Part shown: positions 1-64,000 of the stretch, piece after piece
How the letters are laid out: every line of letters starts with the position of its first letter
Numbering within the stretch: the first letter of the stretch is position 1
Origin: Streptomyces neyagawaensis
GTDB taxonomy: Bacteria > Actinomycetota > Actinomycetes > Streptomycetales > Streptomycetaceae
Assembly (NCBI RefSeq): GCF_023516595.1
Contig: NZ_JAMGBG010000048.1
Span: 1-64,000, forward strand
Length of the DNA stretch: 64,000 nucleotides
Direction: 5' to 3'
Notes under the pieces: model-generated
What the model was told of the DNA's origin: nothing
Seen by the model: only the letters and a program-made list of their open reading frames with translations
Database searches by the model: none
Program-made: the position numbers and the translations under genes

Positions 1-990
1 GGCGGCCGGCGCCGGTGGGAAGGCCGTCCCAGTGCGTTTCATCCACGATGCGGGCGCCTCGGCCAACGGCCCGCGGGTGGACGGCCAGCAAGGTCTGGCC
101 ACTTGTGTCGGGGACGGTCGAGTGCACGCTGACCTGCGACATCGTGGCCCGGATCTCGACCAGCTGACGGGGTCGGACCTTGCGGGCGGGAACGGAGTAG
201 AGCTTCGCGTCGAAGGCGACCAGGCAGTCCTTGCCGATGTGCCGCAGATGCCGCTGAGTGACCACATACAGGGTCGCCGGCAGCAGACGCAGGGCCATGT
301 GGTCGCGCACTGCCCGGTGTCCGATGACTTCGCCGTGGGTGCCGTGGACCTTCGCCCGCCGCAGTGGGACCCAGGCGGCGAAGGCGGCGTTCAGCTCCTC
401 GATGGAGGAGAAGGCCCGGCCGGCCAGCACATGGTCGCGGACGATGTTCACCTGCCGCTCGACCCGGCCCTTGCCCTGCGGCCGGTAGGCGGCCAGCACG
501 TCGATGTCGAAGTCGTAGTGTCCGGCGAAGGCGACTGCCTCCGGGTGCAGCGGGACTGCCTCGCCGGGGGCGACGTGCCGGCGCACGACCGTCTTGGTGC
601 GATCGCAGACGATGCTCATCGGCACCCCGCCGAAGTGCGCGAACGCGGCCCGGTGGCAGTCGAAGAACGTGGCCAGGTCCTGGCTGGTGGTGAAGCAGCA
701 GAACGGATCGCGCGAGTACGACAGCGTCATGTGGAAGGAGTAGACCTTCGGGATGCCGACATGGGCGAGGCTCTTGCCCTCGTCTCCCCAGTCGACCTGG
801 GCCTGAGCACCCGGGACGACCTCGAACCGTGCAGGCCCGCCAGCTCACCCGGGCTGATGCCCAGTTCATCCGCGATCCGGGGCCGCGCTTCCTGCAGATA
901 GAGCTTCACCCGCTGGTAGTTGATGGTGACTCCGTACTCCTGGGCCAGACGCTCGTGGATCACCTTTCCCTTGAGCAGGATCTCGGACTA
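1..990 (-). pseudogene. istA: IS21-family transposase IstA, broken and cut by the window edge
   Basis: Minus-strand reading gives recognisable IstA pieces: an N-terminal part near 963-840 (VIHERLAQEYGVTINYQRVK), then, in another frame from about 835 down, FEVVPGAQAQVDWGDEGK with the DDE-type first aspartate, continuing open to base 1 (ending HWDGLPTGAGR). Two lesions are visible: an in-frame TAG at 988-990 just before SEILLKGK, and a frame change near 835. The 3' end lies outside the window. In an IS21 element istB should follow istA on the same strand; here the nearest istB piece is on the opposite strand, so the copy has been rearranged. Not expected to make an active transposase. Confidence 0.8.
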
Positions 991-1090
991 AGCATCGCGT
1001 CGATCAGCGGCGCGACCTCGTCCACCACTCGTCGGGGCCGCTGATCTGCTGCCTCCCTCCTCGGCGGCGCGAGCGAGGCCGGGTCCTTGA

Positions 1091-1352
1091 GTGCTCGGCT
1101 ACATGGAACTCGACCGGCACGGCGCCGAACTCCTCTTCCAGGTCTTGACCGAACGGAGAAGAGAACAACAGCGTCGCCATCGCCTCGAACGAGTCCCTCG
1201 GCGGCTGGACCAAGACCTTCACCGACCCCCGCCTCTGCACGGCCATCGTCGACCGCCTCACCTTCAACGGCACCATCATCGAAACCGGCACCGACTCCTA
1301 CCGCCTCGCGACCACTCGAGCCCGAGCGGAAGAGCCCACCAAAGCCGGGTGA
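1091..1352 (+). pseudogene. istB: IS21 IstB 3' fragment, frameshifted
   Basis: The fragment begins abruptly with LGYMELDRHGAELLFQVLTER, the region just after Walker B in IstB, which matches residues about 178-199 of the longer istB at 2951. A frame change near 1160 leads into NSVAIASNESLGGWTKTF and then the normal IstB tail (DRLTFNGTIIETGTDSYRL), stopping at 1350-1352. The 5' two thirds, including the Walker A ATPase site, is missing. It is a dead remnant in head-to-head orientation with the istA piece on its left. Unlike the copy at 2951, this fragment keeps the canonical IstB C terminus. Confidence 0.8.
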
Positions 1353-1376
1353 ACCTCCCCAGGAGGCAGTTGCACG

Positions 1377-1409
1377 ATGACGTCAGGACACCAGTACTGT
1401 CTGACATGA
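1377..1409 (+). other. 10-codon upstream ORF coupled to the GNAT gene
   Basis: A strong AGGAGG at 1361-1366 lies ten bases before an ATG (1377) that opens only MTSGHQYCLT. Its TGA (1407-1409) overlaps the ATG of the acetyltransferase at 1406 in an ATGA junction. The real gene has no comparable ribosome binding site of its own, so translation may arrive by coupling. It could equally be the stump of a displaced start. Seen directly: the site, the short frame and the overlap. The coupling is inferred. Confidence 0.4.
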
Positions 1410-1939
1410 CCTATGTGATCACTGCCGCTCATCCTGACGACGCCGCAACGTTGGGGCCCTTGCACCTGCGGAACTGGCTGCAGAACTACCCAAACACAGA
1501 AGCAGGGATCGACGAGTCCTGGATCCGTGAGCACCGCGGGTCGTCCGCCACGGCGGAAGGCATCACGCAGTGGCGGGAGTTCATCGAGGTGGCAAACCAG
1601 CACCCTGCCCCACACTTCTGCCGTGTCGTCCGGTCCGAGACGGAGATCGTCGGCTATCTCTGCGGCCACTGGGACGAATCGGAATCGGTCACCCTCGGAC
1701 CGATGTATCTGCTGGACCACGCCCAGGGGCACGGCCTCGGTGGCCGAATGATGACCGAGTTCCTCACCTGGGCAGGGCCTGCACGCATCCACTTGGGGGT
1801 TGCCGACTACAACGAACGTGCGATCCGGTTCTACCAGCGCCACGGCTTTGCGATCACAGGCGAGTGCTACCTCTGGCGAGGGAGACTCCCAACCCTGCCC
1901 ATGACCCGCGAGGCCCCATCAGACGCCGACCGCAGCTGA
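1406..1939 (+). CDS. GNAT-family N-acetyltransferase
   Basis: A 177-aa protein beginning MTYVITAAHPDDAATLGPLH. The N-terminal start of strand one, the central VGYLCGHWDESESVTLGPMYLL stretch, an acetyl-CoA loop of the type QGHGLGGRMM (about residues 112-121) and the late NERAIRFYQRHGF motif are the normal order of a GCN5-related acetyltransferase, acting on a small molecule or protein amine in the cytoplasm. The acceptor cannot be told. The start was chosen at 1406 because similarity begins there; upstream in-frame codons read into IS21 debris. It sits between IS21 fragments, so it may have travelled with them. Confidence 0.8.
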   Translation: MTYVITAAHPDDAATLGPLHLRNWLQNYPNTEAGIDESWIREHRGSSATAEGITQWREFIEVANQHPAPHFCRVVRSETEIVGYLCGHWDESESVTLGPMYLLDHAQGHGLGGRMMTEFLTWAGPARIHLGVADYNERAIRFYQRHGFAITGECYLWRGRLPTLPMTREAPSDADRS

Positions 1940-2545
1940 GCACAGACAGCGAGACGCGCCCGGTCACGGCACCGCCATCATTTCTCGTGAACACCTCGAG
2001 CGGGATTGGTCAACAACTGCCGCCGAAACTCGTCAAGAAACGCTGTCCCTTGGGATGGACGAAGCCAACCAGTTCCCGCGCGGTGAGCGGGTATTCGAAC
2101 GTCAGGTGCGTCGTGGTGACGGCGGCGGGGGCGAGAAACACGCGGGCGACGGCCGGGAGAGCGGCGCTCTCCCGCAGCTGGTCCGGGCTTTCGGGCTCCT
2201 TGGGAGGCCTGGACGATGCGGTGGAGCTGGTCGAGGGCGAGCTGCTGGCCTTCGGTGAGTCGCAGGGTGGTGCTGTCCTTCACCGGCACCGAATCCGATC
2301 TGTACCGCCGGCTCGGCCTTGTCACCCCTGGCCTGCTGCACGCCGGCGCGGGCGGCGTCCGTGCCGCACTGGTGCGGCAGGCCGGCTGCGGCAGTGAAGG
2401 CGGCGGCCGGGAAGCGAGTGGTGCCCATCGCGGCCAGCAGCCGCCGGCCACCCCTGGCGGCCTCCAGCACCTGGGCCTTGTTCTCCAGGTCGGTGACGTC
2501 GACGACCGCGCTGGAGCAGGCCCGCTCCGCGGGCCGCTTCACCTC
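1940..2545. other. decayed stretch, no intact gene
   Basis: No continuous reading frame is convincing. The minus strand carries coding-like scraps in three successive frames: DSVPVKDSTTLRLTEGQQLA near 2300-2240, then an ESPDQLRESAALPAVARVF stretch to about 2050, then FLDEFRRQLLTNPARGVHEK ending with TGA near 1980. The pattern suggests one former minus-strand gene with at least two frameshifts. I do not recognise its family. It lies between the acetyltransferase and the second IS21 remnant. Confidence 0.35.
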
Positions 2546-2954
2546 TGCCCACGACAAGTGGTGGGCGGCGGCCAAGGCCGCCCACGGCGAGGCCGCGGGC
2601 ACCAGCGCGCTGATCGAGGTCCCGCTGCTCGCCCGGCACATGGACCACGAACAGGTCGTCGCCGGCCTTGCCGCCGCTTACCGGGCCGACGCCCTGACCG
2701 CGGACGCCGTCGCCCTGGAGGCCCGCAAGCTCGCCGAAGCCGACGGCGAGACGGTCCCGGCCCTCTCCCCAGCACCGGGGCCGGGACCGGTGACCGGGGA
2801 GGAGGCGCAGGGGCCGACGGTGTCGGTGACCTTCCTTGCCGACTGGAAGCTGTCCCACCTTCCGCCCGATGACCGGCCGCTGCCCTCGGTGGCCCACTAC
2901 GACCAGCTCCTGAAACGACCTGGCCGCACCGCCGGCGAGACAGAAGGATCATGA
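2545..2954 (+). pseudogene. istA: IS21 IstA C-terminal fragment
   Basis: From about 2545 the plus strand reads as the C-terminal end of IstA: HDKWWAAAKAAHGEAAG, then ALIEVPLLARHMDHEQVVAG, ALTADAVALEARK and the terminal HLPPDDRPLPSVAHYDQLL. Its TGA (2952-2954) overlaps the istB start by the ATGA junction normal for IS21. The upstream 80% of istA, including the catalytic domain, is absent, so this is a 5'-truncated remnant. The frame remains open further upstream (to 2319), but that part does not resemble IstA. Confidence 0.75.
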
Positions 2955-3766
2955 GTCCTCGCAAGCGCGGGCTGACTGAAGAAGCCGCCACCGCATCCAT
3001 CGACCAGGCATGCCGCATGCTGCGGCTGCCCTCCATCCGCCAGCAATTCAAGGAACTGGCCGACGGAGCCGCCCGTGACCGGATGTCGTATCGGGCTTTC
3101 CTGGCGGAGCTGCTGATGGCCGAGTGCGACGACCGGGCACGGCGCCGGTCCGAACGCCGTATCAGCACGGCGGCCTTCCCCCGGGAGAGGAGCCTGCGGG
3201 CCTTCGACTTCTATGCCAACCCCAGCGTCGACCCGGCCACCGTCAACACGCTCGCGACCTGCGAGTGGGTCAAGAAGGGCGAGCCGCTCTGCCTGATCGG
3301 CGACTCCGGCACCGGCAAGTCCCACCTGTTGATCGCCCTGGGCACCGAAGCCGCCATGCAGGGCTTCCGAGTCCGCTACGTGCTGGCCACCAAGCCGGTC
3401 AACGAGTTGGTCGAGGCCGCGGACGAGAAGCAGCTGTCAAAGATGATCGCCCGCCACGGCCGCGTCGATCTTTTGCGCATCGATGAGCTGGGCTACATGG
3501 AGCTGGACCGCAGGGGCGCTGAGCTGCTGTTTCAGGTACTGACCGAGCGGGAGGAGAAGTACAGCGTCGCCATCGCCTCCAACGAGTCGTTTTCCGGGTG
3601 GACGAAGACCTTCACCGATCCGCGGCTGTGCGCGGCCATCGTCGACCGCCTCACCTTCCTTGCGGCCCGGACCAGAGCACATTCCGGCCCGTTGACCCGT
3701 CACGAGGCGTCGTGTCGCCTGATCAGCGCACCCAGCCGGGCCAGGACAGGCAGGACGTCCATATGA
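2951..3766 (+). pseudogene. istB: IS21 helper ATPase IstB with a replaced C terminus
   Basis: The open frame encodes 271 aa and is the AAA-type ATPase that loads IS21 transposase on target DNA. Walker A GDSGTGKSH lies at about residues 117-125 and Walker B VDLLRIDELGY at about 171-181. It starts with ATG overlapping the istA remnant. Similarity to IstB stops at DRLTF (residue 236); from base 3659 the last 35 residues are unrelated, where the fragment at 1091 still has the normal IETGTDSYRL ending. This indicates a deletion or recombination junction at about 3659. With istA truncated, the element cannot move by itself. Confidence 0.8.
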
Positions 3767-3938
3767 CGGATGCGGTCGCACCGGTTGGCGCGGCCGGTCA
3801 TCTGCACACTCCTGAAGAATGGCCCAGATCGGTGAACTCCGGGTGCGATTGGGGGAGACGGTGTACTGAGCCGCGTCCGTCTTCGATCTTCGGTGGTAGT
3901 TCTTCCGGCAGTGATTGAGCGGCTAATCGGGAGATCAG
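3767..3938. other. intergenic, no gene seen
   Basis: About 170 bases between the IS21 remnant and the surface locus. No gene is convincing on either strand. A GGGAGA (3930-3935) placed shortly before the ATG at 3939 is a plausible ribosome binding site for the next gene. Confidence 0.5.
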
Positions 3939-4476
3939 ATGAGAATTCCATCTGCGGTGGTTGTGGGGGCTGTGTGTATGGTCGCGGTTGCTGGGGCGAG
4001 CCCGGCCGGGGCTGCGGACACCGTGGTGACATTCACGGTGCAGGGAGCGCAGCTGACGGTGGCTGCTCCGTCCAATGCGGTTTTGCCGTCGACGTCCATC
4101 GGTGGCAGGTCGACGGGGCAGCTGGGGACCGTGACGGTCAGCGATCAGCGTGGTGTGGTGCCCGCGCCGTGGACAGCGACGGTGGCTTCGTCGGACTTCA
4201 CCACCGGAGGCGGCTCGTCCAACGAGACCATCGCTGCCGGCAATGCGAGCTACTGGTCAGGGCCTGCCGCTGCCACCAGCGGCAGCGGCGTCTTCACTCC
4301 CGGCCAGCCGGCCGCATCGGACGCGGTGACGTTGGCCACCCCCCCGCACGGCTTTCACGCACACCGGCGGCGGCGGTGCCAACTCGGCATCGTGGAATCC
4401 GACGCTGTCCGTCGACGTGCCGAGCACGGCCGCGGCCGGCCTGTACACCGGCACCATCACCCATTCAGTGGCCTGA
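3939..4476 (+). pseudogene. secreted WxL-like domain protein, frameshifted in a C7 tract
   Basis: It starts MRIPSAVVVGAVCMVAVAGA, a clear Sec signal peptide ending near AGAAD (residue 27). The mature part (LTVAAPSNAVLPSTSIGGRS, SYWSGPAAATSG) is parallel to the protein at 5494. A seven-C run near 4340 changes frame; removing one C restores TPRTAFTHTGGGGANSASWN and the ending TGTITHSVA with TGA at 4474-4476, the same end as its paralogue. As written the frame instead runs on to 4496 with nonsense sequence. It could be a sequencing error, a slippery tract or a true mutation. It is followed after 4 nt by the DUF916-like gene. Confidence 0.7.
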
Positions 4477-4480
4477 CCCT

Positions 4481-5482
4481 ATGCGGCGACTGCTGAGCTG
4501 CCTGCTGGTAGCAGCATGCTGCGCCTTTGGTGCCGACACCGCTGTGGCCCTGCCGTCTCCTCCGGACCCCCGGGAGGGCAGGCCGGTCCGGCTGGGCATC
4601 AAGCTGCTGGAAGCCCCGGTCGACCGGCGGCAGGACCCGCGCGCATCCAGCTACATCATCGACCACCTCCCGCCCGGCGCGGTGATCCACCGCGACATCC
4701 AGGTCGTCAACGACAACCCACACCCGCTGCAGGTGACGCTGTACCCCGGAGCCGCCACCATCCGCGGTGGCACGTTCACCTTCACACCCGTCGGCAAACG
4801 CAACGAACTCGCCGGCTGGATCTCCCTCGCGCGCACCCGGCTCACTCTGGATCCCTGGCAGAAAGCCGCCGTCCCGGCCACCGTCCGCGTCCCGCGCACC
4901 GCAAGCGCCGGAGAACGCTATGCCGTCATCTGGGCCCAGCACCACTCCAAGCCCGGGCCCGGAGGAAACATCGGCATGGTCACCCGCGCCGGCGTACGCG
5001 TCTACCTCGACATCGGCCCCGGCGGAGAACTCCCCTCCTCCTTCCGCATCACCCGGCTCACCCCGGCCCGCACCCAAAAGGGCCAGCCGCAGCTGCGAGT
5101 ACGGATCCACAACACCGGGGCCCGCGCGGTCGACATCAGCGGCAGTCTTCGCCTCCGTAACGGGCCGGACGGGCTGACCGCCGGTCCTTTCACCAACGAC
5201 CGGGTGCTCACCCTGGCCCCGCGCCACAAGGGCATCCTGACATTCACGCTGGGCAAGAGCGTGCCGAAAGGACCTTGGAAAGCGGTCGTCACCCTGCAGT
5301 CCGGAATGCTGAAACAAACCGCCAGCGGCCGCATCAGGTTCCCGGACGCCGGCACCGGCTACCCCGTCCTCGCCGTGCTGACCTCCACCAAGTCCTCACC
5401 GCTGCTGTGGATCACCATCGCTCTCCTTGCCGCAGCACCACTGGCCTACGCCGTCCGCAGACGGCTGATCAGAAAGCGCTGA
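4481..5482 (+). CDS. DUF916-like (WxL-interacting-type) membrane-anchored surface protein
   Basis: 333 aa. A signal peptide (MRRLLSCLLVAACCAFGADT) leads into a beta-rich domain with PPGAVIHRDIQVVNDNPHPL, FTPVGKRNELAGWISL and a PRTASAGERYAVIWAQ strand. This resembles the peptidoglycan-binding half of WxL-interacting (DUF916) proteins of Firmicutes, followed by a second Ig-like half. A transmembrane helix (LLWITIALLAAAPLAYA) and a basic tail RRRLIRKR end the protein, so it should face outward, anchored in the membrane. There is no separate Shine-Dalgarno site; it lies 4 nt after the preceding stop and is probably translationally coupled. The family assignment is by pattern only. Confidence 0.6.
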   Translation: MRRLLSCLLVAACCAFGADTAVALPSPPDPREGRPVRLGIKLLEAPVDRRQDPRASSYIIDHLPPGAVIHRDIQVVNDNPHPLQVTLYPGAATIRGGTFTFTPVGKRNELAGWISLARTRLTLDPWQKAAVPATVRVPRTASAGERYAVIWAQHHSKPGPGGNIGMVTRAGVRVYLDIGPGGELPSSFRITRLTPARTQKGQPQLRVRIHNTGARAVDISGSLRLRNGPDGLTAGPFTNDRVLTLAPRHKGILTFTLGKSVPKGPWKAVVTLQSGMLKQTASGRIRFPDAGTGYPVLAVLTSTKSSPLLWITIALLAAAPLAYAVRRRLIRKR

Positions 5483-5493
5483 ATGGAGGCCGA

Positions 5494-5988
5494 GTGCAGC
5501 TCGTGGCCCTCCTGAGCGCAGCCCTCCTCACCACTGCCGCCCACCCGGCCAACCCTGCAGCCGTTCCAGCACAACAAGCCGCCACGCTGACCATCACCGC
5601 CCCCACCACCGCCAACCTCGGTACCGCCGCCATCGGCGGCACCCGCACCACCCAGCTGGGCACCATCACCGTCAACGCCCAGCAGGCCCCCAGCTGGACC
5701 GCCACCGTCACCGCCACCCACCTGACCACCAACGGCGGCACCATCTCCAACGGCAACATCCGCTACTGGTCCGGCCTCGCCACGGCCACCTCCGGCGCGG
5801 GGACCTGTACCCCCGGCCAGCCCACGGCAGCCCAAGCCGTCCCACTCAACGCGACCCGCAGCGCCTTCACCAGAACCGGCGGCAACAACACGCACAGCTG
5901 CAGCTGGAACCCCACCCTGACCATCACCGTGCCCAGCACCGCTGTCGCCGGCACCTACCAAGCCACCATCACCCACTCGGTCGCCTGA
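5494..5988 (+). CDS. secreted WxL-like domain protein
   Basis: 164 aa from GTG at 5494, with GGAGG at 5485-5489. A short signal peptide (VQLVALLSAALLTTAA) is followed by a compact threonine-rich domain: LTITAPTTANLGTAAIGGTR, RYWSGLATATSGAGTC, then CSWNPTLTITVP and AGTYQATITHSVA at the very end. The terminal W-x-x-T-L ... Y-x-x-T-I-T-H arrangement recalls the second WxL motif of Firmicutes cell-wall proteins. It has two cysteines, absent from the paralogue upstream. Together with 3939 and 4481 it forms a three-gene unit in which the DUF916-like protein may hold the two small proteins at the wall; this role is inferred. Confidence 0.6.
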   Translation: MQLVALLSAALLTTAAHPANPAAVPAQQAATLTITAPTTANLGTAAIGGTRTTQLGTITVNAQQAPSWTATVTATHLTTNGGTISNGNIRYWSGLATATSGAGTCTPGQPTAAQAVPLNATRSAFTRTGGNNTHSCSWNPTLTITVPSTAVAGTYQATITHSVA

Positions 5989-6035
5989 ATGGCATCGGCA
6001 CTGGATCGAACCGCCTGCCCGCACCAGGCGGGCTC

Positions 6036-6689
6036 ATGCGACCCCACGCCGCGACCACACAGTCCACGCGCGGGAGTGTTCCGTCATTCCACGACACTGC
6101 CGAGCTGATGACCAAGGTCGTGCAGAAGGTGAAGGAGCTGGAGTCAGGCACGTCCCCGCTGTCCTTCGCGCCGTTGACACAACCCGCTCCACTGCGCTGG
6201 AGCCTGGACGAGGTCAGTGTCGAAGCGGGCGCCAACGTCCCCCTCTTGGAACTACACGTTCTTCCCATGGATTTCGCGGGCTGCTCCGCCCGAGAACTCG
6301 AGGGGTTCGGCACATCGTTGACGGACCGGATCCGCCAGACCGGGACGGTCAGAAGCGACGTTGCCATGACGCCTTCCAGCTTTCAGACACACGCGACCGT
6401 CAGCATCCCCGTCAGCCGGCCCCGCACGTGGGATACCGCCCGGCCCGGGGAACTGGTGGAGGTACGCCTGCACAAGAGCTGCCAAGTCTCCCTGCGAGCC
6501 ACGCTCCCCCGAGACTCCATGGGTTCCATTCTCGATCAAGAGGCGCTGCCCCAGCAGACAGCCTCCCTGCTCAGGTTCGTGCTCGCTCTCGGCACCCTCC
6601 GTCTGGACGGCTGGACCAACATCGCCCAAGGCCTCCGCCATCACAGCCGCCGCCCCGGCCGGCCCCTCGAAGCCCTGGGCATCTCCTGA
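6036..6689 (+). CDS. hypothetical protein
   Basis: A 217-aa open frame with no family I recognise. It contains LRWSLDEVSVEAGANVPLLE and a C-terminal helical stretch (QQTASLLRFVLALGTLRLDG). No signal peptide or membrane segment is seen. The start is uncertain: the ATG at 6036 has no clear ribosome site, and an internal ATG at 6108 (MTKVVQKVKELESG) is a fair alternative. It ends before a strong hairpin shared with the convergent SDR gene, which supports it being a real transcription unit. Confidence 0.5.
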   Translation: MRPHAATTQSTRGSVPSFHDTAELMTKVVQKVKELESGTSPLSFAPLTQPAPLRWSLDEVSVEAGANVPLLELHVLPMDFAGCSARELEGFGTSLTDRIRQTGTVRSDVAMTPSSFQTHATVSIPVSRPRTWDTARPGELVEVRLHKSCQVSLRATLPRDSMGSILDQEALPQQTASLLRFVLALGTLRLDGWTNIAQGLRHHSRRPGRPLEALGIS

Positions 6690-6693
6690 CACC

Positions 6694-6744
6694 GAGGTCG
6701 GGGACGAACAGACCGTCTCGCACCGATCTGCTCGTCCCGACCTC
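6694..6744. terminator. bidirectional hairpin between convergent genes
   Basis: GAGGTCGGGGACGA pairs with TCGTCCCGACCTC (one bulged base) around a 24-base loop, located between the stop of the hypothetical gene (6689) and the stop of the SDR gene (6751). Confidence 0.55.
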
Positions 6745-6750
6745 TCCTTG

Positions 6751-7491
6751 TCAGGCGGTGAAGCCGCCGTCCACGTAAAACGAGGCTCCGGTGATGTACC
6801 TGCTGTCCACGCTTGCCAGGTGGGCGACGGTGGCCGCGATCTCGGCCGCCTCCGCATAACGGCGCACAGCGGTGAAGCCAGCGATCGTCTCGGCGTTTGG
6901 GCCATCCGCCGGGTTGGCGTCTGTGTCGGTGGGGCCGGGGTGGACCACATTGACCGTGATGCCGCGCGGGCCGAGTTCTCGGGCCAGGCCCTTGGCCATG
7001 CCGACGAGGGCCGTCTTGCTCATCGAGTACAGCGCCAGGCCCGGGAAAGGCGTGCGTTCGGCGACATTGCTGCCGATGCTGATGATGCGGCCGCCGTCGC
7101 CCATGTGACGCGCCGCCGCCTGTGACGCCACGAACGGTGCCCGGACATTCACGGCCAGGGTGCGGTCGATGTCCGCCGGCCCCAGGTCATCGAGCGGGCC
7201 GACGAGAAAGACGCCGGCGTTGTTGACCAGGATGTCCAGCCTGCCGAATGTCGCGGCAGCCTCGTCCACCGCGGCGGTCAGTGCCTGCGGGACCGCGCTG
7301 TCGGCCTGGATGGCCAGACCTCGACGCCCTCGGGCCTTGACCTGCTCCACGACCTCGGCGGCGCGCTTGGAGCTGTTCTCATAGGTGACGACGATGTCGG
7401 CGCCTTCCTCCGCCAGCCGGAGCGCCGTGGCGGCGCCGATGCCCCGGCTTCCGCCCGTGATCAAGGCGACGTTTCCTTCGAGTCGGTTCAT
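6751..7491 (-). CDS. SDR-family oxidoreductase (3-oxoacyl-ACP reductase type)
   Basis: 246 aa from ATG at 7491 (MNRLEGNVALITGGSRGIG). Classical short-chain dehydrogenase order: NAD(P)-binding TGGSRGIG at about 12-19, NNAG at about 88-91, catalytic S and YSMSK near 140-158, and the terminal SRYITGASFYVDGGF. VVTYENSSKRAAEV after the second strand suggests NADPH use. The open frame extends 41 codons upstream without similarity, so the internal ATG was preferred (an ATG at 7503 is also possible). It is monocistronic, facing the hypothetical gene. Substrate unknown; such enzymes often reduce or oxidise secondary alcohols in detoxification or specialised metabolism. Confidence 0.8.
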   Translation of the reverse strand: MNRLEGNVALITGGSRGIGAATALRLAEEGADIVVTYENSSKRAAEVVEQVKARGRRGLAIQADSAVPQALTAAVDEAAATFGRLDILVNNAGVFLVGPLDDLGPADIDRTLAVNVRAPFVASQAAARHMGDGGRIISIGSNVAERTPFPGLALYSMSKTALVGMAKGLARELGPRGITVNVVHPGPTDTDANPADGPNAETIAGFTAVRRYAEAAEIAATVAHLASVDSRYITGASFYVDGGFTA

Positions 7492-7830
7492 GCCGTCGAG
7501 CATCGCGGGCCCCACCAACGAAAGCTGGCGGGAATCCGACCTGGCGTTCGGCGACATCAGCAGCATCGCCTGACACAGGCTCGTCAGCCGGGCAGGACCG
7601 GCATCACGCCGCAACCGGACCGATCACGAGAACGACGGGACCCTGGGGCGGGGGCAGCCAGCCGGGGCGGTGCGTGAGGTCGTCGACTGTCCGCAGCCGG
7701 TAAAGCGGAGAGTGCCAACCAGCCGACCTGAGGAGCTCCTGGCGGGTCACCCAAACCTGCAGCAGACTCAAGAGCATGCGATCCCCCGTTGCATGAAGAC
7801 CCGCGTGACGCGGCAGCCGCCCTTCGCATG

Positions 7831-7861
7831 CTTTGGCTGTAGTCTCGCCTTACAGCCAAAG
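7831..7861. terminator. terminator hairpin of the amidohydrolase gene
   Basis: CTTTGGCTGTA and TACAGCCAAAG form a perfect 11-bp stem with a 9-base loop, 30 bases past the minus-strand stop at 7891. Confidence 0.6.
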
Positions 7862-7890
7862 CGTTCTCCACTTCTGCCGACGCCGGCGCG

Positions 7891-9012
7891 TCACTTCACG
7901 TGCACTTTCATTCCGAACAGTTTTTCCGCATTTCGGAACGAAATTTTCTCCTTGGCTTCGCGTGGCATATCGACTCCGCGGAACCAGTCGGTTTGAGCTT
8001 TCGTATTTGCAAACGGATAGTCGGTTGCAAACATCACTCGATCCACGCTTATGAACTTCAGCAGGAGATCGAGCAGTTCAGTCTGGGGGAATGCGCTGGT
8101 TGTGAACCAGAAATTGTCATGGAAGTACTGCTCGAACGGCTTGTCCAGGCTTTCCTCAGTCACTTCGCTCATCTTCTCCACGATGCGCTTGTAGAAGAAC
8201 GGAAGGCCCTCCCCCATGTGGCCGATGATAATCTGGAGCTTGGGATGTGTGTCGAATACTCCTGAGGTGATCATTCGAAGGCACTGAGTAACGACTTCCT
8301 GGTGCCATCCGTATGCAGAGATGCTGAGAACCTGGTCCTGGAACTCCTTCTGATATTCCGGCCGCATATTGCTGTAGTAGATTTCGAAAACCTCGTCAGG
8401 CGGCAGGCCCGGATGGATGTATATCGGCACATCAAGGGCTTCGGCGCGCGCCAGCAGGGGCTCAAAATCGGGATGGTCGAGGAATTTCTTCCCGATGATT
8501 CCATTGGTCAAGCATCCCAGGAAGCCATCTTCCCGAACTGTGCGTTCCAGTTCGTCTGCCGAGGCCTCCGGATTCTGCAGAGGCAAGGTTGCAAATGCCT
8601 TGAACCGCCCCGGATAGGTGGCCATCGGTCCATCGACGAGCATCTTGTTGAGGCGATACGCAAAATCGATGCCCTTCTGACCCTTGACATTCTGCACACC
8701 TGGCGTATGTGCGGAGAGGATTTGAACGTTGATCCCCGCCTCATCCATTGCACCGATGCGGCGCGGGCCGAGCTCGGCAAGACCAGTATCCTCGAGGAAC
8801 AGCCTGTCGTTCAGCACCATCAACTCACGGGTGGAAAAGGTCTCTTCCGTGCCGATGAAGGGCAGGTCCTGGTCCCGCAGTGAAATGTCCGACGTCTTGT
8901 CCGAAGTCTCGTCCTCGTTCGCTGCCGAGACAATGGCATGCGTGGACAAGCCGGCACCAATGCCAAGTGCCGTGGCGGCGGTCAGAAGGCCGCGGCGTCC
9001 CATGGGCTTCAT
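7891..9012 (-). CDS. Tat-exported amidohydrolase-2 (decarboxylase-like), low GC
   Basis: 373 aa. The N terminus MKPMGRRGLLTAATALGIGA looks like a twin-arginine signal. The body is of the PF04909 group that includes gamma-resorcylate and 5-carboxyvanillate decarboxylases: IYIHPGLPPDE, IIGHMGEGLPFFYKR and FATDYPFAN supply the usual metal and catalytic His/Asp. The first metal motif, normally E-E-H in decarboxylases, reads EET here (residues 56-58), so one metal ligand is lost. Base composition is much lower in GC than all neighbours, with AT-rich third positions, and codon choice looks proteobacterial; this suggests recent transfer. It is a lone gene with its own terminator. Function could be decarboxylase, hydrolase or a non-catalytic binder. 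Confidence 0.65.
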   Translation of the reverse strand: MKPMGRRGLLTAATALGIGAGLSTHAIVSAANEDETSDKTSDISLRDQDLPFIGTEETFSTRELMVLNDRLFLEDTGLAELGPRRIGAMDEAGINVQILSAHTPGVQNVKGQKGIDFAYRLNKMLVDGPMATYPGRFKAFATLPLQNPEASADELERTVREDGFLGCLTNGIIGKKFLDHPDFEPLLARAEALDVPIYIHPGLPPDEVFEIYYSNMRPEYQKEFQDQVLSISAYGWHQEVVTQCLRMITSGVFDTHPKLQIIIGHMGEGLPFFYKRIVEKMSEVTEESLDKPFEQYFHDNFWFTTSAFPQTELLDLLLKFISVDRVMFATDYPFANTKAQTDWFRGVDMPREAKEKISFRNAEKLFGMKVHVK

Positions 9013-9094
9013 GTCAGTCTCTCTTCCTTTGTTTGTGTGGTGCGGTATCCGTGCGGCATCCGCCTGCGAGATGCTTCAGATCGACCCTTCGTCG

Positions 9095-9553
9095 TTACCG
9101 GGCGCGCCCAGGTGTCCACCACGTCGCGTCCCCCTCGTCGACCTCGGCGCCGGCCACGCCGGTCCCGCCGAAACTCTGCCGGCCGAGACCAGGGGTCTTC
9201 GCGTCCTGCTCGCTCTCCGGTGCGAATTGGGCCCCGGTCAGGAACGCCGTCTTGGTCAGGCCCGGATCGATCATCTGGCACCGGTACCCGTCCGAGCCGC
9301 CGCCCTCGGCGGCGCGGGCGTACTCCGGCCATCCTCAGGTCGAGGAACCGCTCGCCGGCGCGCAGCGGCTGTGGTGGAGCTGACGACCCGCCCGCGTGCG
9401 CGCTGTGCGGGCCGACCGCGGCGGGCCCGCACTGTTGTCGGCGTGCTGCCCGCGGGCGGCGACAGGGAACGCCGTCGCCAGCGCCCTGGTGGCCGCCGCG
9501 AACCTCAACCGCCCGGGCGGCGCTTTCCCTGACGGCGCTGCGTCGACTGCCAT
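9095..9553 (-). pseudogene. degenerate oxidoreductase-like gene with an internal stop
   Basis: A frame opening MAVDAAPSGKAPPGRL is interrupted by TGA (9335-9337) and continues to TAA at 9095-9097. The distal part contains YRCQMIDPGLTKTAFLTG, similar in style to the PG-x-x-x-T region of short-chain dehydrogenases, but no nucleotide-binding motif remains. The proximal 15 codons and the leader are copied from, or into, the start of the MMPL gene at 11144. The gene is probably a chimera that decayed. Confidence 0.4.
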
Positions 9554-9630
9554 CACCGGCCTCCTGCATACGGGTTGCATCGCTTATCCGGATGCCTACT
9601 TCCTACAGAGCGAACCTGAGACGAACGTTA
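9506..9630 (-). repeat. inverted duplication, copy 1 (promoter/leader of the MMPL gene)
   Basis: This segment, read on the minus strand, aligns without gaps to 11067-11191 on the plus strand; by my count 108 of 125 bases agree. The best-kept core contains ATCCGGAT, GCAACCCGTATGC, AGGAGG and the ATG of the downstream frame. It therefore duplicates an upstream region, ribosome site and first codons. Confidence 0.8.
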
Positions 9631-9770
9631 GAACCCGCCTTAAACCGTCGCGGTGCAGAGGCCGGACGGATTCTCGACGGCCGACGCTGTCGCATATGGC
9701 TCTCGTCGCCCCGTGGATCCATGCTGTGTACCGGTGTGAGAATCCCTGAATGCGCTCGACCGATGACACG

Positions 9771-10165
9771 ATGCCGGTCATTCTCTGGCCGGCGGCCAGC
9801 GATCTGCGTCCCTTTATCGAACAGTTGGCACCGTTCTACCGTGTCGCCTCGAAATCCGGGTCAGCTCAGTTCACGTCGGCACGATGGATGATCGGTGAGG
9901 CGCTCACGTCGCCCTGTTCCATGCCCACTACCCGCTGATCGCCTTCGTTGGAGAGCGGCTCTTCGTCTACCGGATCGAGTTCGTCGACCCGCCCTCCCGG
10001 GCCGCCGCCCTCGGCAGTTTCGGTTTCACTCTCTTGACTGCGGCGGACCTCCTGTCCTCGCTGGAGGATGAAGACACTTCGGCTCTGTCGAAGGCGGAGT
10101 GGCGCCAGATCAAGCACTGGCAGGCCGCGATTCTTGGCGCGGCGATCTTCAACTCGTGGGACTGA
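9771..10165 (+). pseudogene. hypothetical protein gene with one frameshift
   Basis: Two adjoining frames read as one protein of about 130 aa: MPVILWPAASDLRPFIEQLA through FTSARWMIG, then after a frame change near 9890, AHVALFHAHYPLIAFVGERL to LGAAIFNSWD with TGA at 10163-10165. Amino-acid composition (balanced, aromatic-rich, few arginine runs) differs from GC shadow frames, which supports former coding. An ATG at 9750 is an alternative start. I do not recognise the family. Confidence 0.45.
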
Positions 10166-10444
10166 CGGGTCACTCAACCAGCCTTGGCAGGCGCTCAAGG
10201 TCCGTTGGCGCAGAACAACACAACCCTTCCACTCGTCGGCACGTACACCAAGGCCCGGTGCTCCAACAAAGACGTCATGCCAAGTGCTGTTGCGGAGCCT
10301 GCCGTTCGCCTGCCAGGCGGGCGATACGTCCCCTCGTGATCGGGTGTCTGCACCGCCTGCGCCCCTGCCGCCGACAGGGCCTCCGCCCTGCGAACCGATG
10401 GCAACGGGCGCGGGCGCGACGGGCCGACCGGCACGCTCTGCCAT

Positions 10445-10595
10445 GCCTCGGGTGGACCCGGTCCCACGCCTGGCCTCGGCCTTGCCGTGCTTCGGTGGTC
10501 GCCCGCCCCGGGGGTAGGCCAGGGCGTACTCCGTGATCGAGGGCTTCGGCAGCCGCATCACCCGGTCGCTGCGGATCCGCCCGACCTGCCCGGCA
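10445..10595 (-). pseudogene. transposase fragment
   Basis: The minus strand reads VGRIRSDRVMRLPKPSITEY and GGRPPKHG, followed in another frame by AQAWDRVHPR. These phrases occur in the same order in a common Streptomyces transposase group (DDE type). Residues between KHG and AQAWDRVHPR appear deleted, and both ends are missing. It is a short internal scrap. Confidence 0.45.
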
Positions 10596-10650
10596 GGAGC
10601 CCTGAGGCGACCCCGCCCGCAGACGGCTGTGGGAGATGTTCTCCGACCTG

Positions 10651-10731
10651 ACGTCCGGCAAGACCTGGGCGACGCCCACCGGTACGTCGTCGGCATGGAC
10701 GTCCGGTAAGACCTGGGCGAAGACCACCGGT
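10651..10731. repeat. 33-bp direct repeat, two copies
   Basis: 10651-10683 and 10699-10731 differ at three positions (30/33 match) and begin ACGTCCGG, with AAGACCTGGGCGA inside. They lie 48 bases apart, between the transposase scrap and the monooxygenase remnant. Role unknown; probably a local duplication. Confidence 0.6.
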
Positions 10732-10739
10732 TCGACGGC

Positions 10740-11057
10740 GCCCTGTGCCCGGACACGGAGTTGACGCCGGCGCGGCCCAACCCGGACGTCGTCACCGCGG
10801 TGACCCGGTCGGCGGACCTGCTGCGTAAGGGTCGTGGGCTCCTGCTCGACCTCGTCGACCGCGCGGAGGCCCGCGACACCGCGGCCGCGTGGAGCACGCG
10901 GGTCAACGCCGTCACCGCCCGCACGGGCCGGGCGGACGTCGACGCGTTCCTCATCCGGCCCGACGGCCTCGTCGCCTGGGCCCTGCCCACCGGGCGGGAC
11001 CTCGACGCCGTCACGCTGGTGCGTGCGCTGAACACATGGTTCGGCCAACCGGCCTGA
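10740..11057 (+). pseudogene. C-terminal fragment of an aromatic-polyketide-type FAD monooxygenase
   Basis: The frame reads LCPDTELTPARPNPDVVTAV, LLRKGRGLLLDLVDR and a final VDAFLIRPDGLVAWALPTG. This is the thioredoxin-like C-terminal domain found in PgaE/RdmE-type flavin hydroxylases, where the phrase LxRPDGxVAW is typical. The FAD-binding and substrate domains are gone. The open frame from 10761 is therefore a stump, not a small gene. It lies 86 bases before the MMPL transporter; both may once have belonged to a specialised-metabolite or resistance locus. Confidence 0.6.
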
Positions 11058-11066
11058 GCACCGCAT

Positions 11067-11191
11067 TAACAGTCGTCTCAGCTTCGCTCAGTAGGAAGTC
11101 GGCATCCGGATAAGCAATGCAACCCGTATGCAGGAGGCTAGTGATGGCAGTCAGCGCAGCACCGTCGAGGGAAGCGCCGGCCAGCCGGTTG
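11067..11191 (+). repeat. inverted duplication, copy 2 (leader and start of the MMPL gene)
   Basis: Counterpart of 9506-9630. It contains the MMPL ribosome site AGGAGG (11132-11137), the chosen ATG (11144) and its first 16 codons (MAVSAAPSREAPASRL). The shared ATCCGGAT palindrome lies about 40 bases before the start and could be part of a regulatory site. Confidence 0.8.
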
Positions 11192-13294
11192 GCAGGCCGG
11201 TGGGTGCCGTGGTTGGTGATTGGCTTGTGGCTGGTGCTGGCGGCGGGCATGGTGCCGCTGAGCGGAAAGTTGAGCTCGGTCACCACCGACAGCGCCGTGG
11301 ACACCCTGCCGGCCAGTGCCGAGTCCACCAAGGTGGCGGTGCTGGACGACCGTCTCCCCGGTGGTGACAGCAACACCTTCGTCTTCGTGTACCACCGCGC
11401 CGGCGGCATGACCGACGCCGACCGCGCGACGGTCGAGCGCCATTACAACACCCTTGCCAAGCGGTACCCGCCGAAGACGACGGCGGCGGCCGGCGAGGAC
11501 GACGAGGGCTCACCGCTGAGCCCCTCCACCGACCGCAAGGCGATGATGTTCACCCTCGAGGTGAGCACGGCCTACGGCGCACCGGAGGAGATCGTCGGCC
11601 CGTTGCGTGACGCCGCCAAGGACCGCCCCTCCGGCCTGGAACTGGACGTGACCGGCCCGGGCGCGATCGACGGCGACATGGATGCCGTCTTCGACGGCAT
11701 CGACGTGCAGGTCCTCCTCACCACCATCGTCGTCGTCACGCTCCTGCTCATCCTCACCTACCGCAGCCCGGTGTTGTGGATCATCCCGTTGGTGGCCGTG
11801 GGAGCGGCCGCACTGACCGCGATGGGGACCGTCTACCTGCTCGTCAAGGGCTTCGGCATCGTGGTCAACGACCAGAACTCGGCGCTGCTGACGATCCTGG
11901 TGTTCGGCGTCGGCACGGACTACGCGCTGTTGCTCATCGCTCGATACCGGGAGGCACTGCACCACCAGGAGAACGTCCGGGTCGCGATGGTCCACGCGCT
12001 ACGTGGCGCGGCGCCGGCCATCGTCGCGTCCGCGGCCACCGTGGTCGCCGGCCTGCTCTGCCTGCTCGTCGCGGACCTGAACAGCACCAGCGGGTTGGGC
12101 CCGATCGGTGCGGCCGGAATCCTGTGTGCGCTGGTGGCCATGCTGACGCTGTTCCCGGCGGTGCTCGTGGTGCTCGGCAGGCGGATCTTCTGGCCGGCCA
12201 TCCCGCGGTTCAGCACGGCCGTGGAGGAGAAGCCGGGGCTGTGGGGACGGCTCGGCGCCGCCATCAGCCGCCGCCGGTGGGTGGCGACGCTCGGCTCGCT
12301 CGGAGTCCTCGGCGTGCTCGCCCTCGGGCTGGCGGGCAACACCGGCGCGCTGCGGGAGCAGGACCAGTTCCTGTCCGCGCCGGAGTCGGTCACCGGCTTC
12401 ACCGTTCTGCGCCAGCACTTCCCGGAGCTCGGCGGCCAGCCGATGACGGTCTTCACGCGGCCGGCGCACCAGGAGCGGGTGCTCGACGCCGTCAAGGACA
12501 CCCGCGGGGTGGCCCTGGCCGTCCCGGAGCAGACCAGCGGTGGCTGGGCCAACATCTCCGTGTTCCCGAAGGACGCGCCGGACACCGCCGCGGAGTACGA
12601 CACGATTCTGCGGGTGCGCACGGCCGTGCACGCGGTGAGCGGGGCGGAGGCGATCGTCGGCGGGCCGAGTGCGGAGAACCTCGACACCGAGGTGACCACC
12701 GCGCGCGACGAGAAGCAGGTGATCCCGCTGGTGCTCGCCGTCGTCCTGATCGTCCTCGGGCTGCTGTTGCGCGCGATCCTGGCCCCGCTGGTCCTGATGG
12801 CCACCGTGATCGTCTCATTCGCCGCAGCCTTCGGCGGCAGCGTGTTCGTCTTCGACACGATCCTCGGGTTCAAGGGGGTCGACTATTCGGTGCCGCTGCT
12901 GGCGTTCCTGTTCCTGGTGGCGCTCGGCGTCGACTACAACATCTTCCTGGCCAGCCGGGCCCGGGAGGAGACCGTGCGTCTGGGCACCAGAGAGGGCCTG
13001 CTCAAAGCCCTCTCGGCCACCGGTGGCGTCATCACCTCGGCAGGGCTGGTCCTGGCGGCCACGTTCGCGGTCCTCGTCACACTTCCGCTGGTGATGCTGA
13101 TCGAGGTCGGGTTCCTGGTGGCCTTCGGCGTGCTGCTCGACGCCCTGCTGGTGCGGTCGGTCCTGGTGCCCGCCCTCACCTTGCTGATCGGCCGGCGGAT
13201 GTGGTGGCCGAGCCGGCTGTCCCGGCCGGCGGCGGAGCTGCCGGCCGGTCAACAGCCGCTCGCCGACGACGTGGAGCCCGTGCTGCAACGGTGA
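11144..13294 (+). CDS. MMPL-family RND transporter
   Basis: 716 aa from ATG at 11144, six bases after AGGAGG; an ATG at 11117 is less likely. One N-terminal helix (WLVIGLWLVLAAGMVPL), an extracytoplasmic loop, then two blocks of membrane helices with the MMPL signatures GVGTDYALLLIARYREAL (about residues 258-275) and GVDYNIFLASRAREE (near 596-610). The duplicated layout and about twelve helices fit actinobacterial MmpL exporters that move lipids or drugs out using the proton gradient. It is followed by a strong terminator and a divergent-function but convergent two-component system. The substrate is unknown; the monooxygenase stump upstream hints at an aromatic metabolite. Confidence 0.85.
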   Translation: MAVSAAPSREAPASRLAGRWVPWLVIGLWLVLAAGMVPLSGKLSSVTTDSAVDTLPASAESTKVAVLDDRLPGGDSNTFVFVYHRAGGMTDADRATVERHYNTLAKRYPPKTTAAAGEDDEGSPLSPSTDRKAMMFTLEVSTAYGAPEEIVGPLRDAAKDRPSGLELDVTGPGAIDGDMDAVFDGIDVQVLLTTIVVVTLLLILTYRSPVLWIIPLVAVGAAALTAMGTVYLLVKGFGIVVNDQNSALLTILVFGVGTDYALLLIARYREALHHQENVRVAMVHALRGAAPAIVASAATVVAGLLCLLVADLNSTSGLGPIGAAGILCALVAMLTLFPAVLVVLGRRIFWPAIPRFSTAVEEKPGLWGRLGAAISRRRWVATLGSLGVLGVLALGLAGNTGALREQDQFLSAPESVTGFTVLRQHFPELGGQPMTVFTRPAHQERVLDAVKDTRGVALAVPEQTSGGWANISVFPKDAPDTAAEYDTILRVRTAVHAVSGAEAIVGGPSAENLDTEVTTARDEKQVIPLVLAVVLIVLGLLLRAILAPLVLMATVIVSFAAAFGGSVFVFDTILGFKGVDYSVPLLAFLFLVALGVDYNIFLASRAREETVRLGTREGLLKALSATGGVITSAGLVLAATFAVLVTLPLVMLIEVGFLVAFGVLLDALLVRSVLVPALTLLIGRRMWWPSRLSRPAAELPAGQQPLADDVEPVLQR

Positions 13295-13313
13295 GGGCGG
13301 TGGCACGGACGAG

Positions 13314-13348
13314 ATCCGGGACGGGCCTGAGGCCCGTCCCGGATTTTT
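13314..13348. terminator. rho-independent terminator after the MMPL gene
   Basis: ATCCGGGACGGGCC and GGCCCGTCCCGGAT form a perfect 14-bp stem with a TGA loop, followed by five T. It starts 20 bases after the MMPL stop. Confidence 0.85.
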
Positions 13349-13496
13349 CATGGGTCCGGCGGTCGCCGCCCTTTGGTCCTGCGCCGCGCGCCGGGGCTGG
13401 GGCCGGCGCGTCGCGGTGTCCTGGCCCGGCGGTGAGCCGCGCGGGGCCATGCCCGAGGGCCGCGGTCCCTTGTTCTGCGCGTGCCGCCGGGGCGGG

Positions 13497-14948
13497 TCAG
13501 CACGCCGCGGTGTCCTCCCCGGCGGTGAGCCGCGCGATCGGGGCTGGCGGGGCCGCGGCCGGAAGGTCGACCCGAAGCAGCGCGCCACCGCGTGCGGAGC
13601 GGGCGACGGTGGCCCGGCCGCCGTGGGCGTCGACGACCCGCTGCACGATCGACAGCCCCAGACCGGATCCCGGCAACGCCCGGGCGCTGTCGGCACGGTA
13701 GAACCGGTCGAACACCCGCGGTACGTCGGCGGGGTCGATGCCCGGCCCGGCGTCGTCGACCTCGAGCACCACCGACGCGTCCTCGGCACGCAGCCGCACC
13801 TGGACCGGCTGGTCCGCGGGGGACCACTTGCCGGCGTTGTCGATGAGGTTGAGCACCGCCCGCTCCAGCGCAGCGGGACGCCCGCTCACCCACACAGAGG
13901 TCACGTCGAGCGCGACCTCGATGTCGGGCACGCGGGAACGTGCCCGGGTCGCGGCGGCCGCCACCACGTCGGCGAGGTCGAGCACCTCGGTGCTCTCGTC
14001 GCTGACGTCACCGCGCGCCAGGTCGGTCAGTTCGGCGACAAGGGTGCTCAACTCGGCCACCTGGGCGCCGACATCGTTGAGCAGCCGGGTCCGGCTCTCC
14101 GCCGGCAGTGCGGTGTCCAGGGTGCCGCGCCGATCCAGCCGGATCAGCAGCTCGACGTTGAGGCGCAGGCTGGTGAGCGGGGTCTTGAGCTCGTGGGCGG
14201 CGTCCTCGGCGAGCAGTCGCTGGGCCCGCCGGGAGTCCCGGAGTGCGGCGAGCATGTCGTTGATCGACTGGATCAGCCGCCGGATCTCCCCACCGCCCTC
14301 ATCCGGGATGTCGGCGTCGAGATCCCGGGTGTGCGCGACACGTACCGCGGCGGCGGTCAGCCGGTCGATCGGTGCCAGCCCGGTCCGTGCCACGGTCCGC
14401 CCGACAAGGGCGCCGCCGACCACGCAGAGCAGCCCGATCAGCAACATGCCGAACCCGAACCGGTTGATCGGGCCGTCGTCGGCGAACTGGGCCACCTGGA
14501 CCGCGCCGTCGCCCGCCCTCAGCGTGTAGACGAGGTAGCCGTCCTCGTCGCTGTCGTCGGACTCCATCAGGTCGGCCGACGCGCCCCGCGCCACGCGCCC
14601 GGCGTGCTCGCTGACGGGGGGCAGCGCGGGTTGGCCGGCCGGCGTCCGGGTCGAGCCGTCGGGCAGGATGACCCGCACCAGCCGACCGGATCCGGGATAC
14701 GGCGGTAGCGGGACCTGCCCCAGACCGGCGCGCTGCGCGGTCGTCGCCAGGACGCGGGAGTCGGCGCGCAGCTGATTCTCGGCGGTGTCCCGCAGCTCCC
14801 AGCCCAGCAGTTCGCTGGCCACCTGGAAGGCCACGAACACACTGACCGCGATGGCCGTCGCCGCGATCACCGTCAGCCTGGCCCGCAGGGACCGCCCGCG
14901 CCACCACCGGGTCAGCCGACGCGGTCCCCGGCCGGCGGGCCCGCTCAC
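13497..14948 (-). CDS. two-component sensor histidine kinase (OmpR-partner type)
   Basis: 483 aa. TM1 lies at about 21-45 and TM2 at about 164-184, enclosing a 115-residue sensor domain outside the membrane, then a HAMP region, DHp H-box [13 protein letters not shown] with the phosphorylated His252, and the ATPase N box ([12 protein letters not shown]), G1 DAGPGID, F box FDRFYR and G2 GSGLGLS. This is the full complement for a working kinase. It overlaps the upstream response regulator by 4 nt (regulator first, kinase second). It is convergent with the MMPL gene, whose expression it may control; the signal is unknown. Confidence 0.92.
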
Positions 14949-15637
14949 GGAGGGGTCTCCCGCAGCACGTAACCCAGGCCGCGCAGCGTGTAGATCAATC
15001 GCGGCTCACCCCCGGCCTCCAACTTGCGGCGCAGGTAGCTCACGTACACCTGGAGATTGTTGGCGGTGGCGCTCATGTCGAAGCCCCAGATCGCCTCGAA
15101 CAGCGCGTCGCGGGTCAGGACCCGGGTCGCGTTGCCCACGAGCACCTGCAGGAGGGAGAACTCGGTCCGGGTCAGGCGCAGCGGCCGCCCGCCGCGCCAC
15201 GCCTCGAACCTGTCGGGATCGAGCCGGACGTCGGCGAACGACAGGATCTGCGACTCCTCGTCGGTCGGCGTGCGCCGCCGTAGCAGGGCCCGCACCCGGG
15301 CCAGTAACTCCTCGGTGGCGAACGGCTTGGGCAGGTAGTCGTCGGCGCCCGCGTCCAGCCCCGTGACCCGGTCGGAGACCTGGTCACGGGCGGTCAGCAT
15401 CAGCACCGGCAGATCCCGACCCGCGGCCCGCAACCGCCGACAGGTCTCCAACCCGCCGAGGCGGGGCATCATCACGTCGAGGATCAGCAGATCCAGCGTG
15501 TCGCCGTCGGCCCCAACGACCCCGTCGAGCACGGCGAAACCGTTGGCGACGGTGCTGGTGTCGTAACCCTCGACCTGGAGCACCCGCTCCAGCGACTCAC
15601 GGATGGCCGCTTCATCATCCGCGATCATGATCCGCAC
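14945..15637 (-). CDS. OmpR/PhoB-family response regulator
   Basis: 230 aa. The receiver domain has the acidic pair DDE at 7-9, phospho-acceptor Asp54 in LILDVMMP, Thr in MLTAR (about 82) and Lys104 in PKPF. The C-terminal winged helix reads [20 protein letters not shown] and [14 protein letters not shown], the usual OmpR DNA-binding fold. It is the first gene of an operon with the kinase behind it (ATGA overlap). Start is ATG at 15637. The 260 bases upstream hold its promoter. Confidence 0.93.
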
Positions 15638-15900
15638 GCCGGCCCGCCCCCTTCCAGTCGATGTTTTTGCCGCTCATTGTCCCCGATCAACCTGAGACCA
15701 GGATTAGAGCGTCGCTCGGGACCGCACCCTCACGGACACCTTGAGGAACGGAACCCACCGTCGACTCACGAGCACAACAGGTCCACATGACCGGCATCCG
15801 ACCCGGCAACCAGACAAGCAGACCCCCCGCGCCGGTCACAGGCACCCGGCATCCCCAGGCGGCTCCCACACCCAACCCCCAAGGGCGGGCAGGAGTTGAG
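15638..15900. other. intergenic region upstream of the OmpR-type operon
   Basis: No gene seen. It holds the promoter of the response regulator on the minus strand and the 3' flank of the next MMPL gene, which ends at 15901. No clear hairpin or dyad was picked out by eye. Confidence 0.4.
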
Positions 15901-18171
15901 TCAACGGTCAACCAGCCGTGGACGCGAGGCATCACCCGTGGATTCCGCGTCTGTGTCGTCGGTGCCGACCGGGCCGCGGGGAAGCATCCGGTCCAGCCAC
16001 TTCGGCAGCCACCAGTTGGTCCGGCCGAGGAGCGTCATGGTCGCCGGTACCAGCACCATGCGTACGACCGTGGCGTCGATGAAGATCGCGGTGGCCAGGC
16101 CGAGCCCGAACATTTTGGTGGAGGGGTCCTCGGCGACGGCGAAGGACAGGAAGACCGCCACCATGATGAGGGCGGCCGAGGTGATGATCCGGGCGGTGCC
16201 CGATACGCCCTCGACGATCGCCGTGCCGTTGTCGCCGGTGCGCAGGTACTCCTCGCGTACGCGGGAGAGGAGGAACACCTCGTAGTCCATCGACAGGCCG
16301 AACAGGATGGCGAAGAGGAACATCGGGATGAACGACACGATCGGAACCGTTGCTTCCAGCCCGATGAGTGCGCCTCCCCAGCCCCACTGGAAGACCGCGA
16401 CCATGATGCCGTAGGCCGCGCCGATGCTCAGCAGATTCAGCAGTACCGCCTTGAGCGGTACGAGTATCGAGCGGAAGACCAGCGTCAGCAGCAGGAACGA
16501 CATCGCCAGCACGACGGCGACGAAGACCGGCAGGCGCTCGCTGGTGCGTTGGCCCACATCGGACAGGCTCGCGGCGGCGCCGCCGACGTGGGCCCTCGCC
16601 GGGCCGTGCCCGATCGCCGTGGGCAGTACGTCGGTGCGCAGCCGGGCGATGGTGTCGGCCGTGGCCTTGTCCTGAGGGCTGGTGGTCGGGAACACCACGA
16701 GGGTCGCGATGCCGGTGGCCCGGTCGATGTGCGTCGGCGCGACGGATGCGATGCCCGGATCCGCCGCGACCGCCACGACGAGTCGGTCCAGCACTCCCGG
16801 ATCACCGGCGGGGTCCGCGGCGATGACGAGAGGACCGTTGGTGCCCGGGCCGAACCCCTCGGCGACGAGGTCGTAGGCCCGGCGCTCGGTACGGCTGTGG
16901 GGCAGTGAGCCGTCGTCGGGCAGGCCGACGCGCAGGCCGAGCACGGGCAGCGTCGCGGTCAGCAGCAGCCCCGCCGCGCCGACCGCGTACGGCACCGGAT
17001 GCCGGCTGACGTGCCCGATCCAGCGCCGCCACCCGGCGGCGTGGGCGGCGCCCGCCGCCGGGACCCGCCGCCGTACGAGTCGGCCCGGCTTCCTGGTCTG
17101 CAGAGCCCGGCCGATCCGGCCGGCCCGGGCCAGGCGCAGGCCCGCCGCGCCGAGGAAAGCCGGCAGCAGCGTCACCGACGCGACGACCATGATAAGGACG
17201 ACGATCGACACGGCGAGCCCGCCCACCGTCATGAACGGCACGTTCGCGACCGCCAGGCCGAGGATCGACACGACGACGACGCCGCCGGCGAAGACCACCG
17301 GCCGCCCTGCCGTGGCCACCGCTCGCCCCGCCGCCGCGCGGGGATCGAGCCCGCGCGCGAGGTACTCCCGGTGCCTGGCAAGCACGAACAGCGCGTAGTC
17401 GATGCCCACTCCGAGCCCGACCATGCTGCCCAGGACCGGTGCGAAGGTGGGGACGTCCGTCACCCCCGCCAGTACCGTCATCGTGGCGACCCCTACGGTC
17501 AGTCCGAAGACGGCCATGCCGATCGGCAGCGCGGCGGCGACGAGCGAACCGAACGCCAGGAACAGGATCGCGGCCGCGGCGAGGAGGCCGATCAGCTCGC
17601 TCGCGCCGCCGTCGGGGTCGGAGAAGGCGTAGAAGAGGTTCCCGCCCATCTCGATGCGCAGGGGCAGCTCGGCGCGCAGCCGGTCGCCGAGGTCGACGAG
17701 GGCGTCGAGGTCCTCGGCCGACAGCCGGCTCTGGTCTGGGTACTGCACCCGGACGACCGCGATCCGCCCGTCGGCCGAAACGAGGCCGCCGCGCACGGCG
17801 GTGTCCCCGCCCGCGTCGAGTGCCCCCGCCAGGTCGCTCGTGCCGAGCACGTGCGGCAGTCGCTGCACCTCGGTCCGCAGCCGCGCGAGAGCGGTGCGCG
17901 CGCTGCCGTGGTCGAAGAAGGTCGCACCGTCGTCGAGGGGGGTGACGACCACTTGGGCGGTCATCCCCTCCTGGCCGGTGCCTGCCTGCTCGATCAGTTG
18001 CGCGGCCCGTCGGGAGTCCAGTCCTGGAGCGGTCATCGAGTCCGCGGTCCGCCCGCCGATGGTGATCGCGGCGAGGACGGCGAGCGTGGTGGCGATCAGC
18101 CATGCCGCGATCACCCGCCAGGGATGGCGTGCGGCGCTTGCGCCCAGGCGCAACAGGGCTCTCGAGAGCAT
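15901..18171 (-). CDS. MMPL-family RND transporter
   Basis: 756 aa from ATG at 18171 (MLSRALLRLGASAARHPWRV). The frame stays open for another 330 codons upstream, but that part is arginine/serine-rich antisense to the kinase gene and is excluded. Signatures are GLGVGIDYALFVLARHREYL and GLSMDYEVFLLSRVREEYL, one in each half, with clusters of hydrophobic helices around them and a proline-rich cytoplasmic tail ending SRPRLVDR. This is the YdfJ/MmpL exporter layout. It is divergent from the NarL-type kinase at 18347 with 175 bases between, suggesting that the kinase-regulator pair controls it. Confidence 0.88.
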   Translation of the reverse strand: MLSRALLRLGASAARHPWRVIAAWLIATTLAVLAAITIGGRTADSMTAPGLDSRRAAQLIEQAGTGQEGMTAQVVVTPLDDGATFFDHGSARTALARLRTEVQRLPHVLGTSDLAGALDAGGDTAVRGGLVSADGRIAVVRVQYPDQSRLSAEDLDALVDLGDRLRAELPLRIEMGGNLFYAFSDPDGGASELIGLLAAAAILFLAFGSLVAAALPIGMAVFGLTVGVATMTVLAGVTDVPTFAPVLGSMVGLGVGIDYALFVLARHREYLARGLDPRAAAGRAVATAGRPVVFAGGVVVVSILGLAVANVPFMTVGGLAVSIVVLIMVVASVTLLPAFLGAAGLRLARAGRIGRALQTRKPGRLVRRRVPAAGAAHAAGWRRWIGHVSRHPVPYAVGAAGLLLTATLPVLGLRVGLPDDGSLPHSRTERRAYDLVAEGFGPGTNGPLVIAADPAGDPGVLDRLVVAVAADPGIASVAPTHIDRATGIATLVVFPTTSPQDKATADTIARLRTDVLPTAIGHGPARAHVGGAAASLSDVGQRTSERLPVFVAVVLAMSFLLLTLVFRSILVPLKAVLLNLLSIGAAYGIMVAVFQWGWGGALIGLEATVPIVSFIPMFLFAILFGLSMDYEVFLLSRVREEYLRTGDNGTAIVEGVSGTARIITSAALIMVAVFLSFAVAEDPSTKMFGLGLATAIFIDATVVRMVLVPATMTLLGRTNWWLPKWLDRMLPRGPVGTDDTDAESTGDASRPRLVDR

Positions 18172-18333
18172 CGGGTCCTCCAACCACCTCGTCGGCCGTC
18201 CTTGTACGGCCGTCGATGCCGAGGCTCGTCGCCACGGCGCTTGGCGGCATCGGCCCGCGGGTCGCGGATCCGTCGGCCCCGGGGCGGAGTGACGAACCGT
18301 CCTTTCGGCCGATGCGCGGCACAGCACGGTCCC

Positions 18334-18347
18334 TAGGCTGAGAACCG
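18334..18347 (+). promoter_or_regulatory. -10 box and probable leaderless start of the kinase gene
   Basis: TAGGCT at 18334-18339 lies eight bases before the GTG start (18347), the spacing expected if transcription begins at or next to the start codon. No Shine-Dalgarno site precedes the GTG, which fits a leaderless mRNA, common in Streptomyces. The -35 is not clear. Confidence 0.45.
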
Positions 18348-19519
18348 TGCTGCGAGACGACCTGCGAACCCTGTGGACCGAACCTCGGCCGCCCGACGCG
18401 CCCGCCCGGGTGTGGCGGGACTGGCCTCTGCTCGCTGCGGGCCTGGGCGGTGTGGTGTTGGAAGCCACCCTGCGTGAGAACGTCGTGTGGCGGCCGGTGG
18501 CGGTGGTGTTCGCCGTATGGCTGTGCCTGCTACCCCTGTGGCGCCGGACCCGCCCGCTGGCGATGGTGACGCTGGCGTTCGGCTCGGTGATCCTGCTCCA
18601 GGTGGCCTGGCTCGTCGCCGCTCCGCGCGAGCCCGTCGGCCTGTACACCGGCGCGGTCGTGCTCGTGCTGGTGTACGCGCTGCCCCGGTGGGGATCGGGA
18701 AGAGAGATCGTGCTGGGCGGCGCGGTGATCCTCGCGGCCGGCGCACTGTGTTCCGTCACCGACGAGACGCCGGTCGTCGAGAACGTCGTGGGCTTCGTCT
18801 TCCTGCTGCTGCCCGGCGTGTTCGGGGCTGCCGTGCGGTTCTGGGTGACCGCTCGCGAGCGGCAGTTGGAGCAGGTGCGGTCCCGCGAGCGCGAGCAACT
18901 CGCCCGGGAACTGCACGACACGGTGGCCCACCACGTGTCGGCCATGGTGATCATCGCCCAGGCGGGCGGGGTGCTCGCGAGCGCCGACCCGTCCGCCGCC
19001 GTCAAGGCGCTGGAGGGGGTCGAGGAGGAAGGGGCGCGCACGCTGGAGGAAATGCGCGCCATGGTCGCCGCGCTGCGCGACCGCGGGGTCGGCGCCGAGC
19101 TGGCGCCCCCTGCCGGAGTCGCGGATCTGGAGCGCCTGGTGCGCACCCCGGGTGGTCGCCTCACGGTCGACCTGGGGCTCGACGGCGAACTGGACGCGCT
19201 GCCCCCGGCCGTGGACGCGGCCGTCTACCGGATCGTGCAGGAGTCGGTGACCAACGCACTGCGCCATGCGGTCGACGCGACCGAGCTCGTCGTTCGGGTC
19301 GCCGCGGAACGGCACACGGTACGGGTGAGCGTGCGCGACAACGGCCGGCGCACCGGCCGGGGCCGCGACGGATACGGCCTTACCGGACTGCGCGAGCGCG
19401 CGACCCTGCTCGGCGGCACACTACGAGCCGGCCCGGGTACCGACCGGGGCTGGCATGTCGAAGCCGAACTGCCGAGAGCGAGGAGCGAAAGCGGTGTCCA
19501 TTCGCGTCCTCGTCGCTGA
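18347..19519 (+). CDS. two-component sensor histidine kinase (NarL-partner, HPK7 type)
   Basis: 390 aa. The N-terminal half has four to six membrane helices (about 25-165) and little extracellular sequence, as in DesK-like sensors of the membrane itself. The dimerisation/phosphorylation motif ELHDTVAHHVSAM carries His190. The ATP-binding part shows QESVTNALRHA (N box), DNGRR and GYGLTGLRERA (G box). Its stop overlaps the response regulator by 26 nt. It is divergent from the MMPL exporter; a membrane-damage or lipid signal would fit, but that is inference. Confidence 0.9.
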   Translation: MLRDDLRTLWTEPRPPDAPARVWRDWPLLAAGLGGVVLEATLRENVVWRPVAVVFAVWLCLLPLWRRTRPLAMVTLAFGSVILLQVAWLVAAPREPVGLYTGAVVLVLVYALPRWGSGREIVLGGAVILAAGALCSVTDETPVVENVVGFVFLLLPGVFGAAVRFWVTARERQLEQVRSREREQLARELHDTVAHHVSAMVIIAQAGGVLASADPSAAVKALEGVEEEGARTLEEMRAMVAALRDRGVGAELAPPAGVADLERLVRTPGGRLTVDLGLDGELDALPPAVDAAVYRIVQESVTNALRHAVDATELVVRVAAERHTVRVSVRDNGRRTGRGRDGYGLTGLRERATLLGGTLRAGPGTDRGWHVEAELPRARSESGVHSRPRR

Positions 19520-20156
19520 CGACCAGACGATCATCCGCACCGGGTTGCGGATCATACTGAACGCCCAACCCGGCATCGAGGTGGTCGGCGAGGCCGCCGA
19601 CGGACACGAAGCGGTACGCCTGGCCCGCGAACTGCGCCCCGACGTCTGCCTGTTCGACATCCGCATGCCCGTACTCGACGGGCTGGAGGCCACCCGGCTG
19701 GTCGCTGGCCCGGGCGTCGCCGACCCGCTGGCCGTGGTCGTCATCACCACGTTCGACCTGGACGAGTACGTCTACGGCTCACTGCGGGCCGGCGCCCGCG
19801 GATTCCTCCTCAAGGACACGGGACCGGACCTTCTGGCGCAGGCCGTACGGTCGGCGTCCGACGGTGAGGCGCTCATCGCGCCCAGCGTCACCGTCCGTCT
19901 GCTCCAGGCATTCGCGGACCTGCCCGCCGGCCGGCCCGTGGCCCAGCCGGTCTCCCCCGTCACCGCCCGCGAGGAGCAGGTACTCCTCGCCGTCGCTCGC
20001 GGGCTGACCAACACCGAGATCGCCGATGCACTGCACATCAGCCTCAGCACCGTGAAGACGCATCTGGCCAGCCTGATGGCCAAACTCGGCGCCCGCAACC
20101 GGGTCGAGATCGCGATGTGGGCCTACGAAACGCGCCGTATCCTCCCCCTAACCTGA
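19494..20156 (+). CDS. NarL/FixJ-family response regulator
   Basis: 220 aa from GTG at 19494, with AGGAG at 19481-19485; the longer open frame begins inside the kinase gene and is not used. The receiver has DDQ at 9-11, phospho-acceptor Asp55 in LFDIRMP, TTF at about 84-86 and Lys in LLKDT (near 105). The C-terminal LuxR helix-turn-helix reads TAREEQVLLAVARGLTNTEI and STVKTHLASLMAKLGARNR. Cotranscribed with the kinase. Confidence 0.92.
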   Translation: MSIRVLVADDQTIIRTGLRIILNAQPGIEVVGEAADGHEAVRLARELRPDVCLFDIRMPVLDGLEATRLVAGPGVADPLAVVVITTFDLDEYVYGSLRAGARGFLLKDTGPDLLAQAVRSASDGEALIAPSVTVRLLQAFADLPAGRPVAQPVSPVTAREEQVLLAVARGLTNTEIADALHISLSTVKTHLASLMAKLGARNRVEIAMWAYETRRILPLT

Positions 20157-20282
20157 GCCGGGCGCCGGGCCATCGCCCATGAGTCCCCACCCGGACATCA
20201 GTGCACCGGTCGGCACACGTCGACTCCACATGCCTCACCCGCCTCGGAGCGGGACGTTCCAGGAGACCGGAACCGGGAAGTG
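20157..20282. other. intergenic, no gene seen
   Basis: A short stretch between the NarL-type regulator and the terminus of the IS3-type element. Nothing recognisable. Confidence 0.4.
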
Positions 20283-21240
20283 TGAACCGCTCCGGGATCG
20301 GTGGAGGCTCTATGCGTTGACCCCAGCCGCCAGTTGGGGCTGGTGTTGAGCGTAGTAGTCGGTCTCGTGCTCGTGAGGCGGGATGTCTCCGATCGCTGTG
20401 TGCAGGCGCTGGTTGTTGAACCAGTCGACCCATTCCGCGGTAGCGAGTTCGACATCGGAGAGGCCGTGCCAGGGCTTGCGGGGCTTGATCAGTTCCGTCT
20501 TGTAGAGGCCGATCTGGGACTCCATGAGCGCGTTGTCCAGGGCGTCGCCGACGGTGCCGATCGAGGCGTCGATGCCGGCGTCGAGGAGGTGCGCGGTGAA
20601 CGCGAACGACGTGTATTGGCTCCCCGCATCCGAATGGTGAACCAAGCCCGGTCCAGCGGGAGTTCCGGAGCGATCGCGACGCCACAACGCCATGTCGAGG
20701 GCGTCGAGGACGAGCTTGGCCCGTTTGCTGGTGGCGGCGGACCAGCCCACGATCGCCCGGGAGAACACGTCCACGACGAACGCGACGTAGACGATCCCGG
20801 ACCAGGTGGCGACGTAGGTGAAGTCGGCGACCCATCGCTCGTTCGGCCGGGGTGCGGTGAATTCACGTCTGATCAGGTCAGCGGCCCGCTCCTGGCCGTC
20901 GTCCCGGATGGTGGTGCGGATCTTCTTCCCGCGTCGGGCGCCCTCCAGGCCGAGGTCGCGCATCAGCCGGGCGGCCGTGCAGCGGGCCGCCGGTATGCCT
21001 TCGCGGTGCAGCTGCCGCCAGGCCTTCCGCACTCCGTAGACACTGAAGTTGTCCGAGTGGATGCGGCTGATCTGGGCTTTCAGCTCCGCATCTCGCACCG
21101 CCCGAGTGCTCGGGGTGCGGTTCTTGGCGGCGTAGTAGGTGCTCGTTGCGATCTTCAGTCCATGGCTGGTCAGGACTCGGCAGATCGGCTCGACTCCGAA
21201 CACCTCGCGGTGAGCGTCGATGAACGCTACGAGCGTTTCG
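20283..21240 (-). mobile_element. IS3-family element, 5'-truncated (orfB only)
   Basis: The minus strand encodes an IS3 OrfB transposase ending at TAG 20310-20312. Catalytic DDE residues are visible in WVADFTYV, HHSDAGSQYT and NALMESQIGLYKTE, with the helix-turn-helix-like HREVFGVEPICRVL at its beginning. The terminus TGAACCGCTCCGG at 20283 looks like an IS3 end. OrfA and the other terminus are missing: similarity stops near 21240, exactly where plus-strand FG-GAP coding begins. Without OrfA and the frameshift signal, the transposase (residues 56-367 of the open frame) would have no proper start. Inactive remnant. Confidence 0.75.
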
Positions 21241-21242
21241 AC

Positions 21243-21668
21243 GGCCGGTCGAGCTCGGCGGTCTCGGTGGCGGACGTCAACGGTGACGGCTTCGGCGACA
21301 TCGCGCTCGGCATCCCGGGCGAGGACATCGGCGACATCACCGACGCCGGGTCCGTCGCCCTGGTCCCCGGCAGCGCCTCCGGTGTCACGGGCGCCGGTAC
21401 GCAGACCTTCCACCAGGACACCGCCGGGGTACCCGGAGTCGCCGAGAACGGCGACCAGTTCGGCGCGAGCAGCGCGCTACTGGACCTCGACGGTGACGGC
21501 CACACCGACCTCGCGGCCGGTTCCCCGGCCGAGAACAGTTGGAACGGGGCGGTCTGGGTGCTGCGCGGCACGGCGACCGGTCTCACGGCCACGTCGTCCC
21601 TCGCGTTCGGCGCTGGCGGCCCCTCGGCGCCCGCCACGGGCGCCCGCTTCGGTGCGCTCCTGCGCTGA
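21243..21668 (+). pseudogene. 3' fragment of an FG-GAP (integrin-like) repeat protein
   Basis: From about 21243 the plus strand encodes VSVADVNGDGFGDIALGIPG and LLDLDGDGHTDLAAGSPAEN. These are two FG-GAP blades with calcium-binding D-x-N-G-D-G / D-x-D-G-D-G loops, and the frame stops at 21668. Intact Streptomyces relatives are secreted seven-bladed propellers of 450-500 aa; here about 140 residues remain. The frame runs on to the left through the IS3 remnant only as antisense, so the gene was cut by the insertion and a later deletion. Confidence 0.65.
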
Positions 21669-21694
21669 GCGAGCCGATCGGGCAACGGGGGTTC

Positions 21695-21721
21695 GGTGGG
21701 GCGGCCTGGTGCCGCCCCACC
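21695..21721. terminator. hairpin after the FG-GAP remnant
   Basis: GGTGGGGCGGC and GCCGCCCCACC form a perfect 11-bp stem with a five-base loop, 27 bases after the stop at 21668. It has no T tract, as is common in Streptomyces. Confidence 0.55.
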
Positions 21722-22197
21722 GTCATGTCCGGCCGGGGCGAGCCGGCTTCGGCCGAGGTGCGCGGGCCGCTTCACCGCCTCGGTCCAGGTGCGTCGGCGC
21801 GAACATCCGCAGCACCGCAGGCAGCAACCACCGAAGGGCCGGGCGTGCCAACGACCGCATACGTGCCGTACGTGGCTGTGAGTCACTCGTGCGAAGGCGG
21901 GTGATCGTTCTGCGGTCAGGGTGTCGTGACGGCCAGGGCGTGATCACGGCGCTCTGACTGCGTCCGCAGCGGAATTTCGCGCCCCGTTCCCGGAGATTGC
22001 CGCTCGTGTGGCTCGTCATCGTGGTCGTCCTCGTCGCCCTGCTTGCGGGGCTCGCCGCCAACCGCTACCGAGGCTCTCGGTTCGGAGTGACGTCAAGCGG
22101 AAGGGTGATCAGCGTGGTCGCGGCTGTGAGTGGACACCTTCTCCTGTATGCGTCGGCTGATCTGGTGCCGGTAGTCGGTGTATCGGCCAGCAGCTTG
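21722..22197. other. no confident gene; possible small membrane peptide at 21997
   Basis: A TTG at 21997, just after CGGAGA, opens a hydrophobic stretch (LVWLVIVVVLVALLAGLA, then basic NRYRGSR). The frame runs on antisense into the monooxygenase gene to 22305, which makes it doubtful. The rest of the region shows nothing. Confidence 0.25.
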
Positions 22198-23493
22198 TCA
22201 GTCTGCGAAGACGGCACGACGCAGAGAGGGTACTGCGCCGCACAGCCGGAAGAACGTGCGTGCGGCCGCTCGGAGGGTACGGCTGCGCAGGGTGGCCAGG
22301 CGTAGGTACAGAGTCGCTGCTCGTACCGCGGCGAAGCCGTTCTTCAGCATCGCGCGCTCGTAGCAGGCGAGTTCGGGAAGCAGTTCCTGCCCACTGGTGA
22401 CCGTGATCAGCGCGCGGCGCAGTGCGTTGGCGTCGAACAGTGCGGCGTTGCCGCCGAGTCCGCCGACCGGTGGCATGGGATGGATGGCGTCGCCCAGCAG
22501 GGTCACGTTCGTGGTGGGCCAGGGTTTCACCCGGGCTGCGGCTGTGAAGTCGAACTTTTCGATGCTGTCCGCAGGCGTGCGGGTGATGAGTTGGCGCAGG
22601 TCGGGGTGCCAGCCGGCCAGGCGGGAGGCGACCAGATCGCGCAACTGCTGCCCGCGTCGGCCGGTCACATCGACGGGCAGGGTGTGCGGGTGGGCGACGT
22701 AGGCCCACATGATGTAGTCGTCATCCTGGATGTCCTGGATGATGAGTGCCGGGTTCAGACCGACGGCCCGCAGCGGGTCGCCCACGCGCTCGGCGATGGT
22801 GGCGCTGCTCTCCTGTCGCCGGAACACGGCAGTGAACAGGAAATCCCGCTTGGGCAGCACCATGTTCTTGGTGCTGGTCATCTTTTGAGGCAGCCAGGCC
22901 GCCTCGTCACCGAGGGGGAACTTGCCGCCGATGCCGACGCCGAGGGCCTGGTGGTGCTTGGCACGTGGTAGGAGCTGGCGTCGCACGCGTGAGCGGGCGC
23001 CGTCCGCGCCGACCAGCAGGTCGCCAGTGGCCGTGGTGCCGTCGGTGAAGAAGGCGGTGACCGTGCCGTTGGGATTCTGCTTGTAGCCGGTGAACTCCTT
23101 GCCGAAGTGGACGACGTCGTCCAGCCCGGCGAGTAGCAGTCGACGCAGGGTGATCCGGCTGACCGCGTATGTGCGTTCGAATGAATCGAGCTCTGCGGGT
23201 GGGGCGTCCTCCCGCATCAGCAGCCGCAGCCGTTCGGTGAGTACCCCCATACCGGGCCCGGGATCCCCGGCAGTGGCCACGAGGACCTCCCACAGGTGCG
23301 GGGGCAGGCAGTCGTGCAGTGCCCGGCTGCCCACCGGCTCGATGTTGAGCCGGTAACCCTGCAGCCGCGTGTCGGGCGCGATATCACGCTCGTAGACCGC
23401 GACGCTGATTCCGGCGGCGTGCAGGCCCTGCGCCAGGCACAACCCGCCGATACCGCCCCCCACGATGATGACCCGCAACGGATGCGTGGACAT
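22198..23493 (-). CDS. FAD-dependent aromatic monooxygenase
   Basis: 431 aa. The N terminus RVIIVGGGIGGLCLAQGLHA is the FAD ADP-binding fold (GxGxxG at about 12-17), followed by the conserved DG motif (GADGARSRVRRQL) and late GDAIHPMPPVGGLGGN, which binds the FAD ribityl chain. This is the class A single-component flavin hydroxylase plan (PF01494), using NAD(P)H and O2. Such enzymes in Streptomyces inactivate rifamycin- or tetracycline-like drugs or tailor polyketides; the substrate cannot be read here. The TetR gene lies 35 bases upstream on the same strand, and the pair is likely a self-regulated, inducible operon. Confidence 0.88.
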   Translation of the reverse strand: MSTHPLRVIIVGGGIGGLCLAQGLHAAGISVAVYERDIAPDTRLQGYRLNIEPVGSRALHDCLPPHLWEVLVATAGDPGPGMGVLTERLRLLMREDAPPAELDSFERTYAVSRITLRRLLLAGLDDVVHFGKEFTGYKQNPNGTVTAFFTDGTTATGDLLVGADGARSRVRRQLLPRAKHHQALGVGIGGKFPLGDEAAWLPQKMTSTKNMVLPKRDFLFTAVFRRQESSATIAERVGDPLRAVGLNPALIIQDIQDDDYIMWAYVAHPHTLPVDVTGRRGQQLRDLVASRLAGWHPDLRQLITRTPADSIEKFDFTAAARVKPWPTTNVTLLGDAIHPMPPVGGLGGNAALFDANALRRALITVTSGQELLPELACYERAMLKNGFAAVRAATLYLRLATLRSRTLRAAARTFFRLCGAVPSLRRAVFAD

Positions 23494-23528
23494 GGTGCGT
23501 TCCTCCCCGAGGACAGGTGTGGATCTGG

Positions 23529-24101
23529 TCAGACTTGGATCAGGAGCCGCTCGAGGAGACCGAGGACGTCATCGGCCCGGTCGCCAGCCAGACTCGCACC
23601 CTTGACCGCTGCAATGATCAGCTCGGCGCCGGCGGCCGGATCGACACCGGCTGTCAGCGCGCCGTGCGCGGCGGCCTCGGCCAACAGCGTGCACAGCGAG
23701 GCCCTCCAGCCCTCCTCGCGACTGGCGATGATCTCCCGCAGCTCGGGGTCACGGCGAGCCCGCAGGTCCAGTTCGCGCAGCACCACGTGCAGCTCTGGCT
23801 GGTCATGGATCTTCTGACGAAGGGCGGTGAGGTGGCCGCGCAGGCGGTCAGCCGCGCTGCCGTCGGGCGGTGTAGTGGACCCGAACTGCCCGGTGGCGTG
23901 ATCCACGACCGCCACGATCAAGGCCTGCTTCGTGGGGAAGTGGTGATGGATCGTCGAGTGGTCGATGCCCGCCCGGCCGGCCACGTCCCGCATCCGCAGC
24001 TCCTCGAACCCGCCTTCAGCCAGGCAGCGAAACGCCGCATTCACCAGGGCTTCCCGACGCTCGGGTCCAGCCGACGGTCTGCCTCGTCGTGCCGTTGGCA
24101 T
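23529..24101 (-). CDS. TetR-family transcriptional regulator
   Basis: 190 aa from ATG at 24101 (MPTARRGRPSAGPERR); a GTG at 24107 is possible. The N-terminal helix-turn-helix is typical: LVNAAFRCLAEGGFEELRMR, VAGRAGIDHSTIHHHFPTK, so DNA-binding residues lie at about 15-60. The C-terminal ligand domain is variable (DRLRGHLTALRQKIHDQPEL). It is first in a two-gene unit with the flavin monooxygenase. A perfect 18-bp palindrome 15 bases upstream of the start is the likely operator, so it probably represses itself and the monooxygenase until a ligand binds. Confidence 0.88.
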   Translation of the reverse strand: MPTARRGRPSAGPERREALVNAAFRCLAEGGFEELRMRDVAGRAGIDHSTIHHHFPTKQALIVAVVDHATGQFGSTTPPDGSAADRLRGHLTALRQKIHDQPELHVVLRELDLRARRDPELREIIASREEGWRASLCTLLAEAAAHGALTAGVDPAAGAELIIAAVKGASLAGDRADDVLGLLERLLIQV

Positions 24102-24115
24102 ACACACCCCTTAGC

Positions 24116-24133
24116 CCACCAACCGGTTGGTGG
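24116..24133. promoter_or_regulatory. perfect palindromic operator for the adjacent TetR regulator
   Basis: CCACCAACCGGTTGGTGG is a perfect 18-bp palindrome just upstream of the TetR start (24101). The size and position fit a TetR dimer site. Binding is inferred. Confidence 0.7.
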
Positions 24134-24286
24134 ATTAATACCGTGGATTCCGGCCCGGCGTCAACCCGGGTTCCGGAACGGCGACGGCTGAGGGTCTCGA
24201 TCCGAGCGCAGTCATGGCGGTGACGGAGATCGTCACCTCCTCTCTGGTGCGGTCCGCACCCATCGGGACCGACGCGGCCGGGGCCA

Positions 24287-24432
24287 GGAGGACGCCGTGC
24301 ACACCGGCGACTGCTGGGCAGCGGCCAAGAGCAGCCGGTGCCACCCGCCAGCAGGCCATCGACGCCCTGCGCCAGCAGGTACCACCCTGCATCCGCTGTC
24401 GCCCCGACACCGCCCTCGGCATCCTCGACTAG
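24287..24432 (+). pseudogene. DUF6233 protein C-terminal remnant, frameshifted
   Basis: The stretch reads VHTGDCWAAAKSSR and, in a second frame, ATRQQAIDALRQQVPPCIRC then RPDTALGILD before TAG at 24430-24432. The order cysteine motif, R-x-QA-x-x-AL and C-x-x-CRPDTxLGxL is the C-terminal hallmark of Streptomyces DUF6233 proteins. The N-terminal two thirds are missing and a frameshift separates the two halves near 24335. Confidence 0.5.
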
Positions 24433-24528
24433 CTGCACGCACGGCGCCTCGGGCTACCTGCCGGATGGCCCCGTGCCCGGCAGCGCGCAGCGTGGAAGGC
24501 ATCCACATGACGTGGCCCCTGCCCGCCG

Positions 24529-25479
24529 ATGCTCACTGCGGCCGTCGACAGCCCCGCCCTGCCCGTCGGGTTCGCCGCAGAGCCGAAGTGGGATGGCTTC
24601 CGCGCGCAGCTGGTCGTGCACGCCTGCGGGCGGGTGCTGCTGCGCTCTCGGCAGGGCACGGACATGATCGGCTCGTTCCCGGAGATCCGGGCCGCAGCCC
24701 TCGCGCAGCCGGCCGACGATGTCGGCCTCGATGGCGAGCTGGTGGTGTGGGAGTCCGGCCGGCTGGCGTTCGAGCGGCGGCAGCAGCGCCTGGTCCGCCG
24801 CGGCAAGGGCGCGGGCGAGGCAGCGCGGCAGTGGCCGGCGCACTACGTCCCGTTCGATCTGCTCCACCAGGGCGGCACCGACGTGACCGGCTGGAGCTAC
24901 CGGCGGCGCCGCGCAGCCCTGGAGGTGCTGTTCGCCGAGCGCGGCCTGAGGGCACTGTTCACGCTGTGCCCGTCGACCACCGACCCGGCCGTGGCCGGCC
25001 AGTGGCTGGGGTGGGCGTCGGCCGGGATGGAGGGCTTGTGCTTCAAGCGGCTCGATGAGCCGTACCGGCCGCTGCGCTCGTGGAGGAAGTACAAGGTGCG
25101 GGTCACCACCGAGGCCATCGTGGGTGCCATCACCGGCTCGCCGGCCGCTCCGCGGACGGTCCTACTGGGCCGGTACGACCGCGCCGGGCGCCTGCAGTAC
25201 ATCGGCCACCGCAGCACCACCCTGTCCCAGGCCGCTGGCCGCGCGCTCGCCGAGCTGCTCACCCCAGCCGTGTCCGTGCACCCCTGGGAAGGGTGGACGT
25301 TCAGCGCAGGGTGGGGCACGCAGCGGACCCTGGACGTGCACCTGGTGCAGCCCGACATCGTGATGGAAGTGGCTGTCGATGTCGCCCGCGATGCGGCCGG
25401 GCGATGGCGGCACCCCGCTCGGGCACACCGCGTCCGCACAGACATCGCGGTAGCTCAGGTGCCACACTTCGGCGAGTAG
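24529..25479 (+). CDS. ATP-dependent DNA ligase (LigC-like, short)
   Basis: 316 aa. The nucleotidyltransferase motif I is EPKWDGFRA with the AMP-accepting Lys20; motif III DGELVVW lies near 65-71, motif IV GMEGLCFKR about 167-175 and motif V WRKYKVR about 185-191. An OB-fold follows (RTVLLGRYDRAGRLQYIGHR, VMEVAVDV). Size and order match actinobacterial LigC-type ligases, stand-alone enzymes linked to end joining or repair rather than replication. No Ku or polymerase domain gene lies nearby. The start is at 24529; an ATG at 24507 (MTWPLPAD) resembles the family's normal N terminus but is one base out of frame, so a small frameshift at the 5' end is possible. Confidence 0.85.
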   Translation: MLTAAVDSPALPVGFAAEPKWDGFRAQLVVHACGRVLLRSRQGTDMIGSFPEIRAAALAQPADDVGLDGELVVWESGRLAFERRQQRLVRRGKGAGEAARQWPAHYVPFDLLHQGGTDVTGWSYRRRRAALEVLFAERGLRALFTLCPSTTDPAVAGQWLGWASAGMEGLCFKRLDEPYRPLRSWRKYKVRVTTEAIVGAITGSPAAPRTVLLGRYDRAGRLQYIGHRSTTLSQAAGRALAELLTPAVSVHPWEGWTFSAGWGTQRTLDVHLVQPDIVMEVAVDVARDAAGRWRHPARAHRVRTDIAVAQVPHFGE

Positions 25480-25511
25480 CCCCCAGGAAGCGGCCTCCGC
25501 TCACAGGGGGC
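25479..25511. terminator. possible terminator of the ligase gene
   Basis: GCCCCC and GGGGGC enclose an inner GCGG-CCT-CCGC hairpin, beginning at the ligase stop codon. A moderate candidate. Confidence 0.4.
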
Positions 25512-25760
25512 TTCTCGGTTCCGGTAGCCGGTCGGCAGAACCGGGTCAGCGGCGCCGGAGGAGAAGCGCGCACGTGCTGATCAGTCCGCTGAGGAAGGTG
25601 CCGCCGACACTGAAGTACCCACCGGGCCGCGCACCTCACGAGGTGGCGGTCCGCTACCACCGGTGCGGCGTGCCGGCGCCGGAGCCGGCGAGCCTCAGGC
25701 CCTGTTTCCCGGCCGGGTCCGGCGGCTTCACGAGTATGCGCACAGACACGACACGGTAGC
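25512..25760. other. intergenic, no gene seen
   Basis: About 250 bases between the ligase terminator and the DUF6069 promoter. No convincing frame on either strand. Confidence 0.4.
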
Positions 25761-25805
25761 TTGAATTTTCAAACAACCCCTGCAACCCTATGTTTGATTC
25801 TTCAA
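25761..25805. promoter_or_regulatory. two MarR-type operator dyads before the DUF6069 gene
   Basis: TTGAATTTTCAA (25761-25772) and TTGATTCTTCAA (25794-25805) share the plan TTGAW-N2-TTCAA. A -10-like TATGTT (25789-25794) falls between and into the second site, so binding there would block transcription. The same dyad, TTGAAACTTCAA, sits in the promoter of the MarR gene at 37691. Regulation by that MarR protein is inferred. Confidence 0.55.
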
Positions 25806-25850
25806 ACGTTCCTTCCGGAGCGCTTCTCGTAGTTCCCTCCAGGAGTTGCC

Positions 25851-26264
25851 ATGTCTGTCACCCCTGAAGCAGTACCCATCCGCCGTGGTCCGCTCGTCGT
25901 GGCAGGGGGTGTGCTCGCCGCGATCGTGGCGGCGTCCCTGGCGGACGCGGTGATCGCCCTTCTCGCCCTCGCCGTCGGCGCGCCCGACGACTTCCAACCG
26001 CTGGAGCCGGGTTCGTACATCTTCTTGACGGCGGTCGGGATGGTGGCGGGCGTCATCGGCTGGGCCATCGTCCGCAAGGTGTCGAAGGACCCCGAGGCCC
26101 TGATGCGATGGCTGGTGCCGACTGTCGTCGTGGTGTCCTTCGTTCCCGACTTCCTGCTCTTCGGTGAAGGTGGCGTGACCGGCGTCGTGGCGCTGCTCCT
26201 GATGCATGTCGTGGTCGCGGTGGTCGCGGTGTTCGCCTACCGCAAGGTCATGCCGCTGTCGTAA
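25851..26264 (+). CDS. DUF6069-family membrane protein
   Basis: 137 aa with four membrane helices: LVVAGGVLAAIVAASLADAV, IFLTAVGMVAGVIGWAIVRK, LVPTVVVVSFVPDFLLFG and VTGVVALLLMHVVVAVVAVF. The loop DDFQPLEPGSYIFLT is the family's recognisable phrase. It is a small integral membrane protein of unknown role, and the gene stands alone. A CAGGAG sequence lies just upstream of the ATG. Its promoter carries two dyads like the one before the MarR gene, so it may respond to the same aromatic or oxidant signal. Confidence 0.75.
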   Translation: MSVTPEAVPIRRGPLVVAGGVLAAIVAASLADAVIALLALAVGAPDDFQPLEPGSYIFLTAVGMVAGVIGWAIVRKVSKDPEALMRWLVPTVVVVSFVPDFLLFGEGGVTGVVALLLMHVVVAVVAVFAYRKVMPLS

Positions 26265-26279
26265 GGGCGGTGGGAGCAG

Positions 26280-26337
26280 GATGCGGAAGGCCGGGCGGGC
26301 AGGGATCGTGATCCCTGCCCGCCCGGCCTTCCGCATC
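26280..26337. terminator. bidirectional terminator with a perfect 27-bp stem
   Basis: The arms 26280-26306 and 26311-26337 are perfectly complementary with a CGTG loop. It lies between the plus-strand DUF6069 gene and the end of the minus-strand catabolic operon, so it should stop transcription from both sides. Confidence 0.85.
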
Positions 26338-26343
26338 GACGGC

Positions 26344-27003
26344 TCATGGCTTCTGGACAAGAGGCGCGTCGGTGCGGGCGGCAATGTCCTCGGCGGTTAC
26401 ACCCGGCCCGCGTTCCACGAGCGTCAGGCCCTCGGGTGTGACGTCGAGGACGGCGAGGTCGGTGATGATGCGGTGGACGCACTGTTCGCCGGTGAGCGGG
26501 AGGGTGCACTCCTTCACGATCTTGGGGCTGCCGTCCTTGGCGGTGTGCTCCATGAGCACGATGACCCGGCGGGCGCCGTGGACGAGGTCCATCGCGCCAC
26601 CCATGCCCTTGACCATCTTTCCGGGGATCATCCAGTTGGCGAGGTCGCCGACGGCGGATACCTGCATGGCGCCGAGGACGGCGATGTCGATGTGGCCGCC
26701 GCGGATCATGCCGAAGGACAGGGCGGAGTCGAAGAAGGAGGCTCCGGGCAGGACGGTGACGGTTTCCTTGCCCGCGTTGATGAGGTCCGGGTCGACCTCG
26801 TGCTCGTACGGGTAGGGGCCGGTGCCGAGGATGCCGTTCTCGGAGTGCAGGACCACGTGGACGTCCGGCGGGAGGTGGCCGGGGATGAGGGTGGGCAGGC
26901 CGATGCCGAGGTTGACGTAGGAGCCGTCGGTGAGTTCGGCGGCGGCGCGGGCGGCCATCTGGTCCCGGGTCCAGCCCAACTGCGTACCAAGGGTGGTGCT
27001 CAT
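26344..27003 (-). CDS. 3-oxoacid CoA-transferase, subunit B
   Basis: 219 aa. Family I CoA-transferase beta subunit: [15 protein letters not shown], then [10 protein letters not shown] with the catalytic Glu55 (SENG motif), and [40 protein letters not shown]. With subunit A it moves CoA from succinyl-CoA to a 3-oxoacid (3-oxoadipate or acetoacetate), the activating step near the end of aromatic or ketone catabolism. Its ATG overlaps the subunit A stop by 4 nt. It is the last gene of the operon, followed by a strong bidirectional terminator. Confidence 0.9.
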
Positions 27004-27755
27004 GCGCGTACGGTCCTCTTCTCTATCTGCTTGTCGGCGGCCTGGGCCGGGGTGAGCACCACGAGGCGCTGGACGAAAATGCCCGGCAGGTGGATCTCGT
27101 CCGGGCTCAGCTCACCCGGCTCGACGACTTCCTCCACCTCGGCGACGGTGATCCGGCCGGCCATCGCCGCGAGGGGGTTGAAGTTGGCGGAGGACTTGCG
27201 GAAGACGAGGTTCCCGTGGCGGTCGCCGCGCCAGGCCCGTACGAGGGCGAAGTCGGTGGTGATGCCGTGTTCCAGGACGTAGGTGCGGTCGTCGAAGTCG
27301 CGGGTCTCCTTCGGCGGGGAGGCGAGGGCGACCGCGCCGTCCGCCGTGTGACGCCAGGGCAGTCCGCCGCGGGCGACCTGGGTGCCCACACCGGCCGGGG
27401 TGTAGAAGGCGGGTATGCCCGCGCCGCCGGCGCGCAGCCGTTCGGCGAGCGTGCCCTGCGGGACCAGCTCCACCTCCAGTTCGCCCGACAGGTACTGACG
27501 GGCGAACTCCTTGTTCTCGCCCACGTAACTGCCCGTGACGCGGGCGATCCGGCCGTCGGCCAGCAGGACGCCCAGTCCACGCCCGTCCACGCCGCAGTTG
27601 TTCGACACGACCTCCAGACCCGTGGCGCCCTGGGCGTGGAGGGCCTGGATGAGCACGTCGGGGATGCCACTGAGGCCGAAGCCCCCGACGGCCAGGGACG
27701 CACCGTCGGGAATGTCCGCGACCGCCTCGTCGGCGCTCGCCCAGACCTTGTTCAT
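27000..27755 (-). CDS. 3-oxoacid CoA-transferase, subunit A
   Basis: 251 aa. Alpha subunit motifs: [19 protein letters not shown] near the start, [34 protein letters not shown] and [18 protein letters not shown]. It provides the CoA-binding half of the heterodimeric enzyme. ATG start at 27755 with an AAGAAG-like site upstream; it overlaps subunit B by the ATGA junction, giving equal expression. Whether the acceptor is 3-oxoadipate or another 3-oxoacid depends on how the upstream ring cleavage proceeds. Confidence 0.9.
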
Positions 27756-27785
27756 GAGAAGAAGTGCCTTTCTTTCGCTGCGGGT

Positions 27786-28535
27786 TCAGGCGTGCTCGCG
27801 CAGGGCGTCCGAGATCGGTTTCGCACCGCCGTGGGCGGTGAGGCCACCGTCGACGGGGATCTCTGCGCCCGTGATGAAGGACGCCTCGTCGGAGAGAAGG
27901 AAGGTGACGAGAGGGGTGATGTCGTCGACGGTTCCGGTGCGGCCGAGCGGTGTCCCGTGGAGGTTCGCCTCGCGGAACCCGGGCGCCGCGGAGACGGTCA
28001 TGTCGGTCTCGATGAAGCCGGGGTGGATGATGTTCACGCGGATGCCGCGGGGCCCCAGTTCCATGGCGGCGGTCCTCGACAGGCCGCGCAGCGCCCACTT
28101 GCTCGCCGTGTAGGCGACCGGATAGTGGGCGGTCAGCGCCGCCGACGAACCGACGTTCACGATCGACGCGCCCGGACGCATCAGTGGCACCAGGTGCTGG
28201 ATGCCCAGGAGCGGCCCGGTGACGTTGACCGCGTGGACACGGGCCATGTCCTCGGAGCGTACGTCGTCGATCCGGGCGCGCCAGGTGACGCCCGCGTTGT
28301 TGACCAGGCCGTGCACCTGCCCGTACGCCTCGCGCAGGTCGGCGGCGAGTTCCGCCCAGTCCTTCTCGCTGGTGACGTCGAGGCGGCGGCAGCCGGCTGC
28401 CTCGGTCACGTCGGTGGCGATCACCCGGGCGCCCTCGCGGGTCAGGGCCTCGGCCTCCGCGGCACCCTGTCCGCCGGCCGCGCCGGTGACCACGACGACC
28501 CTGCCGAGGAGCCTCTTGGGGTGCGGGTCGGTCAC
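27786..28535 (-). CDS. SDR-family oxidoreductase in the catabolic operon
   Basis: 249 aa. Cofactor motif VVVVTGAAGGQGAAEAEAL at about 13-31, with Asp (IATDVTEA) marking NAD preference; NNAG near 90; catalytic YTASK with Ser upstream (VNVGSSAALTA); C terminus SFITGAEIPVDGGLTA. It overlaps the FAH-family gene upstream by 4 nt and precedes the CoA-transferase by 30 nt. In the operon it most plausibly oxidises a hydroxyl group of a pathway intermediate, either a ring-side-chain alcohol or a 3-hydroxyacid before the CoA-transferase step. That assignment is inference. Confidence 0.85.
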   Translation of the reverse strand: MTDPHPKRLLGRVVVVTGAAGGQGAAEAEALTREGARVIATDVTEAAGCRRLDVTSEKDWAELAADLREAYGQVHGLVNNAGVTWRARIDDVRSEDMARVHAVNVTGPLLGIQHLVPLMRPGASIVNVGSSAALTAHYPVAYTASKWALRGLSRTAAMELGPRGIRVNIIHPGFIETDMTVSAAPGFREANLHGTPLGRTGTVDDITPLVTFLLSDEASFITGAEIPVDGGLTAHGGAKPISDALREHA

Positions 28536-29503
28536 GGCCGCTCCCGGGGGCGGCGCCGGGCGACCGGAACCGGTAGGGGATCAAGGCCGGGCACCACGGT
28601 GTTGGAGACGGAGCCGATACCCTCGACGGTGAGTGTGACCGTGTCGCCGGGCTTGAGCGGCGGCGGGTCCTGTCTGCCGCGTACGCCCCACAGCTCGGCG
28701 AGGCAGCCGCCGTTGCCGCAGGTACCGGACCCGAGTACGTCGCCGGGGCGGACGAAGGTGCCCCGGGAGGCGTAAGCGACCATCTCCTCGAAGGTCCAGC
28801 TCATGTTGGACAGCAGGTCCTTGCCGACGACCTCGCCGTTCACCGAGGCGGTCAGCGCCAGGCGCAGGAAGCCGTCCGCGTCGCGGTACTCCTCCAACTC
28901 GTCGGCGGTGACCAGGTAGGGGCCCAGCGTGGTGGCGGTGTCCTTGCCCTTGCAGGGGCCGAGGCCGACCTTCATCTCGGCGGACTGAAGGTCGCGGGCG
29001 GACCAGTCGTTGAAGATCGTGTAGCCGATGATGTGGTCGCGGGCCTGCTCGGGGGTGAGGTCGCGGCCCTCCTTGCCGATCACGGCGGCGACCTCGAGCT
29101 CGAAGTCGAGCACGCTCGATCCCGGGGGCATGGGGATGTCGTCGTGCGGGCCGTACACGGCGTAGGGGTTGGTGAAGTAGAACGTCGGGGCCGCGTACCA
29201 CCGCTCGGGTACGCCGGCAGTGCCGTCCACGGACCGCCGTACGCCCTCGACGTGTTCCTCGAAGGTGACGAAGTCCCGCACGGTGGGCGGCTGGAGGGGC
29301 GGCAGCAGCCGTACCTCGGAGACATGTGGACCGGTCGGCACGTCGAGCGTCGCGGAGCCCGCTTCGAGCAGTTGCGGCAGGCCGCCCTCCTCGGCGAGTA
29401 GTCCGGTCAGGGAGTGGACACCGGGCAGGGGGCGGAGCATCCCGTCCTCGGCGACGACGGCCACATGGCGTCGGTTCTGGTACTCGTACGCGGCGAAACG
29501 CAT
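28532..29503 (-). CDS. fumarylacetoacetate hydrolase family protein 1
   Basis: 323 aa from ATG at 29503 (MRFAAYEYQNRRHVAVVAED); the open frame extends further upstream but similarity starts here. FAH domain: VRDFVTFEEHVEGVRRSVDG, ADxxE-type metal residues in SSVLDFELEVAAVIGKEGRD, then IFNDWSARDLQSAEMKVGLG and LGPYLVTADEL. These enzymes hydrolyse a C-C bond next to a ketone using Mg2+ (acylpyruvases, fumarylacetoacetase). Placed after the extradiol dioxygenase it would cut the ring-fission product or an acylpyruvate. A second, distinct FAH-family protein is encoded at the head of the same operon. Confidence 0.85.
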   Translation of the reverse strand: MRFAAYEYQNRRHVAVVAEDGMLRPLPGVHSLTGLLAEEGGLPQLLEAGSATLDVPTGPHVSEVRLLPPLQPPTVRDFVTFEEHVEGVRRSVDGTAGVPERWYAAPTFYFTNPYAVYGPHDDIPMPPGSSVLDFELEVAAVIGKEGRDLTPEQARDHIIGYTIFNDWSARDLQSAEMKVGLGPCKGKDTATTLGPYLVTADELEEYRDADGFLRLALTASVNGEVVGKDLLSNMSWTFEEMVAYASRGTFVRPGDVLGSGTCGNGGCLAELWGVRGRQDPPPLKPGDTVTLTVEGIGSVSNTVVPGLDPLPVPVARRRPRERP

Positions 29504-29614
29504 GCGGAGGTTCCTGTCGGCGTGAGGGGCGAGCATGGAGACCGGGGGTGCGGCGTCGGGAGTCAGGGCAGTTGACAGGGCCACCGCGCCCCCGGGGACT
29601 GAGGGACTCGCCGG

Positions 29615-30553
29615 TCAGACCGGCGGGGCGACGAAGCAGCCGCGGTCGACGTCGTTGAACGACTCCTTGGCGATCAGCTCGTTCATCGGGTTCGCCGTGC
29701 CCCACTGGTCGGTGACCTCGGGCTGGGAGAAGTCATAGACGTGCGGGTGCCAGGTGTCCTCGTCCAGCAGCTCCAACTCCGTCGTGTACTCGACGGTGTT
29801 GCCGTGCGGGTCCAGGAAGTACGTGAACGTGTTGTCGCCCGCCATGTGCCGGCCCGGGCCCCAGACCTTCTTGAAGCCGGCGCGGATCACGCGGCCGGAG
29901 CCGCGCATGTACTCGTCGATGCCGCGCATCTCGAAGGAGACGTGGTGCAGGGAGGTGTGCGGGCCCTTGGCGATGGCCATGGAGTGGTGCTGGTTGGAGA
30001 TCCGCATGAAGTGCATGACGTCACCGACGTGCGGCGAGCTGAGCGTGTCGGAGTGGCGGAAGCCGAGGTGGGTCTCGTACCACTCACGGGTCCTGTCCAG
30101 GTCCGGCGAGTTCAGCACGACATGCGACAGCTTGACCGGGATCGACTCCTTCTCCTCGATCTTGCGGTGCTGCCGTACGTCCACATCGGCGGAGACTTCG
30201 ATGGTGCGGCCGTCGACGTCGAAGAAGCGGAAGCCGTAGCCGCCACCGGGTGTGTCGATCTTGCCCGGCTGGGAAATCAACTGCACGCCGCCCGCGAGGA
30301 GTTGCTCGGCGAGGGCGTCCACGTCCGCCGCGCTCGCGGCGCCGTAGGAGACGAGGTCGAGGCGCTTCTCCTCGGCCTTGCGCAGCCGCACCACGTACTG
30401 TTCGGGGCTGCCCTCGGCGGCGAGGAAAGAGATGCCGGAGTCCTCGGCGACCTTGGTCAGGCCCCAGACACCGGCGTAGAAGTCGAGCTGCTTGTCGTAG
30501 TCGGGCACGGCGAGGTCGACGTGCCGCAGATGGGTGAGCAGGCGTGCGCTCAT
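29615..30553 (-). CDS. extradiol ring-cleavage dioxygenase (VOC, type I)
   Basis: 312 aa, two VOC modules. The second carries the Fe(II) ligands expected for catechol 2,3-dioxygenases: His144 in LSHVVLNSPD, His204 (or 203) in LHHVSFE and Glu255 in GNTVEYTTE; the PROSITE-like GNTVEYTTELELL segment is well kept. It opens a catechol-type ring next to the hydroxyls. Start ATG at 30553 with GGAGGAG upstream. It follows the amidohydrolase gene by 24 nt. This is the best anchor for calling the operon aromatic-degrading. The ring substrate is unknown; the length fits the 2,3-dihydroxybiphenyl/catechol group. Confidence 0.88.
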   Translation of the reverse strand: MSARLLTHLRHVDLAVPDYDKQLDFYAGVWGLTKVAEDSGISFLAAEGSPEQYVVRLRKAEEKRLDLVSYGAASAADVDALAEQLLAGGVQLISQPGKIDTPGGGYGFRFFDVDGRTIEVSADVDVRQHRKIEEKESIPVKLSHVVLNSPDLDRTREWYETHLGFRHSDTLSSPHVGDVMHFMRISNQHHSMAIAKGPHTSLHHVSFEMRGIDEYMRGSGRVIRAGFKKVWGPGRHMAGDNTFTYFLDPHGNTVEYTTELELLDEDTWHPHVYDFSQPEVTDQWGTANPMNELIAKESFNDVDRGCFVAPPV

Positions 30554-30577
30554 GGTGGGTTCTCCTCCTGTGGGGGG

Positions 30578-31606
30578 TCAGGTCAGGCGCAGCAGCGTTG
30601 TCGCGTTGCCGCCGCGCACGGCGTGGAAGTCGTCGTCGGGCAGGCGCGCGGCGCGCAGTGCGCCGACGGGGTCCTCGGTGCCCATGTCGAAGGGGAAGTC
30701 GGAGCCGAGCAGGACCCGGTCGGCGCCGGCCGCGCCGATCAGTGCCCGCAGTACGTGCGGGTCGTGGACGAGGGAGTCGAAGTACAGGCGCTTCAGGTAG
30801 CTGCTCGGTTCCCGGGTGCAGGCCTGGGCGTCGGGGCGGGCCCGCCAGGCGTGGTCGGAGCGGCCGATGTGGGTGGGAAGATAGCCACCCCCGTGCGCGG
30901 CTATCAGCTTCAGCTCCGGGTGCCGGTCCAGGACACCGGAGAAGATCAGGTGCGAGAGCGCGACGGCGTTCTCGGTGGGCTGGCCGACGGTGTTGGACAG
31001 GTACCACTGGTCGAGGCGCTCGTCGAGGGTGCAGCCGAAGGGGTGCAGGAACAGCAGCGCCCCGGTCTCCTCGGCGCGGGCCCAGAAGGGTGCGAGCCGC
31101 GGGTCGGAGAGCTCCACCTCCCGTGTCCCGCCGGGGCCCGGGGCGTGCGAGGAGATCTCGACGCCCTTCAGCCCCTGGTCCAGTGCGTGGTCGAGCAGCG
31201 CCACCGCGAGGTCGGGGTGCTGGAGCGGGATGAGGCCGAGGCCGTGCAGCCGGTCGGGGGCCTTGGCGCAGTGCGCGGCGGTCCCCTCGTTCGCCAACTG
31301 GCAGACGCGGGCGGCCAGTCCGGGGTCGGCCCAGTAGTGGTAGTGGCCGGGTGAGGGGCTCACCAGCTGCACGTCGACGCCGGCCACGTCCATGGCCGCC
31401 AGGCGCACGGCGACATCTGTCAGCCGTGGCACCCGCTCGCCGACCATGGGACCGTTCACGGCGAGGGCCGCAGGGCCGTTGCGTCGGGCGTCGAGGTTAC
31501 GTGCCTCGGCCAGGCCTGAGTGTCCGGCGACGGCCTCCTCGATCTCCGGCAGCAGCAGGTGGGCGTGGACGTCGATGGTCGGCGTGGAGGACGCGGTGGC
31601 GGTCAC
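30578..31606 (-). CDS. amidohydrolase-2 family enzyme (decarboxylase or hydrolase)
   Basis: 342 aa from GTG at 31606, overlapping the monooxygenase stop by GTGA. The metal site begins IDVHAHLLLPE (His14-x-His16); then LVSPSPGHYHYWADP, LFLHPFGCTLDERLDQW, IAAHGGGYLPTHIGRSDHAW and LLGSDFPFDMG supply the other His and Asp. This layout matches the ACMSD / o-pyrocatechuate decarboxylase branch. In the pathway it could remove a carboxyl group from an aromatic acid or from a ring-fission semialdehyde. The length is normal for the group. Confidence 0.85.
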   Translation of the reverse strand: MTATASSTPTIDVHAHLLLPEIEEAVAGHSGLAEARNLDARRNGPAALAVNGPMVGERVPRLTDVAVRLAAMDVAGVDVQLVSPSPGHYHYWADPGLAARVCQLANEGTAAHCAKAPDRLHGLGLIPLQHPDLAVALLDHALDQGLKGVEISSHAPGPGGTREVELSDPRLAPFWARAEETGALLFLHPFGCTLDERLDQWYLSNTVGQPTENAVALSHLIFSGVLDRHPELKLIAAHGGGYLPTHIGRSDHAWRARPDAQACTREPSSYLKRLYFDSLVHDPHVLRALIGAAGADRVLLGSDFPFDMGTEDPVGALRAARLPDDDFHAVRGGNATTLLRLT

Positions 31607-32766
31607 GGGCGCTCCTTGAGGAAGTCCATGGTGCGGGCGACCAGCCCGGCCATGTCGGCGTCGCGCACGCCGTCCAACTGCCACTGGCCGATCTGCACGG
31701 ACGCCTCGACGACGGTGCGCACCCGGGGGATGCGGCGCTCGTAGTAGCCCTGGAACAGCTCGTCGTCCCAGTCCCGGCCGCTGGTGAGCAGTTCGGCGAG
31801 GACGGAGGCATCCTCCAGGGACATGGCCGCGCCCTGGGCGAGAGTCGGCGGGCAGCAGTGGGCGGCGTCGCCGATGAGCACCACCCTGCCCCGGTGCCAG
31901 GAGCCCTCGATCAGGAGACGGTCGAACCAGGTGTAGTTGACCTTCTTCGGGTCGGTGATGTGCTCGGTGATCTCCGGCCAGACCCCGCCGTAGGCCTGCG
32001 CCAGGTGGCGCATCTCGTCGGCGTAGGTGGCCGGGTCGATGGAGGCCCGGTCGCGGCACGCTTCGACGACGTACGCGTAGATGGTGTTCTCGCTGGTGGG
32101 GCAGTAGCCGGCGATGTAGGCGGGGCCGCCGTAGGCGAGGTCGGTGCGCGTGACGCTCTCGGGCCGCGGGGCGGCGATGCGCCAGATCGCCATGCCGGTC
32201 GGCTCGGGTTTGTCGGTGATGCCGATCGCGGCACGCGTGGCGGAGTTGAGGCCGTCGGCGGCGATCACCAGGTCGTACCGCCCCTCTCTGCCGTCACTGA
32301 AGCGCACCGAGACGCCGTCGGCGTCCTGCTCCAGCACCTCGGCGGTGGTGCCGAGGAGAACGCGGGCGCCGGAGGCGTGGACCGCGTCGATGAGGATCTG
32401 CTGCAGCTGGGGGCGCTGCATGCCGAGGGTGGCGGGCAGGTCCTCCCCGCCGGTCTGGATGTCCTCGGCGACGAACAGCACGGTGCCGTCGGGGGCGGTC
32501 ACGCCCAACGAGCCGAAGGCGAACCCGGAGGCTTCCACCTTTTCCCACACGCCCAGTTCGCGCAGGACGCGCAGGGCGTTGCCCTGGAGGGTGATGCCGG
32601 AGCCGGTGGTGGCGTTCCAGTCGGGCTTCGCCTCGACCAGGTCGACGGCGATGCCGGCGCGGCGCAGCAGGACGGTGACGGCGTTGCCGGAGGCACCCCC
32701 GCCGATGACCAGGACGCTGGGGGTGCCCCCAGCCGGCGGCTGGGGGCGGGTGAGGCTGTCAGCCAT
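31603..32766 (-). CDS. FAD-dependent aromatic hydroxylase of the catabolic operon
   Basis: 387 aa from ATG at 32766 (MADSLTRPQPPAGGTPSVLV); the upstream extension of the frame is ignored. Motifs: VLVIGGGASGNAVTVLLRRA (FAD), VIAADGLNSATRAAI (DG motif) and VVLIGDAAHCCPPTLAQGAA (GD motif), the p-hydroxybenzoate hydroxylase plan. It resembles 6-hydroxynicotinate and salicylate-type hydroxylases and would add the second ring hydroxyl before the extradiol dioxygenase acts. It overlaps the amidohydrolase by 4 nt and is separated from the cyclase gene upstream by 182 bases containing a hairpin. Confidence 0.88.
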   Translation of the reverse strand: MADSLTRPQPPAGGTPSVLVIGGGASGNAVTVLLRRAGIAVDLVEAKPDWNATTGSGITLQGNALRVLRELGVWEKVEASGFAFGSLGVTAPDGTVLFVAEDIQTGGEDLPATLGMQRPQLQQILIDAVHASGARVLLGTTAEVLEQDADGVSVRFSDGREGRYDLVIAADGLNSATRAAIGITDKPEPTGMAIWRIAAPRPESVTRTDLAYGGPAYIAGYCPTSENTIYAYVVEACRDRASIDPATYADEMRHLAQAYGGVWPEITEHITDPKKVNYTWFDRLLIEGSWHRGRVVLIGDAAHCCPPTLAQGAAMSLEDASVLAELLTSGRDWDDELFQGYYERRIPRVRTVVEASVQIGQWQLDGVRDADMAGLVARTMDFLKERP

Positions 32767-32886
32767 GTCGGGGATACCTCCCGGGGTTGGGCCGCGCGGC
32801 TTCGCGCGGCGAGGTGCGGCTCGCCCGCTGGGAGTGCGGGGCTGGGGTGGGGACGGGGTGCGGCAGAACGGGTGGAGCGGTCCGGG

Positions 32887-32927
32887 CCGGATGCGCCCGT
32901 TGCTGTCCGGGGAGGAGGCGCATCCGG
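32887..32927. promoter_or_regulatory. inverted repeat inside the catabolic operon
   Basis: CCGGATGCGCC (32887-32897) and GGCGCATCCGG (32917-32927) are perfectly complementary arms around 19 bases. It lies in the 182-base gap between the cyclase and monooxygenase genes. It could be a partial terminator, a processing or stabilising stem, or a protein site; there is no T tract. Confidence 0.45.
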
Positions 32928-32948
32928 CGGCTGAGCGGGCTACTTGAT

Positions 32949-33920
32949 CTACTTGACGGCGATGGGGTTGACCGGGGAGCCGACGGCTCCGGTGATGGGC
33001 AGCGGTGCGGCGGTGAGCCAGAACTCGTACACGCCGTCCGCCGCGCAGTCGGCGGCGAGAACGTCGAGGTCCCACATCTCGCCGATCAGCAGGCCCATGT
33101 TGGGGATCACGATCTGGTGCAGGGGCTGGAAGGCGTTCTCGAACTCGTTCGGCCGTACCTCGAAGCCCCAGGTGTCGGTGGCGATCGCGGCGATCTCGGT
33201 GCCGTGCAGCCAGCCGGCGGTGGTGAACGACAGGCCGGGCGCCGGCCCGCCCGCGTAGTCGCCCCAGCCGTCGCGCCGGGCACGGGCGAGGTGTCCGGTG
33301 CGGACGAGGACGATGTCGCCGCGTCCGACGCTCACGCCGTGGGCCTCGGCGGTAGCGGTCAGGTGCTCCTCGGTGATCGCGAAACCGTCCGGCAGCTCCG
33401 GCCCGCCGTCGTCGTCACCGATGACCCGGGCCACGTCCAGCAGGACGCCACGACCGGCCACGTACGGGGCCATGTGCTCGATGCCGGTGACCAGGTCGCC
33501 GTCGGAGGTGACGACCTTCTCCGCGTCGCGTCCGTTCCAGGCCTTGCCGTGGTCGAAGATGTGCCCGAGGCCGTCCCACTGCGTGGAGCACTGCAGAGGC
33601 ATCGCGATCACGTCGTCCGCGCCGCCGATGCCGTGCGGGAAGCCCTGGTTGCCGAGGGCCGCGTCCGTGCCCGTGTCGAGCATGGTGTGCACGGGGTTGG
33701 TCCGCCGGCGCCAGCCCTTCTGCGGCCCGTTCATGTCGAAGCGCTGCGACAGCGAGAAGCTGACGCCCCGGCGCACGAGCCCCGCCCCTTCGCGGCGCTT
33801 GGCCTCGTCGAGGAAGTTCAGTGTGCCGAGCACGTCGTCCTCGCCCCAGCGCCCCCAGTTGGAGTACGCCTTGGCGGCCTCGGCGATCGCGCCCTCCGGG
33901 TCGTGGCGGTCCAGGCTCAT
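32949..33920 (-). CDS. cyclase-family (kynurenine formamidase-like) hydrolase
   Basis: 323 aa. PF04199-type metal hydrolase: VLGTLNFLDEAKRREGAGLV at the start, the metal region STQWDGLGHIFDHGKAWNG (with His/Asp replacing the short family's HxGTHxD), GVLLDVARV, VGRGDIVLVRTGHL and the late WGFEVRPNEFENAFQPLHQI with a conserved His. These enzymes hydrolyse amides, lactones or cyclic ketones. Its ATG overlaps the FAH-family gene upstream by 4 nt. An amide or lactone intermediate would therefore be expected in this pathway, which may point to a nitrogen-containing ring or a formamide; that is inference. Confidence 0.82.
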   Translation of the reverse strand: MSLDRHDPEGAIAEAAKAYSNWGRWGEDDVLGTLNFLDEAKRREGAGLVRRGVSFSLSQRFDMNGPQKGWRRRTNPVHTMLDTGTDAALGNQGFPHGIGGADDVIAMPLQCSTQWDGLGHIFDHGKAWNGRDAEKVVTSDGDLVTGIEHMAPYVAGRGVLLDVARVIGDDDGGPELPDGFAITEEHLTATAEAHGVSVGRGDIVLVRTGHLARARRDGWGDYAGGPAPGLSFTTAGWLHGTEIAAIATDTWGFEVRPNEFENAFQPLHQIVIPNMGLLIGEMWDLDVLAADCAADGVYEFWLTAAPLPITGAVGSPVNPIAVK

Positions 33921-34897
33921 GGCTTCTCCTCCACACAGCGGGTGCGCTGCACACCCAGACCGGTGATCGAACCCTCCATCACGTCGCCCTCGCGCAGCAG
34001 CCGCCCCCAGTGGATGCCGTTGCCGGCCGGGCTGCCGGTCAGCACCAGGTCGCCGGGCAGGAGCCGGGAGGTCCGGGAGATGTACGACACCAGCCGCGCG
34101 ATGCCGAAGAGCATGTCCTTGGTGGACTCGTCCTGCATGGTCTTGCCGTTCAGCTTCAGCGTGACCCGCAGATCACCCGGGTCGGCGATGGACCCGGCGG
34201 GGACGATCCAGGGCCCGAGCGGGGTGAAGCCCGGGGCGTTCTTGCAGCGCAGCCAGTCGGTGCCGATGGCGGGCATGTCCCGGCGGAAGACGGTGGCACG
34301 GTCGGTGAGGTCGTTGGCGATGGTGTAGCCGGCGACGTACTCCAGGGCCTCCTCGACGGAGACCCGGTAGGCGGGTTTGGCGATGACGGCCGCCAATTCC
34401 AGCTCCCAGTCGGGCTTCTCGGCCCATACGGGGAGTACGACATCGTCGTACGGGCCGGCGATGGTGCTGGGCAGGCCGATGAAAACGTACGGCAGGTCCT
34501 CGGCGGCCCGGCGGTCCATGATCGCGGCGATCTCGGCCCGCGCCTCCTCGACGGTGCGGGGGTCGTCGGGGGAGCGGTGGGCGACCTCGAGGTCGATCAC
34601 GTGCTGGCGGTAGTTGGCGCCGGACTGGAAGATCTGGCGGGGCTCCAGCGGGGCGTGCACCCTCAGGCCATCCAACGGCCGCCAGTCGAGGGCGTCCTCG
34701 TGCGCGAGGGTGTGCAGGACGGGGAGGGCCTCCTCCCACTGTTCCAGTACGGCACGTATGTCGGACGGCTCCCAGGCCAGGACCCGGCTCAGATCCAGCA
34801 CCCGCTCCCGGGCGACGAGACCGGGGAACGCGTCCTTGTCCGCGGCCGAGAACGTGCCGAGCGCGAAAGGGCCGACAGGTTGCGCGAGCGTTGCCAT
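33917..34897 (-). CDS. fumarylacetoacetate hydrolase family protein 2
   Basis: 326 aa from ATG at 34897, seven bases after a perfect AGGAGG. The FAH core reads QIFQSGANYRQHVIDLEVAH, EKPDWELELAAVIAKPAYRV with the metal-binding E-x-E, VAGYTIANDLTDRATVFRRD, and LLPGDLVLTGSPAGNGIHWG. It is a likely Mg2+-dependent C-C hydrolase or decarboxylase of ring-fission products, distinct in sequence from the copy at 28532. It heads the nine-gene operon, directly downstream of the divergent promoter region shared with the LysR gene. Confidence 0.85.
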   Translation of the reverse strand: MATLAQPVGPFALGTFSAADKDAFPGLVARERVLDLSRVLAWEPSDIRAVLEQWEEALPVLHTLAHEDALDWRPLDGLRVHAPLEPRQIFQSGANYRQHVIDLEVAHRSPDDPRTVEEARAEIAAIMDRRAAEDLPYVFIGLPSTIAGPYDDVVLPVWAEKPDWELELAAVIAKPAYRVSVEEALEYVAGYTIANDLTDRATVFRRDMPAIGTDWLRCKNAPGFTPLGPWIVPAGSIADPGDLRVTLKLNGKTMQDESTKDMLFGIARLVSYISRTSRLLPGDLVLTGSPAGNGIHWGRLLREGDVMEGSITGLGVQRTRCVEEKP

Positions 34898-34964
34898 CAG
34901 ATTTCCTCCTGCTGGTGTGCGGTCTACTCTGACCCCGATCAACGAATCAAGGAAATCAATCCTG

Positions 34965-34991
34965 TGGATGCAGCAAATCCACGAGATGGAT
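34965..34991. promoter_or_regulatory. overlapping dyads in the LysR/operon divergent region
   Basis: TGGAT (34965-34969), ATCCA (34977-34981) and TGGAT (34987-34991) form two overlapping inverted repeats, with spacers of seven and five bases. The first has the T-N-A style and size of LysR activator sites. It lies between the operon start (34897) and the LysR start (35020). A TATAGGCT (34997-35004) follows as a possible -10 for lysR. The binding role is inferred. Confidence 0.6.
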
Positions 34992-35019
34992 ACCTTTATA
35001 GGCTGCTAGGTGGTGCCCG

Positions 35020-35964
35020 GTGAACCTCTCCCGACTCGACCTCAATTTGGTCGTCGCCCTGCGCGCGCTGCTGGAGGAGCGCAACGTCACCAGAGCCGGC
35101 GAGCGCATCGGACTGAGCCAGCCGGCGATGAGCGCGGCACTGTCCCGGCTGCGCCGCCATTTCGACGACGAACTGCTCGCCCGGACCGGCAACTCCTACG
35201 AGCTGACCCCGCTCGGCGCCGCCCTGCGGGACCGAAGCGCGACCGCCTGCGACCTGCTGGAGCGTGTGTTCTCCAGCCAGGCCGACTTCGACCCGGCCGC
35301 TGAGACGCGCGAGTTCACCCTGCTCGCCTCCGACTACGGCGTGGCCGTGTTCGGCGCCGCGCTGGCCCGCGCCGTGCACCGGGAGGCGCCCGGGATCCGG
35401 TTCACCTTCCAGCACCCGGCGCCGTCGGTCGTGGACAACACCGCGACCGTGCTGAGTACCGTCGACGGACTGCTGATGCCGCACGGTGTCATCAACGGCC
35501 TGCCCGCCGTCGAGCTCTTCAGCGACCGCTGGCTGTGCCTGGTCGCCGACGATCACCCCGAGATCGGCGACGAACTCACCCTCGACCAGCTGGCCCGCCT
35601 GCCCTGGGCCGTCTACCAGCGCCCCTACGACGCCCCGGCCGCCCGTCAGCTGAGCATGCTCGGCATCAGCCCCCAGGTGGAGGTCTCCGTGCAGACCTTC
35701 CAGCTCCTCCCCCACATGGTCGAGGGCACCCGCCGCGTCGCGATGATCCAGGCACGCCTGGCCCGCCGCGCGGTCCGCTCCGCCGCGGTGCGCGTCCTGC
35801 CCTGCCCCTTCGAGGCCGTACCGGTCCAGGAAGCGCTGTGGTGGCACCCCGTGCACGCCCAGGACGCGGCCCACATCTGGCTGCGGCAGAAGGCCGCGGA
35901 GGTGGGCGCGACGCTGACGGACGGCGGGGCGGGCGCGGCCGTACCTCCTGCAGAGGGCGCATAG
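35020..35964 (+). CDS. LysR-family regulator of the catabolic operon
   Basis: 314 aa from GTG at 35020, with AGGTGG six bases upstream. The N-terminal winged helix reads LDLNLVVALRALLEERNVTR and GLSQPAMSAALSRLRRHFDD (residues 4-50). The effector domain is of the NodD/NahR type (FTLLASDYGVAVFGAALARA, ADDHPEIGDELTLDQLARLP). Regulators of this subgroup sense aromatic acids. It is divergent from the nine-gene operon with 122 bases between, and dyads in the gap fit co-control of both directions. Confidence 0.9.
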   Translation: MNLSRLDLNLVVALRALLEERNVTRAGERIGLSQPAMSAALSRLRRHFDDELLARTGNSYELTPLGAALRDRSATACDLLERVFSSQADFDPAAETREFTLLASDYGVAVFGAALARAVHREAPGIRFTFQHPAPSVVDNTATVLSTVDGLLMPHGVINGLPAVELFSDRWLCLVADDHPEIGDELTLDQLARLPWAVYQRPYDAPAARQLSMLGISPQVEVSVQTFQLLPHMVEGTRRVAMIQARLARRAVRSAAVRVLPCPFEAVPVQEALWWHPVHAQDAAHIWLRQKAAEVGATLTDGGAGAAVPPAEGA

Positions 35965-35983
35965 CCGGCACCGGAGCGGCCCT

Positions 35984-36010
35984 GTTGCCGACCGGGCAGT
36001 AGTCGGCAAC
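35984..36010. terminator. hairpin between lysR and the MFS gene
   Basis: GTTGCCGAC and GTCGGCAAC form a perfect 9-bp stem with a nine-base loop, 20 bases past the lysR stop and before the convergent MFS stop. Confidence 0.5.
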
Positions 36011-36134
36011 CAGCGGCACTCCCGGCCCACACAACCGGCCGTGTCGGCGCACGGAGAGACAGGGGAGTCCGGCCCTCGCGCCGCGAGCCGGGGCACCGTC
36101 TCCGGCACTCCCCGGCTCATCGGCGTCCCCACCG

Positions 36135-37403
36135 TCAGGCCAACTGCTCCGGCAACGGCCGGGGGTCCGCGGCGCCCGCGCGGCGGCGGGCCGCCAGCAG
36201 CCCCGCCGCGACCAGGGCGGCGGCCAGCCCCAGGATGCCCACCGCACCGGCGAGAGACCCGACCACCGACTCCACGACAAGCAGCACCAGTGGGCAGACG
36301 AACTCACCACCGAAGAAGGCCGCCGTCCACAGCCCTGTGCCGCGGCCGCGGTCCTTGAACGCCAGCCGGGACATGGCACTCGTGAGAAGGGCCGGCAGCA
36401 GCATGCCGGTACCCAGACAGTTGATGACTGCTCCGACGACCAGCAGCGGGGCGCTGCCCGCCAGGAACATTACGCCGAAGCCGGCAGCGCAGACCGCGAA
36501 GACGGCGGGCAGCATCGGGTCCGGGGAGCGCTCCAACCGGGCGAAGACGACAGCTCCGCCCACGGTGGCGGCACTCGCGAGCGCGGTGGCCAGACCGATC
36601 ACACCGGTGTTCTCCACCCCGAGGTCGTCGAGCAGGTACGCCATCTCCACCGGCACGGTGTAGAAGACCATCGCGCCGAAGAAGGTGAGCGCGCAGATGC
36701 CCGCCAGCTGCCGGAAGGGGAACGGACGGCGGGTCTCCTCCTCGACCCGGGCTTCCTCGATGGCCGTGCGGGACGCCGGGTTGGGCAGGGCGATGGCCAT
36801 CAGCGGGGCGATCAGCAGGCTCACGGCGTAGACCCAGAACGGCAGGCGCCAGCCCGCCGCGCCCACGGCGCCACCCAGCACGAAGAAGGCGGTGGCCGAC
36901 GCGGAGGCGCACATGGTCTGCAGTGCGAGGTACTTCACCCGCTGCCGGCCGCTGTAGTAGTCGCCGATCAGGGTGGTGCAGCAGGTCATGATGGCGGCCT
37001 CGGTGACACCGACCAGGGCGCGGCTGGCGATGATCGCACCCAGTGAGTCCAGCCAGAGCGGTGCCGTACCGAACACGGCGTAGAGGACGGTCGCCACCAG
37101 CAGCAGGCGCTTGCGGCCGAGCCGGTCCACGATCACCCCGGCGAACGGGGCCAGCAACGCCAGCGCCAGCGCCGGAACGGTCAGTGCCAGGGGAACCAGC
37201 GCCTTGGCCCCCGCGGTCGACGCGAAGTGGTCCTGCATCTTCGGCAGCACCGGAGCGATCAGCACCGCTCCCAGGATCGGCAGACAGCTGCCCGCCATCA
37301 GCAGGGTCACGCGCAGCAGATGGGGCGGACCCGAGACGGCAACGGGTGACGGAGCAGCGTCGTCGGCCACGGTGGGGGACGGTGGCGGAACGGAACCGGG
37401 CAT
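36135..37403 (-). CDS. MFS transporter (aromatic acid or drug permease)
   Basis: 422 aa with about twelve membrane helices. The first helix is LLMAGSCLPILGAVLIAPVL, and the loop 2-3 motif GVIVDRLGRKRLLL is the major-facilitator signature. Later FFGAMVFYTVPVEMAYLL and GTGLWTAAFFGGEFVCPLVL mark the second half. Its place beside the LysR gene and catabolic operon suggests uptake of the substrate or export of a toxic intermediate, driven by protons. It is convergent with lysR. The start ATG at 37403 follows a long leader (MPGSVPPPSPTVADD) before helix 1; a later start is possible. Confidence 0.85.
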   Translation of the reverse strand: MPGSVPPPSPTVADDAAPSPVAVSGPPHLLRVTLLMAGSCLPILGAVLIAPVLPKMQDHFASTAGAKALVPLALTVPALALALLAPFAGVIVDRLGRKRLLLVATVLYAVFGTAPLWLDSLGAIIASRALVGVTEAAIMTCCTTLIGDYYSGRQRVKYLALQTMCASASATAFFVLGGAVGAAGWRLPFWVYAVSLLIAPLMAIALPNPASRTAIEEARVEEETRRPFPFRQLAGICALTFFGAMVFYTVPVEMAYLLDDLGVENTGVIGLATALASAATVGGAVVFARLERSPDPMLPAVFAVCAAGFGVMFLAGSAPLLVVGAVINCLGTGMLLPALLTSAMSRLAFKDRGRGTGLWTAAFFGGEFVCPLVLLVVESVVGSLAGAVGILGLAAALVAAGLLAARRRAGAADPRPLPEQLA

Positions 37404-37651
37404 GGCGACTCCAGGGACGGTGGACGGGAGCGGGCATGCCTTTCAAGAGCGCCGACGGCGCACGGCATGCTGGGGACGGCCGCACACCGGCGGCTGATCC
37501 GGACAGCGGCGTGCGGGTAGGGACGACTATGAGCGGTTCGGGGTCTTGTCGCCATCCTCTGCGCGATCCGAATTCCGTATCCGGCCCATCCACACGGTGG
37601 ATGGGGCCAGGCGCTCTCCCAAGCCGAGACTCAGTGACGGTTTGAGAAGTC

Positions 37652-37683
37652 GTTTGAAACTTCAACCGCGAGCCGGTTAGGCT
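37652..37683 (+). promoter_or_regulatory. MarR promoter with operator over the -35
   Basis: -35 TTGAAA (37654-37659), an 18-base spacer and -10 TAGGCT (37678-37683), eight bases before the ATG, so the mRNA is probably leaderless. The dyad TTGAAACTTCAA (37654-37665) covers the -35, the right place for self-repression. The same dyad class occurs at 25761 and 25794. Confidence 0.6.
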
Positions 37684-37690
37684 TGCGATC

Positions 37691-38197
37691 ATGACCACGT
37701 CGCCACGTTGGCTCAACAGCGAGGAGCAGCGGGCCTGGCTGGCCTACATCGACTTCTCCACGCTGCTGGCCGACCATCTCAACCGGCAGCTCCGCCGGGA
37801 CGCGGGGGTGACGCACTCGGACTACAGCCTGCTTGCCCGCCTGTCCGCGGCCCCCGACCGCGCACTGACCATGTCCGAGCTGGCCGAGCGCCTGAAAGTC
37901 ACGCGCAGTCGGCTCACCCATGCTGTGACCCGCCTCCAGCAGGCCGGTTACGTCAGCCGCCGCGACGACCCCAGCAACCGCCGCAATCAGCTCGCCGTCC
38001 TCACGGCGCAGGGGCAGACCCTTCTGGAACGGGCAGCCCCCGGCCACGTCGAGGCTGTACGCCGCGTCGTCTTCGACGCGCTCACCCCGGAGCAGGTGCG
38101 CCATTTCGCGGAGATCGGCGAGACGATCAACTCCGCTCTGCAGTTCGCGGACACCACCGAGGACGACCACGAGCCGCTGCCCTGGCGCCGGCGGTAG
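37691..38197 (+). CDS. MarR-family transcriptional regulator
   Basis: 168 aa. An N-terminal dimerisation helix (WLAYIDFSTLLADHLNRQLR) leads to the winged helix: SDYSLLARLSAAPDRALTMS, ELAERLKVTRSRLTHAVTRL and the wing QQAGYVSRRDDPSNRRNQLA with its conserved D-R pair, then C-terminal dimer helices. MarR proteins are usually repressors released by aromatic acids or oxidants. Its promoter has a matching dyad over the -35, so autoregulation is likely. Possible targets are the divergent MFS gene (288 bases away) and the DUF6069 gene at 25851. Confidence 0.9.
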   Translation: MTTSPRWLNSEEQRAWLAYIDFSTLLADHLNRQLRRDAGVTHSDYSLLARLSAAPDRALTMSELAERLKVTRSRLTHAVTRLQQAGYVSRRDDPSNRRNQLAVLTAQGQTLLERAAPGHVEAVRRVVFDALTPEQVRHFAEIGETINSALQFADTTEDDHEPLPWRRR

Positions 38198-38660
38198 GAC
38201 TGCCGCGAACGTCGCTTCCAGGTGGGATGATCGCCCGCGTCCCGTGACTTCGCGCGACGCCACGGTCGTCCCGATCGGCGCCCCCTGCCCGAGCAGCGCG
38301 AACTGGGCAGGCCTTCGACGCGGTCGTGGTCCACGAGTCCGTCGGCTCGGCCGTCCAGGATCTCGCGGTTGCGCGATGTGCGTCCGGCGGGCCGGCGAAC
38401 CATCCCTCGGCACCAGCCTGCCGATCACCAAGTGATACGGAACCCCTCCACCGGTGAGGTCCTCGCCGAACTCCCCCTGCTCGACGACGCGCAACCGTCA
38501 TGGCGGGGCTGGCGGCCATCACCCCGTGGAACTCCCGGCCGCGATGATCACCGCAAGGCAGGGCCCGCGCTGGCTGCCTGACCGACGCCGGACTGGAACC
38601 GAGTATGCCGTTCCGCAAGTTCTTCGTCAGGCGCAAACCTGCTTGACGTGGGTGGACGGC
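38198..38660 (+). pseudogene. decayed stretch with aldehyde dehydrogenase remnant
   Basis: No intact gene. Near 38438-38490 the plus strand reads RNPSTGEVLAELPLLDDA, then in other frames GLAAITPWN, LPAAMIT and KAGPALAA by 38580. These are two conserved parts of a succinate-semialdehyde-type dehydrogenase (the start of the domain and the NAD-site ITPWNFP-x-A) brought together by an internal deletion of roughly 100 residues and scrambled by frameshifts. The first 230 bases hold nothing I recognise. Confidence 0.5.
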
Positions 38661-38671
38661 ACGGTGGGGTC

Positions 38672-39291
38672 AGCGCGTGAGCGGTGCCTGTCGGAGTTGG
38701 CCGACAAGTTGTGGGGTGAGGAGCGCGCCGACGCGGTCGGCCCGGTCGCCAACCGGCCCGTCTACGTGGCCTTGGCCGTCACCACCGAGGGCCGGCGGGA
38801 GATCCTGGGGCTGCGGGCCGGCGACGGTGGCGAGGGCGCCAAGCACTGGCTGCACATCCTCACCGAGATCAAGAACCGCGGCGTCGGCGACGTGCTCATG
38901 CCGGTCTGCGACGGACTCTAAGGCCTGCCCGAAGCGGTGGAGACGGTCTGGCCCAGGACGATCGTGCAAACCTGCGTCGTGCATCTGCTGCGGAACTCCT
39001 TCCGCTATGCCGCCCGCCAGGACTGGGACAAGATCGCCCGTCTCCTCAAGCCCGTCTACACGGCGCCGACCCAAGAAGCCGCCCTGGACCGGTTCGCGGA
39101 GTTCGCCGACGTATGGGGCAGGAAGTATCCGGCGATCGTGAAACTGTGGGAGAACGCCTGGGAGCTACAGGGCGATCATGTCGCTGGATCCCACCGGCAA
39201 CGGCCAGGCCCGCTGGACCATGCGCTGGAAGACCGCGCTGAACGCTATCGACATCACCTTCGACGGCCGCCTGTCGGCGGCCCGTCAGTAA
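38672..39291 (+). pseudogene. IS256-family (mutator) transposase remnant
   Basis: Reads VANRPVYVALAVTTEGRREI, then WLHILTEIKNRGVGDVLMPV and CDGL followed by TAA (38919-38921), where IS256 relatives have lysine (DGLKGLP). The frame continues GLPEAVETVWPRTIVQTCVV and ends after YPAIVKLWENAW, where a deletion joins it to the normal terminal part MSLDPTGNGQARWTMRWKTA and AARQ with TAA at 39289-39291. The lost segment contains the region of the third catalytic residue. The 5' half is absent. A nonsense mutation plus a deletion make it inactive. Confidence 0.8.
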
Positions 39292-39572
39292 CCCCAACCA
39301 CCCCAGTTACACCACTCGTTTGACAGTCCCGGGCTCCCCCGGCAGGCCGGACTTGGATACAGCGTGACTGCCCGATCGATGAGGTTGCGGGCACAGCCGT
39401 TGTTCGTTGTCGCGACGCGCGTGCCGCGGGGCGGGTTACTGAGGATGACCTGCAGTTTCGTGTAGGCGTGCGTGTATAGGAACGTGCCGGTCGAGGCCTG
39501 GGCGCTGGTGGGTGTCAGGACCAGCGGCAGAGCACCTGCCACTGCGGTGAGGAGAGCGCTCAGCCGCTTCAC
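39285..39572 (-). CDS. small secreted protein with VTLYPSPAC motif
   Basis: 95 aa from GTG at 39572 (VKRLSALLTAVAGALPLVLT), a typical signal peptide ending near SAQAS. The mature part has about 70 residues, including a CARNLIDRAVTLYPSPACRG motif and a Trp-rich end (EWCNWGGWGY). Its three cysteines may form disulfides outside the cell. The motif is repeated in the frame at 39610, so the two are relatives. The end overlaps the IS256 remnant by 7 bases, so the last residues may have been altered by that insertion. No known family recognised. Confidence 0.55.
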   Translation of the reverse strand: MKRLSALLTAVAGALPLVLTPTSAQASTGTFLYTHAYTKLQVILSNPPRGTRVATTNNGCARNLIDRAVTLYPSPACRGSPGLSNEWCNWGGWGY

Positions 39573-39609
39573 CGCCGGCTCCCGCTGCTGCGGCATGGCT
39601 GTCGGCGGC

Positions 39610-39828
39610 TCACGGCGCTGTGAAAATGACGCTGGCGAAGGTCAGTGCGCTCGCAGTGCCCTTCGGGGGCAGTGTGCCCAGCGGTTCCCCCTGGCAGGCC
39701 GGGCTGGGGTAGAGCGTGACATTGCGGTTGGTGCTGTTTGTCACCGTGCCGCTCGCGGTGGTCTGAAGGCATGTCCCGTCGGCCCGCAGCCCTCCGAGGC
39801 ACTCCGTTCGAGCTTGATGACGGGCCAT
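39610..39828 (-). CDS. small protein related to 39285, probably incomplete
   Basis: 72 aa from ATG at 39828. It carries CLQTTASGTVTNSTNRNVTL and YPSPACQGEPLGTLPPKG, the same NVTLYPSPAC-x-G motif as its neighbour, and ends LTFASVIFTAP. No signal peptide is present in this frame; its relative has one, so the 5' end was probably lost or replaced next to the giant surface protein gene, which stops at 39849 just upstream. It could be translated after that gene, with 20 bases between. Confidence 0.4.
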   Translation of the reverse strand: MARHQARTECLGGLRADGTCLQTTASGTVTNSTNRNVTLYPSPACQGEPLGTLPPKGTASALTFASVIFTAP

Positions 39829-39848
39829 CGTTCCATGGCAGGAGCGGG

Positions 39849-42800
39849 TCACGGGGCGACGGTGTGCGTGTCCGTGGCGGTGGAGCCGGCGAAGTCGGCG
39901 CTGCCGGGGTAGCTGGCGGTGATGGGATGCGTGCCGATATGCAGCGGGACGTTGACGGTGGTGGTGGCGCTGCCGTTGACGAGAGGCGCGGTGACGGGGG
40001 TGCGGTTGTGGAGGGTGAAGGTGACGCTGCCGGTGGGGGTGCCCGCTCCGGGTGCGACAGGTGTGACGGTCGCTGTGAGGGTGAAGGACTGTCCTGGCCA
40101 CGATGGGTCTGGGGAGGAGACCAGGGTGGTGGTCGTCAGTGCCTGGTTGACGGTGTGCGGGTCGGTGCCGCTGGAGCCGGCGAAGCTGGTGCTGCCGGTG
40201 TAGGTGGCGGTGACCGTGTACAGGCCGCTGGACCGGCTGGTGTAGGGGCGGGTGACAGTGGCGCTGCCGGAGGCGAGGGTGGCGGTGACGAGGCTGCTGC
40301 CGTCGCCGAAGTTGAAGACGACGGTGCCGGTGGGGGTGCCCGCTCCGGGGGCGACGGGCACGACGGTGGCGCTGAAGGTCACCGATTGGCCCACCACCGA
40401 CGGGTCCGGCGCAGACGTCACGGTCGTGGTGGTCGATGCCCGGTTCACGGTGTGGGGGTCGATGCCGCTGGAGCCGTTGAAGTCGGTGTCACCGTTGTAG
40501 GTGGCGGTGACGGTGTAGGGGCTGCCGGTCCTGCTGGTGTAGGGGCGTGTGGTGGTGGCGGTGCCGGATGTGAGGGTGGCGGTGAGAGGGCTGGTGCCGT
40601 CGCCGAAGTCGAAGACGACGGTGCCGGTGGGGGTGCCCGCTCCGGGCGAGGCGGGGGCGACGGTGGCGCTGAAGGTCACCGGTTGGCCCACCACCGACGG
40701 GTCCGGCGCCGAGGACACGGTCGTGGTGGTCGACGCCCGGTTCACGGTGTGGGTGTCCGTCCCGCTGGAGCCGGCGAACGCCGTGTTCCCCTCGTAGGTC
40801 GCGGTGACCGTGTACGGGCTGGTGCCTCTGGTGCCGTAGGAGTGGGGGATGGTCGCAGTGCCGGATGTGAGGGTGGTGGTGAGAGGGCTGGTGCCGTCGC
40901 CGAAGTCGAAGACGACGGTGCCGGTGGGGGTGCCCGCTCCGGGGGCGACGGGCACGACGGTGGCGCTGAAGGTCACCGATTGGCCCACCACCGAGGGGTC
41001 CGTCGCTGAGGTGACAAAGGTGGTGGTCGATGCCCGGTTCAGAGTGTGCGAGTGGGTGCCGCTGGAGCCGGTGAAGTCGGTGTCACCGTTGTAGGTGGCG
41101 GTGACCGTGTCGGGGCCGTCTCTCCTGCTGGTGTAGGGGCGGGTGACAGTGGTGGTGCCGCCTGCCAGGGCGGCGGTGGCGGGGGTGGTGCCGTCGCCGA
41201 AGTTGAAGGTGACGGTGCCGGTGGGCGTGCCTGTTCCGGGGGCGACGGGTGCGACGGTGGCGGTGAACGTCACCGGTTGGCCCACCACCGACGGGTCCGG
41301 AGCCGCGGCCACGGTTGTGGTGGTCGACGCCCGGTTCACGGTGTGCAGTGCGGCGCCTCCGGAGGAGACGAAGTCCAGGTCGCCGCTGTAGGTGACGATG
41401 ACCGCGTCGGGGCCGCCGGAGCGGCTGGTGTAGGAGTGGCTCACGGTGGCGGTGCCGTCGGTCAGGGGGACGGTGGCGGGGGTGGCTCCGTCGCCGAAGT
41501 CGAAGGTGACCGTGCCGGTCGGGGTGCCCGCACCGGGGACGAGGGGCACGACGGTGGCGGTGACGGTCACCGCTTCGCCGACCACCGACGGGTCCGGCGC
41601 CGACGTCACGGTCGTGGTGGTCAGAGCCCGGCGCACCCTGTGGGTGTCCGTGCCGGTGGAGCCGGTGAAATCCGCGTCGCCGTCGTAGGCGATGGTGACC
41701 ATGTACGGACTGCCCGCGGCACTCGTATAGGTGTGGTCGGTGGTGGCGACCGCCTCGGTGAGGGGCAGGGTCACGGGCGCGGTCCCGTCGCCGAAGTCGA
41801 GCGTGACGGTGCCGGTCGGGGTGCCCGCACCAGGGGCGACGGGCACGACGGTGGCGGTGAAGGTCACCGGCTCGCCCACGACGGACGGGTTCGGTACGGA
41901 CGCCAGCGCCGTGGTGGTCGATGCCTGGCCCACGATGTGGGTGTGGGTTGCGGCGGAGCCGGCGAAGTCCGCGTCGTCGTCGTAGGTGGCGGTGACCGTG
42001 TACGGGTTGCCGCTGGTGGTGGCATAGGCATGGATGATCACCGCTGTGCCGTCCAGGACCGGGGCGGCGGCCGGTGTCGTACCGTCGCCGAAGTCGAAGA
42101 CGACCGTGCCGGTGGGGGTGCCCGCTCCGGGTGTGACGGGCTCGACGTTGGCGGTGAAGGTGACCGGCTCGCCTACCACGGCCGGCTCGGGTGAGGAGGT
42201 GACCGAGGTGGTCGTGGGGGCCGGGTTCACGATCTGGACGTCGTACCCCGCGGAGGAGCTCAGCTCTTCGTTGTCGCTGGTGTAGACGGCGATGACCGGG
42301 TAGGGGCTGCCGGTGCCGGAGGTGTAGGTGTGGCTGATGGTGGCGGTCCCGCCCGACAAGGTGGCGGGGGCCTGTGGTGTGCCGTCGCCGAAGTCGAAGG
42401 TGACCGTGCCGGTGGGAGTGCCCGCGCCGGGGTCGGCGGGGGTGACGGTGGCGGTGAAGGTGACGGACTGCCAGACAGTCGACGGATCGGGCGCGGAGGT
42501 CACCGTTGTGGTGGTGGCCAGGACGTCGGCCAGCACCCGGTGGGTGCGGACGTCGGTGGAGGAGGCGTAGTCGGTGTCTCCGCTGTAGAAGGCGGTGATC
42601 GTGTAGGTGGCGTCGCCGGCCGGGTAGGTGTGGGTGGCTGTGGCCGCACCGTCCACGAGGGGCTGCTCGACAGCTGGTGTGCTGTCGCCGAAGTCGACGG
42701 TCACGGTGCCCGTCGGCCGCCCGCTGCCGGGGGCTGCCACGATGACCCGCACCGTGACGGACACCGGCCCGTCGGGATTCGACGGCTCCGGGCTGGACAC

Positions 42801-44540
42801 GACCGTCGTCGAGGTGGGCGCCGGTGCCACCGCCTGCTCCGCGGAGTCCGACGACGGCGCGAAGTGCAGGTCCCCGCTGTAGGCGGCTGTGACCGTGTAC
42901 GGGCTGCCGCCTGTGTTGAGGTAGGTGTGCGTCGCTGTCGCCACCCCGTCCGCCACCACGGCGGTGACAGGAATGGATCCGTCTCCGAAGTCGAACCAGA
43001 CCGTACCCGTGGGCGTTCCCGTCCCGGCAGCGGCAGGGGCCACCTCCGCGGTGAAGGTGACCCGCTCGCCCACCACGGGCAGTACAGGTGAGGAGGTCAG
43101 CGTGGTGGTCGTCGGCGGATCGACATAGGTGTAGGAGGGGCCGCTGGCGACGCCGCCCAGCGTGGCCACCACGACAGGGACCTTGGTGACGGTTCCGGGA
43201 GGAGCGGGGGGTGCGGGTGGCACGGTGAGGGTGAGCCGGCCGTCGGAGACCACGGTCGGATACACGCTGGTGGTGCCCAGGCGTACTTCCTGCGTGGTGT
43301 ACAGGCCGATGCCGGTGATGGTCAGGGTGTTGCCTCCCGCCGTGTGACCGGAGACCGGCGCCACGGTCCGGATCCGCGGGGGCTGCAGGTAGAAGAACGT
43401 GCCGATCGTGCGGGTGACGCCGGCGGCGGTGACCGTGACCGGGACCGCGCCGGTGCCCGCAGGAGTGACGACGGTGATGGTGGCGTCGTCCACCACCGTG
43501 AAGGAGGCGGCCGGGCGGTCGCCGAACCGGACCTGGGTGGTGCCGAGGAAACCTCGCCCGGAGAGGATGACCGCACTGCCACCGCCGGTGGGCCCCTGGT
43601 CGGGAGAGACCGGCACCGGGATGTTCAGCACGCTCACCGCGTCAGCCCCGGCATCGGCCACGTAGATATGACGACTGTCGCGGGTGACAGCGAGGCCTCT
43701 CAAGGCGCCCAGCCCGGTGACCGTCGCGGTGCGGGCGTTGGTGGCCAGGTTGATCACCGCGAGCGCACCGGAGCCGCTCTCGGTGACGTAGGCCAGGGCG
43801 CCGCGGGGACCCATGGCCAGCGAGACGGGGGCGTCGAAGCCGCCGATCACGGTGGCGACGGTGTACGTGGTGGTGTCCACCACGCTGACCGTGCCGGCTC
43901 CCTGGTCGGCGACGTACAAGCGCTGGCCGTCCGGGGTGACGGCCAGGCCTCGGGGCCGGGTGAACCCGCCGATCGTGGCCACGACCGTCAGCGCGTCGGT
44001 GCCGATGACCGTGACCGTGCCGACGCCGCTGACGTACGCGTACGGCGCGTCCGGGGAGAGCACTACCTCATACGGGGTGCTGCCCACCGTCACGCTCGTC
44101 ACGACGGTGCGCGTGGCGGTGTCCAGCACGACGAGGCGGCCTGTGTCCTCGCTGACCACGTAGGCGCGGCTGCCGTCGAGGGAGAACGCGATGCCGGCCG
44201 GGGAGGAAATGCCCCCGATCGTCGCCGTGACGGTGTTCGTCGCGGTGTCGATCACACTGACCGTCCCGGAAGAGGAGTTGCCCACGTAGGCCTCGGCCCC
44301 GGCGGGGTCGACGGCGACTCCCCACGGACCGGATCCCACCGGGATGGTGGCGGTGGCGGAACGGGTCCCGGTGTCCAAGGCGGTCACCGTGTCCGAGCCG
44401 AAGTTCGTCACATAGCCCGCGCGACCGAGACGGCCCACGGCGACTCGGGCGGGGCTGTCACCCACCGGGATGACGGCGATCGGGGCGGCGGAAAGCGCGG
44501 CGGCCACGGCACGCGCGCGCGGAAGCAGATCGACGGACAA
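39849..44540 (-). CDS. giant YVTN-propeller / IPT / Ig-PKD-repeat surface-type protein
   Basis: 1563 aa from TTG at 44540, with a GGGAG upstream. Residues about 15-315 are a beta-propeller of YVTN repeats (GYVTNFGSDTVTALDTGTRS, AYVGNSSSGTVSVIDTATNT and so on). About 316-475 are two IPT/TIG domains (SPDQGPTGGGSAVILSGRGF; SGHTAGGNTLTITG). From about 480 to the end come eleven Ig/PKD-like modules of nearly 99 residues, each beginning like TTTTVTSAPDPSVVGQ and containing GTPTGTVVFDFGDG. The last module lacks the FDFGDG loop. No convincing signal peptide is seen (start MSVDLLPRARAVAAALSAAP), which is odd for such a protein. It is likely extracellular and adhesive or structural; function unknown. 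Confidence 0.8.
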   Translation of the reverse strand: MSVDLLPRARAVAAALSAAPIAVIPVGDSPARVAVGRLGRAGYVTNFGSDTVTALDTGTRSATATIPVGSGPWGVAVDPAGAEAYVGNSSSGTVSVIDTATNTVTATIGGISSPAGIAFSLDGSRAYVVSEDTGRLVVLDTATRTVVTSVTVGSTPYEVVLSPDAPYAYVSGVGTVTVIGTDALTVVATIGGFTRPRGLAVTPDGQRLYVADQGAGTVSVVDTTTYTVATVIGGFDAPVSLAMGPRGALAYVTESGSGALAVINLATNARTATVTGLGALRGLAVTRDSRHIYVADAGADAVSVLNIPVPVSPDQGPTGGGSAVILSGRGFLGTTQVRFGDRPAASFTVVDDATITVVTPAGTGAVPVTVTAAGVTRTIGTFFYLQPPRIRTVAPVSGHTAGGNTLTITGIGLYTTQEVRLGTTSVYPTVVSDGRLTLTVPPAPPAPPGTVTKVPVVVATLGGVASGPSYTYVDPPTTTTLTSSPVLPVVGERVTFTAEVAPAAAGTGTPTGTVWFDFGDGSIPVTAVVADGVATATHTYLNTGGSPYTVTAAYSGDLHFAPSSDSAEQAVAPAPTSTTVVSSPEPSNPDGPVSVTVRVIVAAPGSGRPTGTVTVDFGDSTPAVEQPLVDGAATATHTYPAGDATYTITAFYSGDTDYASSTDVRTHRVLADVLATTTTVTSAPDPSTVWQSVTFTATVTPADPGAGTPTGTVTFDFGDGTPQAPATLSGGTATISHTYTSGTGSPYPVIAVYTSDNEELSSSAGYDVQIVNPAPTTTSVTSSPEPAVVGEPVTFTANVEPVTPGAGTPTGTVVFDFGDGTTPAAAPVLDGTAVIIHAYATTSGNPYTVTATYDDDADFAGSAATHTHIVGQASTTTALASVPNPSVVGEPVTFTATVVPVAPGAGTPTGTVTLDFGDGTAPVTLPLTEAVATTDHTYTSAAGSPYMVTIAYDGDADFTGSTGTDTHRVRRALTTTTVTSAPDPSVVGEAVTVTATVVPLVPGAGTPTGTVTFDFGDGATPATVPLTDGTATVSHSYTSRSGGPDAVIVTYSGDLDFVSSGGAALHTVNRASTTTTVAAAPDPSVVGQPVTFTATVAPVAPGTGTPTGTVTFNFGDGTTPATAALAGGTTTVTRPYTSRRDGPDTVTATYNGDTDFTGSSGTHSHTLNRASTTTFVTSATDPSVVGQSVTFSATVVPVAPGAGTPTGTVVFDFGDGTSPLTTTLTSGTATIPHSYGTRGTSPYTVTATYEGNTAFAGSSGTDTHTVNRASTTTTVSSAPDPSVVGQPVTFSATVAPASPGAGTPTGTVVFDFGDGTSPLTATLTSGTATTTRPYTSRTGSPYTVTATYNGDTDFNGSSGIDPHTVNRASTTTTVTSAPDPSVVGQSVTFSATVVPVAPGAGTPTGTVVFNFGDGSSLVTATLASGSATVTRPYTSRSSGLYTVTATYTGSTSFAGSSGTDPHTVNQALTTTTLVSSPDPSWPGQSFTLTATVTPVAPGAGTPTGSVTFTLHNRTPVTAPLVNGSATTTVNVPLHIGTHPITASYPGSADFAGSTATDTHTVAP
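39860..43120 (-). repeat. eleven tandem ~297-bp modules encoding Ig/PKD-like domains
   Basis: A period of about 297 bases is shown by recurring DNA for the GTPTGTV-x-FDFGDG motif and the DPSVVGQ segment. Modules 5-10 (about 40140-42000) are most alike, indicating recent duplication; modules 1-3 near 42500-43100 are the most diverged. The antisense strand shows a ladder of 80-codon open frames with the same period, which are shadows of the repeats. Confidence 0.85.
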
Positions 44541-44677
44541 GAGCAGCTCCCTCTCCTCGGGACGGCCCTTGCCGGGGAGGACCCGCCCATGAGGCCCGGT
44601 CAGGCCGTCGTGGGCGGGAAGGTGACGAAGCGCCGTGCCAGGGCCGGCGGCACGGCGCGCCGTCGCGGGAGGAGGGA

Positions 44678-45424
44678 TCAGATGCCGGGGCCGGCGACGT
44701 ACGTGAACGCGCCGACTGCCGTGTCCGATCCCGCGGGATTGGACACCACGACGTCGACCGCCCCCGCGGTGCCGGGCGGAGTGACCGCCGACAGCGTGGT
44801 CGCGTTGATCACCGAGAACGGTGCCGGGGCGCCGTCGAAGGTGACCGAGTCGGTGGTGTCGAGGTTGGTGCCGGTGATGGTCACCGCCGTGCCGCCCGAG
44901 GTCGGGCCCGAGGTCGGGGTGAGGGAGGTGACCGTCGGGGCGTCGACGTAGGTGTAGGTCAGACCGTTGTTGGTGCCGCCGGCCGTGGTCACGCTGACCG
45001 AGACGGGGCCCGCGGCAGCGCCGGCAGGGACGGTGACGCTGAGGGAGCTGTCGGAGTTCACCGTCGGGGTGGCGGTGACGCCACCGAAGGACACGCTGGT
45101 GGCCGTCGACAGGCCGGTGCCGGTCAGGGTGATGGTGTTGCCGCCGGCCAGCGGGCCGGAAGTGGTGCCCAGGGACGACTTGAACGGGGCGCCGACATAG
45201 AAGAACGACACCGGGTTGCTGGTGCCGCCAGGAGTCGTCACGGTGACACCAACGGTGCCGGTGCCGGACGGGGAGACGGCGGTGACCTGAGTCGGGGAGA
45301 CCTGCGTGATGTTGGTGGCCGACTTGCTGCCGAACTTCACCGCGCTGGTGTTGGACAGGTTCGTGCCCGTGATGGTCACCAGCGTGCCACCACCGGTGGA
45401 ACCCTGATTCGGAGAGATAGGCAT
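44678..45424 (-). CDS. protein of three IPT/TIG domains
   Basis: 248 aa from ATG at 45424, with GAGGAG upstream. Three consecutive IPT/TIG immunoglobulin-like domains: 1-80 (SPNQGSTGGGTLVTITGTNL), 81-165 (SGPLAGGNTITLTGTGLSTA) and 166-248 (SGPTSGGTAVTITGTNLDTT). There is no signal peptide, catalytic motif or membrane segment. The opening P-x-SP-x-QG-x-TGGG is repeated in the IPT part of the giant protein downstream (gap 137 bases, same strand), so the genes are probably cotranscribed and related. It may be a stand-alone binding module; how it would be exported is unclear. Confidence 0.75.
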   Translation of the reverse strand: MPISPNQGSTGGGTLVTITGTNLSNTSAVKFGSKSATNITQVSPTQVTAVSPSGTGTVGVTVTTPGGTSNPVSFFYVGAPFKSSLGTTSGPLAGGNTITLTGTGLSTATSVSFGGVTATPTVNSDSSLSVTVPAGAAAGPVSVSVTTAGGTNNGLTYTYVDAPTVTSLTPTSGPTSGGTAVTITGTNLDTTDSVTFDGAPAPFSVINATTLSAVTPPGTAGAVDVVVSNPAGSDTAVGAFTYVAGPGI

Positions 45425-46274
45425 GGCGGAACTCCTCGCATGGATCTCAAGGAACTGACGAGGAACCAGCAGGACCAGCCAGCCCGCCGCCGCGGCGCGT
45501 CACAGGGACGGGGACGCCAAGCGGTCAACGCCGACAGGGCCAGGGAAGACGAACAGCCGTACTGCCACGAACGCAGCCACACCTACAACATCCGGCGTCT
45601 GCTGTGGGCACAGAGAAAACCGGCAACAGCTGCCTGTTCGAAGGCTCCCCCGGCACAGGGATGGGCAGCCCGCCGGTTCACACTCTTAGTGACCCACACG
45701 GCCAACCGAGTGACAAGAGGCCACCCACCCCAATCACCCGAACGAGGTAGCCCCTCGCTTTGGGCGTGACTCAAGACCAGCCTGAAGGACAACGCTAGTA
45801 CCTGGAAAGCACCACTGTGACCTGGGAAGAAACGCTCAGGGCGAGGATGACTCACTCGCCTCCCCCCAACGGGCCATCGGTTAACGATCGTCAGGGCCGA
45901 CAGTCACAACGGTTAACGATCGTCAGGGCACGACAGTCACAACGGACGCCAAGGCACAGAGCCGCCAGAAAGCCGAGCCAAGACCACAGTGCTCGGATCG
46001 CATGGTCGGCAACAGTGCTCCCGATCCCCTCCAGCAGCTCCTGCACTCAGTGGGCGAACGCTCGAAAACCGGCTCGTCTGCCGAGCGCAGCACTCCCTTC
46101 ACAGAAGCTCACTGGCGGACCTGCCCAGTGCTGCTTGCCTGAGAGCCGAATAGCGCACGATCCGAGTACTGCCTCTCCACCAGTTCAAACGCACGCTCGG
46201 TCGCCTGACCCGGGTTCTTCAAAGGACAGCCGAGCACCGTGATCGGCGGCCGGAGCGGGAGATCAGGACACCGC
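45425..46274. other. 850-base region without a recognised gene
   Basis: Upstream flank of the IPT gene. Frames here look like GC shadows with low-complexity arginine/proline/serine translations. The only structure noted is the tandem repeat at 45879-45943. Promoters for the minus-strand IPT/giant-protein unit should lie near 45430-45550, but no clear boxes were identified. Confidence 0.4.
45879..45943. repeat. 32-33-bp tandem repeat, two copies
   Basis: GGTTAACGATCGTCAGGGC followed by CGACAGTCACAAC occurs at 45879-45910 and again at 45911-45943, with a single inserted A in the second copy. Each holds the palindrome CGATCG and the near-palindrome GTTAACGATCG. It could be a paired protein-binding site or a chance duplication. 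Confidence 0.65.
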
Positions 46275-46397
46275 TCAGGCGACCATGACGGTAACCACCA
46301 CCGAGACGATGGCTACAAGCAGGCCCAGGATGCCGACGATGGCTCCGATGGCTCCGGACAGGCCGGGGCTCGTTGTCAGGTGTTGCCACCACATCAT
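46275..46397 (-). CDS. 40-aa hydrophobic peptide, possible
   Basis: From ATG at 46397: MMWWQHLTTSPGLSGAIGAI, then a long hydrophobic helix (VGILGLLVAIVSVVVTVMVA) to TGA at 46275. The composition is that of a single-pass membrane peptide, unusual for random GC-rich sequence, which gives arginine-rich frames. No good ribosome site was seen, and the frame continues open upstream through IS5 debris, so it may be accidental. Confidence 0.35.
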   Translation of the reverse strand: MMWWQHLTTSPGLSGAIGAIVGILGLLVAIVSVVVTVMVA

Positions 46398-46454
46398 GGG
46401 TCTGCCGCACGATCGGGTGACATCTGAACTGGCTTGCCCTGTGGGGCGGGTGGG

Positions 46455-46866
46455 AAGGATGTCGCTGTGCAGATCCCCGGGCTTGCCGCGGTCGGTCGGA
46501 TTCGGTCTCGTCAGAGGCCCCCCTTTACAGCCCGCATGCTGACGGAGTCGATCGCGCAGCGCGACCAGTCCAGTTCCCCGCGGGCGCCGAGTTCGTCGAG
46601 GATGACGCGGTGGAGCCTGGCCCAGACCCGGGCCCGGCTCCACTGGGCGAAACGTCGGCAGACCGTCTGCCGGCTCGGGCCGGACACAGGCGGGAGCTGC
46701 CGCCAGGTGCGACCCGAGGTCGCCACGAAGATGATCGCGGCCAAGGCTTCACGAGCACCCGCTCGACGCCGGCCGCCGCCCTGCGGGCGTATGACCTCGG
46801 CGGTACCACCCGCCGGAACAGCACCCACAACTCGTCCGACACCAGCCGCTCAACCAGATCCGTCAT
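46455..46866 (-). pseudogene. IS5-family transposase N-terminal remnant
   Basis: From ATG at 46866: MTDLVERLVSDELWVLFRRV, then after a one-base frame change near 46800, EVIRPQGGGRRRAGAREALA, FVATSGRTWRQLPPVSGPSR, and ELDWSRCAIDSVSMRAVKGG with the first catalytic Asp, then LTRPNPTDRGKPG in a further frame. Similarity ends near 46455. The C-terminal half with the remaining D and E is absent. Dead IS5 (IS1647/IS112-like) element. Confidence 0.75.
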
Positions 46867-46958
46867 GCACGTTTCAACGAACGAGCACACCAAAGAACGA
46901 CGTCTAAAACAAGCTCAGTGCCACGGAGAGGTGTGTCCTGCGCAGCCGCAGCCTTCGC

Positions 46959-47984
46959 TCAGCGTGCGGCGGCGGCAGTGGGCCTCGGGGCAGCCGTCGA
47001 GGCCCGGGCGTCGGCGCGGAGCATGGACGCACCGGCCGGGGTGAGGGTGTGCAGTACGTGCCCGCCGTGTCGGCTGCTGATCAGCAGACCCGCGCCGCGC
47101 AGTACCCCGGCGTGTTTGCTGACGGAGGACGGGGAGATTCCCGCCGCGCGGGCAATCTCCCCGGTGGTGGCGCCCGCTCCCGACGCCGTGATCCGCAGCA
47201 CGGTCGCCCGGGTGCGCCCGAGCAGTGCGGTCAGCGGGGTGGCGAGAGTCGCTGCGGCCGGTTCGTGCAACAAGGGGTGGAACAGCACGGGCGGCAGACG
47301 GGGGTCGGCCAGGCTGACGGGATTGTCCCAGCAGAAGTAGGACGGTACGAGCCGTATGCCCCGGCCGTCCAGGTGCAGGTCCCGATCTGCCGGATAGCGG
47401 ACGTTGAGGACCGGCGGCTCCCAGCGCATGGCGGGCCCGAGTCCGGCCAGCATCCCCTGGACACCGCCGTCGAGCAGGTGGCGGCAGGACGCCGACCGCT
47501 TGGCCTCCAGGTGAGCGTGGATCCTGTCGGCGAACGGGCGCACGGCGACGTCATGGTAGGCGCGGATCGCGGCCGCGAGATCCCGGCGCTCCTGCGTGCC
47601 GGTCAGCCGTCGCACCCACGTCGGCGCTCCGACTTTCCCTTCCAGCAGGGCCAGTTCGTGGCTCACACGGTCGGCCGGCGTGGACACGATGGCGTCGAGT
47701 CCGGCGTCCAGCCCCCCGTCGGCACAGCTCGGCCGGCTGGGTGTCAGGAAGTCAGGGAAGTACCGAGCTCTGGGAAACAGCGGCAGCAGCACCTCGCGCA
47801 CGGTGCGGTCGAGTTGCCGCTCACGTAGTCGGGTGTGGGTAGTCCGATACCACTCGGCATACGCCCAACGGCCCGCGCGGGTCTGGAAGCGGTGCAGGCT
47901 CGCGGCCACCTCCCAGAGCGCGTCAGGTGCCTTGGCCACCCGGGTCGTCGCCAGGTCGGCGTCCGTGAAGTGGATCCGGAGCAT
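46959..47984 (-). CDS. winged-helix (ArsR-like) transcriptional regulator with large N-terminal domain
   Basis: 341 aa from ATG at 47984 (MLRIHFTDADLATTRVAKAP). The N-terminal 250 residues follow a pattern common to Streptomyces ArsR-type regulators (PDALWEVAASLHRFQTRAGR, then DRIHAHLEAKRSASCRHLLD). The C-terminal winged helix is TPLTALLGRTRATVLRITAS, GEIARAAGISPSSVSKHAGV and LRGAGLLISSRHGGHVLHTL (about 262-325). The upstream continuation of the frame lacks similarity. It is divergent from the I36-type gene at 48092 with 107 bases between, and could control it. Confidence 0.8.
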   Translation of the reverse strand: MLRIHFTDADLATTRVAKAPDALWEVAASLHRFQTRAGRWAYAEWYRTTHTRLRERQLDRTVREVLLPLFPRARYFPDFLTPSRPSCADGGLDAGLDAIVSTPADRVSHELALLEGKVGAPTWVRRLTGTQERRDLAAAIRAYHDVAVRPFADRIHAHLEAKRSASCRHLLDGGVQGMLAGLGPAMRWEPPVLNVRYPADRDLHLDGRGIRLVPSYFCWDNPVSLADPRLPPVLFHPLLHEPAAATLATPLTALLGRTRATVLRITASGAGATTGEIARAAGISPSSVSKHAGVLRGAGLLISSRHGGHVLHTLTPAGASMLRADARASTAAPRPTAAAAR

Positions 47985-48091
47985 GCCGTTCCCCCCTGCA
48001 GCCAGGGCTTTTTCCTTCTGGCGACACAGCATGGCCAGGTGGGGCTGGTGCTGGCAATAGTGAAGGCGACCAACTCGAACAGTTAGGGGGA

Positions 48092-48589
48092 ATGATGAGG
48101 CGTATATTGGCCATGATCGCAGGAGTGGTACTGCTGCTGGGTGGCATGGCCGGTACCTCGGTGGCCAGTTCGGCGAACAGTGCCGGAAGTCAGAATTCGG
48201 TGTCTGCGACGGTGGCACTCAAATCGGTGAAGATTGCCGCAGCGCCGGCCGGATGCAGTCCGGGAAACTTCTGCTTCTGGCCGAATGCCAATTACTCGCC
48301 GTCGGGAAATCCGGGCGAGCTATCCGGTAGGAACGCCGACTGGTCCGTCTTCCGTCGCGGCGACTGTCCCAACAACAACTGGGACAACTGCGCGTCCTCG
48401 GACTACAACAACGGAAACAGCTGCGAAGCCATCGTCTGGACCGGAAGGTCGTACACAGGAACCGCGGGCATGGTCTTGCGCGGTACAGGCGGAAACTTCA
48501 ACTCCACGTTCAACAACGCCGTCTCTTCGAACAGCTGGGCAACCGCTTCCGGCGGTACGAGCTCGGCATGCGGCGGCCCCGTGCCGTAA
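48092..48589 (+). CDS. secreted peptidase-inhibitor family I36 protein
   Basis: 165 aa. A signal peptide (MMRRILAMIAGVVLLLGGMA) ends near SVASS. The mature domain has the I36/SMPI-like beta-gamma fold pattern: CSPGNFCFWPNANYSPSGNP, DCPNNNWDNCASSDYNNGNS, and aromatic WTGRSYTGTAGMVL near the end, with six cysteines for disulfides. In this family SMPI inhibits metalloproteases; other members have unknown targets. AGGGGGA at 48084-48090 precedes the ATG pair at 48092/48095. It is followed by a lipoprotein gene 111 bases away, perhaps cotranscribed. Confidence 0.75.
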   Translation: MMRRILAMIAGVVLLLGGMAGTSVASSANSAGSQNSVSATVALKSVKIAAAPAGCSPGNFCFWPNANYSPSGNPGELSGRNADWSVFRRGDCPNNNWDNCASSDYNNGNSCEAIVWTGRSYTGTAGMVLRGTGGNFNSTFNNAVSSNSWATASGGTSSACGGPVP

Positions 48590-48700
48590 CCGGTACCCAG
48601 AAGAACCCTGCCGTTCCAAGGTGTCCGCGGGCAACCGCCTGCGGACACCGAGCTTCTTGCGCCACCTTCCCACCCGACGACCGAGAGGGGTCCGGGCACC

Positions 48701-49603
48701 ATGCGACTTGCCCCGCTCGCCTGCTCGGTGGCGGGCGTTCTCGCGCTGACCGCATGCGGGACATCCACCACCGGCAGCGATGTGACCAGCACTCAACTCA
48801 CCAGCACTGAACTCGACCTCCTCACCCGTTCCGGGACTTTCGCCCGGATCAGCGTCGATCTCGCGAACGCGGAATCAAAGCTCATATCGATTTGCATGGC
48901 AGCGAAGGGATTCCGCTACCGCGCCGAGTCAGCGGACCCGGCGGCCGAATCCGATGAGGAACGCTCCCTGAACATGAATGAGCGACGCACCAGGGGATAC
49001 GGCCTCGCCTCCCAGTACGCCTCAGAAAAGGAATCGGTCGGCACCGCGCCAAACGACGCCTATCTGGCCGGGCTGTCGAAGAAGAAGGCCGACGCGTACA
49101 TGAAAACCCTGCGGGGCGGCGCCACGGACTTTCGCGAGATGAGGTTCGGCGGCGGTCGGAACATCACCTTCTCGGCGCGTGGTTGCGAGGCAGAAAGCCG
49201 TACATCCCTTTACGGAAGCCTCGACGACTGGGTGTCCATCGCATACTTCCCGCAGAATCTCAACAGTGAGCTCAGTTCCCGCGTGGAGAAATCCCCGAAG
49301 TACCGCAGCGCCATGAACGACTGGCGCACATGCATGCGCGGCAAGGGATACACCTACACATCCCCCGACACGGCCTACGAGCAGCTCAAGGACGACTACC
49401 GCACGCAGGGCGCCAATTCCGCCCTGCGTGAACGAGAGATCGCCGTCGCCGTGGCGGACGGTAACTGCGGGGCGGAACTCCACATCCCCACCACCGTCCT
49501 GACTCTGCGACGTTCCCACGCCCAGTCACTGCCGATCAGTGACAAGCTCCAGCTGCGGCGGCTGACGGCGATCTGGATGGCGGCCGCCGACAGGGCCCAG
49601 TGA
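48701..49603 (+). CDS. lipoprotein of unknown function
   Basis: 300 aa. The N terminus MRLAPLACSVAGVLALTACG has a lipobox (LTAC), so Cys19 should be lipidated and the protein anchored outside the membrane. The mature part is helical, rich in charged residues, with a few cysteines (ISICMAAKGFRYR; DWRTCMRGKGYTY). The two C-M-x-x-K-G-(F/Y)-x-Y segments look like repeats of one motif. No enzyme motif is seen. The gene follows the I36-type gene in the same direction and may act with it at the cell surface. Confidence 0.7.
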   Translation: MRLAPLACSVAGVLALTACGTSTTGSDVTSTQLTSTELDLLTRSGTFARISVDLANAESKLISICMAAKGFRYRAESADPAAESDEERSLNMNERRTRGYGLASQYASEKESVGTAPNDAYLAGLSKKKADAYMKTLRGGATDFREMRFGGGRNITFSARGCEAESRTSLYGSLDDWVSIAYFPQNLNSELSSRVEKSPKYRSAMNDWRTCMRGKGYTYTSPDTAYEQLKDDYRTQGANSALREREIAVAVADGNCGAELHIPTTVLTLRRSHAQSLPISDKLQLRRLTAIWMAAADRAQ

Positions 49604-49715
49604 CCCCAGCAGGGCTCGGCAGCCTTCCAAAGTTGCTGCCTCATCTGAACGAGCGGCACCGACGTCTGGCGGTTGTGACCAAGCGAGGCTGCTCGGCCAG
49701 GGCGGAGTGCGGGCA

Positions 49716-50592
49716 TCACTTCCGGAGGGCCGTGGGTTTGCCGTCCGGGTCCAAGCCGCAGGGCCATCGCCTTTCGAAAGCCGCAGCCGACAGGCTGACT
49801 GGGGGGCGGCGTCGGCGGCCTCCCCGTAGAGGCTTTCGGCACCTTCCCTGTCCGCCGTTTTTCCCGCGTCCGGGCCAGCCGGACCAAGGGCGTAGGTGTC
49901 GCCTACAACGGCGGCGGCACGCGCGAGTTGTTCGGCTACTTTCCGGTCCTCGGCCCCCTCCCGTGCCCTGACGAGATGGGCCAAAGCGAAGGTGTCTCCG
50001 GCGTCGGCGGCCTGTTGGGCCAAGGCCTCGGCGCCGACCCGGTCGCCCGCCTCTTCCCGGATCGCAGCAAGGCACAGCTCTTCCCGCATCGCGGCAAGGC
50101 AAAGGCGGGCGAACGTGCCTCCAGCGTCGGCAGCCTGCCGGTAGAAAGTCTCGGCGCCGTCCCGGTCCCCGGGGGCGCCGTGGCCGGTAGCTTGCCAGGC
50201 CAGGGCTTCAGCGCCCTCCCGACGCCGGCCGTGCCGGGCGAGCAATCGCGCATAAGACTCCAGTGCCAGACGATGCCCGACCTTCATACGAGCGCGGATC
50301 AGCACGATTGCCTCCCGTTGGCCCGCCCCCAGCTCTCCAGCAATTCCGCCATGGTCTCGGTGGCCGTCCACCAGCCCGTAGCCAGATACGGGGCGAGCAT
50401 CTCCAGCGCCTCAGCCCGTCGTCCCTGTTCACCGAGCAGCCGCGCCCACTCCCGCGCGCAGAACCACTCCCCTCGGCCGGCCCACAACTCCACCGTTCCG
50501 GGATTGCCGAGTTCGAGAAGCCGGGAGACGAGGTGCCGCGGGACGCAGCCAGTCTGCGTCCGGGTCCGACAGTCCAGATCAGCAGCGTCCAC
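49716..50592 (-). pseudogene. TPR/Sel1-like repeat protein gene, multiply frameshifted
   Basis: The minus strand carries repeats such as REEAGDRVGAEALAQQAADA and GDTFALAHLV, the decapeptide-style units common in Streptomyces repeat proteins, preceded by WAGRGEWFCAREWARLLGEQ and MLAPYLATGWWTATETMAEL. The reading moves between frames near 50305 (after ANGRQ), near 49880 and near 49760, and the end GLDPDGKPTALRK stops at 49716. At least three lesions make it a pseudogene. Intact relatives are long cytoplasmic scaffolds of unknown function. Confidence 0.7.
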
Positions 50593-50985
50593 GGCAACGT
50601 ACCGTAGCCCCTCCCCCGGACATCACCTCCGGCTCCGCAGCCGACCCGAGCACTGGAGCGCGGCATCCCAGGGCGCGGTCGTGCATGTGGGCTTCGAAGT
50701 GCTGGGGCAGAAGTTCGTCGTCGCGAGCGTTCAAGCACGGGCAGCGCACGGTGACCACGCAGGGATGTGGGCCCTGAGGCAGCAGCGGAGTGCACTTTCC
50801 ACGCGTCGAAGCCCAACCAGAGCGGCTCACGGATGACGGGTAACGGGGGTATCAATACGTGGTCGGGCGGGCCCGTGGCCTGTACCAGCGAGGTGAATCA
50901 GCAACCACAGCCCCGCCCCCACCCATGACCAGGGCATCCACACCACGATCCGCTGACACTCAGCCACTGCCACCCCACCGCCCAA
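50593..50985. other. no gene seen
   Basis: Between the repeat-protein pseudogene and the TetR gene. Minus-strand fragments with a few Cys and His (VRCPCLNARDDELLPQHFEA) may be the lost upstream part of the pseudogene or an unrelated scrap. Confidence 0.3.
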
Positions 50986-51549
50986 TCACATGCGCAAACC
51001 CTCGAGGAGGGCGGCGAGGTAGCGGTGTGCGGTGTCGGACCGGTCGGCGGGGGTGCCTCCGTGGACGTCCACGGCGTGGGCGATGCCGCACATGAGCGGG
51101 ACGAGGTCGGCGGCGGCGAGGTCGGGGCGGACCACTCCGGCATCGCGGGCCCGGGCGAGGAGTGCTGCGCCGGCCGACGTGAGTGACTTCTTGAGTTCCG
51201 TGGTGCGCGGCAGGGCGTCCGTGGTCGCGGCGGCGACGGGGGGCAGGGCGGCGTCGGTGACCTGCGCCTCGACGGTGTGGAAGAGGAAGCCCGTCAGGCT
51301 GCGCCAGGGGTCGGCATCGGTCAGCGCCTGCTGGCCATGGGCGGCCAGGGCCTCCAGGCATGGGGCGGCGACGGTCTCCAGCAGCGCCTCGGGCGTGGCG
51401 AAGTGCCGGTAGACGGTGCCGACCCCGAGTCCTGCCCGGCGTGCGACGTCGTTGAGCTGCAGTGGTGTGCCCTCGTCGACCAGGTCGCGGGCGACGGAGA
51501 CGATCCGCTTCCAGTTGCGGGCCGCGTCCTTGCGTAGGGGCGTCGTCAT
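50986..51549 (-). CDS. TetR-family regulator of the adjacent SDR gene
   Basis: 187 aa. The N-terminal DNA-binding domain reads NWKRIVSVARDLVDEGTPLQ, LNDVARRAGLGVGTVYRHFA (recognition helix GVGTVYRHF at about 42-50). The C-terminal domain is of the broad SCO-type (ETVAAPCLEALAAHGQQALT). It lies 77 bases downstream of the SDR gene on the same strand, with its own dyad CGGATGATTCATCCG 15 bases upstream of the start. The same dyad class precedes the SDR gene, so it probably represses both. Confidence 0.88.
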   Translation of the reverse strand: MTTPLRKDAARNWKRIVSVARDLVDEGTPLQLNDVARRAGLGVGTVYRHFATPEALLETVAAPCLEALAAHGQQALTDADPWRSLTGFLFHTVEAQVTDAALPPVAAATTDALPRTTELKKSLTSAGAALLARARDAGVVRPDLAAADLVPLMCGIAHAVDVHGGTPADRSDTAHRYLAALLEGLRM

Positions 51550-51563
51550 GAGGCCATGCTAAT

Positions 51564-51578
51564 CGGATGATTCATCCG
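51564..51578. promoter_or_regulatory. operator before the TetR gene
   Basis: CGGATGATTCATCCG is a perfect 15-bp dyad (central T), 14 bases upstream of the TetR start at 51549. Confidence 0.7.
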
Positions 51579-51626
51579 GATGGTTCCGTCGCCCGCCCGG
51601 TGCCCGCGCCGCCGCGCGTGCGAGGC

Positions 51627-52517
51627 TCAGGCGAGGGCGAGCGGTGCGTGCCGTTCGCTGAGTCGGCGTACGGCCTCGGCGACGCGGGGGTCGGTCGCCG
51701 CGCGGTACGGGGCGACCGGGTGCGCCTGGGCGCCGATGACGATGCCGGTTCGGCCCGTCAGTGTGTCGTCGGTGGCGGCCATGATGGAGGGCCTGGCTGC
51801 CGCGGACGCCGGACCCGAGGTCGAGCGTTCGAATGTGCGACGCACCAGCGGCCACAGCAGCCGCAGGGCAGGCGAGACGATCTTCGGGTCGGTCATGGTG
51901 CCGTTGGTCATGTCGGTCGCAGCCCCTCCGGGATCGGCGGCGAAGACCGAGACGCCCGTGCCGTCCAGCCGGGCTGCCAGGTCCAACGTATAGGCCAGGT
52001 TGGCCAGTTTGGCGCGGCCGTACCAGTGGAAGCCGTAGTAGCCGCCCGGCGGCTCGACCGCGTCGAACACTCGCTTGGCGACGGCGACAGCACCCGACGT
52101 CACGTTCACGATCCTGCTCGGCGCACCGGCCGCGAGTGTGGGCAGCAGCAGTTCGGTCAGCAGGTACGGCGAGAGGTGGTTGACGACGAACGACGCCTCG
52201 ACACCTGCCCGGGTCTGGCGCTCGGCGAACATCGCCCCGACGTTGTTGACCAGCACCGTCAGCGGCTCCCCCGAGGCGGCGTGGTCGGCCGCGATCCTGC
52301 GGGCGAGCGCACGCACCTGGTCGAGCGAGGCGAGGTCCGCGGACAGGAACCGGGCCGGGTGCGCCGGGCCCGTCGCGTTGATCAACTCGACGGCCTTGGC
52401 TCCCCGTTCGGCGTCGCGCCCGATCACTGTGACGGCGAACCCCGCGACGGCCAGTCCCAGCGACGTCTCCAGGCCGATGCCCCCTGTTCCGGCCGTGACC
52501 ACTGCTGTCTTCTTCAT
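51627..52517 (-). CDS. SDR-family NAD(P)-dependent oxidoreductase
   Basis: 296 aa from ATG at 52517 (MKKTAVVTAGTGGIGLETSL), seven bases after GGAGG; the upstream ATG at 52541 is ignored. Cofactor motif TAGTGGIG at about 8-15, NNVG near 91, catalytic Ser in VNVTSGAVAVAK and Tyr-Lys in HWYGRAKLANLAY. The long C-terminal part (LRLLWPLVRRTFERSTSGPA) is typical of the WWOX/retinol-dehydrogenase-like group. It is likely induced with the TetR gene. Substrate unknown. Confidence 0.85.
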   Translation of the reverse strand: MKKTAVVTAGTGGIGLETSLGLAVAGFAVTVIGRDAERGAKAVELINATGPAHPARFLSADLASLDQVRALARRIAADHAASGEPLTVLVNNVGAMFAERQTRAGVEASFVVNHLSPYLLTELLLPTLAAGAPSRIVNVTSGAVAVAKRVFDAVEPPGGYYGFHWYGRAKLANLAYTLDLAARLDGTGVSVFAADPGGAATDMTNGTMTDPKIVSPALRLLWPLVRRTFERSTSGPASAAARPSIMAATDDTLTGRTGIVIGAQAHPVAPYRAATDPRVAEAVRRLSERHAPLALA

Positions 52518-52542
52518 GTAGGCCTCCACCCCGCCAACCAAA

Positions 52543-52598
52543 CGGATAACTCATCCACTTAGCTCCGGACGGTAGCACACATACGGATGAACTATCCG
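52543..52598. promoter_or_regulatory. two operator-like dyads before the SDR gene
   Basis: CGGATAACTCATCC (52543-52556) and CGGATGAACTATCCG (52584-52598) match the dyad before the TetR gene (plan CGGATRA-N-TCATCCG) with one or two changes. Their 41-base centre spacing, about four helical turns, would put two dimers on the same face of the DNA. Confidence 0.65.
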
Positions 52599-52960
52599 GT
52601 TGTGGTTTCGGCGCCGCGGCGGTCCGCCCGACAGGGGACAGGCGGATGACTGGGGAACCGCGTAGCCGTGGACAAGCGGCCGCCTGTCCGTCGGGCAGCG
52701 GCCGCTGCGGAGGTCGAGGTGGGCGATGCCGTCGAGCCGGAAGGTGCAGCCGGGGATGACGAGGGCCGCGCGGCCGGCCGGATGGGTGTTGCGGGGGTCG
52801 GCGTCGCGGAGGCGAGCCAGGTCTGGGTGTGGGGCCCGAGGCGCAGCAGGGTGTAGCCGCTGCCGTCGGGACGGCGGGCTTCGACGTGGACGTCGTAGTA
52901 GGTGGTGGCCATGCGGAGGTCGTCGCCGAAGGGGAGGTTCGCGGCGGCGTGGGTGAGCAT
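52599..52960 (-). pseudogene. small hypothetical gene, probably frameshifted
   Basis: From ATG at 52960, MLTHAAANLPFGDDLRMATT, YYDVHVEARRPDGSGYTLLR and LGPHTQTWLASATP read as genuine coding. The frame then degrades, while a neighbouring frame continues CTFRLDGIAHLDLRSGRCPT and RPLVHGYAVPQS to about 52630. A single frameshift near 52780 would join a protein of about 110 aa. Family not recognised. Confidence 0.35.
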
Positions 52961-53261
52961 CGCGTAGACCGGCTGGTGTCGGAGCTCGGATCCAGCTCGG
53001 CATGACGGGGGTGCAGCAGGTCGGCCGCCGGCCCCGCGACCGGCTCGGCCGGAACGGTGGCCGGCGAACGTGCTGTGCGGTGGTGCGCCGCCCGCACAGC
53101 ACTGACAGGAGATGTCAGTCGCGGTAGCCGGTCGCCCGGGCGGCCGAACGGGCGGGTGGGTCAGGCCGACGCCGGGGAGCCGGAAGGCGCCGTCCAGCCG
53201 GGGTGCCTTCGTTGCGGCGCGGTCCAGCCGAACTCGGCGTCGACTCGGGGTCGTTCCGTGT
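52961..53261. other. intergenic, no gene seen
   Basis: Downstream flank of the LodB gene. No convincing frame or hairpin picked out. Confidence 0.35.
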
Positions 53262-54458
53262 TCATGGCGCGCTGGGCGCTTCCTGCGGTCGGTAGGGCGA
53301 GTCGGGGAGGTCGGTCAGGCGTCGCGCCCAGAAGGGGCGGTCGGCCCAGCGGGCCTCCTGGGTGTGGATGACTCGGTGGCCGCGCAGATACGCGCTCCGT
53401 GCGGCCGCGACCTTGTCCGCGTATGCGGCGAGGGCCGAGTCCGTGCCGTAGGGGGCGCGACCCAGACGGGTGTCGACGGCCAGGCCCGCGCCCAGCCCGG
53501 TGTAGAGAGCGGTCAGCACGCCCTGGGAGGAGAGCGGGTCGAACGCGACCGCCGCGTCCCCGGCGGCGGTCCAGCCGTCTCCGTACACCGTGTCCAGGTG
53601 CGCCGTGTGCGCGGCGGCCCGGCGGGGCGCGGCAGGTGACGTGGGCGGGGGCCCGTCCCGGTGGACCCATCGGGACACGTGGCGGGTGGCCGTCATCCGT
53701 CGGCGGAAGTGGCGTGCGGTGTGGGAAGCGGCGGGCAGGTCGGCGTCGGTGAAATAGGCGACCAGTCGCCCGCCGGAGGGCTGCGGAGCGGTGTACCACC
53801 AGCCGTCCTCGTCGGACTCGACGAGGGAACGGCGGTCGGTGTCCAGCGGGTCCGCCTCCAGGGGCACGTACAGAGCTGTGAGCCGGTCCCCGACCCGCCG
53901 CCGGGCCCCGCACCGGACGGCGATCGCGGCAGCGCGGCCGGTGGCGTCGATCACCCAGCGGCAGCGCACCGTACGCTCGCCACCGGACCGGGTACCGGCA
54001 GGGCCGGTGCCGCCGCGCAGGACCAGGATCCAGCCGCCGCCCGGCGTCCGCGCGGTGTCGCGTACGGCCGAGCCCTCGGCGACCTCGGCCCCCGCCGCGC
54101 GCGAGGCGTCGCGCAGACGCCGGTCGAACAACCGCCGGTCGAGGTGCCAGCCGTGGCCGTGCGGGTCGTTGATGAAGTCCACGGCGTGCAGGTCGGCCGA
54201 TCCCCACGCCGAGAGGCTGCCGTAGCAGGGCAGATGCCCGGAGTCGAGAACGCGGTCGGCGACGCCGAGGTCGCCGAGCAGTACCCGTCCGGCGGGCACG
54301 AGCGTCTCGCCGACCTTGGGCGGCCCGGTGCCGGCGTCCGCCAGCAGAACCGTACGGCCGGCACGGGCGAGCACGAGCGCGGCGGCGCAGCCGGCCGGGC
54401 CGCCGCCCGCCACCACGACGTCGTAGGTGTCCGTGCCGGGAGCGTGTGCGGCGCTCAC
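53262..54458 (-). CDS. lodB: LodB-like flavoprotein, quinone-cofactor maturase
   Basis: 398 aa. FAD-binding motif VVVAGGGPAGCAAALVLARA (GxGxxG at residues 18-23), GETLVPAGRVLLGDLG, then a DATGR segment (WVIDATGRAAAIAVRCGARR) and the GD motif GDGWTAAGDAAVAFDPLSSQ. This is the tryptophan-halogenase/geranylgeranyl-reductase-like plan shared by LodB and GoxB. In Marinomonas the partner flavoprotein is needed to form cysteine tryptophylquinone in the oxidase. Here it overlaps the LodA-like gene by an ATGA junction and follows it, the usual lodA-lodB order. Assignment rests on context plus motifs. Confidence 0.8.
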   Translation of the reverse strand: MSAAHAPGTDTYDVVVAGGGPAGCAAALVLARAGRTVLLADAGTGPPKVGETLVPAGRVLLGDLGVADRVLDSGHLPCYGSLSAWGSADLHAVDFINDPHGHGWHLDRRLFDRRLRDASRAAGAEVAEGSAVRDTARTPGGGWILVLRGGTGPAGTRSGGERTVRCRWVIDATGRAAAIAVRCGARRRVGDRLTALYVPLEADPLDTDRRSLVESDEDGWWYTAPQPSGGRLVAYFTDADLPAASHTARHFRRRMTATRHVSRWVHRDGPPPTSPAAPRRAAAHTAHLDTVYGDGWTAAGDAAVAFDPLSSQGVLTALYTGLGAGLAVDTRLGRAPYGTDSALAAYADKVAAARSAYLRGHRVIHTQEARWADRPFWARRLTDLPDSPYRPQEAPSAP

Positions 54459-56476
54459 CGCGCGTCGCGGAAGGGGTCGAGTAGCTCGAGATATCCGGCG
54501 GTGATCTCCTCCTCGCGGTAGCCGGTGGCGCGGGCGGCCTCGCCGACCACCTGTGCCGCGGACTCGGCCTCGGCGGTTTCGGGGGTGGGCCTGTCCTCGG
54601 GCCGGATGCCCGCCGCCGCGGACAACACGTGCGGGCCCGCCTCGGGCATGTGCAGGTTGACGAGGTTCGCCGTGTCCGGTGCCTGATCGAGCGGTTGTCC
54701 GGGGCGCGACTCCACCAGGATCCGTTCCGGGAACTTCCCGTCGCCCACGGTGTAGTCGCGCACCTCGACGATGCCGAGCTTGGGCCAGTCCTTGATCATC
54801 TGTGTGCGCTGCTGGTTCATGGTGCCGTTGAGGCCGCGCAGCCAGGTCGCCCGTCGCTCGAACGCCTCTTCCCGGACGCTGTCGTCGCTCCCGGTCGACG
54901 GCTTGTTGACCTTCTCGAAGTCCTCCAGCTTGAGGACATGGTTGGGTACCTGGGCAGGCCAGAAGGTCGGCAGGTAAGGGGTGTACCGGGGCCCCAGGTT
55001 GGCCAGCACCTCATAGCCGGAGCGGCAGCTCGCGGTGTCCGCCTGCCAGGGGGCGGCCATCCAGCGAGTGAGGTCTCCGGGCCCCTGTGCGTGCAGGGGG
55101 CCGTTGGCGGCGAGCGCCTCCTGCGGAGTGAGGGTGGGCCCGTAGTCGGGTTCCGAGGTGCCGGTGGCGCGGTGCCGGATGCGGAAGGGTTCACTGAACA
55201 TGGTCGCGTGCCTGATCGGCCAGGTGACCTCGCACCCCGGGTGGAACGCGTCGGCGGCGCAGTTCTCCAGGGCCGCCCGGTCCAGCAGCCCCGGCTGCTC
55301 GCCGACAGGGGCGTCGTCGACCGTGGGCCGCGGCTGCCACAGGGACCCGGCCCGGAAAGCCCCGTCCGCCCAGCGCTGCAGCATCCAGTCCTGGGTCGGC
55401 GTCAGCACCAGGTGCTGACGCACGGACTTGGGCTTGCTGGCCATGGCGTCACCGTAGATCCACGGCCACGGCAGCGGGGACATTCCGTCCCGGTCGTAGT
55501 CGCGCAGGGCGGCGTACGTCTGGCGGCGCAGTTCCCGGTTCCGGTCGGACGGATCGGCGAGCCTCTTCCGCATGGCAGGCGAGAGGAAGAAGTGGGGGCC
55601 GTTCCAGCCGAACTGTGCCGCGAATCCCTGGTTGACCCACTGCAGATCGCAGAACCGGCGGAGGATCGGCTCGATGTGATCGGTGAACGAGATCTTCTCC
55701 GGGCGGGTCAGCGAACCGGCCTGGACGAAGACGTCGAAGAGCAGGTCGTGGAGGGTACGGATGGACTTCACGCCGGGGGCGTAGTGCGGAGGCCCGACCA
55801 CGACCCAGGCCGGGGCGGCGGTCAGATCCTTGCCGTCGATACGGACCTTCGCCGTCACCGGGCCGTCGGACACGTCGTCGTACCAGGTGTTGTTGTTGGC
55901 GACCCCGGTGATCGGCTGGTTCTTGTAGGAGGCGGAGTTTCCCCGGCCACCGAGCACCACCAGGCGGCCGTCGGAACGGGTGGAGATCTCGCCGAGGTAC
56001 ACCGCCTTGCCCATGATCTTGCCGGTGTCGAACTTCTGCGTCTCGGTCTTCGAGCCGCGGACGGTGCGGCTTCCGGGGTCGTTGACCAGCTTCTTCCTCT
56101 CGGCGCCCACGACGTCGGCGTTGCGCAGAGCGTATTGCTCTGCCGCGAGCGTCTTGCCCTCGGGAATGTCCAGCGCCAGATGGAACTGGTACCAGGCGGC
56201 CTTCTTGTTGGCCAGATGCACCGTCCACTCGATCTCGGAGACACCCTCGGCGCCCGGCTTCAGCTCCCTCACCACCTCCCCCGCGGCGTTGTAGCCGTAC
56301 ACACGGAACCGTGCGGCCTGTCTGCGGAGCGCCCCGGAAGCGTCCTTGTAGGAGCCGGGGTCGGCTGGTTTCTGGTCCGGTGATTCGGGGCCGATGAAGG
56401 GTGCTTCGACACTGTTGCCGACCCGGGCGACACCGATGGCGGGGTGAATCTTCACCTTCACGATCTGACTGTCCAT
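54455..56476 (-). CDS. lodA: LodA-like CTQ-dependent amino-acid oxidase
   Basis: 673 aa (LodA itself is about 730). The N terminus IVKVKIHPAIGVARVGNSVE is the hallmark of the LodA/GoxA family, followed by FIGPESPDQKPADPGSYKDA, FDVFVQAGSLTRPEKISFTD, LTPTQDWMLQRWADGAF and NCAADAFHPGCEVTWPIRHA. The Cys-Trp pair forming cysteine tryptophylquinone is most plausibly Cys415 (FHPGC) with Trp477 (AAPWQAD), 62 apart against 65 in LodA; Cys406 is an alternative. Such enzymes oxidise a primary or alpha amine (lysine epsilon-amine, glycine and others), releasing ammonia and H2O2, which can be antimicrobial. No signal peptide is seen. First gene of a two-gene operon. Confidence 0.85.
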   Translation of the reverse strand: MDSQIVKVKIHPAIGVARVGNSVEAPFIGPESPDQKPADPGSYKDASGALRRQAARFRVYGYNAAGEVVRELKPGAEGVSEIEWTVHLANKKAAWYQFHLALDIPEGKTLAAEQYALRNADVVGAERKKLVNDPGSRTVRGSKTETQKFDTGKIMGKAVYLGEISTRSDGRLVVLGGRGNSASYKNQPITGVANNNTWYDDVSDGPVTAKVRIDGKDLTAAPAWVVVGPPHYAPGVKSIRTLHDLLFDVFVQAGSLTRPEKISFTDHIEPILRRFCDLQWVNQGFAAQFGWNGPHFFLSPAMRKRLADPSDRNRELRRQTYAALRDYDRDGMSPLPWPWIYGDAMASKPKSVRQHLVLTPTQDWMLQRWADGAFRAGSLWQPRPTVDDAPVGEQPGLLDRAALENCAADAFHPGCEVTWPIRHATMFSEPFRIRHRATGTSEPDYGPTLTPQEALAANGPLHAQGPGDLTRWMAAPWQADTASCRSGYEVLANLGPRYTPYLPTFWPAQVPNHVLKLEDFEKVNKPSTGSDDSVREEAFERRATWLRGLNGTMNQQRTQMIKDWPKLGIVEVRDYTVGDGKFPERILVESRPGQPLDQAPDTANLVNLHMPEAGPHVLSAAAGIRPEDRPTPETAEAESAAQVVGEAARATGYREEEITAGYLELLDPFRDAR

Positions 56477-57151
56477 CGAAGAACCTTCCGTTGGGGGCCG
56501 CCGGGATGCGGTCTCGAATGTAAGACGTGCAATTCCGCCCGGGGGTCACACCGCGCAGGAGCTGATCGACGTCCGATCATCACGGACCTTCTACCAACTG
56601 CTGCCGTGGACGTGCGAGTTCGCCCCGGTCGGAGGTGTGTGGCCGCACCTGAGATCGCCGGCGGAGCCCACCCGCCTCATCGACGGCCTCCTCGCCAAGA
56701 CCCGCCTCGGGCTACCGGCCGGCGTGCCCTCGGCCATGGAGGTGCGCCTGGTCGAGGAGAGCGCCCTCGCGCGTCAGGGCGAAAGCCGACACCGGTGCGG
56801 CGGCGCGCGTACCGGAGGCTCTTCCTCCGCGACAAGTCTGAGCTCACCCGTGGCGTCCCGCAACAACAACCGCGGGCGAGGCCACGGCCTCGAACACGAC
56901 GAAGGTCTGCGGGGAGGCTCGGGGTCAGGGCTCCCCCGGCGCCGGTCCGTCACCGGTCCGGGGTCGGTGTGGTCCGCAGGGGTGCCCCAGACGGCCGGTC
57001 AGGCGCCCAGCCCAGCGCTGAGCCGGGCGCCTGACCGGCCGTCCCCCGAGGGGCGGCCGGTGAGGCGGCGGACGATGCCCTCCGGGCAGGGGAACTTGCT
57101 GACCGTCGCCTCATGACAGTCGGCTTGTGAACCATCCTCCCCTCCCCCGGT
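56477..57151. other. no intact gene; possible IS630-type C-terminal scrap at 56580-56720
   Basis: Upstream flank of the LodA gene, so its promoter should lie in the first 100 bases. On the plus strand, FYQLLPWTCEFAPVGGVWPH and RLIDGLLAKTRLGLPAG resemble the end of IS630-like transposases (PVEGVW-type motif) with the middle deleted; this is weak. The rest is without recognisable coding. Confidence 0.3.
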
Positions 57152-57188
57152 CCCCCTGGAGGGCCGCCGAGCCCGGCCCTCCAGGGGG
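57152..57188. terminator. strong hairpin after the IS5 remnant
   Basis: CCCCCTGGAGGGCC (57152-57165) and GGCCCTCCAGGGGG (57175-57188) pair perfectly over 14 bases, 10 bases beyond the last stop of the minus-strand IS5 remnant at 57198. No T tract. Confidence 0.5.
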
Positions 57189-57197
57189 CACCGCGTG

Positions 57198-57895
57198 CTA
57201 CACGCCCAGGCCGGAGCCGTGCCCGGTGCCGCGCCGGGCGAGGTGCAGGGTGATCTGGAACCGGCGGACCTTGTCCCAGTAGACCTCGTGTTTCAACCGC
57301 GGTCGGCGTACAGGTGCTTGGGGCGCCGTAGTGGCTGGCCGCGCTTGCCGCGGATCGGCGGGACGGCCTGAAGCAGCGGGATCGGTCAGGTGACGTCGTT
57401 GCGGTTACGGACGGTGGTGATTGCCGCACGCGGGATGCCGTGCGCCTCGACGAGCAGGTGGTGCTTGCTGCCGACCTTCCCCGGTCCACGGGGGACGGAC
57501 CAGTGGCCGATCCGCCCTTCATCGCGCGGATGTGGCCGGAGTCGACCGCGGCGCGGGAGAAGTCGAGCAGGTCTGCGGCCCGCAGCTCGGAGAGCAGCAG
57601 CTCGTGCAGGTACTGCCAGACCCCGGTCTCGTTCCAGTCCCGCAGCCCTCGCCAGCCACGTCCCCGACTCGAAGGCCAGCTCCTGAGGCAGATACTCCCT
57701 GCGGATCCCGGTGTACAGCACGAACAGGATCCCGCACAGCACCTGGCGACTATCCAGACGCTTACGACCTGGACGCCGCAGATTACGCGGAATGACCGGC
57801 AGCAGCGGCTCGATACGCGCCCACAATCCGTCGTCGATCTCCCACGGTCTGGCAGTGGTCTTCCTCGTCTCGACCGGCCCCACCCCCTTCGGCAA
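57198..57895 (-). pseudogene. IS5-family transposase, frameshifted
   Basis: From ATG at 57895: ARPWEIDDGLWARIEPLLPV, RRPGRKRLDSRQVLCGILFV and EYLPQELAFESG, then a frame change to RDWNETGVWQYLHELLLSEL with DSGHIRAMKGG (first catalytic Asp), back to KVGSKHHLLVEAHGIPRAAI, and NRNDVT followed by TGA (relatives read VTQL). Beyond it IPLLQAVPPIRGKRGQPLRR and PKHLYADRG continue, then another frameshift to the end GTGHGSGLGV with TAG at 57198. At least two frameshifts and a nonsense codon. Inactive. Confidence 0.8.
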
Positions 57896-58294
57896 GCGTC
57901 AAAGAGAACTGACACACTGTCATTCCCGAAGGTTCGGAAACCTCCTTTGTCAGGAGTCGTTACACGACCTGGGCAGCCGCCGGGAATCCCGCGCCCGGTT
58001 CTCCACCGCAGCCCGGGCCGCCGCCGAATCCGGCGACGACCAGCCGCGCGCACGGGGCCTCGACCGCGGAGGCGATGGTCCCGCTCAACTACGGCGCCCC
58101 GAAAACCGCGGCCGGCCTTGTCGAACGGGCCCGGCGCGTCGCCGGGCACCGGCCAACGGGTTGCAGGGCAGTAGTCGCCGGAGCCGCCCTCCGCTAACGT
58201 ACCGACCAGATGGTACGACTGGGCGTTTCCCGCGTACCCTCGCGTGCTTGATGAACCGCAACGTTTCATCCCCCCACAGGACAGAGAGTCCCTC
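57896..58294. other. intergenic region upstream of the SCO6745-type gene
   Basis: About 400 bases. No convincing gene; frames here are arginine/proline shadows. The promoter of the gene at 58295 should lie in the last 100 bases; no clear boxes identified. Confidence 0.4.
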
Positions 58295-59182
58295 ATGACG
58301 CAGAACGCGGACCGCGACAGCCTGGCCCTCGCACGCCAGACCTGGAGAACTCTCGAGCCTTACCACGGGGCTGTCTACTTCTCACCCGAAGCCGCAGGGC
58401 AGTACGCCGAGTTGGGCGTGGACGCCAGGACGGGGTACTTCGCGTCCCGCTCCGCCGCGCTCGGCGCCGCTCCGGCGGATCTGGTCATCGCCACGTTCTA
58501 CAACTTCAATCCCCAACTGGTACGCCAAGCCATACCCGCGGCATGGGAAGCCGCCACGCCGCAGCGGTTCGCAGCCGCCCGGCTCACCGGGATCGACGCC
58601 ACGCTCCGCCGCGTCCTCGGCACGGACGTCTCCTCACCGGCCATGGCCCGCGCGGCGGAATTGGCCCGTACCGCGGCTGAAGTGACCGTGCGCCATCCAC
58701 AAGGCCGCCCCCTCTTCGCCGCGCACGCCGCACTGCCGTGGCCGAGTGCACCCCACCTCGTGCTCTGGCACGCGCAGACTCTGCTGCGGGAGTTCCGTGG
58801 CGACGGACATGTGGCGGCACTGCTGACTGCCGGGCTGAGCGGGCTCGAGGCTCTCGTCGCGCACGCCGCCACAGGCGACATCGACGCAAGGGTGCTGCGT
58901 GACTCGCGGGCATGGACGCCGGAGCAGTGGGAACAGGCCGTGCGGGACCTGCGTGAGCGCGGATGGCTCGACGACGGCCCCCACCTGGCCTTGACCGAGG
59001 ACGGTATGCGACGCAGGGCGGAGGTCGAGCACACCACCGACAGGCTGGCCGCCCTCCCTTACCTCACGATCGGTCCTGCCGCCTGCGCCGAACTCCGTTC
59101 GCTGGTCCGGCCGTTCAGCCTTGCGCTGGCCAAGGATCTCATGCCGTGGGCAGTCGACCGCCTCAGCGAAGAGAACACTTGA
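58295..59182 (+). CDS. SCO6745-family protein (MarR-like winged-helix fold)
   Basis: 295 aa from ATG at 58295 (MTQNADRDSLALARQTWRTL); the open frame reaches back to 58244 without similarity. The family start LARQTWRTLEPYHGAVYFSP and DARTGYFASRSAALGAAPAD, VIATFYNFNPQLVRQAIPAA is clear, with the C-terminal winged-helix-like part AVRDLRERGWLDDGPHLALT and TEDGMRRRAEVEHTTDRLA. Members occur throughout actinobacteria; their role is not established, though the C-terminal half resembles DNA-binding MarR modules. Single gene, not obviously in an operon. Confidence 0.75.
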   Translation: MTQNADRDSLALARQTWRTLEPYHGAVYFSPEAAGQYAELGVDARTGYFASRSAALGAAPADLVIATFYNFNPQLVRQAIPAAWEAATPQRFAAARLTGIDATLRRVLGTDVSSPAMARAAELARTAAEVTVRHPQGRPLFAAHAALPWPSAPHLVLWHAQTLLREFRGDGHVAALLTAGLSGLEALVAHAATGDIDARVLRDSRAWTPEQWEQAVRDLRERGWLDDGPHLALTEDGMRRRAEVEHTTDRLAALPYLTIGPAACAELRSLVRPFSLALAKDLMPWAVDRLSEENT

Positions 59183-59786
59183 GAATGCGGGCGCCCGGCA
59201 GCACGTGATGGCAGCGACGCGGCTGATGGCGCCCCGCCAGGCGGGTGTACGGGCACATCTTCGATGTCAACTGCCCCCGGTCGGCGGCCGAGAGCCAGCA
59301 ACCGGCAGCTCCAGGCGAACCGGTCCGGGCACCTCTCCGACATCATCGGGGCAACCCACGGAATGACCCCAACTCTCTCTGTTTACAGTCAAGTTGGGAG
59401 GGGACGAAGCCTTCGGCGGGGCGGGCCCGGGGAGGTCGGATGAAGTGGCGTCGACATGTCAGCTCCTTGTTCCATTGCGCTTCACTCACGCGAGTGCACG
59501 CCGGCGGCTGCGAGTCCCTGGGGAACCGGTCACGCCGCTGATCTGCCTCTGGAGACTGTGGCCCGTCGATGGCTTGGTGGAGGTCGCGGATGGGCTGGTG
59601 GAGGGTCAGCGGCGTTGTCGGTGTGTGTCTGTGAGGTAGCCGAGCCGGGGGTACGTACTGCGGCTGCCGGCGGCCGAGCTGACCGGCGGGCCGGTGGAGG
59701 TCGCCGAGCCGGGTGGCTGGGGGCCGTGGGTGGACGGTGGCGGCTGGTTGAGCATCGACGGCCATCGCGTATCGCGTCGACTGGAT
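59183..59786. other. 600-base region without a recognised gene
   Basis: Between the SCO6745-type gene and the end of the minus-strand ADC gene. Short frames only, none with family similarity that I can see. Confidence 0.35.
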
Positions 59787-60716
59787 CTACGGCCGGGCCC
59801 CCACGTCGATCCGCGGTGGTGCGGGCCACTCCTCCGACAGGCCCAGATCGACGATGCTCTGGAGTGGTTCGCCGAACGTCCGCCCGGCCTCCTCACTCGT
59901 GAGGAACCAGCATTCGAAGTGGTCGTCGAGGATGCCCCGGGTCGACGGCAGGAAGCAGGTGAACAGGGGCTGTTCGGCGATCCCGAGGCCGCGCAGTGCG
60001 GCGACCCCCGGGGCGTCGCCGAGGACGAGGCGGGCGTGGGCCCGCCTGCCCAGGGCGATGTCGGCGGCGCCCTCGAAGTAGATGGACGATTTCATCAGCA
60101 TGCCCCGGAAAGCGCAGTAGTTGACCGCGGCCACCCGCAGCGGTAGCCGCGTCTCGGGCGGGCGTTCGATCTCGATGAGCATGCCCAGCCGGCCGTCGTC
60201 CTCGTACTGGCTCGAGACGGCCCGGTCGCCCACCTTGAAGTCGAGGCTGGCCCGGTGTTTCGGCATGCCCCAGATGCCCTTGCCGCCCTTGACCGAGATC
60301 TCGCTGCTCACCGGAAGGTCCACGACGTACTGGCCGGTGCCGAAGGTGCCGCGCAGCAGCCCAGGCAGCAGCGGCGGCGCGGGCCTGGGGCCGTGGGTGC
60401 AGGCGATGGCCACGGAGAACTCGATGTAGCGGCCGATGTCGGTGCGGGCGTAGTCGACGACGGTGACGACGAGCAGACCGCGGCCGCCGGGGATCGCGAG
60501 CGGGTGCAGTTCGCCGCCGGGCAGCAGCCGGGCAGCCGCCGCGCGGTCGACGGGGAACGCGGCCATCAGCGCGGGCGTGTCGGCGGAATCCACCGGCAGC
60601 ACGAACGGGATGCCGTCGACGAGAGCGTGCCGTCCGGCAAGTCGTCGCTGCCGGCACGGGACCGGTGACCGGGTCGCCGACATGACCATCCGAGCCAGGC
60701 CCAGTGCGGGATTCAT
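59787..60716 (-). CDS. acetoacetate decarboxylase family protein
   Basis: 309 aa from ATG at 60716, overlapping the hydrolase stop by ATGA. The body fits the ADC superfamily (PF06314): LARLLPGGELHPLAIPGGRG-like opening, VVTVVDYARTDIGRYIEFSV, VVDLPVSSEISVKGGKGIWG and MPKHRASLDFKVGDRAVSSQ, where a lysine of the conserved KGGKGIWGMPKH segment could be the Schiff-base residue. Many homologues are not decarboxylases but aldolase-dehydratases or lactonases in specialised metabolism. Last gene of the visible operon. Confidence 0.75.
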   Translation of the reverse strand: MNPALGLARMVMSATRSPVPCRQRRLAGRHALVDGIPFVLPVDSADTPALMAAFPVDRAAAARLLPGGELHPLAIPGGRGLLVVTVVDYARTDIGRYIEFSVAIACTHGPRPAPPLLPGLLRGTFGTGQYVVDLPVSSEISVKGGKGIWGMPKHRASLDFKVGDRAVSSQYEDDGRLGMLIEIERPPETRLPLRVAAVNYCAFRGMLMKSSIYFEGAADIALGRRAHARLVLGDAPGVAALRGLGIAEQPLFTCFLPSTRGILDDHFECWFLTSEEAGRTFGEPLQSIVDLGLSEEWPAPPRIDVGARP

Positions 60717-61837
60717 CGCGCCAACTCCTCCAGGATCAGCGGATAGGTGTCGGCCGCCGCGCGGCGGCCCAGGAAGACGTCCAGGTGGCCGTATCCGGGC
60801 AGGATGTGCATGCTGTCGCGGCCTGGGCGGTGGCGGTGCAGGAAGTCGAAGGTGCGGCGCTGACTCTCGGCGAGGAAGCAGCGGTTGTCCTCGCCCGCGA
60901 ACAGCGCGAAGCGGGCGTCGGTCTGCGGTGCCCGGTCGGTGAAGGACAGTGGCAGACCCTCGACCTCGCCGGTGGCCACGAGATGGCCGGCCCGCACACA
61001 CGCGTCCATCTGCGCGAAGAAGGTCATGGGGACCTCGGCGAACTCGCCGCGGATCCAGTCGTGGGTGGGCTCGTCGAGGTTCGCGTGGGACCACAGGGCC
61101 GGCCGTCCGGACCCATAAGTGAAGCTGACCATGCGGCAGACGCCGTTGCGGCACTCCCGGTGGGTGGCGCGGACGAAGCCGGCGACGCAGCGGGCCGCGA
61201 AGCCCTCGGGCCGGTCGCCCCAGGCCGGTGAGACGTGCGGCAGGACACGGCCGACGACCGGCGCCACCTTGCCGATCTTGAACCGGGACACGGCGGGCAC
61301 GACGGGATGCAGCGAGACGGCGTTGCTGACCACGGTGTCCACCTGGGGCAGCAGCCCGGCCACGGCGGCCATCACGAACGACGTCGAGCCCTGGCAGTGC
61401 ACGACCGCCTTGAGCCGGTCCGCCCCGGTGGCGGCGAGGACGTGGTCGACAGCGGCCGGATGGTCGTGGGCGGCGGCCTGGTCGAGGGTCCAGGGCATCG
61501 GGTCCAGGTCGATGGAGGCCCGCCAGTTGAGCAGCCACACGTCCCAGCCGGCGTCGATGAGGACGTCGACGAAGGTTCGGGGCAGCGGCGGCCGGAAGAG
61601 TTCGGCCCGTACGCCCGCGCCGTGCACGACCAGGACCGGACCACGGGTCGGCGGATGCCGGCCCTGCACATGGACGACGGTCAGCGGCCGGCCGTCGCGG
61701 GCGGCGAAGGGCCGCACCTCGGTGATGTGGTCACGGCGGGTCGTGGGGCGCGTGGGCGTGCGCCGGACGGAGCCGGTCCGGGTCCGGGGCCCAGGACTCC
61801 CGTGGCCTCGCGGATTCGGTTCGGGGCGTGAGGTCAT
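60713..61837 (-). CDS. alpha/beta-fold hydrolase with a Cys at the nucleophile position
   Basis: 374 aa. Oxyanion region PVLVVHGAGVRAELFRPP, nucleophile elbow VVHCQGSTSFVMAAVAG with Cys148 where most relatives have Ser (H-S-x-G), acid in LFAGEDNRCFL and base His in GYGHLDVFLG. The fold is the same as the C-terminal hydrolase half found fused to some GMC cholesterol-oxidase-like enzymes, and a GMC-like gene lies two genes upstream. As annotated it overlaps the phosphoesterase gene by 107 bases; a GTG at 61716 (just before VRPFAARDGR) would remove the overlap and is a fair alternative start. Confidence 0.78.
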   Translation of the reverse strand: MTSRPEPNPRGHGSPGPRTRTGSVRRTPTRPTTRRDHITEVRPFAARDGRPLTVVHVQGRHPPTRGPVLVVHGAGVRAELFRPPLPRTFVDVLIDAGWDVWLLNWRASIDLDPMPWTLDQAAAHDHPAAVDHVLAATGADRLKAVVHCQGSTSFVMAAVAGLLPQVDTVVSNAVSLHPVVPAVSRFKIGKVAPVVGRVLPHVSPAWGDRPEGFAARCVAGFVRATHRECRNGVCRMVSFTYGSGRPALWSHANLDEPTHDWIRGEFAEVPMTFFAQMDACVRAGHLVATGEVEGLPLSFTDRAPQTDARFALFAGEDNRCFLAESQRRTFDFLHRHRPGRDSMHILPGYGHLDVFLGRRAAADTYPLILEELAR

Positions 61838-63647
61838 GGCGTTTCGCCTCCCGGGCGATCACGACGGGGTCCTCGACCAGCCGTACGGTGAGGGGCTCGG
61901 CGGGCACCGCACGTTTGCGGCCGCCCGGCGCGTCGGTCAGGTTCCACCGATGGCAGATCCCGTCGAGCACCAGGGCGTGCAGGGTGAGGTCGCCGTTCGG
62001 CTCGATGTGCAGACGCAGGAAGCCCTTGTGGTCCTCGACGGCCTGCCCGGACATCTGCCAGTCGGCGACGGCGCCGCCGCGTGCCGACAGCACCCACAGG
62101 GCGAAGGCCTGCGAGCCGGCCACCGCGCCCAGCACCGCGGCGACCGCGAGACAGACCAGCAGCACCCCCCAGCCGGGCCAGTCGGCGGGAAACGGCAGCG
62201 CGACGGTGACGGCGAGGACACCCAGCGCCACCACGGCCTGAAGGAGTACGGCGTCGGCTGCCCGGGGTCTGGCCGGGCGTGGGCGCCAGGTCCGGCGCAG
62301 GAGACCCCACAGCACCACCAGGACCCCGCCGGTCACCGCGGTGAACAGGCCCAGGTCCGCGGCGCTCCCCTGCCGTACCGCGTCGACGGGCTGCAACCTT
62401 TCCTGCGCCACCGCGAACAGGAAGCCGAGAACGACGAAGGCGGCGGTGTGCAGGGCCGCGGTGAGCCGGCAGAAGCCGGGGTTGCGCCGGGCCAGCCAGT
62501 ACGGGGACCACGGCGTCGCGATCCGGCGGGCGAGCCGGCGGGAGTCCGGCACCCGGGGGTAGGTGCTCTCCTCGGCGCGCGTGAAGGTCACCGGGGGGTC
62601 GTCCTTCTCCCACAGCCGGGTCCCCGAGGGCGGCAGCGACAGGGCGCGGGGCAGGGTGTGGGTCGACGACAGGAAGGCGCCGCCGAGTCCACACGTCACC
62701 ATCTGCCGGCGCCGGGGGTCGGGCGGCGGGTAGGCGCACTCGGGCGGATCCGTGGGCAGGCGTTCGGCGTAGCGGGCGTAGTGGTGCTTGTCGCCGGTCA
62801 GCCACAGCCGGATCGAGGCGCCGGTGGGCACCTGCTCGCCAGTGCGCTGGTCGGTGCGGGTACGGACCACGGTGCGGTCGAACCAGTGCAGCGTGTCGAA
62901 GGCGTCGGCGTCGTCGACAGCCTTGACCCAGGTGGGTTCGGCGCAGCAGACGATCACCCCGTCGCCCGGTTGCAGCCGGGCCGACAGATGGTTCTGGAAG
63001 TAGCGGATCTGGGGGTCGTCCAGATACGCCCCGAGCTGGCTGTCGAGGCCGACCAGCCACCACTTGCAGGGCAGCCGTACGGCGAAGTAGCTGCGGGTCT
63101 GCCGGGTCCGCCAGCCGCCGACGGGCTGTTGGAGGGCGAAGGTCCGCAGGAACGCGGTGAGGCCGTCGTACCAGTCGTGGTTGCCCGGCAGGGCCAGCAT
63201 CAGCGGCGGGACGCCGTCGGTGGACGGCAGGGCGGAGGCGTAGGGGCCGGTCATGCCGTCGCGGTAGGCGGCCGCCGAGGCCACCGGGTAGACCTGGTCC
63301 CCGCCGAGCACGAGCAGTGAGCCGCGCGGCAGCCGCTCGCGGTGGACGGTGAGCTCGTCGGCGGCGAGAGCCGAGGCCACCGACGCCGTGGGCTCGAAGC
63401 CGTCACCGAGGTCGGCGACGTAGTCGATCCACAGCTCGCGCGGATCGGGGTCCTCGAGCGGGGCCCGCAGGGGCGCGGCCCTGAGCGTGCCCTGGATCTC
63501 CCGCTTGTCGGCGTACGCGGCGAATACGTCTGCCAGTGCGACCTTGACGCCGGTCCGCACGAGGCAGGCCGGGTCCAGCCAGCGCACCGGCTCGCACGGG
63601 GTGAAATCGAGTTCCTTGGCGTGCGCGCGCAGCTGCTTGAGGTTCAT
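61731..63647 (-). CDS. metallophosphoesterase with C-terminal membrane segments
   Basis: 638 aa from ATG at 63647 (MNLKQLRAHAKELDFTPCEP). The calcineurin-like metal site is spread over IDYVADLGDGFE, LVLGGDQVYP, LALPGNHDWYDGL and LTGDKHHYARY. After about residue 415 come four hydrophobic stretches (TAALHTAAFVVLGFLFAVAQ; LFTAVTGGVLVVLWGLL; AVVALGVLAVTVALPF; LLVCLAVAAVLGAVAG), so it is membrane-bound with the enzyme part probably facing the cytoplasm. The tail (HIEPNGDLTLHALVLDGICH) is globular. It overlaps the GMC-type gene by 4 nt. The substrate is unknown; it may be a phosphorylated lipid given the neighbours. Confidence 0.82.
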   Translation of the reverse strand: MNLKQLRAHAKELDFTPCEPVRWLDPACLVRTGVKVALADVFAAYADKREIQGTLRAAPLRAPLEDPDPRELWIDYVADLGDGFEPTASVASALAADELTVHRERLPRGSLLVLGGDQVYPVASAAAYRDGMTGPYASALPSTDGVPPLMLALPGNHDWYDGLTAFLRTFALQQPVGGWRTRQTRSYFAVRLPCKWWLVGLDSQLGAYLDDPQIRYFQNHLSARLQPGDGVIVCCAEPTWVKAVDDADAFDTLHWFDRTVVRTRTDQRTGEQVPTGASIRLWLTGDKHHYARYAERLPTDPPECAYPPPDPRRRQMVTCGLGGAFLSSTHTLPRALSLPPSGTRLWEKDDPPVTFTRAEESTYPRVPDSRRLARRIATPWSPYWLARRNPGFCRLTAALHTAAFVVLGFLFAVAQERLQPVDAVRQGSAADLGLFTAVTGGVLVVLWGLLRRTWRPRPARPRAADAVLLQAVVALGVLAVTVALPFPADWPGWGVLLVCLAVAAVLGAVAGSQAFALWVLSARGGAVADWQMSGQAVEDHKGFLRLHIEPNGDLTLHALVLDGICHRWNLTDAPGGRKRAVPAEPLTVRLVEDPVVIAREAKRHDLTPRTESARPRESWAPDPDRLRPAHAHAPHDPP

Positions 63648-64000
63648 GGCCTGTCTTTCGCAGGTACGACGCGCGCCAGGCTCCGGCCGTAGACGGCCCA
63701 CAATTCGCCCAGGAACAGTTTGCCGAAGAGCTCCATCGCCCGCGCCGGATGCGGGCCGGTGGTGCGGAACGTGGTCAGCTGCTGGACGAAGTCACCGAGC
63801 CGGATGATGACGATCCCGGCACCGATGGCGGGCGCGGTGGTGTCGTGGTCGGGGTGGGTGTGCCCGGCGAGCAGGCGGACGTAGAGGGTAGAGGTGTCGG
63901 GCCAGACGTCGGCGCCGGGGTCGTCGTGGACGTCCTTGTGCCCGGTGAGGGTGAGCGGGGTGCCCTCCTGGGTGCGCAGGTGGAGCAGGTACCGCATGCG
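63644..64000 (-). CDS. C-terminal part of a GMC-type oxidoreductase (cut by window edge)
   Basis: Only the last 118 residues are inside: RYLLHLRTQEGTPLTLTGHK, VHDDPGADVWPDTSTLYVRL, GIVIIRLGDFVQQLTTFRTT and FGKLFLGELWAVYGRSLA. This matches the C-terminal extension seen in cholesterol-oxidase-like GMC proteins of actinobacteria as I remember it; the FAD-binding part would lie beyond 64000. The ATG at 63997 is probably internal. The stop overlaps the phosphoesterase start by ATGA, making it the upstream gene of this four-gene operon. Confidence 0.55.
   Translation of the reverse strand, partial: RMRYLLHLRTQEGTPLTLTGHKDVHDDPGADVWPDTSTLYVRLLAGHTHPDHDTTAPAIGAGIVIIRLGDFVQQLTTFRTTGPHPARAMELFGKLFLGELWAVYGRSLARVVPAKDRP

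Follow-up and report, generated by a model that had tools for sequence, protein, structure and literature searches.

Which compound does the nine-gene unit at positions 26344-34897 of Streptomyces neyagawaensis contig NZ_JAMGBG010000048.1 degrade? We analyzed the window, the whole 64,000-nucleotide stretch covering positions 1 to 64,000 of this contig, together with related loci. A first-pass annotation had left the substrate unassigned; none is indeed fixed by the sequence, but the choice can be narrowed through orthologous operons linked to the gene for the C-glycoside deglycosidase beta subunit (CGDB; PF19906). Because orthologous operons lie near such deglycosylation genes, we propose, with a probability of about 0.55, that the operon's substrate is an aglycone derived from plant polyphenol glycosides, the likeliest candidates being flavones or flavanones with a phloroglucinol-type A ring. 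Compared with hydroxybenzoates, nicotinates, anthranilates and phenylpropanoids, a flavonoid-type polyphenol aglycone appears the likelier substrate.

Flavonoids and flavonoid C-glycosides are abundant plant compounds. Bacterial cleavage of the A ring is known from Herbaspirillum and Variovorax, and sugar removal from C-glycosides is known from soil actinobacteria. Excerpts of a study of a C-glycoside gene cluster describe its other enzymes as still to be investigated (PMC8563793).

Gene content and conservation of the operon

All nine open reading frames were confirmed on the minus strand, running from 34897 down to 26344, and the gene families assigned to them earlier were borne out by family-model matches (PF01557, PF04199, PF01494, PF04909, PF00903, TIGR02429 and TIGR02428). 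They encode two enzymes of the fumarylacetoacetate-hydrolase family (FAH1 and FAH2), a cyclase-family protein (CYC), a flavin hydroxylase (FMO), an ACMSD-like amidohydrolase (AMH), an extradiol dioxygenase (EDO), a short-chain dehydrogenase (SDR) and the subunits of a 3-oxoacid CoA-transferase (CoA_A and CoA_B). According to the ORF coordinates, the four-base overlaps described in the first-pass annotation are present at four of the eight junctions (FAH1/CYC, FMO/AMH, FAH2/SDR and CoA_A/CoA_B), while at the remaining four the genes stand 24 to 182 bases apart. As had been remarked, no hydratase or aldolase of the textbook meta pathway and no ortho-pathway lactonizing enzyme is recognised in the unit. 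The nine proteins include no semialdehyde dehydrogenase or hydrolase, hydratase or aldolase, although a FAH-fold hydratase could still be present.

A divergent LysR-family regulator (35020..35964, plus strand; PF00126 and PF03466) is separated from the operon by an intergenic region of 122 bases (34898..35019), the presumed site of LysR-controlled promoters; among the matches listed, the LysR gene is present in 75 of 80 loci. The MFS transporter gene beyond it (36135..37403, minus strand; PF07690, 135.8 bits) is probably the transport partner of the operon and has a homologue, in either orientation, in 48 of the 80 loci among the matches listed. The scanned flanking genes of the window gave no clue to the substrate.

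Related loci were found in at least 589 stretches from at least 565 relatives, and 80 loci were kept. This set was not pooled with other locus sets, since some places recur in both. The count of gene order left out 14 of the 80 loci lacking full context, leaving 66 to be scored. Among the matches listed, the order FAH1-CYC-FMO-AMH-EDO-FAH2 is unbroken and free of gaps above 290 bases in 62 of these 66. The six-gene core is a real conserved unit, beyond chance, and the earlier description of a single aromatic-catabolic unit stands. CYC is 87-98% identical among the loci retained (matches listed), and EDO occurs at 84% identity or more in 43 of 297 genomes of the host's family. Streptomyces djakartensis JCM 4957 also carries the operon, its proteins being 93-99% identical. 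CYC homologues on a Rhizobium plasmid and a Rhodococcus plasmid have no other core gene adjoining.

Enzyme families and active sites

FMO (31603..32766, minus strand; PF01494, 123.2 bits) is a group-A flavin hydroxylase of the PRK06847 subfamily (458.4 bits against the NCBIfam model, above the cut-off of 372) and a candidate A-ring hydroxylase. It is 35-44% identical to the FMOs of fde-like, sphingomonad and type II clusters and 25-28.5% identical to hydroxylases of the 3-hydroxybenzoate 6-hydroxylase, pobA and MhpA types; judged by identity, the fde-like FMOs are nearer to it than the other hydroxylases compared. Since the deep branches of the FMO phylogeny are without resolution, only identities were used.

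EDO (29615..30553, minus strand; PF00903 in two stretches) is a two-domain type I (VOC) extradiol ring-cleavage dioxygenase, scoring 248 bits against 3b59_A and 55 bits against catechol 2,3-dioxygenase. It carries the 2-His-1-Glu pattern of the type I iron site (H in LSHVV, H in LHHVS and E in VEY), and the two His and the Glu are kept across 147 homologues. We used the fde-like cluster of a Massilia plasmid as a stand-in for the fde operon of flavonoid degradation. Its FMO, representing FdeE/IfcA, is 39% identical to the window FMO; its VOC protein, representing FdeC/IfcB, is 35% identical to EDO over the C-terminal half only, which counts against the flavonoid proposal.

AMH (30578..31606, minus strand, GTG start; PF04909, 148.8 bits) is a putative decarboxylase. 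Its best solved relatives are ACMSD enzymes, with 186 bits for human ACMSD versus 92 bits for gamma-resorcylate decarboxylase. In the alignment to 2wm1/8yt2 the ACMSD metal ligands and catalytic His are kept, and the AHGGG and Asp of AMH are conserved among homologues. The position of Arg47 (human numbering), a substrate residue of ACMSD, is Gly in AMH and variable in 137 homologues, in an alignment that may be two residues off.

These properties bear on two other readings. In orsellinate or alkylresorcinol catabolism, AMH would decarboxylate a resorcylate, FMO would yield a trihydroxybenzene and EDO a trioxo acid, and the FAH enzymes would release pyruvate and a 3-oxoacid. Such a scheme would employ all core enzymes and end in a 3-oxoacid, and a lichen-associated Polymorphobacter has a plasmid-borne VOC/FMO/FAH/amidohydrolase group; yet the nearness of AMH to ACMSD rather than to gamma-resorcylate decarboxylase speaks against it, and the association with CGDB and the nearby pobA and pcaH genes described below are left unexplained, making it distinctly unlikely. 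The homology of AMH to ACMSD and its kept metal and catalytic residues would suit a carboxylated catechol pathway, of the 2,3-dihydroxybenzoate or 3-hydroxyanthranilate type, in which the ring-cleavage product would lose CO2 as in the ACMSD reaction. We give this very little credence, given that the Arg47 equivalent is variable, that the unit encodes neither a semialdehyde dehydrogenase nor an aldolase, and that AMH is missing from 7 of 20 loci in another family. The whole kynurenine/ACMSD pathway was rejected, as the dioxygenase here is a VOC protein and AMH lacks Arg47.

FAH1 (33917..34897, minus strand; PF01557, 215.5 bits) has L-2,4-diketo-3-deoxyrhamnonate hydrolase as its nearest solved relative, does not match the fumarylacetoacetase model at 0.001 and may be an acylpyruvase releasing pyruvate. 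FAH2 (28532..29584, minus strand; PF01557, 191.4 bits), whose start could be at 29584, 29536 or 29503, does match that model (TIGR01266; 8e-21), though at 74.4 bits it is far under the cut-off of 375.3. Its DFxxFExHxEG motif is kept in 144 homologues, and we propose that it releases acetoacetate.

CYC (32949..33920, minus strand) belongs to PF04199 (77.3 bits, cut-off 23.1) and within it to the 5IBZ subfamily (E of 1.6e-52 against 5ibz_A). In place of HxGTHxDxPxH, the active-site motif of PF04199, it has QCSTQWDGLGH, as do 136 of 155 distinct homologues; the first His of the motif is found in 0 of the 155 and the second in 3, leaving 152 without it. The first-pass annotation had read the cyclase as a sign of a lactone or amide step: the PF04199 membership stands, but the family motif is replaced, so that membership is the sole basis. 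We propose that CYC opens a lactone ring, and count the missing motif against the flavonoid proposal.

SDR (27786..28535, minus strand, GTG start; PF13561, 194.9 bits), present in 61 of the 80 loci among the matches listed, may oxidise a hydroxy-3-oxo acid. Both CoA-transferase subunits, A (27000..27755, minus strand; TIGR02429, 235.9 bits) and B (26344..27003, minus strand; TIGR02428, 337.2 bits), are above their family cut-offs, in agreement with the 3-oxoacid product anticipated earlier. The enzyme could instead belong to 3-oxoadipate metabolism; this, and its occurrence in only 31 (A) and 32 (B) of the 80 loci among the matches listed, weigh against the flavonoid proposal. In favour of the proposal, a CoA-transferase and thiolases adjoin the operon at locus L210, an acetoacetate-CoA ligase occurs with EDO in Corynebacterium, and one Rhodococcus gene has such a ligase joined to EDO.

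Association with C-glycoside deglycosylation genes

Co-occurrence was studied in 199 genomes of one other actinobacterial family. A CYC orthologue was found in 20 genomes and CGDB in 14; all 14 are among those 20, with 0 in the remaining 179 (Fisher 3.5e-17, in which relatedness of the genomes overstates independence; at the genus level, 10/14 vs 0/71, 3.2e-10). Membership of the 20-genome set required a CYC match at E ≤ 1e-100 but no other operon gene: 19 of the genomes have FMO, all 20 have FAH2, and 13 have FAH1 and AMH. After three CGDB entries under the family cut-off had been dropped, distances were taken, and CGDB lay within 20 kb of CYC in 12 of the 14 genomes. Binomial values for this proximity, which presuppose a genome of 3.4 Mb and even placement of genes, were left out of the evidence. 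In the other two it is distant or on another contig, and 6 of the 20 genomes with CYC lack CGDB, both of which count against the flavonoid proposal. FAH1 and AMH covary across the 20 loci (13 with both, 7 with neither), a joint loss that is expected if their steps are consecutive; their absence at seven loci nevertheless argues against the proposal.

An Arthrobacter plasmid carries FAH1-CYC-FMO-AMH-FAH2, and two CGDB genes lie about 12-16 kb upstream of this group. Its neighbourhood also includes two GMC genes that resemble pyranose oxidase (under the pyranose-oxidase family cut-off), together with sugar-isomerase-like partners and genes of a sugar ABC system. On a Sphingobium plasmid, a CGDB pair lies about 9 kb from distant FMO and EDO homologues (35% and 46%). 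The association could be one of habitat, with plant-associated bacteria keeping both kits in catabolic islands and the operon degrading an unrelated phenol. Aromatic-catabolic genes do generally co-occur, pcaH being found in 19 of 20 operon genomes and 29 of 179 others. Among these protocatechuate-dioxygenase genomes, however, CGDB still tracks the operon (13 of 19 with CYC, 0 of 29 without). Its presence within 20 kb in 12 of 14 genomes, and the return of the link in Arthrobacter and, at the level of distant homologues, in Sphingobium, likewise make a shared habitat an improbable explanation.

On which aglycone is degraded, the CGDB association is silent. Another C-glycoside polyphenol, a xanthone (mangiferin), an anthraquinone (kermesic acid) or an isoflavone, might be hydroxylated, meta-cleaved and trimmed by the same logic. 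We regard this as unlikely, since pcaH (8 of 19 genomes) and a pobA-like gene (8 of 20) within 20 kb point to a 4-hydroxybenzoate or protocatechuate product, which fits flavones better, and FAH1 and FAH2 together would suit a 5-hydroxy flavone A ring.

The CGDB model had no match in the S. neyagawaensis genome itself; it was also silent in 14 control genomes and positive in 14 of the 199. With CGDB in only 1 of 297 genomes of the host's family, the link to C-glycosides comes from relatives, a point against the flavonoid proposal. So is the use of another dioxygenase subfamily by the CGDB-linked operons: at 18 of the 20 loci the dioxygenase is of the catechol-2,3-dioxygenase type, 22-25% identical to EDO, and at the other two none was found within the stretch read. 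The literature consulted on C-glycoside oxidase neighbourhoods yielded car-type clusters and no aglycone operon.

A proposed route for the aglycone

The sequence provides gene families, order, neighbours and covariation; from these we infer the substrate, the order of steps and every activity. On the flavonoid proposal, FMO would hydroxylate the A ring at C8, adjacent to an existing hydroxyl, and EDO would perform meta-cleavage between C8 and C8a; the pyranone ring would stay intact and carry an acylpyruvate side chain. Hydrolysis of this chain by FAH1 would release pyruvate and leave a carboxylate on the ring, which AMH would remove as CO2, and CYC would open the remaining aryl-pyranone lactone; with flavanone substrates, SDR would oxidise the hydroxyl. 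The resulting 5-aryl-3,5-dioxopentanoate would share its 3,5-dioxo acid end with fumarylacetoacetate, and FAH2 would cut it to give an aromatic acid together with acetoacetate, the latter to be activated by the CoA-transferase. Apigenin would thus give pyruvate, CO2, acetoacetate and 4-hydroxybenzoate, accounting for all 15 carbons.

The A-ring cleavage would be of the known Fde/Ifc kind and the lower pathway new. More tentatively, the operon may encode a complete, hitherto undescribed route from flavone aglycone to central metabolism, with an ACMSD-family pyranone-carboxylate decarboxylase, a variant-site "cyclase" lactonase and a fumarylacetoacetase-like aroylacetoacetate hydrolase yielding hydroxybenzoate and acetoacetate, and in several actinobacterial genera it may make up, together with the CGDB genes, a complete island for the catabolism of C-glycosyl flavones. 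The carbon-balanced scheme makes the fate of the aglycone in actinobacteria directly testable, and the operon offers candidate regioselective hydroxylases, decarboxylases and C-C hydrolases.

Comparison with known systems

The open-licence papers searched contained no characterised operon with the same gene set and order. As far as the excerpts go, the 4-hydroxypyridine kpi pathway (PMC7356986) has an FMO and a FAH gene but an Amidohydro_1 protein as dioxygenase, and thus a different set, and the gene set of the carbofuran cfd operon (PMC8292978) does not match.

The fde operon, whose FdeR is a LysR regulator, resembles the window operon in its flavin hydroxylase, VOC dioxygenase and LysR control: a group-A FMO and a VOC extradiol dioxygenase occur here in one unit, with AMH between them, and the LysR gene is divergent, as expected of an fde-type unit. 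In the parts of the sources consulted, fde of Herbaspirillum seropedicae SmR1 acts on naringenin: an FMO hydroxylates C8 of the A ring, and a VOC ("glyoxalase") dioxygenase then splits this ring (PMC8552027, PMC11303751, PMC11069340). The ifc cluster of Variovorax sp. V35, for isoflavone catabolism, is likewise described there as using FMO 8-hydroxylation and then dioxygenation, with accumulation of 2-hydroxy-5-(4-hydroxyphenyl)-4H-pyran-4-one, in which the pyranone ring is kept (PMC11069340); this intermediate would fit cleavage beside C8a. The window operon differs from fde in its CYC, ACMSD-like AMH, two FAH enzymes and CoA-transferase. The same excerpts give fde a Rieske electron carrier, FdeD (PMC8552027), and ifc a cupin, IfcD, acting on the pyranone; neither type is found among the nine proteins, which counts against the flavonoid proposal, and CYC and FAH2 would act in place of the cupin.

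CGDB-type genes, as known from the car/dgp clusters of C-glycoside deglycosylation, lie near operon orthologues (the Arthrobacter plasmid and 12 of 14 CGDB genomes); those clusters strip the sugar, whereas the window operon would act on the freed aglycone. The fumarylacetoacetase of tyrosine and homogentisate degradation, of which FAH2 is a distant homologue, makes what we propose to be the same 3,5-dioxo acid cut to acetoacetate, the proposed FAH2 substrate having an aryl group where that of fumarylacetoacetase has a fumaryl group.

Operon structure and conservation

The nine-gene unit proposed in the first-pass annotation, with the families named there, was borne out by gene coordinates and family profile matches. 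Running from 34897 to 26344 on the reverse strand, it comprises FAH1 (an FAH-family C–C hydrolase), CYC (a PF04199 cyclase-family protein), FMO (a group-A flavin hydroxylase), AMH (an ACMSD-like amidohydrolase), EDO (a VOC-type extradiol dioxygenase), FAH2 (a second FAH-family hydrolase), a short-chain dehydrogenase (SDR) and the two subunits of a 3-oxoacid CoA-transferase. The four-base overlaps described earlier hold at four of the eight junctions, while the other four have gaps of 24 to 182 bases. A divergent LysR gene (35020–35964, forward) and an MFS gene (36135–37403, reverse) lie nearby. Three further features lie on the reverse strand: left of the operon, a transposase gene with an integrase core (20310–21413); a gene (39849–44507) whose 1,552-aa product has N-terminal matches of beta-propeller-like type as well as eleven bacterial Ig-like stretches; and, at 53262–56476, a LodA-like lysine epsilon-oxidase gene with an adjoining halogenase-like flavoprotein gene, comparable to the usual LodA/LodB pairing.

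The operon is real and widely conserved. In a protein search of 297 genomes of the family, EDO was found at E ≤ 1e-60 in 66 and with at least 84% identity in 43, and the congeneric S. djakartensis carries the operon with protein identities of 93–99%. A gene-order search across Streptomyces, suggested by the first-pass annotation, covered 80 named loci among the matches listed (79 Streptomyces and one Nonomuraea); the order FAH1–CYC–FMO–AMH–EDO–FAH2 was unbroken, with all gaps at most 290 bases, in 62 of the 66 having enough flank. Counted over the 80 listed loci at a threshold of at least 50% identity, with contig ends depressing the numbers, FAH1 was present in 79, FMO in 78, EDO in 75, AMH in 74 and FAH2 in 73; the accompanying genes reached 75 (LysR), 61 (SDR), 48 (MFS) and 31 and 32 (CoA-transferase subunits). 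We read the six-gene core as the probable pathway and the SDR and CoA-transferase as probable accessories. A second, rearranged cluster type (L080–L085; 42–70% identity) retains most of these families; an FAD-linked oxidase and a HisD-like dehydrogenase are both present in five of its six clusters.

The window's own genome holds four EDO copies and three six-gene core operons. The second operon has all nine genes and lies on contig C2 (L039; EDO near 225 kb). The third, without the SDR and CoA-transferase, is on the window's own contig C214 (L040, 74–94 kb), its core at ~79–85 kb, 15–21 kb beyond the window's end. The fourth EDO copy (70%) belongs to a different cluster on contig C13 (L041). 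Weak protocatechuate-dioxygenase-type (intradiol) matches lie no more than ~5 kb from the operon copies on C2 (233027–233455) and C214 (74286–74654), perhaps marking a hydroxyquinol-type side pathway.

Two other gene sets were observed. In three Streptomyces loci (L066, L069, L073) the operon has, downstream of it, a trio of ornithine-cyclodeaminase-like, aldehyde dehydrogenase and DHDPS-like genes; such a trio also adjoins the EDO cluster on a Corynebacterium plasmid (L001). A separate conserved Streptomycetaceae cluster (L089–L091 and L094–L097) surrounds a 40–44% EDO homologue with aldehyde dehydrogenase, aspartate-dehydrogenase-like, alpha/beta hydrolase, cupin, SDR, TPP enzyme, ferredoxin-domain and Rieske oxygenase genes, and similar sets are found on Nitratireductor and Vibrio plasmids.

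Association with C-glycoside deglycosylation genes

A plasmid of Arthrobacter sp. StoSoilB13 carries FAH1–CYC–FMO–AMH–FAH2, 49–75% identical. About 12–16 kb upstream are two genes for the C-glycoside deglycosidase beta subunit (CGDB; PF19906, both above cut-off), accompanied by sugar-isomerase-like partners, Gfo/Idh/MocA genes and sugar ABC genes; two pyranose-oxidase-like GMC genes (below the TIGR02462 cut-off) lie one upstream and one just downstream. We interpret the region as a putative C-glycoside island.

Co-occurrence was studied in 199 genomes of one actinobacterial family, the operon set being defined by CYC at E ≤ 1e-100. CYC was found in 20 genomes (14 genera) and CGDB in 14 (10 genera), all of them among the 20 (Fisher 3.5e-17 by genome, 3.2e-10 by genus). 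The two lie 2.9 to 18.8 kb apart in 12 of the 14 genomes, 785 kb apart in one and on separate contigs in one. To control for aromatic catabolism in general, we also searched these genomes for protocatechuate dioxygenase (TIGR02422): among the 48 that have it, CGDB was present in 13/19 with the operon versus 0/29 without. Of the 19 pcaH-bearing CYC genomes, 8 have pcaH no more than 20 kb from CYC; a pobA-like gene, scoring below its family cut-off, is equally near in 8 of all 20. In another phylum, a distant FMO–EDO pair (35% and 46%) on a Sphingobium plasmid is flanked by a CGDB pair and by Gfo/Idh, GMC and beta-glucosidase genes, and is accompanied by an FAH-like gene and a PF04199 cyclase from a different subfamily.

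The substrate class can be named with moderate confidence as a flavonoid-type aglycone. Several results count against the C-glycoside link. A profile search found no CGDB in the window's own genome, CGDB is present in only 1 of the 297 family genomes (on another contig than its operon), the dioxygenase in 18 of the 20 CYC loci is of catechol-2,3-dioxygenase type and 22–25% identical to EDO (none was seen within the stretch read in the other two), and CGDB was not found in 6 of the 20 CYC genomes. In Streptomyces the substrate may thus be an O-glycoside, a C-glycoside or the free aglycone. In five Streptomyces loci (L003, L049, L051, L054, L056), a sugar-type solute-binding-protein gene and a LacI gene adjoin the operon.

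Enzyme assignments and proposed pathway

In the proposed scheme, FMO would hydroxylate the substrate, EDO cleave the A ring, FAH1 release pyruvate, AMH release CO2, CYC open a lactone, the SDR serve flavanones, and FAH2 yield an aromatic acid and acetoacetate for the CoA-transferase. Each operon gene would be employed once, and the 15 carbons of apigenin would divide into pyruvate (3), CO2 (1), acetoacetate (4) and 4-hydroxybenzoate (7). Genes downstream in L003, L049, L051 and L054, resembling 3-hydroxybenzoate 6-hydroxylase and gentisate dioxygenase, would suit a 3-hydroxybenzoate product rather than 4-hydroxybenzoate. The proposed regiochemistry is based on the ifc (isoflavone cluster) intermediate, 2-hydroxy-5-(4-hydroxyphenyl)-4H-pyran-4-one, described in PMC11069340; by our reading, the C ring is intact in this compound and carbons C5 to C8 are gone.

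FMO falls in NCBIfam subfamily PRK06847 by profile search and is 25–28.5% identical to the 3-hydroxybenzoate 6-hydroxylase, pobA and MhpA-type FMOs compared. The EDO iron site is conserved in the homologue alignment. With human ACMSD, AMH reaches 186 bits, compared with 92 for gamma-resorcylate decarboxylase; its alignment keeps the metal and catalytic positions and not the Arg47 position, all of which we take to be ACMSD functional residues. FAH2 matches fumarylacetoacetase at 8e-21, below the family cut-off, and the same search gave no such match for FAH1. Among proteins of solved structure, FAH1 is closest to L-2,4-diketo-3-deoxyrhamnonate hydrolase, which releases pyruvate. The hydrolase role of CYC is the least secure assignment. 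CYC does not retain HxGTHxDxPxH, the motif of its family: among 155 distinct homologous sequences, the first His occurs in none and the second in three, and 136 have QCSTQWDGLGH at that position.

FAH1 and AMH act consecutively in the scheme and are therefore expected to come and go together. Among the 20 CYC loci, 13 have both and seven neither (1.3e-5, kinship ignored); of two further actinobacterial loci, L209 has both and L208 neither. Activation of acetoacetate agrees with the operon's CoA-transferase and with genes in relatives: thiolases beside the CoA-transferase in locus L210, an acetoacetate-CoA ligase in the Corynebacterium EDO cluster, and a Rhodococcus qingshengii plasmid gene annotated as acetoacetate-CoA ligase (L190:9986–12070), with EDO-like VOC domains N-terminal and AMP-binding domains C-terminal, either a fusion or a deletion join. 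The operon's CoA-transferase may instead serve 3-oxoadipate.

Comparison with known systems

Among the fde (naringenin-degradation) enzymes, PMC8552027 and PMC11069340 describe FdeE as a flavin hydroxylase, FdeC as a dioxygenase and FdeD as a Rieske carrier. A Massilia plasmid cluster (FMO–VOC–Rieske–HisD–SDR–FAH) resembles these, and its FMO is 39% identical to that of the window; the flavonoid 8-hydroxylases IfcA and FdeE share only 36.3% identity (PMC11069340). In the open-licence literature we found no operon with the same gene set and no aglycone operon beside C-glycoside genes, although either may be reported elsewhere. The window operon would share the principle of A-ring cleavage with the Fde and Ifc pathways, but it has no Rieske component, unlike fde, and no cupin, unlike ifc, and we keep it out of both groups. 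Judged by gene content and descriptions, orthology aside, it is probably a variant of flavonoid A-ring cleavage set apart from Fde and Ifc, rather than a separate kind of pathway.
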